33,006 nt of DNA from Prolixibacteraceae bacterium (GTDB taxonomy: Bacteria > Bacteroidota > Bacteroidia > Bacteroidales > Prolixibacteraceae). Position numbers and translations under genes: made by a program. Location of the stretch: contig CANJNY010000045.1 of assembly GCA_947475715.1 (NCBI GenBank), forward strand, positions 1 through 33,006, in the 5' to 3' direction. Positions 1-33,006 of this stretch are shown in pieces (the stretch's first letter is position 1; every line of letters starts with the position of its first letter). The notes under the pieces are model-generated. The model made no database searches and was not told the DNA's origin. It saw only the letters and a list, made by a program, of their open reading frames with translations.

Positions 1-1
1 A

Positions 2-2089
2 TCTCATGAAATCTCATATTTTCCTCCTACAGGTTTAAATAATCCCAATCAGGTAAACATGTCAGTTCCGAAAATCAACAGGTTGGTTCAGGTTGTTGGT
101 GATGAGAATAATCCAGTTCGTAACCTGAGGTTTTATGGCTTAACATTTGAGGGTGCCAAGGAAAATTTCAGAAATTATCCTCATCATTATGAACCTACCG
201 ATGGGTGCATTGCAATTACCTATGACTTTGCAACTGATTGTGAGTTTGCTAATTCCGAATTACGGGCTTGTGCCGGGGTAGGAATGGCAGTTAATTCCGG
301 TTGTTATGGTGTACGAATCTTTAATAGTACGTTTGACGGACTCGAACAAGGGGCTTTAAGTATTAGCGGCACCGGTGATCTTAAAAATGGAAAGCTAATT
401 CAGATTAACCGTGAAACTCTTGTTGATCACAATATTTTCTCCTCGTGTGGGCTGGGAGGGGGAATTACCCTTGGAGTAGGTGGAACTATTCATACAACGA
501 TATCACATAATTATTTTACTAAATCGGGCAGACCATATACCATTGACATTGGTTCAGGTGGTCTCGAAGGTACTATAACGGGCGATGTGAATCTTGAATA
601 TAACCATTTCGAGGATGTACAGACCGATGCCGATGATGCGGGTGTAATTGTAGTAACCGGAATGACCACGAATTCATCTGTGCGCAATAATATTATTCAC
701 CGGGTGCATCGAGGCTTTTTCAGTGATAACGTGGCTTTCTGGTTCGACAATATGTCAAGTAACTGGAGTGTTAAAAACAATATTTATTTTGACCTCGAAC
801 AGGGGGATATGAAAACTTGTGGTACCTATTTAATCAATAACGATTATTCAGATAATTTCCTCATTGAATCACCGGTTAACAATCCGGAAAAGTTTATTGA
901 GGGTAAACCTGATTTTGCCTGTTCGAATTTGCGGATTACCCTCAATGGAAAACCAATTAGCGGGGCGGTTCCTGCAGGTTCCCTGGTAAAGGTCAAAGCA
1001 GACATTCAAAATTCAGGAAGCTCAGGAGTCGCCACTATTTCTCTTCTTTCCGACAGGAAACCTATTGAGGAAAAGCCTTTCCCTGTAATTCGAAATAACT
1101 CGCGTACCGTGGAATTTGATCTTCGGCTTAATCAACCCGGCAGCCAGGATATCTCAATTGGCGAAACAAAATCCCAAACAATTCTGGTACTTGGTGAGAA
1201 ACCGAAAATTTCGTACGATAAGATTCACCTTTCCGAGGAGAGGGTACTTGGGGGTGAATCTGTTCGTATTTCTGCAGTAGCCACTAATTTACAGTCTGTT
1301 GATATCACTTCCGAAATCCAATTAATTTCGAATGATAAAATACTAGGGAGTCAGCCAATCGCATTAAAAGTTAGAGAGTCGAAGGTTGTCTTCTTTGATT
1401 TTATCCCTGAAGTGGGTAATTTCCCAATCCGGATAGGCAATAGTGACGATTTATTACTCACTGTTTTGAAATGCAAAGAACTCGATTTGACTAAGCAAAA
1501 ATTGAATACCTATATATCTCCAAAATCCAAACCATCCACCGTTGAGGTCTTTCAAAAGGAGAACAAATATATTTTGAAGGCCAGCGGTTGGGACTTTTAC
1601 CATGCCGAAGATGCCTATGCAACAGTTTACCTGAAGAAATTAAAAGGGGATTTTGTATCCACTGCAAAGATTAGTGCTTTTGGAAATCGAACCAGCGAAT
1701 GGTACAGGAGCGGTTTGTTTGTCCGTAATGATATCAGCAAGAGTTTTGATGTGGATCGGGGAAGCCTGGGATCTGTACTTATGTTTAGCACGCCTGGACG
1801 AGCAGGAATCGAATATGATGAATTTGGTAACGGTTGTATGCACAAGGCTGCTAGCGAAAATCTTCCCGAAAACTCTCCAACACCAATCTGGATTAAACTG
1901 GAGCGGCATGGAGACAAGTTTACCGGTTACATTAGTCTGGACGGGAAAACCTGGATAATAAGGCGTCAGACGAATCTGATTCCGGGTATTGAGAAATCGG
2001 TTGATCTTGGTCTGGCAGCTGGATCTCCTGATCAGAAACAATATCGAGTAGAGTTTCTGGACTGGAAAATAAAGGTTGAGGATTTATAA
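2..2089 (+). CDS. Secreted right-handed parallel beta-helix protein with CARDB-like and DUF1349-like C-terminal domains (5' end outside the window)
   Basis: The reading frame is open without a stop from base 2, and the residues before the first ATG (base 59) read like the same protein, so the gene is truncated by the window edge and ATG 59 is not its start. The first ~280 residues have the Asn/Gly-rich, short-strand rhythm of pectate-lyase-like beta-helix proteins, with rungs such as VRNLRFYGLTFEG and HNYFTKSGRPYTIDIGSGG. About residues 300-480 look like one or two Ig-like CARDB domains. The last ~190 residues (from about ILKASGWDFYHAEDAY) resemble the concanavalin-like DUF1349 fold, with the typical SGLFVRND and IWIKLERHGD segments. 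Such proteins are usually exported and act on, or bind, polysaccharides. The substrate cannot be read from the sequence. No T9SS tail is seen. Confidence 0.8.
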   Translation, partial: SHEISYFPPTGLNNPNQVNMSVPKINRLVQVVGDENNPVRNLRFYGLTFEGAKENFRNYPHHYEPTDGCIAITYDFATDCEFANSELRACAGVGMAVNSGCYGVRIFNSTFDGLEQGALSISGTGDLKNGKLIQINRETLVDHNIFSSCGLGGGITLGVGGTIHTTISHNYFTKSGRPYTIDIGSGGLEGTITGDVNLEYNHFEDVQTDADDAGVIVVTGMTTNSSVRNNIIHRVHRGFFSDNVAFWFDNMSSNWSVKNNIYFDLEQGDMKTCGTYLINNDYSDNFLIESPVNNPEKFIEGKPDFACSNLRITLNGKPISGAVPAGSLVKVKADIQNSGSSGVATISLLSDRKPIEEKPFPVIRNNSRTVEFDLRLNQPGSQDISIGETKSQTILVLGEKPKISYDKIHLSEERVLGGESVRISAVATNLQSVDITSEIQLISNDKILGSQPIALKVRESKVVFFDFIPEVGNFPIRIGNSDDLLLTVLKCKELDLTKQKLNTYISPKSKPSTVEVFQKENKYILKASGWDFYHAEDAYATVYLKKLKGDFVSTAKISAFGNRTSEWYRSGLFVRNDISKSFDVDRGSLGSVLMFSTPGRAGIEYDEFGNGCMHKAASENLPENSPTPIWIKLERHGDKFTGYISLDGKTWIIRRQTNLIPGIEKSVDLGLAAGSPDQKQYRVEFLDWKIKVEDL

Positions 2090-2428
2090 TTGTAAAGGAT
2101 AAAGCCTCCCTTTGCCTGAAATCTTTAGCTGATATTAATTAGGTAACAGAGTCTCACAGATCAATTATATTTCGCAAAGTAATGGGAGTTCTTGTTTTAA
2201 AAGGGTTGTTATGGCTAGCATTGTAAAGTCAATTATTTGAAGCGGAGGTATTCTTCAGGGAGAAGTATGATTAGATTTTTATTGTGAATAAGTTAACTTA
2301 TTTATAATTTGGACTATGAGTGGTGGTGGAAGAATTAATTCTTTCAAAATCGGTCAATTTCAAAAATACAATATTGCTTTATTTCACTGCTTACAATAAG
2401 TGAACAATATAATAAAGGCGGTCAAATT
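2090..2428. other. Intergenic region between convergent genes, containing a 16-bp palindrome
   Basis: This stretch lies between the 3' ends of the beta-helix gene (plus) and the MarR gene (minus). No convincing ORF is seen. The only clear structure is the perfect palindrome AATAAGTTAACTTATT at 2287-2302. No GC-rich terminator hairpin is visible. Confidence 0.6.
2287..2302. repeat. Perfect 16-bp palindrome
   Basis: AATAAGTTAACTTATT reads identically on both strands, centred on GTTAAC. It lies between two convergent gene ends, so it could be a weak bidirectional terminator stem or a protein-binding site. AT-rich palindromes of this length occur by chance fairly often in such DNA. Confidence 0.4.
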
Positions 2429-2878
2429 TCAGAACCTAATTTTATCCAAGAGTTGGTTTAAAAGGGCAACTTCAATGTCTGACAGGTTTTTGAGCATGGT
2501 ATCCGCTTTTTTTTCGCAATCAAATAAACTATCCAGTAAATTAAGTCCCTCTTCTGTAATCTCAATAGTTTTTAATCTGCGGTCATCCGGATTCTCTTTT
2601 CGGCTCACCAGCTTCTTGTCATAAAGACGATCAACAATCCGGCTCACATCCGAATCTTTATCAAGCATCCGCTCTTTAATGAATCCGATGCAAAGGGGCG
2701 CCTCCGTCCGAAATCCCCGTAATATTCGCAAAACATTATATTGTTGTTCTGTAATATTATGAGTTTTTAAGGATTGGAAAAACTCATAGCTAAGCACTTT
2801 GGCCGTAAATGTGAGATTTATCAATCCTTTATGATACTCGTTTCGAAAACGCCCTTTTAATTCATCTTCAATAGTCAT
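2429..2878 (-). CDS. MarR-family winged-helix transcriptional regulator
   Basis: A 149-residue protein, the usual MarR length. About residues 35-115 carry the winged helix: ITEQQYNVLRILRG (helix before the HTH), a recognition-helix region around DKDSDVSRIVDRLYDKKLV, and the diagnostic wing RKENPDDRRLKTIEITEEG with the conserved D-D-R. The flanking helices would form the dimer interface. The family binds palindromic operators as dimers and is often released by small phenolic or oxidant ligands. It starts at the ATG next to an upstream DoxX-like remnant whose stop lies 6 nt before it, so the two were once an operon (DoxX-like membrane proteins commonly neighbour MarR genes). A palindromic site further upstream at 3087-3125 is a plausible autoregulatory operator. 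The ligand and targets are unknown. Confidence 0.9.
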   Translation of the reverse strand: MTIEDELKGRFRNEYHKGLINLTFTAKVLSYEFFQSLKTHNITEQQYNVLRILRGFRTEAPLCIGFIKERMLDKDSDVSRIVDRLYDKKLVSRKENPDDRRLKTIEITEEGLNLLDSLFDCEKKADTMLKNLSDIEVALLNQLLDKIRF

Positions 2879-2884
2879 CCTTTA

Positions 2885-3082
2885 TTATTTGAAGAGTTCC
2901 GGATTTCTTAAAAATCCAACCACCCAGATAAGTAATAATATTAAGGCCGGCATAACAATGCTTAATCCACCAGTCATATGAATAATTATGGCACCACCCA
3001 TGTATGAACTAAGCAGCAATGTTCCAATTTTGTTTTGAAATGATCGATTACTTTTGTTTTGATTAACTGAAATAATTGTGAT
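2885..3082 (-). pseudogene. 3' remnant of a DoxX-like (DoxX_2) small membrane protein
   Basis: The minus-strand frame is open for 65 codons, from an in-frame TGA at 3083-3085 down to TAA at 2885-2887. It contains GTLLLSSYMGGAIIIHM and ends LLLIWVVGFLRNPELFK. This matches the C-terminal pattern of DoxX-like proteins: LGxLLLxxYLGGAIxxH, then a last membrane helix ending W-x-x-x-x-LR-x-P-x-L. A complete protein would be about 110-130 residues, but only the last ~50 remain and the first ATG in frame (2999-3001) would give just 38 residues. The first ~60% of the gene is gone, so this is most likely a decayed gene. It sits directly upstream of marR, spaced like an operon partner. A short functional peptide cannot be excluded. 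Confidence 0.6.
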
Positions 3083-3083
3083 T

Positions 3084-3091
3084 CAAAAATA
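3084..3091 (-). promoter_or_regulatory. Possible Bacteroidota -7 promoter box for the doxX remnant/marR unit
   Basis: Read on the minus strand this is TATTTTTG, an exact fit to the Bacteroidota -7 consensus TAnnTTTG. It would start transcription just before the DoxX-like remnant. No good -33 TTG is found at the usual distance. It overlaps the left arm of the inverted repeat at 3087-3125, as expected for a repressor-controlled promoter. Confidence 0.35.
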
Positions 3092-3125
3092 TGCAATAAA
3101 ATTGGATGTTTAAACATGCATATTT
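3087..3125. promoter_or_regulatory. Candidate MarR operator: inverted repeat with a nested palindrome
   Basis: The arms AAATATGCA (3087-3095) and TGCATATTT (3117-3125) are perfect inverted repeats of each other. Between them, at 3106-3117, lies the perfect palindrome ATGTTTAAACAT, which shares one base with the right arm. The site is just upstream of the doxX remnant/marR unit and overlaps a -7-like box, the position expected for autoregulation by a MarR dimer. AT-richness makes chance a real alternative. Confidence 0.4.
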
Positions 3126-3231
3126 AATTAAATTATAAACAGGCATAATAATCTCTTGCTTTTATTTTAACCCTGAATTCGTACCTGCCTCTCTTTTTTT
3201 AGTTCGAATATCACGTTATAAAAGAATTTTT

Positions 3232-3816
3232 TCATTGTGGCAAATGTCCCCTGAATTGAATGCAGGGAATTTCATTGTAGCTGCATTTTCTGTGAAAATT
3301 CAGTTTTAGATTATTAGATTCATCAGATTTGATCTCAAAAATTAAGTCCGGAAGTTCGTACCATGCTTTAAGACAGCTCGTATCAATGGCTGAGAATTCT
3401 GTTGTGGGGGTTAAGTATTTTTCAAGCAATGTGTCATAATAGCCCCGATCCTTTTTTTTCTCCTCCACAATGAAGTATTTACCTGAAGGAAGCATGAACT
3501 GAATCTTTCCGGCAGAATCGCTTACCGCTTCAATAATCACTTTAGCGTTGAAGGTGTTTTTATCCCCTTGTTTGACAAATATTTTTTTCCCTTCCAGAGG
3601 TCTGGGAGTTTCAAGCTGTTTTATAAATTCAGCACGAGGTTTAACTCCGCCGCAATATGAGGCGGTTTGGGTAACAATAATTTCAATCGGGAACTCTTTT
3701 GGTATAACGCCGACAATCTCTTGTTGCCCTGGAATACTGCCTTCTTTTGCGCGGAAGCTTAACATACAAAATCCCGAATAGCAAAGAATTAGGGGGATTA
3801 AAATAAAAGATCGCAT
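3232..3816 (-). CDS. Small secreted protein of unknown function with a carboxypeptidase-regulatory-like segment
   Basis: A 194-residue protein with an N-terminal hydrophobic signal (MRSFILIPLILCYSGFCML). It may be a lipoprotein or be cleaved before FRAKEG. The body has a TQTASYCGGVKPRAE motif, then LETPRPLEGKKIFVKQGD, then SDSAGKIQFMLPSGKYFIVEE. The last part has the look of a carboxypeptidase-regulatory-like or transthyretin-like beta-sandwich, in which an added property is moulded as D-x-x-G-x-(F)-x-x-x-L-P-x-G-x-Y. Several Cys residues suggest disulfides in the periplasm or outside the cell. I know this arrangement from uncharacterised Bacteroidota proteins but cannot give it a role. It stands alone on the minus strand, separated from the giant gene downstream by ~175 nt, and no promoter is obvious. 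Confidence 0.75.
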   Translation of the reverse strand: MRSFILIPLILCYSGFCMLSFRAKEGSIPGQQEIVGVIPKEFPIEIIVTQTASYCGGVKPRAEFIKQLETPRPLEGKKIFVKQGDKNTFNAKVIIEAVSDSAGKIQFMLPSGKYFIVEEKKKDRGYYDTLLEKYLTPTTEFSAIDTSCLKAWYELPDLIFEIKSDESNNLKLNFHRKCSYNEIPCIQFRGHLPQ

Positions 3817-3992
3817 AAGTTAAATGAATTTTGAATTTAAAGCAGAATTTGATTCTTTGGTTAACTAATTATTCGTTGGTGTCTTATGCAGTAGGTAATG
3901 TGAACAGATAAATATCGTATTTCATTCTTAGAACTTATTTATTTCCCTTAAAAGGTTTCAATTGGTAACAGGAAGGTTTGTCGAATATCATG

Positions 3993-6900
3993 TTATTTAG
4001 CATGAGGAACCTGACTCCGGAATTTTAACTGCGATAGATGTCCAGCAGATTTAAGGGTTAAAATTTTCAAGGGCATAATGTTTCCAATTCCAAAATTTGT
4101 TGCCCATTTTGAGAAGTCAAGAACCGATACATTGCCATCTTCGTCAATATCCGAGGGTAAATAGATTGTTGTTTTACCAAAATCAGCTGCCCAATTGGAA
4201 AAGTCCAATACTGAAATGCTGCCATCGCCATCTGCATTGCCTGCCACCATACCAAAGATTCCTGCAGATAATTGCTTATATCCGGCAGAGCTTCCATAGG
4301 CTTTTGTAAGGGCATCTGTGAAATTCCAGGCGTAATCATTACAGTTGTTAGTCATTCCTGCATTACTCATAATCGAAATATGATTACGGTGTGAGATTAT
4401 TACATAAAGATTGCCTGTAAATATTGGATTTCCAATTGTTGGAGGAGTTATTCCGTCAAGGCAGACAATTGTTCCATTCGATTTTAGAAGATAAGCCCTT
4501 GGCCATCCTGATAAAACAGTTCCCGGCAAAGCTTCTTCCGGAGTGGGTGCTGATCTGAGCTCGACCAAAACCCAGTCAATTATTCCGGAAGGAACAGAAG
4601 TTAAAATTTCTGTTCCGGTATAGTTCCAAGGGGAACTATTGTATGGTTGATTCAGTGGAATAAGGGAAAGATCATTGAGTGTCTGATTCATTAATCCTGT
4701 TGAGGTATTAAAGTTGCCTTCAAGGAATACATTGACAATTAATTGTTTGTTCGTGGATGGTATCGGAGGTGAATTAACTATGATATTATCTGTGGCCGGG
4801 GAATAGCATCCATTTGCGTCAGTTACCTTGAAGGTATAGGTTCCGGAATTTAAATTAGTGAATATTCCTGCAGACCCTGTTCCCGAATTTGTTGTCGCAC
4901 CAACTGATTCAGTTAATATCCATGATCCGGATGATGGTAATCCACTAAATTCAACGGATCCGGTAGCTGTTGAACACGTAGGTTGGGTAACTATTCCCGG
5001 CACCGGAGCTGTAGGATTTGTATTCACAGTCGCCATAATATCAAGTCGGGATGCACTTTCGCAACTGTTTACTGTCTGACTTGCATAATAATGAGTGGCG
5101 TTGATTAGGGCTGTTGATGAAGAAATCAGGTTTCCTGCACTTGAAGCATCATACCATTTTAAGGCAGTACCTGTAGTGGCTAAACTGGCAACGGTTGGAG
5201 ATGCAGATGCACAAAATATTTGATTTGCTGTTCCGGTTGGAGCAGCTGTGGTATTAATAGTTGCTGTAACATCAAATCTTTGTGGACTTTCACAGGAGTT
5301 TAGTGTCTGACTCGCATAATAATGGCTGCCGTTGACCAGGGCAGCTGATGAAGAGATCAGGTTTCCTGCCGTTGAAGCGTCATACCATTTTAAGGCAGTA
5401 CCTGTCGCGGCTAAACTGGCTACAGTTGGCAAGGCAGATGCGCAAAATGTTTGGGCTGCTGTTCCGGTTGGAGCTGCGGTTGTGTTTACGGTTGCAGTAA
5501 CATCAAACCGCGACGTGCTCTCACAATTACCTACAGTCTGACTTGCATAATAGTGGGTTCCGGTAATCAGGGGAGTTGAAGAAGAGAGGGCAGTTCCTCC
5601 GGAGGAAGCAGAATACCATTGAATTGCAGAACCGGTAGCTGTCAAGCTGGCTACCGTCGGAGATAAGCCGAAGCAGAAGGTTTGAGAAGCAGTTCCTGTT
5701 GGGGCAGATGGCGGTGAACAAATAATATTCAGCGTGTAATCCTCCACCTCGCCATAGCTTGAATTGCCGCAAGGGGTCGTATTGGGGCCATTATTATAAA
5801 GATGTAATCGTATTCTCATCCGTATGGTTTCTGTGGGAGTTCCCGCCGGGGGAGTAATAGTGGCTGTAACCGGGTTGCCAGAGTTTGGTACTGATACTAA
5901 TACATTTTCCCCTGCATCGGTGAATTCTCCATTATTATTCCAGTCGCACCAGATTAGTACCTGATCATTCGAATAACTCGGAGTAAAGGCAACTGAAACG
6001 GAATAACCTGTCCCGGTGGTCATTGTCGTTTGCTTTGCCGAGTAATCGGAGTATCCATTTGTTCCTGCGACAGATGTCTGGTCAATTGATCCAAGTATAA
6101 CACGTGAAATATAATTCGATCCAATCATCGAAGATCCTGCAGAACAATATGTTATAGTTCTGTACCCTGCCGGTGATGTAACCGTTGGAATTCGTGCGGT
6201 TCCGACGGTTAAGGAGGTGCATTGGGCATCCAGGTGATTTCCAATCACACTTCCTGACGGGGTGTCGTAGGTGAGCCAGAAAAAATTGGTGCCTGCATTT
6301 AAGGTAGCAGTTCCCGTAATTGTAAATGTACCGTTGGGCGAAACCGATGTGGAGCCAAATTGAGTAGACGTGCCAAAGGAGTTATTATGTCCGGTATAAA
6401 AGAGTTTGGCATTTGAAAGGTCGGTTGCAACAGCTGTTGAACCGGAGGTATTAAACGTAAATGAAGTAGCGCTTAGGGGGTTCAGGGTGCCATCTGTAAC
6501 GACTTGAATTCCTATTATTTCCTGATTTGTCTGATTTGGAAAAATATTAGCTGTCTTATTTTGAGTCGTGGTGCTTGAGGCATAAGTCATGTTCACGGGG
6601 GTATAATAAACCGGTGTTTCCCATAGTCCCCGGCCATAAGTGGCTACTCTTAATTTACTATCCGAAGGATTCAGTGCATAATAAAATTCAAGTTCCCCAA
6701 CAGAAACATTAGGTAGCCCCGTATTGTATGCAATCCAATTATCTGTTCCTTTTTTAAAGTAAACTCCCAGTTCTGTACCCACATATAATTGCACTTCAGC
6801 GTTAACCTGTTTATTTTGAACAATTGTATAAGTTGGTATTGAAGGCAATCCGGTTGAAATATTGGTCCATGTAGTTCCTCCACTGATTGATTGAAAGACT

Positions 6901-8918
6901 TTTGAGGAGGTATAACCGCTCACAGTAACCCATAGTGTATTTTCGTCGTCATTTTTTACTGCAATGTTGGTGATATTTGATGGTATGGTTCCGGTTATAT
7001 TAATCCATGAGGAACCGCCATCCGTGGTTTTCCAGATTCTTGTTGGATCTGCGACATAAAGTACCTGAGGATTTGAAGGTGCAATCGCCATAGAACGTAT
7101 TTTACTCGATGTATTCATGGTCGAAATTTTGGTCCATGCATCACCCTGGTCTGTTGTTTTATAAATATCAGAATATCCCAGATAGAGAATCTTTGGATTT
7201 AACGGGTCAATAATATACGGGGATACCCAGGCTCCCGTTTCTTTTAAGCCTCCAGGGATATTCGCAGAAATATCTGTTGCTGTGATCCAATGGTCTTTTG
7301 TTCTGTCAAGTTGTCCGTTAACATAAGTGCCATATTGAATATTGGCGTCGGTATAATCGATTAGACATTCCATCCCATCGCCACCTTTTACATCACTCCA
7401 GGCTCCTGCGGACAATAATTTTGTTCCATTATCCTGCAGACCTGTAATGGTTTCATTTGGTGTTGTTTGTGAAACCCCTAACTTATACATCTGGCTTATT
7501 ACTATTCCGTTGGTTTTATTACTCCAAAGTGTGCCGTTATTGGCTGAAATATAAACACCTCCGTCATTACATTCAAATAAATTACCATCGCCTCGGTATC
7601 TAAGCATATGTTTATCTGCATGAACCTCCTGTACTGTACTTCCGGACCAATGATTTACAATACTCCAGCTGGTGCCTCCATTTGTTGAACGCCAGGTGTT
7701 TACCCCTCCGATTAGCAAGGTGGTGGCATTAGAAGGAGATACATCAATACTTAAGTCATACCACCCTTGTCCGCCAGAATCCCCTCCATTGGCGTTCCAT
7801 CCTAAAAGATTTTTGGGTGTTCCGGCAAAAACCTGACTATAGGTTGCCCCGCTATCTGTTGATTTATAAATGCCATAGAGCCCATCTACAGAATTCGCGG
7901 CAATTGCATATACCAAAATCGGATTATTAGGTGAAACTGCCAGATCGATACGGTGGGCGCTCGAATTTGTAAAGCTTTGTGTCCATGAGGCCCCGCCATC
8001 CGTAGATAAATAAATCGTTCCGCTGGTTGTTGAACCGTATAAAGTAGTAAAATCGCCGGGCTTATATTCCAGATCCATAAAATTAACGGTAGATAATCTT
8101 GTGCTCCAGGTGCTGCCCCCGTCGGTAGTTTTGTAAACGCCATTAGAGGTTGCCGCAAGGATTGTCTGGTTATTTGAAGGGTCGACCAGCAGTTTTGACA
8201 CCATGGAATTACTTGCAAGGGTATAGGTAATTCCGGTGGTATTCCATGTCGTGCCGCCATCGGTCGATTTTAGTACCCCAATACTTCGGTTATCCCCGGC
8301 ATCTTTATCCCCAGTGGCAATATAAATTGTATTTGAGGTTGCATAATCTGAGGAGATAATAATATCGCTGACAGCCAGTACTCCATTATTATCGGTCAGG
8401 CAAGTCCAGGTTACACCGTTATCGGTTGTTTTCCATAAGCCACCTGCGGCTGCTCCAATCCACCAGGTATTATTGTCAGAGGGATGAAATGCGATGCAGC
8501 TGATCCGACCAATACCGGCGTATCCACCGTCTGAACTTGTGGGACCCAGTGAAGTCCAGCTTGAGGTGTTTGTCAGAGCTGCGGCTTTTAGGGTGGGATG
8601 CGCCTTTTGGTAATCCCGGAATACCTCTTTTGCCGATTGTTTTGGAAATTCCGTAGTAATAGGATCTATCTGGTTCTCAATATAATATTCCCACCGTTTA
8701 AAGTGTTTCCAGCCTGCAGCTTTGGTTTTTACGCCATTGTTGAAATAGTATCCATTTACTACATTATATGGTGCCCAATATTGAATAAACGCATCTTTAT
8801 AATGAGAGAATGTTAATTCTCCCTTTGGTTTACCCTGTGGCAAGTTTTTTATCCATGGTTGGGAAACCAAATCTGATGCGAAAAAGAGCAAGATCAGAGC
8901 GAAAAATAAATATTTCAT
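3993..8918 (-). CDS. Giant secreted Asp-box (BNR/sortilin-like) propeller protein with GEVED, Ig_7, SprB-like and dockerin-like domains
   Basis: A 1641-residue exported protein with a signal peptide at residues 1-19. Residues ~120-770 carry many Asp-box motifs of the S/T-x-D-G-G-x-T/S-W type (STDGGTTW, TTDGGSTW, STDGGASW, TTDGGSSW), the hallmark of sialidase, sortilin and GH74-like propellers. Residues ~776-920 resemble the BNR-associated N-terminal domain. Residues ~920-1062 are a GEVED domain ending YGEVEDY. Three Ig_7-type repeats follow (~1062-1300), then a SprB-like unit (~1305-1385). Next is a module with DWVLVELR and SHRNHISIMS, known from Bacteroidota surface proteins. Residues 1561-1610 hold two dockerin-type Ca-binding loops (NADGDGSISVLDF and DIDEDGNVSVLDF). 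The protein ends FRSQVPHAK and lacks the usual YPNP-type T9SS tail. It is a tandem paralogue of the next gene upstream (9127-14865). An adhesin or glycan-acting role is likely, but no catalytic residues were assigned. Confidence 0.85.
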   Translation of the reverse strand: MKYLFFALILLFFASDLVSQPWIKNLPQGKPKGELTFSHYKDAFIQYWAPYNVVNGYYFNNGVKTKAAGWKHFKRWEYYIENQIDPITTEFPKQSAKEVFRDYQKAHPTLKAAALTNTSSWTSLGPTSSDGGYAGIGRISCIAFHPSDNNTWWIGAAAGGLWKTTDNGVTWTCLTDNNGVLAVSDIIISSDYATSNTIYIATGDKDAGDNRSIGVLKSTDGGTTWNTTGITYTLASNSMVSKLLVDPSNNQTILAATSNGVYKTTDGGSTWSTRLSTVNFMDLEYKPGDFTTLYGSTTSGTIYLSTDGGASWTQSFTNSSAHRIDLAVSPNNPILVYAIAANSVDGLYGIYKSTDSGATYSQVFAGTPKNLLGWNANGGDSGGQGWYDLSIDVSPSNATTLLIGGVNTWRSTNGGTSWSIVNHWSGSTVQEVHADKHMLRYRGDGNLFECNDGGVYISANNGTLWSNKTNGIVISQMYKLGVSQTTPNETITGLQDNGTKLLSAGAWSDVKGGDGMECLIDYTDANIQYGTYVNGQLDRTKDHWITATDISANIPGGLKETGAWVSPYIIDPLNPKILYLGYSDIYKTTDQGDAWTKISTMNTSSKIRSMAIAPSNPQVLYVADPTRIWKTTDGGSSWINITGTIPSNITNIAVKNDDENTLWVTVSGYTSSKVFQSISGGTTWTNISTGLPSIPTYTIVQNKQVNAEVQLYVGTELGVYFKKGTDNWIAYNTGLPNVSVGELEFYYALNPSDSKLRVATYGRGLWETPVYYTPVNMTYASSTTTQNKTANIFPNQTNQEIIGIQVVTDGTLNPLSATSFTFNTSGSTAVATDLSNAKLFYTGHNNSFGTSTQFGSTSVSPNGTFTITGTATLNAGTNFFWLTYDTPSGSVIGNHLDAQCTSLTVGTARIPTVTSPAGYRTITYCSAGSSMIGSNYISRVILGSIDQTSVAGTNGYSDYSAKQTTMTTGTGYSVSVAFTPSYSNDQVLIWCDWNNNGEFTDAGENVLVSVPNSGNPVTATITPPAGTPTETIRMRIRLHLYNNGPNTTPCGNSSYGEVEDYTLNIICSPPSAPTGTASQTFCFGLSPTVASLTATGSAIQWYSASSGGTALSSSTPLITGTHYYASQTVGNCESTSRFDVTATVNTTAAPTGTAAQTFCASALPTVASLAATGTALKWYDASTAGNLISSSAALVNGSHYYASQTLNSCESPQRFDVTATINTTAAPTGTANQIFCASASPTVASLATTGTALKWYDASSAGNLISSSTALINATHYYASQTVNSCESASRLDIMATVNTNPTAPVPGIVTQPTCSTATGSVEFSGLPSSGSWILTESVGATTNSGTGSAGIFTNLNSGTYTFKVTDANGCYSPATDNIIVNSPPIPSTNKQLIVNVFLEGNFNTSTGLMNQTLNDLSLIPLNQPYNSSPWNYTGTEILTSVPSGIIDWVLVELRSAPTPEEALPGTVLSGWPRAYLLKSNGTIVCLDGITPPTIGNPIFTGNLYVIISHRNHISIMSNAGMTNNCNDYAWNFTDALTKAYGSSAGYKQLSAGIFGMVAGNADGDGSISVLDFSNWAADFGKTTIYLPSDIDEDGNVSVLDFSKWATNFGIGNIMPLKILTLKSAGHLSQLKFRSQVPHAK
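5015..5720 (-). repeat. Three tandem Ig_7-type repeats inside the 1641-aa protein
   Basis: Three units of about 230 bp encode near-identical copies built on the pattern AQxFC...TVASL-x-ATG-x-A-x-x-WY-x-AS...HYYASQT-x-x-x-CES. The two units nearest the C-terminus are the most alike (shared TGTALKWYDAS), suggesting recent duplication or gene conversion. The boundaries are approximate. Confidence 0.75.
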
Positions 8919-8990
8919 TTTTGAAAATAGCTTGTAATGACACCCTTTTTTACGGATGATTTATCAGGATAAGAGACATATTTTGTTATT

Positions 8991-9023
8991 TACCACTTCC
9001 CTGGTGTAATCATAGAAGTGGTA
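8991..9023 (-). terminator. Hairpin between the two giant paralogues, possible terminator
   Basis: TACCACTTC (8991-8999) and GAAGTGGTA (9015-9023) form a perfect 9-bp stem with a 15-nt loop. It lies ~105 nt past the stop of the 1912-aa gene in that gene's reading direction. No U-run follows, so it could also be a processing or regulatory hairpin ahead of the 1641-aa gene. Confidence 0.4.
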
Positions 9024-9126
9024 TGGATTAGGATAAGTTTCTCTCAAAATAGAATTCAAACTTCTTTACAAGGTATATAGGTGGCTTTCTAACTCAAAAA
9101 ACGAAATTCAAATTTAATTAAAAAAT

Positions 9127-12100
9127 CTATTGCCGGATAATTAATTTAATCGTAATTATTTCCCCCTTCCAGGTTAGAACAGATGGGTAAATACCTGATG
9201 GTAGAGACTGATCAAATAAGACAGTTTGGCTAATACCAGCCTTCAAATCACCATCAAAAATCCGGTTAATATGCTTTCCATTCATGGTGTAGATATCCAG
9301 TTTGGCGTTGGCATCTTCCCTAAGCTGGAATTCGAATCTAACCTGACCGGCGGCAGGATTGGGATATACTTTTAATTCATTTTTTAACGGAGTGATATCC
9401 TGTACGACGGGTGCTTCGGCATTTGCCTGTATCGTATTAAAAGGAATAATAGCCGATTTCAATCCTGTTATAGCAAGTGTTCGTGCGATACTTGTGCATC
9501 CTGATGCATTTCTTGCAGTAACGCTTAACGTTCCTAAGGTGGCAGTGGTTGAGTAGACAACTCTTACCGAGTTTGTCGTTCCTGTTATTGTGGCTCCTGT
9601 CCCCGAGAAACTCCAGGTATAAGTTACCCCACTAACCAATGGCACAGTATAGGTATAACTCGTTGTCCCAGGCGTAACTGCAGCGGTAGATGCAGTGAAA
9701 TTGCCCGGTTGAGCTGCCAGTGCATTAATCGTAACTGCGGTTGTTACGCTTCTGGTGCAACCACTGATATTTTGTATTGTATAGCTTATTGTCGCTGTTC
9801 CTGCCGCAACCCCGGTTACAATTCCGGTTGTGCTGATTGTTGCAATGGCAGTGTTTGAACTACTCCATACACCTGCGGCAGTAGCATCCGTTAAAGTTGT
9901 TGTTTTTCCTATACATGCAGACTTTGTTCCGCCGATTGCTGCCGGGGCAGCAGGTAAGGCATTGACTGTAGCTGTGACATTTAATCGGGTGGCGCTTTCG
10001 CATGTTGTTACAGTTTGCGATGCATAATAGTGAGTTCCGTTAACCAGAGTTGTTGTGGTGGTCAAAGCGGTTCCCCCTGTAGCTGCGGCATACCATTTTA
10101 TTGATGTTCCGGTGGCGGCTAAACTCGCGACAGTCGCACCGGTACAGAACGACTGAGCTGCAGTGCCTGTCGGTGCTGAAGGTGCCGTCGGTTGGGGGTT
10201 AATCACAATGTTTGCTGAAGCAGCAGATTTACATCCACCGGCATTTGTTACTGAATAGGTGTAGGTTCCGGAGGCAAGACCAGTAATCGTTTTACTTGCA
10301 CCAGTCCCTGTAGTCGTTGTTGCACCGGGAGATACCGTTAAGGTCCAGGTTCCAGTTGAAGGCAACCCATTTAATATGACACTTCCGGTAGCTAGTGCAC
10401 AGGTTGGTTGCGTGATTGTTCCAACAGTTGGGGCCGTTGGGGCTGTCGAAACAGTAGCGGTAATATTTAGCCTTGCTGAACTTTCACATGTATTCACCGT
10501 TTGTGATGCGTAATAATGTGTGCCGTTTACTAAAGCAGTGGTGCCTGATAATGCTGTTCCACCGGTAGCCGCTGCATACCATTTGATTGCTGTTCCTGTT
10601 GCTACTAAGTTTGCAACAGTTCCTGAACTTCCGGAACAGAATGTTTGTGTTAATGTTCCGGTGGGAGCAGCAGGACTTGCAGTAAGCGAAACCGTAACAT
10701 CAAGTCTAACAGAGCTTTCGCAGGAACTAACCGTTTGGCTGGCATAATAATGAGATCCATTAACCAGTGCTGTGGTTGTGGCCAATGCTGTTCCCCCCGT
10801 TGTTGCAGCATACCATTTTAGTGCAGTTCCAGTGGCGATCAGGCTTGCTACGGTCGGTGATGCTCCGGAGCAGAATGATTGAGCAGCGGTTCCTGTGGGA
10901 GCAGCCGGAGCAGCCGGTTGTCCGGTAATGATAATACTGGCTGAGGCTGAGGATGTGCATCCTGAACTATTGACTACCGTGAATGTATAGGTTCCGGTGA
11001 TAAGTGCGCTAATTGTTGAACTTGTGCCGGTTCCGGTTTTGGTTACGTTATCCGGTGTTCTGGTTAATGTCCATGTTCCACTTGCGGGCAATGAATTTAA
11101 TATCACGCTTCCGGTAGCCAATGTGCATGTAGGCTGAGTAATCGTTCCAATTGCGGGAGTTGTAGGGTTAGCGCTAACCGTTGCTGTGACATTTAACCGG
11201 GCTACACTTTCACAACTATTCAGGGTTTGAGAAGCATAATAGTGTATTCCGTTTGCAAGTGCGGTAGTATTTGCCAATGGTGTACTACCCGTTGAGGCGG
11301 CATACCATTGGATCGCTGTGCCACTGGCAACTAAATTAGAAACAGTTGGAGAATTTGAGGCGCAGAAAGTTTGTGCTGCACTCCCGGTTGGTGCTGATGT
11401 CGTACTTATTGAAACTGTTACATCAAGCCTTGAAGTGCTTTCGCACGAATTAACGGTTTGAGAGGCAAAGTAATGTGTTCCATTTACCAGTGCAGTGTTC
11501 AAGACTAATGCTGTACCTCCTGTTGCTGCCGAATACCATTTAACTGCAGTGCCACTTGCAGTTAAGGCTGCCACAGTAGGAGCGGAGGCGGCACAGAATG
11601 TTTGTGGAGTATTACCCGTTGGGGCCACCGGGGGAGAACAAGGTTCTGTGACTAGGATGGTATAGTCTTCGACCTCACCATAGCTGGAACTTCCGCACGA
11701 TGTTGCATTCGAACCGGTGGTGCCTGCATCGTGTAATCTGATTCTCATACGTGTAGGGCCGGCTGGTGTTCCAATCGGAGGTGTGAAAGCAGCTGTGGTA
11801 TGTGGTGATGAGAAAGTGCCGCTTGATACATACACATTCTCGCCTGGATCAGAGAAATCGCCATTTTTATTCCAGTCGATCCAAATTAAAATCTGATCTG
11901 TAGTATATGGGGTCGTAACTGCAACTGTCGCAGTATAACTCTGGCCAATCTGCATCACAGTGCTTTGCGAAGTATAATCTTCATAACTGTTAACCCCTCG
12001 ACCGGAGGGCTGATTAATTGAGCCGAGTGCAAAATTGGAAATGTATTCATAGGCCGTTGCCGTTGATCCGGCAGTGCAATAATTAGCAGCACCGATCATC

Positions 12101-14865
12101 CTGCTACCTGATGGATTTGTAATAGTTGGTATCGTATCCGCTCCAACATTCAGTGAGGTGCATTGTGCATCTAAAATATCTCCTAAAACCGAGGTTGAGG
12201 GGACATCATAAGTGAGCCGGAAATAATTTACCCCGGTACTCAATGATTGACTTCCGGTAATTGTAAATGTCCCATTTGGAGCAATAGCAGCCGCCCCAAA
12301 AGGGGTGGTTGTGGAGAGTGCGTTTGCAGTCCCGGAATAGTAAAGCTTAGCATTTGTAATATCCACCGTCGGATTTGTGGACCCGGTAGTGTTGAAGGTA
12401 AATGAAGTTGCATTTAACGGAGATAGATTTCCGGCTGTTACAACCTGGATTCCAATAATTGCCTGATTTGTTGAATTTTGAACCACATTGGCTAAATTGG
12501 GCTGAGTTGCAGTACTTGAAACGTAGGTCATTGGCAACGAGGAATAGTAAACGGGCGATTCCCAAAGTCCCCGGCCAAAAGTTGCCGTTCTTAATTTACT
12601 TTCAATTGGATTGGGCGCATAATAAAATTCCAGTTCCCCAATTGAAACATTTGGGAGACCTGTATTATAAGCAATCCAGTTATCAGACCCTTTTTTGAAA
12701 TAAATTCCTACTTCTGTGCCAACATAAAGTTGAACCTCTGCACTGGACTGTTTATTTTGAACAATGGTATAGGCAGGAATTGATGGGAGTCCTGCTGAGA
12801 TATCAATCCAGGTAGCTCCTCCATCAACAGATTGAAAAACTTTCGATGCATTATAGCCGCTCAGTGTAACCCAGATCGTGTTCGCATCATCATCCCTTAC
12901 TGCGATACCGGTTATGTTTCCCTGACTAACAGGTAATGTGCCGGTAATGTTCACCCAGGATGTCCCGTCGTCAGTAGTCTTCCATATAATGGATGGATCG
13001 GCAACATATAATACCAGTGGATTTGCCGCCGATATTGCCATAGATCTTATTTTATTTGATGTATTCATGGAGGATATCTTAGTCCATGAATTACCTCTGT
13101 CTGTTGTCTTCCAGATATCGGAATACCCAACATATAATGTCTGGGGGTTAGCCGGATGAATCAGAAATGGTGTAACCCATGAGCCGGTAGCTCCTAAGCC
13201 TCCGGGGATGTTTGCAGTAATATCGGTTGCAGTATTCCAATGATCCGTTGTCCGGTCAATCTGTCCGGCGACGTAGGTTCCATACTGAATGTTTACATCT
13301 GTATAGTCAATTAAACATTCCATTCCGTCACCACCCTTTACATCTCTCCAGGAACCTGCTGATAATAATTTGGTTCCATTGTCCTGTAACCCGGTGATTG
13401 TTTCATCGGATACGGTCTGGGAAACTCCCAGTTTATACATTTGACTGATGATTATACTATTGGTTTTGTCTGTCCAGGCAGTACCGTCATTGGAAGAACT
13501 ATAAACGCCGCCATCATTACACTCGAATAGTGTTCCGTCGTTGCGGTATAATAACATGTGTTTGTCTGCGTGAACTGCAGGAACGCCATCGCCCCACCAA
13601 TGATTAACGATAGCCCATGTTGATCCTCCATCTAATGAACGCCAGGTATTTACCCCGCCTACCAGCAAGGTGTTTGCATTGGATGGGGAAACTGAAATAC
13701 TCAGATCATACCAGCTTTGCCCGCCAGTGTCAGTACCGGCAGAAGCCCAGCCTAAAAGATTTTTTGTGCTTCCGGCAACCTGAGTAAAAGAGGTGCCACT
13801 ATTGGTGGATTTGTAAATTCCATAAAGGCCACTGTTTGAATTTCCGGCAATGGCATAAACAGTTGTCGGTTGATTGGCCGAAACGGCCAGACTGATCCGA
13901 TAAGCATTCGCATTACTAAAACTTTGTGTCCACGAGGTTCCTCCGTTGCTGGAAACATAGATACCGCCCGATGTAGTCGATGCATAAAGGGTGTTGAAAT
14001 CACCGGGTTTATATTCCAAATCTATAAAATCACCGGTGGATAATTGCGTATTCCATGTCGCTCCTCCATCTGTAGTTTTAAAAATTCCGTAAGAAGTAGC
14101 TGCAATAATTGTCTGATTATTGGTTGGATCTACCAGGAGCCTGGTTATTAATGCAAAGTTTGATATTGGATAAGTAAGTCCGGTAGTATTCCAGGTTACT
14201 CCGCCATCGGTGGACTTGAGTACCCCAATACTGTTATTATCCCAGTGATCACGGTCCCCGGTAGCTATATAAATTGTATTCGATGTCGCATAATCGGAAG
14301 GGATAATAATATCGCTAACCGCAAGTACGCCATTATTGTCTGTCAGACAATTCCAGCTCGATCCGTTATTTGTGGTTACCCATAATCCTCCGGCAGCAGC
14401 CCCAACCCAATAGGTATTATTATCCGTTGGATGAAAGGCAATGCAGTTTACCCGACCAACACCGGCATAGCCACCAGTGGAACTATTGGGCCCCAGAGAT
14501 ATCCAGCTGGATGGATTTGTGAGTGTGGCAGCTTTTTTTTGCGGATTTTTCTTTAAATAATTTCGGTACACCTCCTGCGCCGATTGTTTTGGAAATTCTC
14601 CGGTGTTTGGGGTAATCTGGTTTTCCATATAATACTCCCACCGTTTAAATTGCTTCCATCCTGCAGCTTTGGTTTTTACTCCGTTTACTAAATAGGAGCC
14701 TTTATCTACATGGTATGGGGCCCAGTATTGATTGAACGCATTTTTAAAGTGGGAGAGATTTAACTGTTCCTTTGGTATCCCTTGAGGTAAATTCTTCACC
14801 CAGGGTTGAGAAATCAATCTCGTTGCACATACCAATATTAATAAAACTAAATATATTCGTTTCAT
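9127..14865 (-). CDS. Giant T9SS-secreted Asp-box propeller protein with GEVED, Ig_7, SprB, Big_2 and PKD-like repeats
   Basis: A 1912-residue exported protein with a signal peptide at residues 1-20 (MKRIYLVLLILVCATRLISQ). Its first ~1070 residues follow the 1641-aa neighbour module by module: a conserved pro-region (FKRWEYYMENQI), Asp boxes (STDGGVTW, TTDGGATW, SSNGGTSW, SLDGGSTW), the BNR-associated domain (~778-925) and GEVED (~925-1068, ending YGEVEDY). Residues ~1075-1640 are Ig_7-type repeats alternating with SprB-type units (TITQPTC-x-LATGSVIL). A Big_2-like domain (~1645-1705, IATISTTGIVTGVAAGTATIS) and a PKD-like domain (~1717-1795) follow. The C-terminus (~1832-1912) is a type A T9SS sorting domain: LKVYPNPAAGQVRFEF, then LDIYTMNGK, then LPSGIY. 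The protein is therefore probably exported by T9SS and attached to the cell surface. Adhesion, gliding or glycan binding is plausible, but enzymatic activity is not shown. Confidence 0.88.
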   Translation of the reverse strand: MKRIYLVLLILVCATRLISQPWVKNLPQGIPKEQLNLSHFKNAFNQYWAPYHVDKGSYLVNGVKTKAAGWKQFKRWEYYMENQITPNTGEFPKQSAQEVYRNYLKKNPQKKAATLTNPSSWISLGPNSSTGGYAGVGRVNCIAFHPTDNNTYWVGAAAGGLWVTTNNGSSWNCLTDNNGVLAVSDIIIPSDYATSNTIYIATGDRDHWDNNSIGVLKSTDGGVTWNTTGLTYPISNFALITRLLVDPTNNQTIIAATSYGIFKTTDGGATWNTQLSTGDFIDLEYKPGDFNTLYASTTSGGIYVSSNGGTSWTQSFSNANAYRISLAVSANQPTTVYAIAGNSNSGLYGIYKSTNSGTSFTQVAGSTKNLLGWASAGTDTGGQSWYDLSISVSPSNANTLLVGGVNTWRSLDGGSTWAIVNHWWGDGVPAVHADKHMLLYRNDGTLFECNDGGVYSSSNDGTAWTDKTNSIIISQMYKLGVSQTVSDETITGLQDNGTKLLSAGSWRDVKGGDGMECLIDYTDVNIQYGTYVAGQIDRTTDHWNTATDITANIPGGLGATGSWVTPFLIHPANPQTLYVGYSDIWKTTDRGNSWTKISSMNTSNKIRSMAISAANPLVLYVADPSIIWKTTDDGTSWVNITGTLPVSQGNITGIAVRDDDANTIWVTLSGYNASKVFQSVDGGATWIDISAGLPSIPAYTIVQNKQSSAEVQLYVGTEVGIYFKKGSDNWIAYNTGLPNVSIGELEFYYAPNPIESKLRTATFGRGLWESPVYYSSLPMTYVSSTATQPNLANVVQNSTNQAIIGIQVVTAGNLSPLNATSFTFNTTGSTNPTVDITNAKLYYSGTANALSTTTPFGAAAIAPNGTFTITGSQSLSTGVNYFRLTYDVPSTSVLGDILDAQCTSLNVGADTIPTITNPSGSRMIGAANYCTAGSTATAYEYISNFALGSINQPSGRGVNSYEDYTSQSTVMQIGQSYTATVAVTTPYTTDQILIWIDWNKNGDFSDPGENVYVSSGTFSSPHTTAAFTPPIGTPAGPTRMRIRLHDAGTTGSNATSCGSSSYGEVEDYTILVTEPCSPPVAPTGNTPQTFCAASAPTVAALTASGTAVKWYSAATGGTALVLNTALVNGTHYFASQTVNSCESTSRLDVTVSISTTSAPTGSAAQTFCASNSPTVSNLVASGTAIQWYAASTGSTPLANTTALANGIHYYASQTLNSCESVARLNVTATVSANPTTPAIGTITQPTCTLATGSVILNSLPASGTWTLTRTPDNVTKTGTGTSSTISALITGTYTFTVVNSSGCTSSASASIIITGQPAAPAAPTGTAAQSFCSGASPTVASLIATGTALKWYAATTGGTALATTTALVNGSHYYASQTVSSCESSVRLDVTVSLTASPAAPTGTLTQTFCSGSSGTVANLVATGTAIKWYAAATGGTALSGTTALVNGTHYYASQTVNTCESSARLNITATVSTAPTAPTVGTITQPTCALATGSVILNGLPSTGTWTLTVSPGATTTTGTGASKTITGLASGTYTYSVTNAGGCKSAASANIVINPQPTAPSAPTGTAAQSFCTGATVASLAATGTSIKWYAAATGGTALTTTTTLVNGTHYYASQTVTTCESATRLNVTATVNALPAAPAAIGGTKSACIGKTTTLTDATAAGVWSSSNTAIATISTTGIVTGVAAGTATISYTIQNISGCTRSVTTAVTINALAAQPGNFTASTAAVTPGTTSYTYTVPLVSGVTYTWSFSGTGATITGTTNSVRVVYSTTATLGTLSVTARNASGCTSIARTLAITGLKSAIIPFNTIQANAEAPVVQDITPLKNELKVYPNPAAGQVRFEFQLREDANAKLDIYTMNGKHINRIFDGDLKAGISQTVLFDQSLPSGIYPSVLTWKGEIITIKLIIRQ
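9960..11645 (-). repeat. Ig_7 and SprB repeat array inside the 1912-aa protein
   Basis: At least five Ig_7-type units (each with FC...TVA-x-L-x-A-x-GT-x-(I/L)-x-WY-x-A and HY-(Y/F)-ASQT...CES) are interleaved with two SprB-type units (QPTC-x-LATGSVILN-x-LP, then GTYT-x-x-V-x-x-x-x-GC). The order is Ig-Ig-SprB-Ig-Ig-SprB-Ig from the N-terminal side. This higher-order period suggests that a block of two Ig_7 plus one SprB was duplicated. The boundaries are approximate. Confidence 0.75.
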
Positions 14866-14903
14866 AAATCCAATATTCGATAACTGAAAAATTCTAAAAT
14901 TAT

Positions 14904-14935
14904 CTATTTGTCAAAAATCGTATTTTGATAAATAG
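14904..14935. repeat. Near-perfect 13-bp inverted repeat upstream of the 1912-aa gene
   Basis: CTATTTGTCAAAA (14904-14916) and TTTTGATAAATAG (14923-14935) pair over 13 bp with one mismatch (a possible G-U in RNA) around a 6-nt loop. It lies 39-70 nt before the start codon of the minus-strand giant gene, within its likely leader or promoter, so it could be an operator or an RNA hairpin in the 5' leader. Confidence 0.4.
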
Positions 14936-15118
14936 TGCGCCTCTTTTCACCGACAAACAATCTAAAATTGATAGAGTAGTTTGCATAAATCCTTTTAAAC
15001 CTTAAGAGAACTTTTCAAACTTAAATATAAATGATAAGACAGCAAAATATTTTTATTAATAATAGGTTGATTATGCGATTTGTTACCTGCAAAATAATTC
15101 GTATAGGGTTAAGATATT

Positions 15119-17350
15119 TTAGAAATTTCCTTTTATGGTAAGATATATATTTCGGCCTGGGGCATTGATCCCACTGCCAAAGGTGCGGTATTGTGTATCT
15201 AAAATATTCTCCATTCCGGTCTGAAAAGTTATCGAATTATTCAGTTTATATGAGCCACGTAGATTGATGGTATACCAGGCTGGCATACCCATTGTGGTTG
15301 CATATGCCTGATTGTCCTCCCCTCCCGGATCTACACAGTAATCTGCCATTCTTTTCCATCCATTATAGTTGATAAAGAAGTCTGATTCAAATCTTTTATT
15401 CATGTAGCTAAGCTGAAAACGGGCCATTAAGGGATTGATATGATTCAGGGGTGTTTCACCTGTGGCAGTCATTAACCTTCCGTGTGCATAGTTCAAAGCG
15501 AATGAAAACCTGAATTTTTCGCTCAGTAATGAGGTCAAATTGGATGAAAACCCATAGATATATGCTCTACCTTTATTCTGATTGGATACTACTTTACACA
15601 TGAATCCATCATAGACTAAAGAATCATTCCCGTTGTACCGATCATTTCCGGTTACAATAGCATCCATGAATTGAGTAAAATAGATAGAATTCTCCCATTT
15701 TGTTTGCACATTATAAACCTTGGCGATACCTATTTCATAATTGATCGTCCGCTCCGGCTTTAGATTGATATTGGGTACGATCACTGTTCCGGGAGCTGGT
15801 GCAAATATTTTGCTTAGGTCGTCCACATTCGGTATGCGAAAACCGGTTGAAATCAATGCCGAAAGTTTTAAATCATCCGATGGTGAATGAATCAGTCCAA
15901 TATTTCCCGACCATAAGGGTGTTTTTTGGTCGATTGTTGTAAAAGGAAGATTGAACTGTGTTGGCAGATCCACCAGGGTCGAATGCAACACTGAATAACC
16001 GGCACGTAGTCCATCGTTGAGCGTAAGTTTTTCATTTATTTTCCAGGTGTGAGAGATGTAGGCAGCAACGTTGTTCATCCGGTTAACTCCGTCAGGGAAG
16101 CGGGTGTCTAATTTCCCAAATATTTCAGATATAATATCTTCAGTATGTGCCGATGATTTAAGGAAGTTGAATTGCATGTCGGCTCCAAAGCGAATATTAT
16201 GTGCTTTTATATTTCTTTGCAAATCTAAATTAGCACCAATAACCCCTACATTCTCAATTCTGTTTTTCAGTATATTACTCCCGAAATTTCTATTGTGACG
16301 GCTCTCTTCTATGGCCTGGTAATTCAGGCCAATATGGATGTTCCGGAATTTAGCCGCCGGGTTATTTCGATTCATATTGTAAGCTGTAAGGAAGCGTGTT
16401 TGTGGCCCATAATACCATTCTGCACTTTTTAATTTACCGCCTGACAGATCGGTTAGCCGATCGTAACGCGGTACATTACCAGAGGTTGAGTATTGAATAT
16501 TGACACTGTGTGCCAAATATTTATTTTGCTGAAAAAGAAATTTCTGCAAAAAATCTGATTGGGTATATCCTGAAGCTCTCTGAAGAAACGGATTGTCGTT
16601 TTTGACCAGGGAATCCTTATTGCCAAACCTTTTTACAAACAAAGGGCGCTCTCCGTAACTATTTCCATAAAATGGATTCTGACTTTTCCCCCCCATCAGG
16701 TCTCCAAATTTTGACCATGTGAATGCTGTAAGTATCCCAAATTTTTTTGTGCCATAATTTAAATCAATGTGCGCAGTCCTTTCATTATCTGCACTACCCA
16801 CCCGACTCATTGCATTTATCTTTAAGTTGCGATCGTTACCATTTCGTGCAAGCATTGGGTCTTTGGTATACAGATGGATTACTCCGCCCAGGGCATCACT
16901 GCCGTATATTGTCGATGAGGGGCCGAAAAGAATCTCTACGCGGTCAAGGGAATTAATATCAGTTTTAATTATGTCCTGAAGATGCCCTGCCCGATAAATA
17001 AGATTGTTCATCCTGACACCGTCGATGACCAGCACATTCTGGTTGGCACTGAATCCGCGAATGTTGATGTCACCACCTCCAAGCTGGCTTTTCTGAACCG
17101 CCACGTTTCCTGTATTTGAAAGCAGATCGGCAGTCGATTGCGCCTGAAAATTGGAAATCTCAACACCGTCAATTATCTGAACTTGTTGGGCAACATCTCT
17201 TTTTGATTCAGCTATTTTATTGGCCGAAAAAGTGATTTCATTTAAATTAATCAGCCGAACCGGTATGGTATCACCCCTTTCAATGGTTTGGGCAGTGGAT
17301 TGAACTATCCCAATTAATTCAAATAGAATTAAAAATAGATAAGGTTTCAT
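15119..17350 (-). CDS. TonB-dependent outer-membrane receptor, possibly of the haem/haemoprotein type
   Basis: A 743-residue protein from the ATG at 17350. This start gives a clean signal peptide (MKPYLFLILFELIGIVQSTAQ), whereas the upstream in-frame ATG at 17503 would add 51 unrelated residues before it. The plug domain (~60-190) shows DLLSNTGNVAVQKSQLGGGD, INIRGFSANQNVLVIDGVRMNN, VEILFGPSSTIYGSDALGG and VIHLYTKDP. The rest is the 22-strand barrel, ending ...YLTIKGNF with the terminal aromatic that outer-membrane beta-barrels need. A GFRIPNVDDLSKIF segment followed by VPNINLKPE resembles the FRAP and NPNL boxes of haem/haemoglobin receptors (FRIP here, not FRAP), so haem is a candidate ligand but is not established. 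There is no SusD partner, so it is not a SusC-type system. A small membrane-anchored protein is encoded upstream on the same strand. Confidence 0.88.
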   Translation of the reverse strand: MKPYLFLILFELIGIVQSTAQTIERGDTIPVRLINLNEITFSANKIAESKRDVAQQVQIIDGVEISNFQAQSTADLLSNTGNVAVQKSQLGGGDINIRGFSANQNVLVIDGVRMNNLIYRAGHLQDIIKTDINSLDRVEILFGPSSTIYGSDALGGVIHLYTKDPMLARNGNDRNLKINAMSRVGSADNERTAHIDLNYGTKKFGILTAFTWSKFGDLMGGKSQNPFYGNSYGERPLFVKRFGNKDSLVKNDNPFLQRASGYTQSDFLQKFLFQQNKYLAHSVNIQYSTSGNVPRYDRLTDLSGGKLKSAEWYYGPQTRFLTAYNMNRNNPAAKFRNIHIGLNYQAIEESRHNRNFGSNILKNRIENVGVIGANLDLQRNIKAHNIRFGADMQFNFLKSSAHTEDIISEIFGKLDTRFPDGVNRMNNVAAYISHTWKINEKLTLNDGLRAGYSVLHSTLVDLPTQFNLPFTTIDQKTPLWSGNIGLIHSPSDDLKLSALISTGFRIPNVDDLSKIFAPAPGTVIVPNINLKPERTINYEIGIAKVYNVQTKWENSIYFTQFMDAIVTGNDRYNGNDSLVYDGFMCKVVSNQNKGRAYIYGFSSNLTSLLSEKFRFSFALNYAHGRLMTATGETPLNHINPLMARFQLSYMNKRFESDFFINYNGWKRMADYCVDPGGEDNQAYATTMGMPAWYTINLRGSYKLNNSITFQTGMENILDTQYRTFGSGINAPGRNIYLTIKGNF

Positions 17351-17661
17351 TTTTTTAGAATTGCTATGCTGTTCATATTTTATAACTTGTGAATTACCTT
17401 GTAAAAGGATAGCACGATCCTGAACCCGCAGTTTTCCGGAAATTGGGAAGCTGTTTTCAACTATAAATACCATGAAAACTTTGAAAGTAAGACTATTAGG
17501 CAAAGTCGTATTTTAGGTTTTATTTTCTCGAGCGTCATAACGTCCGATCACTTTGCGTAGCATACCAGGCAAAATCGCGAATAGATGCTAAGTATAAGAA
17601 TTGCCTCTTACCCCCTTCCTTTGGAGGGGTTGTGGGGGAGGTTGCCTGAAGCAATAAATAA
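17351..17661. other. Intergenic region upstream of the TonB-dependent receptor gene
   Basis: No gene is supported here. The frame of the receptor stays open to 17503, but the extra residues look non-coding. I looked for cobalamin, TPP and FMN riboswitch core motifs and recognised none. The only structure found is the GC-rich inverted element at 17604-17641. Confidence 0.5.
17604..17641. repeat. GC-rich inverted element resembling a dispersed Bacteroidota intergenic repeat
   Basis: CCCCTTCC (17612-17619) and GGAGGGG (17623-17629) can fold around TTT with one bulge. An outer C-rich run (17604-17615) faces GGGGGAGG (17634-17641). It is markedly more GC-rich than its surroundings. Sequences of the form CCCC-TCC-TTT-GGAGGGG next to GGGGGAGG are, from memory, common dispersed intergenic repeats in Bacteroidota genomes. 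Only one copy is in this window. It may also help terminate the upstream minus-strand gene that stops at 17662. Confidence 0.45.
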
Positions 17662-18192
17662 TTACGCCACTATTCTGTGCTTAATACTTAATTCGGGAGG
17701 AGGCGTGTGAATCTCTGTATCTGCAGAGATAATTTTCTGATTTAGCGAGAGGAAACCGCCTGTTGTTAAGGTTGGAATCAAAATATTGATCTTATTCTCA
17801 TGAGGTAAAAATTTCAAAGTCAGAAATTGCTGCAAATGATCGGGGAGTTTTTTAATGGGCAGATTGGATTGGGTTATAAAATCCTTGATTTTCTCCAGAA
17901 TCTTCTCTTCAAGGTTGTCGTGAATGATCTGTAGTTCGGCTATATCACCTGCAATGATTACTTTTTTGACATCATATAATTTTTCTTTATATGAAATTTC
18001 ATAACTGTTTATTTTTGCTTTCTGATATTCTGCAATTGAGAGTGTAAGTTTCTGATATTGTGAATTTTCGGAATTTAAAATTGCAGAAATTTCATTGCGT
18101 ACAAAGAACTGATCCACTTTGTAGATAATCAATATTCCTCCTGCCTGGAGAAATAAAATTGTAATTAACAGGATATATCCAATTCTTTTCAA
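17662..18192 (-). CDS. Small membrane-anchored protein of unknown function (Bacteroidota-type)
   Basis: A 176-residue protein. Residues 5-25 (GYILLITILFLQAGGILIIY) form one membrane helix or an uncleaved signal anchor. Then come a charged region with helical character and the segment INSYEISYKEKLYDVKKVIIAGD, followed by a phrase on the pattern I-I-H-D-N-L-E-E-K. Bacteroidota carry many short uncharacterised proteins with an N-terminal anchor and the pattern (E/Y)-x-Y-x-x-(K/R)-(L/M)-YD-(V/I), often beside TonB-dependent receptor genes, and this fits that group. The C-terminus ends in a Pro-rich stretch (HTPPPELSI). It lies upstream of the receptor on the same strand with a ~310-nt gap. A -7-like box (18225-18232) precedes its start. 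No function can be named. Confidence 0.7.
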   Translation of the reverse strand: MKRIGYILLITILFLQAGGILIIYKVDQFFVRNEISAILNSENSQYQKLTLSIAEYQKAKINSYEISYKEKLYDVKKVIIAGDIAELQIIHDNLEEKILEKIKDFITQSNLPIKKLPDHLQQFLTLKFLPHENKINILIPTLTTGGFLSLNQKIISADTEIHTPPPELSIKHRIVA

Positions 18193-18224
18193 TTTGGCAA
18201 TGTTTCTGTTCTTCTCTTAGGATG

Positions 18225-18232
18225 CAAAATTA
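18225..18232 (-). promoter_or_regulatory. Possible -7 promoter box for the small membrane protein gene
   Basis: Read on the minus strand this is TAATTTTG, an exact match to TAnnTTTG, 32 nt before the start codon at 18192. No TTG is found at the usual -33 distance, so support is partial. Confidence 0.35.
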
Positions 18233-18321
18233 ACTCATTTTTCATTCCTAAAATGGTCTGTTGAATTGAATTTCTTTCCAATGGAAGTTTTTGTAACATC
18301 CGGGGTTAAGCAAGTTATATC

Positions 18322-18348
18322 TTGTATTTCTATCTTAAATTAAATTTG
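18322..18348 (+). promoter_or_regulatory. Likely Bacteroidota-type promoter of the aminotransferase/ceramidase-like cluster
   Basis: TTG at 18322-18324 (-33 element) and TAAATTTG at 18341-18348 (exact -7 consensus TAnnTTTG) are 16 nt apart, slightly short of the usual ~19. Transcription would start near 18355, giving a leader of about 40 nt to the ATG at 18398. It is the first element of the co-directional cluster. Confidence 0.5.
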
Positions 18349-18397
18349 GTATTTTTGAGATCAAAACTGGACAATTTATAACTAATCTCATTTGACA

Positions 18398-19753
18398 ATG
18401 GATAATAAATTTAATCGCAGGTCATTTGTCAGTGCTGCTTCCATCGCAGGTGCAGGTGTGGCTCTGGGGTATCCAACTATCTCGTTTGCTTCCGGTGGTG
18501 ATCAGTTAAAACCGGCTATTCTTGGCGGACCGATGACCCATTCAGAAATATTTCCTGCTTGGCCGGTTATCAATCAAAATGAGGAAAAGGCATTAAATGA
18601 AGTTTTAGAAAGTAAAAAATGGTGTCGGCTGGGGAGTAATAAGGTCGATTCATTTGAGCAGGAATATAAGAAGCTTACCGGTGCAAAACATTGCCTTGCA
18701 ACTTCAAGCGGTACAAATGCTTTATATACAGTGCTTGGAGCTCTTGATATCGGCCCGGGTGATGAGGTTATCATACCGGTTTATACTTTTATAGCTACCT
18801 ATAATGTTATTGCACTGAACTATGCATTGCCGGTTTTTGTGGACACCGATATAGAGACATTTCAGATCGATGCCAATAAGATCGAAGCTGCAATCACAAA
18901 GCAAACAAAAATCATTATGCCGGTACATATTGGCGGATCACCGGCTGATCTGGATAAAATTATTGAAATTTCCCAAAAGACGAAGATTCCGGTGATCGAA
19001 GATGCATGTCAGGCCCATCTTGCAGAGTGGCGTGGCAAAATGGTTGGAACACTCGGTCTGGCCGGCGCCTTCAGTTTTCAGGCGAGTAAAAACCTTAATT
19101 CAGGCGAAGGGGGTGCAATTCTGACTAATGACGAAAAATTTGCCCAGGCTTGTTATAGTTTCCATAACCAGGGACAGGGGGGGCGGGATATCAGTTATAA
19201 CTCCGGCTCCATTGGAACCCGGGGCACCAATGTCAGGTTATCGGAATTTCAGGGTAATTTATTGCAGGCTCAGATGACCCGGGTTGTTGAACAAACAAAT
19301 ATCCGAACAGAAAATGCAAATTACCTTACAAAAATGATGAACCAGATTCCAGGAATTACAACTGCGAAGCTTTATGAAGGGACTACCAGAAGTGCTTATC
19401 ATTTATATATGTTCCGTTACGACAAAAATCATTTTGCAGGGCTGAGCCGTGAAAAATTTCTCAATGCCCTTACAAAGGAGGGTATCCCATGTTCTGAAGG
19501 ATATGGAATGATGAATAAAGGAGCTTATGTGACCGGGCTGGCTAAGAATAAACACTACCTCAATATTTATGGCGAAAAAACGATGAATCATTGGCTGGAG
19601 CGGAATCAATGCCCCCAGAATGACAAACTCACCTCGGAGCAGAGCGTATGGTTCTTCCAGAATATGCTCCTGGGTTCCAAAAATGAAATGGAGCAAATTG
19701 TGAAGGCTATTCAGAAGATTCAAAAGTATGCGGCCGAAATCAATAAAATTTGA
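18398..19753 (+). CDS. Exported (Tat-type signal) DegT/DnrJ/EryC1/StrS-family PLP aminotransferase
   Basis: A 451-residue protein from the ATG at 18398; the frame is also open to a TTG two codons earlier. Residues 5-32 form a twin-arginine-like signal: NRRSFVSAASIAGAGVALG, with R7-R8 before a small-residue hydrophobic stretch and a likely cut near SFAS. The rest is a fold-type I sugar aminotransferase: SSGTNAL (PLP phosphate site, ~103-109), GPGDEVIIPVYTFIAT, VIEDACQAHLAE with Asp202 facing the PLP ring nitrogen, and SFQASKNLNSGEGG with Lys231 as the Schiff-base lysine. All key residues are present. The family moves an amino group between glutamate and a keto sugar or cyclitol and is normally cytoplasmic. 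Tat export would fit an enzyme that must fold with its cofactor first. It heads a co-directional cluster and has a signal-free paralogue at 24249. Confidence 0.88.
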   Translation: MDNKFNRRSFVSAASIAGAGVALGYPTISFASGGDQLKPAILGGPMTHSEIFPAWPVINQNEEKALNEVLESKKWCRLGSNKVDSFEQEYKKLTGAKHCLATSSGTNALYTVLGALDIGPGDEVIIPVYTFIATYNVIALNYALPVFVDTDIETFQIDANKIEAAITKQTKIIMPVHIGGSPADLDKIIEISQKTKIPVIEDACQAHLAEWRGKMVGTLGLAGAFSFQASKNLNSGEGGAILTNDEKFAQACYSFHNQGQGGRDISYNSGSIGTRGTNVRLSEFQGNLLQAQMTRVVEQTNIRTENANYLTKMMNQIPGITTAKLYEGTTRSAYHLYMFRYDKNHFAGLSREKFLNALTKEGIPCSEGYGMMNKGAYVTGLAKNKHYLNIYGEKTMNHWLERNQCPQNDKLTSEQSVWFFQNMLLGSKNEMEQIVKAIQKIQKYAAEINKI

Positions 19754-19793
19754 TTGAATCATTCAATAAAAGAAAAATTATAATCGTTTGGAT

Positions 19794-21722
19794 ATGACCA
19801 TAAAAAAATTGTTGTTCACCTTCTTGGCATTAATCCCATTTTTCACCTTCTCACAGTCTGGTTATCTGGTCGGAACTTCACAGCAGGGAATTGAGCCCGA
19901 CCAATCGTTGATCTCCCTTCACCTGGGTGGATACGGAGCCCCCAAAGAGGGACGCTTTACACTGAATTGGGTTGCAAGGGGATTGGTGGGGGAGGTGAGT
20001 TCGGTTTTCGGGTTCAACGATCACTTATTTGGTTTGAATCAAGGTGGATTATTCTCGATGAATCCATCCGGAAATAGTCTGAACCGGGAGAAAATTGGAA
20101 CTGCTGACGATATAAAATCGATAGCCGGTTTCATGAATGATCTTTATGGAATTAATAGTAAGAGTGAACTGTTTAGGACCAAATCAAAGGGTGGGCAGAG
20201 ATGGATGAAAATTGGGACAGTTGATTCATCGGTAGTTGCAATGGCGGTTTTAAACAATAAATTATACGCGGCCAACGGACACGGTACAATGTGGTCAACG
20301 GAATTAAAAAAATCCCCAATTGATTGGACCAAATCTGAAACGGTCGATAAAATAGTGTCTCTTTCAGCAAATAACCGAAAGCTTTACGCACTCTGTTCAG
20401 AAGGTGTTATTTATCAGTGTGAACCGCTAAGTTCAGAGACGCGGTGGTTAAAAGCTGCCTATAAAAATGGAGAGACTATTAAAGAGGATATCAGGCAAAT
20501 CGCAGTTGTTAATGGGAGGTTATATGGAATTGGCAAGGATAATATACTTTACCTTGGCGAGCATCGTACCGAAGGGAATCTTACTGCAAGGGCTATGGCT
20601 ATCAAGGGCGATGAAAAAACCGTGGTGATCCTCAATGTTGATGTTTGTGGTCTTAATGACACTTTTATCGGGTTATTAAAACAAGAGGTATTTATTAAGC
20701 ATCATATTCCGGCGGAAGCTGTTTTTGTCAATTCAACGCATACTCATTTTGCTCCGGTCACTCAGAATTGGCTGACATGGCAGGAAGCAAATCAACGACC
20801 GGATAGTGTATTCCTCTATTCAACAGTGAAAAACGGGATACTTAACGCAATTGATAATGCGTTAAAGGCGATGGTTCCTGCCGAATTGTCTTTTGGCAGA
20901 GGTGCTGCAGATATTGGTTATAACAGGAGCCTGAAAGATCACCCCGAGATTTATGACAATGCAGTGGATGTTATTAAGGTAAATTATATGGGGCAGAATC
21001 GTGAAAGTTTCCTGTTCATGGCCGCCTGCCACCCGGTATTTAGCACGGCAGGCACGTTGAATTACACGATCAGTGCCAATTATCCCGGAGTGGCACGCAA
21101 ATTAGTCGAAGAGCGGACCGGAACTTCCAATTCATTGTTCCTGCAGGGGACAGCCGGAGATGTGAATCCCAGAGATAACGGTGAATTTATTACGGGTGAG
21201 AAACTTTCCAATGAGGTGATCGCAGTGCTGGCTAGACCGATGACTAAGATTACCGGACCGATCACCTGCTTCCTCGATACAATTAATTTTGCAGTTTCCC
21301 CATGGACCAAGGAGGCTATTGCAACTTACCGTGCTGAAAATATTGACAAGACAGGTGATGTCTATGCTGAGAAAAATGTAAAATGGTGTGACCTGATGTC
21401 TAAATATATTCGCGAAGGGACGATGCCTAAATTCATGCCGGTGTATGTGAATACGATCAATATTGGGAACTGGAAACTTCTGGGGTTTTCGAGGGAAACT
21501 ACAACCGGGTATGGCCTGGGTGTTAAAAATTTCTGGCCCGATAAACTGATCTCTGTTGCAGGTTATACCAACGATGTTTCGAGTTATCTTCCTACTCATA
21601 TGCACATCGAAGCGGGTACCTATGAAGGGAAAGATTCATTTTTCTGGTATGGCATGCCCAATATTTTCCCTGTAAACGTTGATGAAACTATTCTCAATCG
21701 TGTAAAATCTCTTGAGCGGTAA
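19794..21722 (+). CDS. Secreted neutral/alkaline ceramidase-like amidohydrolase with an inserted beta-propeller
   Basis: A 642-residue protein from the ATG at 19794, with a signal peptide of ~20 residues (MTIKKLLFTFLALIPFFTFS). Residues ~262-642 match the neutral ceramidase-type domain: LTARAMAIKGD, VVILNVDVCGLN, FVNSTHTHFAP with H316 and H318 as expected zinc ligands, MAACHPVF with H413, and FLQGTAGDVNPR. In most relatives the first strand (here GIEPDQS...GGYG, ~32-48) runs almost directly into the ARAM strand. Here ~200 residues intervene, made of about five repeats of the pattern hydrophobic-x-N-x-x-LY-x-x-x-x-x-x-x-(L/I)-(F/Y), for example VLNNKLYAAN and VVNGRLYGIGKDNILY. They look like a small tachylectin-like propeller. 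The family hydrolyses amide bonds of N-acyl compounds, but the substrate here is unknown. The gene starts 40 nt after the Tat-type aminotransferase. Confidence 0.8.
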   Translation: MTIKKLLFTFLALIPFFTFSQSGYLVGTSQQGIEPDQSLISLHLGGYGAPKEGRFTLNWVARGLVGEVSSVFGFNDHLFGLNQGGLFSMNPSGNSLNREKIGTADDIKSIAGFMNDLYGINSKSELFRTKSKGGQRWMKIGTVDSSVVAMAVLNNKLYAANGHGTMWSTELKKSPIDWTKSETVDKIVSLSANNRKLYALCSEGVIYQCEPLSSETRWLKAAYKNGETIKEDIRQIAVVNGRLYGIGKDNILYLGEHRTEGNLTARAMAIKGDEKTVVILNVDVCGLNDTFIGLLKQEVFIKHHIPAEAVFVNSTHTHFAPVTQNWLTWQEANQRPDSVFLYSTVKNGILNAIDNALKAMVPAELSFGRGAADIGYNRSLKDHPEIYDNAVDVIKVNYMGQNRESFLFMAACHPVFSTAGTLNYTISANYPGVARKLVEERTGTSNSLFLQGTAGDVNPRDNGEFITGEKLSNEVIAVLARPMTKITGPITCFLDTINFAVSPWTKEAIATYRAENIDKTGDVYAEKNVKWCDLMSKYIREGTMPKFMPVYVNTINIGNWKLLGFSRETTTGYGLGVKNFWPDKLISVAGYTNDVSSYLPTHMHIEAGTYEGKDSFFWYGMPNIFPVNVDETILNRVKSLER

Positions 21723-21898
21723 TTTTTTAACTTTAGCAGCAAAATCCCAGCTTAAAACCAATGGGCAACGAACTGAACGTGTCACAACTCAGGAGCAGAT
21801 TTTTGGGCCTGAATTACATCGCATCGAGCGTGATTCATATTTTAAAGTATAATTGTTTTGTTAGAATTTTTTTTATCTTAATTTAGAAGTTGATTACT

Positions 21899-23167
21899 AT
21901 GAGTAGATTAAAGAAAATATATAAGGACGTTTCAAATCCTATAATTATTATTGGAACCTTGTTTTTTGTCTTTGGTTTTATAACCTGGTTAAGCGCTATT
22001 TTGGTCCCTTATCTGAAAATTGCCTGCGAATTAAATAATTTTCAATCTTACCTGGTTGCATTTTCATTTTATATCGCCTATTTCTTTATGTCGGTACCGG
22101 CCGGGTGGCTACTGGAATATACCGGTTACAAGAAAGGGATGGCTGCAGGGCTTGTCATCATGGCGATAGGATCGGTGATCTTTGTGCCGGCAGCTTTGAC
22201 AAGAACTTATGGATTATTCCTCACCGGATTATTTATTCAGGGGGCTGGGATGGCGCTATTGCAGACCGCGTCAAATCCTTATGTGACCATTATCGGTCCG
22301 ATTGAGAGTGCTGCCCGTCGGATAAGCATTATGGGGATTTGTAACGGAGTAGCCGGAGTTATCGCCCCTGCAATTCTGGGATTTATTACCCTCGATGGTG
22401 CGGATGAAATCGTTCAGAAGATAACCACAATGAGTCCCATGCAAAAAGGTGTGGAACTGGATGTCCTTGCATCACGGGTGATTTTACCCTATGTCTTGAT
22501 AATGATTTCATTATTGGTTCTGGCAATTTTTCTCTATTTTTCTAATCTCCCTGATATCGACGGCGAAGAGGAAAATGCGATGGTTGATGACGGAGGAGCT
22601 GATAAAACACATATTTTTCAGTTTCCTCATTTATTACTGGGTGTTTTTGCAATTTTTTTATATACGGGTGTTGAGGTGATCGCAGGGAATACAATCATCA
22701 GTTATGGAGTCTTCCTGGATATTCCGATTGCCACGGCAAAATTTTTCTCCTCCTTTACAATTTTTGCAATGCTTGTTGGGTATGTTATCGGGATTATTAC
22801 AATTCCGAAATATCTTACTCAGAAAATGGCACTGATCATATCTGCTGTGCTGGGTTTAATATTTACCATATTGGCAATACTTACCCAAGGCTTCCTCTCC
22901 GTGATGTTTATCGGATTACTGGGATTGGCCAACTCGTTGATGTGGCCATCTATCTGGCCATTGGCAATTACAGAGTTAGGCCGTTTTACGAAAATAGGAT
23001 CTTCCATGATGGTTATGGCGATCTCAGGCGCAGCGGTAATGCCCCTGTTGTATGGGCGGATAGCAGATGTCACAACGCCTAAGAGTGCCTATTGGATAGT
23101 TATTCCAATTTATCTCTATGTCCTCTTTTTTGCAATGAAGGGGCATAAAATGAGGGGCAGAGTGTGA
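21899..23167 (+). CDS. FucP-like sugar permease of the major facilitator superfamily (FHS type)
   Basis: A 422-residue polytopic protein from the ATG at 21899 (a TTG three codons earlier is also in frame). About 12 membrane helices are visible, in two bundles of six split by the charged loop DIDGEEENAMVDDGGADKTH. The first helix FFVFGFITWLSAILVPYLK resembles the FucP/fucose:H+ symporter start (FFxWGFxxxLNxILxPxLK), and GWLLEYTGYKKGMAAGL occupies the conserved loop between helices 2 and 3. LLQTASNPYVTIIGP strongly matches the LQxxANPYxxxLG motif of the FucP/GlcP/NagP branch. The expected job is proton-coupled import of a sugar or amino sugar across the inner membrane. Its place between a secreted amidohydrolase and a cytoplasmic dehydrogenase/aminotransferase pair suggests it imports their shared intermediate. 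The exact sugar cannot be read from the sequence. Confidence 0.85.
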   Translation: MSRLKKIYKDVSNPIIIIGTLFFVFGFITWLSAILVPYLKIACELNNFQSYLVAFSFYIAYFFMSVPAGWLLEYTGYKKGMAAGLVIMAIGSVIFVPAALTRTYGLFLTGLFIQGAGMALLQTASNPYVTIIGPIESAARRISIMGICNGVAGVIAPAILGFITLDGADEIVQKITTMSPMQKGVELDVLASRVILPYVLIMISLLVLAIFLYFSNLPDIDGEEENAMVDDGGADKTHIFQFPHLLLGVFAIFLYTGVEVIAGNTIISYGVFLDIPIATAKFFSSFTIFAMLVGYVIGIITIPKYLTQKMALIISAVLGLIFTILAILTQGFLSVMFIGLLGLANSLMWPSIWPLAITELGRFTKIGSSMMVMAISGAAVMPLLYGRIADVTTPKSAYWIVIPIYLYVLFFAMKGHKMRGRV

Positions 23168-23180
23168 GAGATTTGTCATG

Positions 23181-23199
23181 ATCCGGAATAAATCCGGAT
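23181..23199. repeat. Short hairpin between the permease and dehydrogenase genes
   Basis: ATCCGG (23181-23186) and CCGGAT (23194-23199) form a 6-bp stem around AATAAAT. It has no U-run right after it and is weak as a terminator; it may only tune read-through to the next gene. Confidence 0.3.
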
Positions 23200-23209
23200 A
23201 TATTATTCA

Positions 23210-23217
23210 TATATTTG
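23210..23217 (+). promoter_or_regulatory. Possible internal promoter -7 box ahead of the dehydrogenase gene
   Basis: TATATTTG fits the Bacteroidota -7 consensus TAnnTTTG exactly and lies 26 nt before the ATG at 23244. No TTG sits at a suitable distance upstream, so this is only suggestive of a second transcription start within the cluster. Confidence 0.3.
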
Positions 23218-23243
23218 ATACGCCATTAAAATAATTTTTTTAT

Positions 23244-24236
23244 ATGAAAAGAGTAGCCGTAGTAGGTTTTGGGTTTATGGGGATGACCCATACATTGAAT
23301 ATACTTCAGAATGCAGATTTGGAGTTAGTCGCTATCGTTGATAAAGATCCTGAATCAATAGCGAAAAATCTTTTTTCTCCTGGGGGTAATTTTTCAACAG
23401 GGAACATTGATCCTGAGGTGTTGCAAAATATTCGGAAATATTCCAGCTTGCATGATTGTCTTCATCAGGAGGATCTTGATGCCGTTCATATTTGTGTCCA
23501 CACTGAGCTTCATTATGAAATGGCAAAGCTGGCTCTGATGCATGATAAACATGTTTTGCTTGAGAAGCCTTTCACCCTTGACATTGACCAGGCTGAAGAA
23601 CTTATTCAATTGGCAGAGAAGAATAACAGGATACTTATGATTGCTCATGTTGTGAGGTTTATGCCCCCATACCAGAAACTTAAGCATTTTATCGATTCCA
23701 ACGAGTTTGGAGAACTCAAATTCCTTTCAATGACAAGGATTTCAGGGGTACCTGGATGGGGAGAGTGGACCGAAAAACAGGTTACAAAGAGCTCCGGAGG
23801 GGCACTCTTCGACCTCAATATTCATGATATTGATTTTGCCAGTTATGTTCTCGGATCACCTTCGTCGATTAAATCAAGTTACCTTCCCGGAATGCTAAGT
23901 GAGAATGATTATGTTAGTGCGATGTGGAGCTATTCCGACAAGCCCGTTCGGGTTAAAATAGAGGGTGGCAACACCTTTCATTCTCATTTCCCCTTTCAGG
24001 CGGGGTACATGGCTCAGTTTGAAAAGGCAAGTGTACTTTACAGCTCATCCGGAGGGGATGTTATCCGGATTGCCGACAATACAAGTATTCGCGAAATCCC
24101 GGCTGGTGATGCAGGGGAGGGTTATACCAACGAGATTGCCTATTTTGCCAATTGTCTTAAAAATAATACCCAACCGACAGAGTGTATGGCTGCCTCATCG
24201 CTTGAATCGATTAAATTGTGTTATAATCACCTTTAA
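23244..24236 (+). CDS. Gfo/Idh/MocA-family NAD(P)-dependent dehydrogenase
   Basis: A 330-residue cytoplasmic protein with no signal. The Rossmann fold starts at once with VAVVGFGFMGMTH (G-x-G-x-x-G dinucleotide motif) and an acidic D33 after the second strand (LELVAIVDKD), which favours NAD over NADP. DAVHICVHTELHYEMAKLAL leads to LLEKPFTL, the family's EKP motif whose lysine is catalytic. GGALFDLNIHDIDFASYVLG supplies the D-x-x-x-H-D-I-D substrate/catalytic motif. The family oxidises hydroxyls of sugars, inositols and related cyclitols to ketones, or does the reverse. The stop is 12 nt before the next gene, a DegT/StrS aminotransferase, so the pair is almost certainly co-translated. Dehydrogenase plus aminotransferase is the standard pair for converting a hydroxyl to an amino group, or the reverse, on a sugar ring. 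Confidence 0.87.
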   Translation: MKRVAVVGFGFMGMTHTLNILQNADLELVAIVDKDPESIAKNLFSPGGNFSTGNIDPEVLQNIRKYSSLHDCLHQEDLDAVHICVHTELHYEMAKLALMHDKHVLLEKPFTLDIDQAEELIQLAEKNNRILMIAHVVRFMPPYQKLKHFIDSNEFGELKFLSMTRISGVPGWGEWTEKQVTKSSGGALFDLNIHDIDFASYVLGSPSSIKSSYLPGMLSENDYVSAMWSYSDKPVRVKIEGGNTFHSHFPFQAGYMAQFEKASVLYSSSGGDVIRIADNTSIREIPAGDAGEGYTNEIAYFANCLKNNTQPTECMAASSLESIKLCYNHL

Positions 24237-24248
24237 TAACAACTAATT

Positions 24249-25472
24249 ATGAAACAGAATCTGGCAATTAACGGAGGGCCAAAGACAATAGATAAGAATT
24301 TTGAGTGGCCGGTTTATGACCAAACCGATGTTGATGTTGTTGCGGAAATCGTCCGCAGTGGAAAGTGGGGAAATCCCGATTGCGGGGACAAGGTTGAGGC
24401 CTTTGAGCATGAGTTTGCCTCTTTCTGCGGAACCAAATATGCGATGACTTGTGTCAATGGGTCTGTCGCATTACGGCTGGCCTTAATCGCATGTGGTGTG
24501 AAACCGGGAGATGAGGTTATCGTTCCTCCGTACACTTTCATTGCAACTGCATCCATTGTGATCGAGGCGAATTGTGTTCCGGTATTTGTCGATATTGATC
24601 CGGATACCTATAACATCAGCCCTGAACAAATTGAAAAAGCGATTACAAAACGGACTAAGGCTATTATTCCGGTCCATTTTGCCGGTCAGGCCTGCGATAT
24701 GGATGCTATAATGGCGATTGCAAAGAAATATAATTTGCGTGTTATTGAAGATTCTGCTCACGGCCATGGTGCTGAATACAAAGGAAAAATGCTCGGAAGT
24801 ATCGGTGATGCGGGATGCTTTAGTTTCCAGTCTTCCAAAAACCTCACCAGCGGCGAAGGGGGAATAATTGTTACCAATGACGAAGCTTTGTATGATATGA
24901 TGAATTCGCTTCGTAATGTTGGACGTGTCAAAGGGGGACAATGGTATGAGCATCACCATGCCGGATGTAATTACCGGATCACCCAGATGCAGGCAGTGCT
25001 GCTATCCAATCAGCTTAAAAATCTGAAAGATCAGACTGCCCGCCGCCACGAAAACGGAACTTACCTTAACTCTTTGCTCGGGAAGATTGAAGGTATAAGA
25101 CCTTTGGCAAGAGGGGTGGGAGAGACGATCCACTGTTATCACATCTACATTTTCAGATACGATAAATCAAAATTTAATAATCTTTCAAAAGTGGAATTTT
25201 CGAAAATGCTTGCAGCGGAGGGGGTTCCGTGCTTCATGGGGTATCCTGAGCCATTGTATAAGCAACCACTCTTTCAGCAGAAAAACTTTATGTGTTATGC
25301 AATTCCCGAAGATGTTGATTATTCGACGGTTTATTGCCCGGTAACTGAAAAGGCATGCCATGAAGAGGCTGTTTGGATTTTCCAGAATACAATGCTCGGA
25401 ACAAAGGAGGATATGGAGAAGTTTGCGGAGGCAATTCTTAAAATTCAAAAGGCTTTCCTTTCCGATTTTTAA
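24249..25472 (+). CDS. Cytoplasmic DegT/DnrJ/EryC1/StrS-family PLP aminotransferase
   Basis: A 407-residue protein starting directly in the enzyme fold (MKQNLAINGGPKTIDKNFEW), with no export signal. Visible family parts are CVNGSVALRLAL (cofactor phosphate loop), PGDEVIVPPYTFIATA, VIEDSAHGHGAEYKGK with Asp168 against the PLP ring, and FSFQSSKNLTSGEGG with the Schiff-base Lys197. The late segment VPCFMGYPEPLYKQPLF is typical of the substrate side. Length and motifs are those of a complete enzyme. It is clearly homologous to the exported aminotransferase at 18398 but well diverged, so the two probably act on related compounds in different compartments. It begins 12 nt after the dehydrogenase and would add an amino group to, or take one from, the keto product of that enzyme. 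StsC/NtdA-type reactions are the closest known analogy; the real substrate is unknown. Confidence 0.88.
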   Translation: MKQNLAINGGPKTIDKNFEWPVYDQTDVDVVAEIVRSGKWGNPDCGDKVEAFEHEFASFCGTKYAMTCVNGSVALRLALIACGVKPGDEVIVPPYTFIATASIVIEANCVPVFVDIDPDTYNISPEQIEKAITKRTKAIIPVHFAGQACDMDAIMAIAKKYNLRVIEDSAHGHGAEYKGKMLGSIGDAGCFSFQSSKNLTSGEGGIIVTNDEALYDMMNSLRNVGRVKGGQWYEHHHAGCNYRITQMQAVLLSNQLKNLKDQTARRHENGTYLNSLLGKIEGIRPLARGVGETIHCYHIYIFRYDKSKFNNLSKVEFSKMLAAEGVPCFMGYPEPLYKQPLFQQKNFMCYAIPEDVDYSTVYCPVTEKACHEEAVWIFQNTMLGTKEDMEKFAEAILKIQKAFLSDF

Positions 25473-25521
25473 GGTCGATCATAGACTGCTCGTACTTAAC
25501 TAAAAACGGATCATCAGGCCA

Positions 25522-25875
25522 ATGATGAAAAATGTATTCTTACCGATAGTATACCCGTTTCTGTATTTCACCTTTGCGCAATCCAATTATTTCCAAGGGA
25601 CGGCTTAGACCTTTATTGAACCTGACCAATCGCTGATTTCCCTCTCCCTTACAGGTTACGGCTACCCAGGAGAGGGGCGATTTTAACTCCAATTGGTAAA
25701 CCGGAAAGCCGTTCCGGAGGCTTCTGCTATTGGAGTATTAAATGGCAAGCTCTATATTGTCAGCATAGGTGAATTGTGTTCAATAAAAAAGAGAGTCAAC
25801 AAATCAGGAGTCACTGAATTTCAGATATTACAGGGTAATAAAATCTGTAAACGAGCTTTGCGATGTGGCTCATAA
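25522..25875 (+). pseudogene. Decayed N-terminal copy of the ceramidase/propeller gene
   Basis: From the ATG at 25522 one frame reads a signal-like start (PIVYPFLYFTFAQSNYFQGTA), is interrupted by TAG at 25606-25608, continues FIEPDQSLISLSLTGYGYPG, is interrupted by TAA at 25684-25686, then continues VPEASAIGVLNGKLYIVSIG. The intact gene at 19794 has FFTFSQSGYLVGTSQQGIEPDQSLISLHLGGYGAP and, in step, VSSVFGFNDHLFGLNQGG. The alignment holds through both stops, and the first stop sits opposite a Gln codon, consistent with CAG to TAG. The copy therefore includes the same start of the propeller insertion. Homology fades near 25830, where another frame takes over. None of the ceramidase catalytic residues remain, so this is a pseudogene. 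Confidence 0.75.
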
Positions 25876-26053
25876 ATCCGGGAAAGTTCCTTATTCCAGA
25901 GGAGTGCACTTATCTTACCTTACCCCTAAGGAGCTTGGTTTGGCAGCGAAATTATCCTTATAGGGTAGTGCCTCCGGAATTGTTTTGTTCACGGGAAATA
26001 AAATGGATGAAACGTATTGGAAATATATGGAAAAGGAATTTATTAACCAATGA
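25787..26053 (+). pseudogene. Unidentified gene remnant (C-terminal piece) fused to the ceramidase pseudogene
   Basis: A second plus-strand frame is open from 25787 to TGA at 26051-26053 with a single internal TAG at 25961-25963. It reads protein-like: SVNELCDVAHKSGKVPYSRG, then VHLSYLTPKELGLAAKLSL, stop, GSASGIVLFTGNKMDETYW, and KYMEKEFINQ. The alternation of helix and strand (for example the strand SGIVLFTGN) would suit the end of a TIM-barrel enzyme, but I do not recognise the family. It overlaps the tail of the ceramidase remnant in another frame, as expected if a deletion joined two genes. It ends 10 nt before the epimerase lipoprotein start. The lack of a start codon and the internal stop make it non-functional. 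Confidence 0.5.
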
Positions 26054-26063
26054 AACTACCGGA

Positions 26064-27533
26064 ATGAGATTGATAAACGGTTACTGCTGGACCCTTACTC
26101 TTTGGGTTTTGTTCTCGTGCTGCGAAGAAAAGACGAACAGAAGTGCAAAGGTATTATCCGGAGATTATTGGAAGAGTCAGGCCCTTAATGATATAATTCC
26201 CAACTGGACAAAATTTGCTCAGGATAAGGAGTCGGGCACTTTTTATACAACGCTTGATTCATTATGGCAACCAACAGGGGATCAGAATAAATATCCGAGC
26301 ATGATTTCCAGGCATCTCTTCAGCTATTCGGTGTCTTATCTCCTTTCCGGGAATGAAGATTACCTTGTTATCGCAGATAGCACAGTTAAATGGCTTCTCA
26401 ATCAGGCCTGGGATAAAGAATTTGGTGGATGGTTTGACTCGGTTGACGGAAAAGGAAATCCGGTTCAGACGACAAAAACCACATTTGTTCAGGTATATGC
26501 AATAACCGGTCTTGTTATGTATTATTTCGTTACCCATGATAAAACGGTTCTGCGATATATTGAAAAGTCCAATGAACTGCTTGAGCAAAAGGTCTGGGAT
26601 AAGGTTGCCGGCGGGTATTATAATACGATGAACAGAGACTGGACCATTTTGGATAGTAATAAGGATTTTGCTTCACAGATGACACCGGTCTCAGGCTACT
26701 TGTTATATCTCTATCAGGCTACAAAGGAAAAAAAATACCTCGATCAGACTAAACGGATTCTCGATGTTACAACCTATAATATGACAGATAACGATTCGGG
26801 ATGGATCCTTGAAAGTTATGATTGTAATTGGAGATATCTGGCAGGCAAAGCAGTAGAAAGTGAAATTAATGTCGGGCACAATATCGAAGTAGCATGGATG
26901 CTTTTACGAAGTTATCTTCTGACCGGAGATAAAGATCAACTGGAGGCTGCGAAAAAAATATCCTCAAAGATCGAATCCTCATTTGTTTTTAATAATCACA
27001 ATATCTGGCTGACCTCAACTTCAAGATACTCCATTAATCAAGGCAGTCGTACCTATTGGTGGGTGCAGGCCTATGGAAATATGTTTAAACAGTATTTATA
27101 CCGTATTTTTAAGGATGACCAATACATTGATGCCTTTCAACGGGGTGGTGAATTTTGGGATTCCGGATTTTTGGATAAAAGACACGGAGATACCTTTTAC
27201 AGTGTCGATTCAACCGGAAGTAATAAAGATGCTCACAAGGCAGACCGATATAAAACCTCTTACCATAGTATGGAACAATGTCTTATAAACTATCTTTCTC
27301 TTAGTAGCTGGACGAATAATGAACCCACCAAACTTTATTTCAGGATTAACTTATCCGTTGAAGGGGAACTCCTTTTTCCTGTTATTCTGGAAGATGAGAG
27401 TTTGAAAATCAGTAAAGTAGTCATCGAAAACATAGATAAAACATCTCTTGTTAATAGCTCTCAGTCCATTACGCTTCCTGCTCTTTGTAATAGCAGGATA
27501 ATAATTGAAATAATTAATCCGAATAAGTTCTAA
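26064..27533 (+). CDS. Lipoprotein of the N-acylglucosamine 2-epimerase (AGE) family
   Basis: A 489-residue protein from the ATG at 26064. This start gives a lipoprotein signal (MRLINGYCWTLTLWVLFSCC, lipobox LFSC). Earlier in-frame codons run through the overlapping pseudogene and look non-coding. Residues ~30-400 form an alpha/alpha barrel of the AGE type: SRHLFSYSVSYLL, WDKEFGGWFDSVDGKGN, GGYYNTMNRDW, INVGHNIEVAWMLLRSY with the characteristic GH-x-I-E-x-AW, YWWVQAYGNM, and YKTSYHSMEQCL near the end. These carry His residues that act in acid/base chemistry in the family. The final ~85 residues (from about KLYFRINLSVEG) look like a small extra beta domain. AGE relatives epimerise or isomerise N-acyl or plain sugars, usually in the cytoplasm; here the enzyme should face the periplasm or the outside. 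It follows the amino-sugar cluster on the same strand. Confidence 0.82.
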   Translation: MRLINGYCWTLTLWVLFSCCEEKTNRSAKVLSGDYWKSQALNDIIPNWTKFAQDKESGTFYTTLDSLWQPTGDQNKYPSMISRHLFSYSVSYLLSGNEDYLVIADSTVKWLLNQAWDKEFGGWFDSVDGKGNPVQTTKTTFVQVYAITGLVMYYFVTHDKTVLRYIEKSNELLEQKVWDKVAGGYYNTMNRDWTILDSNKDFASQMTPVSGYLLYLYQATKEKKYLDQTKRILDVTTYNMTDNDSGWILESYDCNWRYLAGKAVESEINVGHNIEVAWMLLRSYLLTGDKDQLEAAKKISSKIESSFVFNNHNIWLTSTSRYSINQGSRTYWWVQAYGNMFKQYLYRIFKDDQYIDAFQRGGEFWDSGFLDKRHGDTFYSVDSTGSNKDAHKADRYKTSYHSMEQCLINYLSLSSWTNNEPTKLYFRINLSVEGELLFPVILEDESLKISKVVIENIDKTSLVNSSQSITLPALCNSRIIIEIINPNKF

Positions 27534-27590
27534 AGGAATAAATTTAACGTATTTTTACAAATATTATTTTTAAGTGTTAAAAAAATAGCT

Positions 27591-30272
27591 ATGAAAACTG
27601 TATTTTACTCATTGTTAATGCTTTGTATTGTTTCTAATTCTTTTGGACAGAATGGGAAAAGATCCAAAGAATATCAGCGCTTTCAAAAAGAGGAAGCAAA
27701 AACTTCACGAAGCAATGCCGGTTCTGCGTTTAAAAAGAACCTGGAGATGCAAAGTGATGATGAACTTCGTCTTAACCGTTCAGAGAGTGACCAATTAGGC
27801 TTTGTTCATGATAAATTTCAGCAATATTTTAAAAAGGTAAAAGTTGAAGGGGCTGTTTACACGGCTCACTCGCGCAATAGTGTTATTGAAAATTATTCGG
27901 GTGAATTCAAAGGGATCAAAAATTTTGATGTAACGCCAGCCATTTCTGATGTTCAGGGATTACAGAATGCTATTTCTCATGTTGGTGCCAAGGTATACGC
28001 ATGGGACAAAAGTGTGAGTGCCGGTTATCCCGACTATCAATCCCCCAAGGGAGAGCTGGTTATTATAGGTGGAGCGGCAGATGACAGTCTTGCATTAACC
28101 CTTGCCTGGAAATATGATATTTTCGCGGCAGATCCCCTTTATAGGGCTGAAGTCTTTATCGATGCAAAGACAGGAGCTTTTGTAAAAGCAAATCATTTAA
28201 TTCACAATACCAATACTTCTGCATCAGGGGCAACGCTTTTTAACGGAACACAAAGTTTTACTGCCGACTTGACCGGATCAACTTATTCGCTTAGTCAGAG
28301 TTCGAGCGGTGGAGGAGTACAGACATACACGCTTAAGAACGGAACCAATTATACTTCGGCTGCTTCCATTACCTCTGCAAGTGCAAATACATGGGTCGAC
28401 TCAACTGCAGTGCAGGCTCATTGGGGAGCGGAACAGACCTGGTCGTTTTATTCAACCAAATTGGGCAGGAATTCATTTAATAATACCGGGGGGATCATAA
28501 AATCGTATGTCCATTATTCTACAAAATACGTCAACGCCTTCTGGGATGGATCACGAATGACCTATGGCGATGGTGATATTACTCAGGGCTACCGTCCATT
28601 GGTCTCCCTCGATATTTGCGGTCATGAGATCACCCATGGTGTTACTACTTATTCTGCCAATCTTACTTACAGCAACGAATCAGGGGCCTTAAACGAATCT
28701 TTTTCAGATGTTTTCGGAGAATGTATCGAAAACTATGCCAAAGGAACCAATGACTGGATGATGAGCTGTGATATTGGGATTAATGGTGCTTGTGGTGCTT
28801 TCCGGAATATGGCAGATCCAAATCAATATGGTGATCCCGATACCTATAAAGGTACCAACTGGTATACCGGCACTGGGGATAATGGTGGTGTTCATTACAA
28901 TTCAGGTGTTCAGAATAAATGGTTTTATGTACTTACCACAGGAGAGTCAGGGACTAACGACAAGGGATATGCTTATGCAGTAACAGGAATCGGCATTGAT
29001 AAAGCTGCTAAGATCGCCTATCGTAATCTTACTGTTTATCTTACTGCTTCGTCCAATTATGCGGCAGCAAGGGCCGGAGCGATCCTGGCAGCAACCGATC
29101 TGTACGGCGTAGGGTCCGCCGAAGTAACAGCAACCACCGAGGCATGGAATGCCGTTGGTGTTTATGCTCCCGTTGCCGATACCACCGCTCCAACGGCTCC
29201 TGTGCTCACTGCAGGTACAAAAACACTGGTATCTATTGCCCTTAGCTGGACTGCGGCTACCGACAACGTAGCTGTTACCGGTTATGATGTGTTTGTAAAT
29301 GGAACCAAAAATAATACGACCAATTTAACGGCAAGGACCTATACCGTGTCGGGTTTAACTGCAGGGACTGCATATTCAATTTATGTAGTTGCAAAGGATG
29401 CTGCAGGAAATACCAAATCATCCAATACGCTCTCCGTCTCTACTACCGGAGGAGTATCCGTAGAAACTTCGGTTTTGGGAACTTTTTTTGAGACTAATTT
29501 CGAAAGTTGGATCCCATCGAGCACGACAAATTGTGTCTGGACCAGTAATGCAACCTATGCTTACGAGGGTTTGGGCTCAATAATGATCCGCTCCAGTAAT
29601 ACCAGTGTGACTACTCCTACCTTAGCGTTGTCAGGAAATACCCAGGTTGAGGTTAAATTTTACTTTACCGCCACAGGTATGGAGGCTAATAAGACGTTTG
29701 TCTTAAGTTCCAACAGTAATAACGGAAACAGCTTTACTACAATTGCAACTTTTACTTCGGCGACAACTGCTTCGGGAACCAAATTTGTAACTGATAAAGG
29801 ATTTTATGTTGCAACCGTTACATTGAATTCAACTTCATTTAATAATACCTACAGATTCAGAATACAGAATAAGGGGGCTAACACGACCGATGTCATTTAC
29901 ATTGATGCTTTCACGGTCAAGGGTAGGACGAATACTTCAGCGACAGGAACTGTCGTTTCACTGGCAGCTGCAATTAAACCTTTGTTACCGCTTAAAAGCG
30001 CGTCAATCTCGGAAGATAATTTATTAAATAATATCGCTGAAGCTGAGAAAATATCATTGTATCCTAATCCGGTGTTAAATACCTTGAATATATCCTCAAA
30101 TGTCAAAATCAAGGTTGTCCGAATCTTCACTTTAACCGGATCGATGGTTCAGAATAGTCTTGATAATGCGGATAATCTAAGCATGGATCTTTCCGGACTG
30201 GCAAAGGGAGTTTATATCGTTGAGGTTGTTACCGACAAGGGAAGTACAGTCAATAAGATCATTAAGCAATAA
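27591..30272 (+). CDS. T9SS-secreted thermolysin-like (M4) metalloprotease
   Basis: An 893-residue precursor with signal peptide MKTVFYSLLMLCIVSNSFGQ. Residues ~50-205 are a pro-region with FTP/PepSY-like parts (VEGAVYTAHSRNSVIENYSGEF; PLYRAEVFIDAKTGAFV). The catalytic domain spans ~215-530: DICGHEITHGV (HEITH, 345-349; zinc ligands H345 and H349, catalytic E346), SNESGALNESFSDVFGE (third ligand E369), and DNGGVHYNSGVQNKWFY, where the Asp-His pair D430/H435 matches thermolysin's transition-state stabilisers. All active-site residues are present. A fibronectin type III domain follows (~535-620), then a beta-sandwich (~630-785), and a type A T9SS tail (~822-893: ISLYPNPVLNTLNISS, LSGLAKGVYIVEV). 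The enzyme should be secreted and self-activated to degrade extracellular protein. A strong hairpin follows its stop. Confidence 0.95.
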   Translation: MKTVFYSLLMLCIVSNSFGQNGKRSKEYQRFQKEEAKTSRSNAGSAFKKNLEMQSDDELRLNRSESDQLGFVHDKFQQYFKKVKVEGAVYTAHSRNSVIENYSGEFKGIKNFDVTPAISDVQGLQNAISHVGAKVYAWDKSVSAGYPDYQSPKGELVIIGGAADDSLALTLAWKYDIFAADPLYRAEVFIDAKTGAFVKANHLIHNTNTSASGATLFNGTQSFTADLTGSTYSLSQSSSGGGVQTYTLKNGTNYTSAASITSASANTWVDSTAVQAHWGAEQTWSFYSTKLGRNSFNNTGGIIKSYVHYSTKYVNAFWDGSRMTYGDGDITQGYRPLVSLDICGHEITHGVTTYSANLTYSNESGALNESFSDVFGECIENYAKGTNDWMMSCDIGINGACGAFRNMADPNQYGDPDTYKGTNWYTGTGDNGGVHYNSGVQNKWFYVLTTGESGTNDKGYAYAVTGIGIDKAAKIAYRNLTVYLTASSNYAAARAGAILAATDLYGVGSAEVTATTEAWNAVGVYAPVADTTAPTAPVLTAGTKTLVSIALSWTAATDNVAVTGYDVFVNGTKNNTTNLTARTYTVSGLTAGTAYSIYVVAKDAAGNTKSSNTLSVSTTGGVSVETSVLGTFFETNFESWIPSSTTNCVWTSNATYAYEGLGSIMIRSSNTSVTTPTLALSGNTQVEVKFYFTATGMEANKTFVLSSNSNNGNSFTTIATFTSATTASGTKFVTDKGFYVATVTLNSTSFNNTYRFRIQNKGANTTDVIYIDAFTVKGRTNTSATGTVVSLAAAIKPLLPLKSASISEDNLLNNIAEAEKISLYPNPVLNTLNISSNVKIKVVRIFTLTGSMVQNSLDNADNLSMDLSGLAKGVYIVEVVTDKGSTVNKIIKQ

Positions 30273-30699
30273 GGACTTTCGGGATCTAAAATAAGAATTA
30301 AGAAAGGCTGACTCATATCCGGAGACAGCCTTTCTTGATTTAAATCAAGGTTTTGAAAATCAATTTTGTAATCTATTTATTCGGTAGTTAAAGTTTACTT
30401 TAGGATACTAATTCGAACGTCAATGGGTAACCTTTTCAGGGTTTCCCTTGTTGATTATACTTATTTTTGAATTTACACTACTTTTCCCGGATTAAATGCC
30501 AAACTAAAGACCGTTGGTTCTAAAGCAATGTTGCAGAAGATTTGCAAAACCTCAGGAATTTACATTGAACTTACATTATTCTCCCTGGCAATTATTGGTT
30601 CAACTTCTTAAATTCATTCACAAAAAAGATGCTTTTCCTGGCTTGGTCTTTATGGTCTGCAATGAATTCATTTTGTGGAAGAGCACTATTTGCCTTTGA
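30273..30699. other. Intergenic region with a terminator and possible gene debris
   Basis: After the protease terminator (30300-30336) no intact gene is seen. On the plus strand a 46-codon frame (30471-30611) without a good start has a membrane-helix-like C-terminal end and may be a remnant. The rest is AT-rich with no recognisable signal. Confidence 0.5.
30300..30336 (+). terminator. Transcription terminator of the metalloprotease gene
   Basis: AAGAAAGGCTG (30300-30310) and CAGCCTTTCTT (30326-30336) form a perfect 11-bp stem with a 15-nt loop, 28 nt after the stop codon. The TTTCTT at the end of the stem supplies the U-rich side. The symmetric ends would let it work in both directions. Confidence 0.75.
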
Positions 30700-30921
30700 T
30701 TATGACACTTTTGTGTAATTTGCATCGTATACCTCCTTACTGAATATTGACGGTTCGGGATTGGCAATGGGCGATATTGAAGTTATATTACTTTTTTGTT
30801 TACGTAAATTCCATTTTTTATGCATGTATTCATGATAACGTTCAACTTTTTTTTCATTGTACATTAGGTAGACAAAATAATAATCGAAGTTCCATGCAAT
30901 TTTATTTAGGATACTTTTCAT
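30700..30921 (-). CDS. Small protein of unknown function, 73 residues
   Basis: A short protein starting MKSILNKIAWNFDYYFVYLM, then YNEKKVERYHEYMHKKWN, then a polar tail. The amphipathic aromatic N-terminal half and the RYHEYMHKKW end are regular and look like a conserved small Bacteroidota protein rather than chance translation. I cannot name the family. Its ATG overlaps by four bases (ATGA, 30918-30921) the TGA of a 62-codon frame on the same strand. That arrangement is typical of translational coupling, so it was probably the second gene of an operon whose first gene is now truncated. A start without its original upstream partner raises the chance that it is no longer expressed. Confidence 0.5.
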   Translation of the reverse strand: MKSILNKIAWNFDYYFVYLMYNEKKVERYHEYMHKKWNLRKQKSNITSISPIANPEPSIFSKEVYDANYTKVS

Positions 30922-31106
30922 GAGTCGTTGTTTTTGTATTCTTTGTCTTTATAAATCGAAATAATAGGATGCCATCTGGATGTGGAACCATCAATGGCCG
31001 GAAAAACTCCTGTGGAAAAATAATAACCCGATAACTGTCCGGGATCCGGAACAGTTACCAGGTCACTTATCCTGGAAACGCGTCTTTCGATAACGTTTCC
31101 GGCAGC
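30918..31106 (-). pseudogene. 3' remnant of an unidentified gene, ATGA-coupled to the 73-aa gene
   Basis: A minus-strand frame is open for 62 codons between TAA (31107-31109) and TGA (30918-30920), with no ATG, GTG or TTG start near its beginning. The translation is protein-like: VIERRVSRISDLVTVPDPGQ, then LSGYYFSTGVFPAIDGSTSR, WHPIISIYKDKEYKNNDS. The TGA overlaps the ATG of the next gene as ATGA. This suggests the tail of a real gene whose 5' part was lost. The break falls at the hairpin right behind the T9SS protein gene. I do not recognise the family. Confidence 0.42.
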
Positions 31107-31133
31107 TTACAACAAACTCCGCCGTAAGCTGCC
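31101..31133 (-). terminator. Hairpin just downstream of the T9SS Ig/FN3 protein gene
   Basis: GGCAGCTTAC (31101-31110) and GTAAGCTGCC (31124-31133) form a perfect 10-bp, GC-rich stem with a 13-nt loop, starting 7 nt past the stop of the minus-strand gene. No U-run follows in that direction. A T-run (31137-31142) follows in the plus direction, so it is a classical intrinsic terminator only for plus-strand transcripts. Confidence 0.55.
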
Positions 31134-31140
31134 AGCTTTT

Positions 31141-33006
31141 TTAGTATTGACTTAATACTTTACCGGTCATTGCCTGATCGTCGAGTATTAGGCGATAGAA
31201 GAGTACACCCGTTGTGGATACCGTTGGGAAATATTCCCAGGTATACTTTTGATTGGCATATACTTTTTCATTGTAAATAGTTTCTAATTTTCTACCTCTT
31301 ACATCATAGATTTCAAGCAGAGCATGTGAATCCTTCCCTGCAGTAAAATCAAAGTTTAGCTTTTCCCGGAATGGATTTGGATAGACTTTTAGCTCCGGTT
31401 CAGCCTCATTCACGGTTAACGTGCCACCATCAATTTCAATTGATTTAGTAGTTGTTTTGCCCGTTGTAAAGTCAGTTCCTGAGACTGCATTTCCTGCAAT
31501 TCCACTTCCGCAGATTGGTGTTACTCTCCAGCTGTATTTAGTTGATTTCGCCAATCCAGTCAGGGTTAGACTTTTTGATGAAGTAGTTGCAACGATCCAA
31601 CCGGCGGAAATAGATGATGTATTTAGTTTGTATTCCACTTTATAGCTTGAAGCATTTGATGAAGTCCAGCTTAATGCTGCCGATGTTCCGGTAACTTTAG
31701 AGCTTAATTTTGAGACTGTCGCATTGCAAGTGGCTACCGGATTTACGGTTACCGTTACCGATGCCGTGTTTGTACAACCTGTAGAAGCTTTCCCAGTTAC
31801 CCGGTAGGTTGTTGTTGCCGACGGTTTTGCGATAACTGAGGCACTTGTTGAAGAGCTTAATCCCGATATTGGACTCCAGGTGTAGGTTGAAGCTCCCGAA
31901 GCCACGAGTATTACGCTGCTGCCTGCCTCAATTGTCGCCGATGGTGGCGTAACAACAACATTAGGTAGCTGATTAATTGTAACGTTTAATGCAGTTCTTG
32001 GGCTTTCGCATCCCCCTGAAATCCTGCTCACGTAGTAGGTTCCCGACTGAAGAGTTACATTACCTGAGAGTGGTGAACCCCCTGATGATGCTGCATACCA
32101 GATATAAGTGCTGTTGCTACTGGAGCTGCTGCTACCGGAGCTGCTGCTCTGAGCAATACTTGAAACACTGGTGCTGCTGCTCTGCGGAAGATTGGCCACT
32201 GTTGCCGATGCACAGAAGCTCTGGGCACTTACCGAGGGTGCCGAAGGTTGTGATGGTATCTGATTGATTATTATCTTAGTGGTGGATGAAGAGCATCCTG
32301 TGCTATTTTGTACGCTAAACGAATAGTTGCCGGGAGCGAGACCTGTTATTGTACTTGTAGTGGTACTGCCAGTAGTAAATACCGGCGATCCGCTATTCAA
32401 TACTGTCGACAATGTCCATTGTCCCGCAGGTAATCCCTTTAGTAAAACAGTTCCTGACGTTACCGCGCAAGTTGGCTGCGTTACTGTTGCGCTGAAATCT
32501 GACGGTTTGGCTCCCACTGTTAGGGTAATAGTCGTTGAATCAGGGCAAGCCGAAGTTGCACTTAATTTGTAGGTGATTGTTACTACACCTGCTTTTACTC
32601 CGGTTACTACACCATATTTGTCTACCGTGGCAATTTTTGCATTCCCTGAACTCCAAGGGTTTGCATTTAGCAACAGTGAATCGATTGGTGCCAGGACTCC
32701 ACCTCCAAGATTGTTAAATGCTTGCAGCGTTGTTTTACTGCATGCGCAAACCGTATCGTTTGGTGTTGCTGTAATTGTTAACACAGGACAAGTAGGTGGT
32801 GGAGTTGATGATCCAAGTGTCTGCAGGGCAAATACATCCTGTCCTGTTCCGCTTGAGTCGCCGTCCCACTCTACATTCTTAAAGGTTACGCTGGTCAATG
32901 TGGAGCTTGGGTCTGCATCGTAGGTTTCAATTGTGCCGGTTGAGAAATCTCCATCACCGTCACGGTCGCACAACAGCTTAAAATCCGATATCGAAGTAGC
33001 AGAGAC
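31141..33006 (-). CDS. T9SS-secreted surface protein with Big_2-like, SprB, Ig_7, PKD-like and FN3 domains (5' end outside the window)
   Basis: The frame is open to the window edge, so the N-terminus and any signal peptide lie beyond base 33006. The visible ~621 residues begin within a domain (SDFKLLCDRDGDGDFSTG). In order come a Big_2-like domain (IATVDKYGVVTGVKAGVVTI), a SprB-type unit (VTQPTCAVTSGTVLLKGLP ... GCSS), an Ig_7-type unit (SFCASATVANLPQ ... YIWYAASSGGSPL ... SGGCESPRTALNV) split by a long serine run, a PKD-like domain (YTWSPISGLSSSTSASV) and an FN3 domain (AALSWTSSNASSYKVEY). A type A T9SS sorting domain ends the protein (LKVYPNPFREKLNFDF, LEIYDVRGRKLE, TGVLFYRLIL). It shares its module set with the giant proteins at 3993-14865 but lacks their propeller in the visible part. 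A surface adhesin or wall-associated role is the safest reading. Confidence 0.85.
   Translation of the reverse strand, partial: VSATSISDFKLLCDRDGDGDFSTGTIETYDADPSSTLTSVTFKNVEWDGDSSGTGQDVFALQTLGSSTPPPTCPVLTITATPNDTVCACSKTTLQAFNNLGGGVLAPIDSLLLNANPWSSGNAKIATVDKYGVVTGVKAGVVTITYKLSATSACPDSTTITLTVGAKPSDFSATVTQPTCAVTSGTVLLKGLPAGQWTLSTVLNSGSPVFTTGSTTTSTITGLAPGNYSFSVQNSTGCSSSTTKIIINQIPSQPSAPSVSAQSFCASATVANLPQSSSTSVSSIAQSSSSGSSSSSSNSTYIWYAASSGGSPLSGNVTLQSGTYYVSRISGGCESPRTALNVTINQLPNVVVTPPSATIEAGSSVILVASGASTYTWSPISGLSSSTSASVIAKPSATTTYRVTGKASTGCTNTASVTVTVNPVATCNATVSKLSSKVTGTSAALSWTSSNASSYKVEYKLNTSSISAGWIVATTSSKSLTLTGLAKSTKYSWRVTPICGSGIAGNAVSGTDFTTGKTTTKSIEIDGGTLTVNEAEPELKVYPNPFREKLNFDFTAGKDSHALLEIYDVRGRKLETIYNEKVYANQKYTWEYFPTVSTTGVLFYRLILDDQAMTGKVLSQY
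32106..32190 (-). repeat. Serine-rich trinucleotide-type expansion inside the Ig_7 domain
   Basis: Runs of GCTGCTGCT-like triplets on the plus strand (AGC and related Ser codons on the coding strand) encode about 28 residues, most of them Ser (QSSSSGSSSSSSNST). Sister Ig_7 units have only about eight residues at this place. The reading frame is kept. Confidence 0.7.

Follow-up and report, generated by a model that had tools for sequence, protein, structure and literature searches.

A conserved Bacteroidales locus with a Tat-signal aminotransferase and a ceramidase-type amidohydrolase, and its possible role in the use of N-acylated amino sugars

Gene content of the locus

The window, a 33,006-nucleotide stretch of DNA from a Prolixibacteraceae bacterium, contains six co-directional genes and several smaller features (Table 1). 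Open reading frame positions and family profile matches agreed with the first-pass annotation on the places, orientation and families of all six genes, and the coordinates likewise place the AT2 start 12 nucleotides downstream of GFO, as it had claimed. Its report that nagA and nagB are lacking holds for the gene families of the cluster; in the genome, two nagB matches over the family cutoff lie on other contigs. The description of the cluster as not a standard polysaccharide utilization locus was overstated: it has no SusC/SusD pair, but a SusD-family gene lies beside the related locus L047 and another (a BLAST match only) beside L058.

Table 1. Genes and other features of the locus, with their positions in the window
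Feature	Description	Position	Strand	Basis or remark
AT1	Tat-signal DegT/DnrJ/EryC1/StrS aminotransferase	18398..19753	+	451 aa; PF01041, 312 bits
CER	Secreted neutral-ceramidase-type amidohydrolase with propeller insert	19794..21722	+	PF04734, fold, active site
MFS	FucP/GluP/NagP-type sugar permease	21899..23167	+	TTG at 21890 is an alternative start
Inverted repeat	Perfect, ATCCGGA-N5-TCCGGAT, in the MFS/GFO gap	23181..23199	+	Terminator-like by pattern only
GFO	Gfo/Idh/MocA-type dehydrogenase	23244..24236	+	Family match
AT2	DegT/StrS aminotransferase, signal absent	24249..25472	+	PF01041, PLP lysine
CER2 relic	N terminus of a second CER gene, stops inside	25522..25818	+	Similarity to L045 CER2
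GHL10-family relic	C-terminal part, stops inside	25769..26044	+	Similarity to L040 protein
AGE	GlcNAc 2-epimerase-family lipoprotein, neighbor only	26064..27533	+	PF07221, 104 bits

A two-compartment layout, as first proposed, is supported by the twin arginine found in all 23 rows of the AT1-family alignment and by the presence of TatC in the genome, and from its sequence AT1 appears to be an exported sugar transaminase. The lysine that binds PLP is conserved in 34 of 35 aminotransferase rows, including those of AT1 and AT2 from the window, which fits aminotransferases and not the dehydratases, which carry histidine. Both proteins gave their best PDB scores with AHBA synthase and the (2-deoxy-)scyllo-inosose aminotransferases, whose substrates are sugars or cyclitols without a nucleotide, and the lead of AT2 over nucleotide-sugar enzymes in this comparison is small (243 versus 212 bits).

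CER passes the PF04734 cutoff (33.2 versus 32.1 bits), and neither it nor the CER of L058 matches the NCBIfam neutral ceramidase equivalog NF041649. Residues H316, H318, H413 and Y598 are invariant in a 38-row alignment, and R378, E568 and Y610 are kept in at least 90% of its rows; these seven positions align, respectively, to H97, H99, H204, Y448, R160, E411 and Y460 of 2zws, residues that bind zinc or take part in catalysis. We used a structural model made from 38 diverse rows (pLDDT 89.5), an earlier one from 18 close rows having been set aside as poor (pLDDT 61.7). Its best fold matches are the neutral ceramidases 4wgk, 2zws and 2zxc, at moderate TM-scores of 0.45 to 0.48 over the whole chain, with propellers coming after the ceramidases in the list. 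The propeller insert that the first-pass annotation had read from the sequence is confirmed by the modeled strands, which form about five four-stranded blades at approximately residues 55 to 260, with pLDDT by block of 81 to 95 over residues 61 to 260.

MFS exceeds the cutoff of TIGR01272 (gluP), and its best match is the NagP model NF046060, at 364 bits, below the cutoff of 625. GFO passes no NCBIfam equivalog cutoff; its best match is UDP-GlcNAc 3-dehydrogenase (120 bits, cutoff 450) and its second best is IolG (TIGR04380; 105 bits, cutoff 355), so that it does not score as an inositol dehydrogenase.

Promoter and terminator patterns occur at or below shuffled counts, and the inverted repeat shows no excess over shuffles; in four relatives an AraC-type gene fills the gap in which it lies. 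The window has 25 Bacteroidota-type TAnnTTTG boxes where 34 would be expected, which gives them no support, and those preceding GFO and AT1 vary irregularly from relative to relative. A search of the CER/MFS gap for a gene remnant yielded no convincing match.

Conservation of five genes and the scar before AGE

AT1-CER-MFS-GFO-AT2 is a conserved locus in several uncultured Bacteroidales. GFO-AT2 adjoins MFS in all seven CER loci of related Bacteroidales that continue past MFS (the window counted), lying on the opposite strand to it in L046 and L049. Among the 19 loci with a CER identity of at least 50%, MFS comes next after CER in 12, with one gene between them in L040; in the remaining 7, either the contig ends in CER or within 0.5 kb of it (L042, L048 and L050) or other genes follow (L043, L051, L052 and L056). 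L048 belongs to Mariniphaga sediminis SY21, the single named isolate with AT1-CER among the genomes listed. Purifying selection acts on each of the five genes (pN/pS of 0.06 to 0.25, three relatives per gene), and because the set also recurs together in other genomes, it goes beyond chance. AT1 is absent from several CER loci for which upstream sequence is available (L041, L046, L050, L054, L055 and L056), and in the genome of L041 it sits elsewhere, in L047; the AT1 step may thus be optional.

Farther afield, 12 distant Bacteroidota AT1 loci were compared, and in 5 of them (L060, L063, L069, L070 and L075) the Tat-DegT gene and a ceramidase-like gene are immediate neighbors. In L059 the ceramidase-like gene is four genes away, and none was found in the sequence around L062, L068, L071, L072 (only 4.6 kb), L073 and L074. 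The chance estimate for this adjacency is <0.1, a rough figure (24 flanking slots multiplied by a frequency of at most ~10 ceramidase-like genes per ~4,000).

Neighborhood comparison thus upheld the expected co-occurrence for these five genes but not for AGE, which had been counted as a cluster member. Of 101 genomes, 9 (the source genome among them) carry an AGE homologue at E ≤ 1e-30, the 5 further genomes that have a CER of at least 60% identity all lack one, and no core gene was found in the neighborhoods of AGE homologues. We therefore rejected a conserved set of six. A gene of the AGE family does lie next to AT1 in L042, at 20% identity. The stretch before AGE (25522-26044) is the scar of a deletion that removed two genes, one a second CER and the other coding for a GHL10-family protein: the CER2 relic is 51.5% identical to the CER2 of L045 over 99 positions, and the GHL10 relic is 67% identical to an L040 protein (PF02638) over 52 positions. 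The AGE open reading frame starts at 25863 and reads through scar DNA, so its long N terminus was rejected as a real domain, and a start at ~26064 (MRLINGYCW..., with a lipobox-like LFSCC) is more likely.

Candidate substrates and proposed pathway

The neighbors of related loci point to an N-acylated amino sugar or a related glycan, in line with the substrate class first suggested, the part given to AGE excepted. MurQ lies directly beside AT1 in L057 and L058, both distant CER loci, together with a NagK-like kinase gene and MFS; the two MurQ proteins score over the subfamily cutoff and below the TIGR00274 equivalog cutoff, and the kinase-like gene of L058 has a match of only 30 bits and no Pfam hit. 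Alpha-L-fucosidases occur in L045, L046, L053 and L054, a GH2 gene with an exo-beta-D-glucosaminidase Ig domain directly follows the AT2 orthologue in L064, and a GH20 gene is near that in L061; the SusD-family genes belong to the same picture. KduI and glucuronate isomerase are encoded near CER in L052, and M55 and PIG-L genes are found in L043. Since the neighbors vary between loci, a single substrate for all of them is unlikely.

Our preferred reading, which we put forward with evenly balanced confidence, is that the locus serves the catabolism of an N-acylated amino sugar, possibly an aminocyclitol, released from glycans of the envelope or matrix. Deacylation would take place in the periplasm, as transamination probably would too. 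CER, which has a Sec-type export signal, would cut an N-acyl amide by means of the zinc site seen in its fold. AT1, exported through Tat with PLP bound, might then replace the freed amine with a ketone in the same compartment, or work in the opposite direction; a transaminase there would need an amino acceptor, a point against this step. The product would be imported by MFS, a sugar permease by family, and GFO and AT2, which look like a cotranscribed pair, could interconvert hydroxyl, keto and amino groups on the free sugar in the cytoplasm, giving a common hexose for central metabolism. AGE would have no fixed step.

Scavenging of peptidoglycan or muropeptides, in which CER would act on MurNAc-linked amides or MurNAc and the sugar would be processed by AT1, MFS, GFO and AT2 (with MurQ and the kinase in L057 and L058), strikes us as unlikely. 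The MurQ and NagK-like genes grouped with AT1 and MFS in those two distant loci do resemble Tannerella forsythia murTKQ, going by the part of the source consulted (PMC10465942), and the NagP model heading the MFS matches and the M55 and PIG-L genes also favor it. However, neither MurQ nor the kinase-like gene was detected (E ≤ 1e-10) in any of the 19 loci most similar to that of the window, and no muropeptide hydrolase was recognized among the scanned neighbors. To our knowledge, moreover, DegT enzymes have no step in MurNAc use. Catabolism of an aminocyclitol such as an inosamine or a rhizopine-like compound would have GFO and AT2 act as inositol dehydrogenase and scyllo-inosose aminotransferase in reverse, with CER removing the N-acyl group. 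The best PDB matches of AT2 (2-deoxy-scyllo-inosose and scyllo-inositol aminotransferases), the second rank of IolG for GFO and the IolG-MosB pair, as published in the portion seen of PMC6668481, speak for it. Yet the fucosidase, MurQ, GH2 and GH20 neighbors fit sugars better and the AT2 margin over nucleotide-sugar enzymes is slim, and we regard this route as improbable.

An alternative in which the organism builds or remodels a glycolipid head group of its own, using the aminotransferases to introduce amino groups, seems very unlikely. Most characterized DegT enzymes are biosynthetic, the Gfo/Idh/MocA-DegT pair GnnA/GnnB produces 3-amino sugars for lipid A, and the top match of GFO, below its cutoff, is UDP-GlcNAc 3-dehydrogenase; but the core holds a sugar permease, hydrolases and catabolic isomerases make up its surroundings, and none of the scanned neighbors was recognized as a glycosyltransferase. 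That CER is a true ceramidase in a pathway for ceramide or sphingolipid breakdown is the reading to which we give least credence: it has the fold and the active site on its side, and against it a sequence distance of the 20-27% class, the propeller insert, the sugar-type partners and the lack of a match to the NCBIfam neutral ceramidase model.

Within the preferred reading, we tentatively suggest that, beyond the inner membrane, the Tat-exported DegT aminotransferase and the ceramidase-type zinc amidase might together strip or swap nitrogen on N-acyl amino sugars. This pair of genes is found repeatedly in Bacteroidota, followed by GFO-AT2 in one set of loci and by MurQ-kinase in another, and so would provide a common entry step for unusual amino sugars, without nagA/nagB logic. 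If this is true, two large and for the most part unassigned Bacteroidota groups, the exported DegT aminotransferases and the non-ceramide ceramidase-like amidases, would gain a function, amino groups would be taken off sugars before import, and the locus would be a marker of rare N-acyl amino sugar use in lakes and sediments, the source, by their titles, of many of these metagenome-assembled genomes.

Comparison with known systems

A search of open-licence papers, weak as a negative for that reason, returned nothing or mostly unrelated work, apart from the paper on rhizopine. The first-pass view that the cluster has no described counterpart went too far: IolG plus MosB, a dehydrogenase-aminotransferase pair already in print, swaps a hydroxyl for an amino group on a cyclitol in scyllo-inosamine (rhizopine) chemistry and, like GFO-AT2, joins a Gfo/Idh/MocA dehydrogenase to a DegT aminotransferase (PMC6668481, seen in part). 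Unlike the window locus, that system is biosynthetic and cytoplasmic, and the portion seen names no amidase or exported aminotransferase. In Tannerella forsythia, murTKQ brings together a transporter, a kinase and MurQ for MurNAc scavenging (PMC10465942, also seen in part). The likeness is to the gene sets of L057 and L058, whereas the window locus is without MurQ or a kinase, and the excerpt names neither AT1 nor CER alongside murTKQ.

Pseudomonas PvdN, going by partial source text, is like AT1 a fold type I PLP enzyme and is periplasmic, but it carries out oxidative decarboxylation on a siderophore; it lies outside the DegT family. The Bacteroides glycoside 3-oxidation enzymes (BT_2158/BT_2159) are Gfo/Idh/MocA enzymes of glycan use, partly exported and without an aminotransferase, and GFO scores 28 and 52 bits against their NCBIfam families, which have cutoffs of 750 and 650. 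The nearest relative of CER in structure is neutral ceramidase (Pseudomonas aeruginosa 2zws and human 4wgk), with which it has the fold and seven active-site positions in common, and from which it differs in the propeller inserted after the first strand and in its setting among sugar genes.

Gene content and conservation of the core

The first-pass annotation had proposed that six genes at 18398-27533 form one cluster acting on an N-acylated amino sugar, aminocyclitol or glycolipid head group. All six are co-directional, and family matches bore out each assignment: a Tat-signal DegT aminotransferase (AT1), a secreted neutral-ceramidase-type amidase with a propeller insert (CER), a FucP/GluP/NagP-type permease (MFS), a Gfo/Idh/MocA dehydrogenase (GFO), a signal-free DegT aminotransferase (AT2) and a GlcNAc 2-epimerase-family lipoprotein (AGE). 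The flanking genes differ in kind from these. The TonB receptor lies nearest to hemoglobin/transferrin receptor models, with scores below their cut-offs; the two very large proteins carry sortilin/Vps10-like, GEVED and CHU_C Ig domains and are likely a mutually related tandem pair, the second with a T9SS sorting tail.

Features of the locus, its flanks and compared loci (L numbers)
Feature	Location	Strand	Basis or content
Very large proteins	3993-8918; 9127-14865
TonB receptor	15119-17503	opposite to cluster	family match
AT1	18398-19753	+
CER	19794-21722	+
MFS	21899-23167	+
Inverted repeat	23181-23199		perfect, 7 bp, ATCCGGA/TCCGGAT
GFO	23244-24236	+
AT2	24249-25472	+
CER2 relic (start of gene)	25522-25818		51.5% over 99 positions, stops present
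GHL10 relic (later part)	25769-26044		67% over 52 and 58% over 40 positions, stops present
AGE	about 26064 to 27533	+
M4 peptidase with T9SS tail	27591-30272		family match
MurQ-type clusters	L057:5373-10619; L058:7234-13465		AT1/CER/MFS relatives with MurQ and BadF/NagK-like gene
L043 gene row	L043:1501-19953
L065 gene row	L065:1317-8845

In the named collection, the relatives of this genome (5.77 Mb, 315 contigs) comprise Bacteroidales MAGs and Mariniphaga. Among relatives, 5 of 100 other genomes have a CER at least 60% identical, and a search of 393 genomes of the order, the window's own included, gave CER in 3 further ones at E <= 1e-60; a scan of the named collection gave 17 CER loci. We tallied 19 loci with CER at least 50% identical (the window and L039-L056), plus the distant L057 and L058; the 19 represent 17 genomes, one MAG being common, judged by record titles, to L039 and L051 and another to L041 and L047. 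MFS came next after CER in 12 of the 19, and GFO-AT2 adjoined MFS, with or without an intervening AraC-type gene, in all seven loci that continue past it (window, L040, L044, L045, L046, L049 and L055), the pair being inverted in L046 and L049. AT1 (at least 69% identical) lay just upstream of CER in 8 of the 19 (window, L039, L040, L042, L044, L045, L047 and L048), as a fragment at a contig edge in L040 and with one gene between in L047. More distant AT1 relatives lay near CER in L043 (39%), where GFO and AT2 are 8 kb downstream, and in L052 (45%); AT1 was absent, despite upstream sequence, from L041, L046, L050, L054, L055 and L056. Core genes gave pN/pS values of 0.06-0.25, with synonymous sites close to saturation. 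The neighborhood search that the annotation had called for thus recovered the first five genes in related loci but not AGE.

The AraC-type gene stands on the opposite strand between MFS and GFO in four of the seven loci (L040, L044, L045 and L055). It has been lost from the window locus, the best match in the same genome being 41% identical. The MFS-GFO gap of the window contains a short inverted repeat where relatives carry the AraC-type regulator gene.

The scar downstream of AT2 and the epimerase gene

In L040 and L045, a second CER gene (CER2) comes after AT2, and then a gene for a GHL10-family protein (PF02638 in L040). The window instead has a deletion scar at 25522-26044 that fuses stop-broken pieces of these two genes, both intact in relatives; DNA matches to L045 showed that ~2.4 kb is missing between the pieces and a further ~0.2 kb inside the GHL10 piece. 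The AGE open reading frame, as first drawn, starts inside this scar. None of the closest AGE relatives (59% in genome G006, 41% in G100, 34% and 31% in G082) adjoins a core gene, and we regard AGE as a neighbor rather than a cluster member. Because L042 has another AGE-family gene directly upstream of AT1 (20% identical; PF07221, 264 bits), an epimerase may recur as an optional partner of the locus.

Active sites, neighbors and a possible pathway

Searched against the PDB, a profile of 38 ceramidase-like proteins had no matches at E <= 0.001 other than the neutral ceramidases 2zws and 4wgk. CER residues H316, H318, R378, H413, E568, Y598 and Y610 align to H97, H99, R160, H204, E411, Y448 and Y460 of 2zws, which we take to be its zinc and catalytic residues. 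With an AlphaFold model of CER (pLDDT 89.5, pTM 0.88), Foldseek ranked neutral ceramidases first to fourth (E 1e-20 to 3e-19; whole-chain TM 0.45-0.48) and placed propellers after them, including the lectins fishelectin and tectonin 2; sugar binding by the propeller insert is no more than a guess.

Twin arginines were present in 23 of 23 AT1-family rows (22 by pattern, L073 by eye), TatC was found in the window's genome, and the PLP lysine occupied the expected column in 34 of 35 aminotransferase rows. In the PDB, AT1 scored best against AHBA synthase (213 bits), with inosose aminotransferases following (195-197 bits), and AT2 against 2-deoxy-scyllo-inosose and scyllo-inositol aminotransferases (241-243 bits); these scores at most hint at free sugars or cyclitols as substrates.

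Genes beside CER include alpha-L-fucosidases (L045, L046, L053 and L054), SusD and a marginal heparinase II/III-like match (24.1 bits, cut-off 24.0) in L047, KduI and glucuronate isomerase in L052, and, in L043, genes of the creatininase, M55 and PIG-L families. Across 395 genomes searched within the phylum, two others had AT2 orthologues (71-75%): the gene after the orthologue in L064 encodes a GH2 enzyme carrying the exo-beta-D-glucosaminidase Ig domain, and a GH20 gene sits 3.5 kb from the one in L061. On another contig of the window's own genome, L065 carries a 42% aminotransferase relative with the same kind of GH2 gene, a ROK kinase, an MFS and a Gfo gene, a row that is possibly a paralogous amino-sugar cluster. 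Taken together, the neighbor genes favor 2-amino-sugar glycans, naming no single substrate. The long row in L043 also holds GHL6, DUF2961, further aminotransferase and Gfo genes and an amino-acid permease.

Gene content, conservation, active sites and export signal are matters of observation. For how the products work together, we propose that CER would deacylate the substrate, AT1 would deaminate it in the periplasm, MFS would import it, and GFO-AT2 would adjust its oxidation and amination state inside the cell; we give this scheme as a whole an even chance.

Relation to other exported aminotransferase loci

The distant L057 and L058 both begin with MurQ and AT1 and end with MFS; between these stand a kinase-like gene and CER, whose order varies. 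Their MurQ proteins (301 and 311 bits) passed the PRK05441 subfamily cut-off of 168 and did not reach the TIGR00274 equivalog cut-off; the kinase-like gene of L057 encodes a BadF-type ATPase (PF01869) that scores 107 bits against NagK, and that of L058 scores just 30. Since AT1 is 58-64% identical to the window's and CER 38-39%, the job of AT1 seems better kept than that of CER. MurQ was absent from all 19 loci nearer to the window, so an AT1-CER-MFS front end seems to be joined to differing back ends.

Among 12 still more distant Tat-DegT loci (L059, L060, L062, L063 and L068-L075; 44-49% identity, 11 genomes), five have a ceramidase-like gene immediately beside the Tat-DegT gene and one more has it four genes away. 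In L059 and L062 the Tat-DegT gene has two to three genes of the amidohydrolase-2 family as neighbors, a partner set unlike the ceramidase one. A literature search of open-licence PMC papers returned none joining DegT with a ceramidase. Exported PLP enzymes are already known, PvdN being one. The locus described here is a real, conserved one in which known families stand in a new arrangement.
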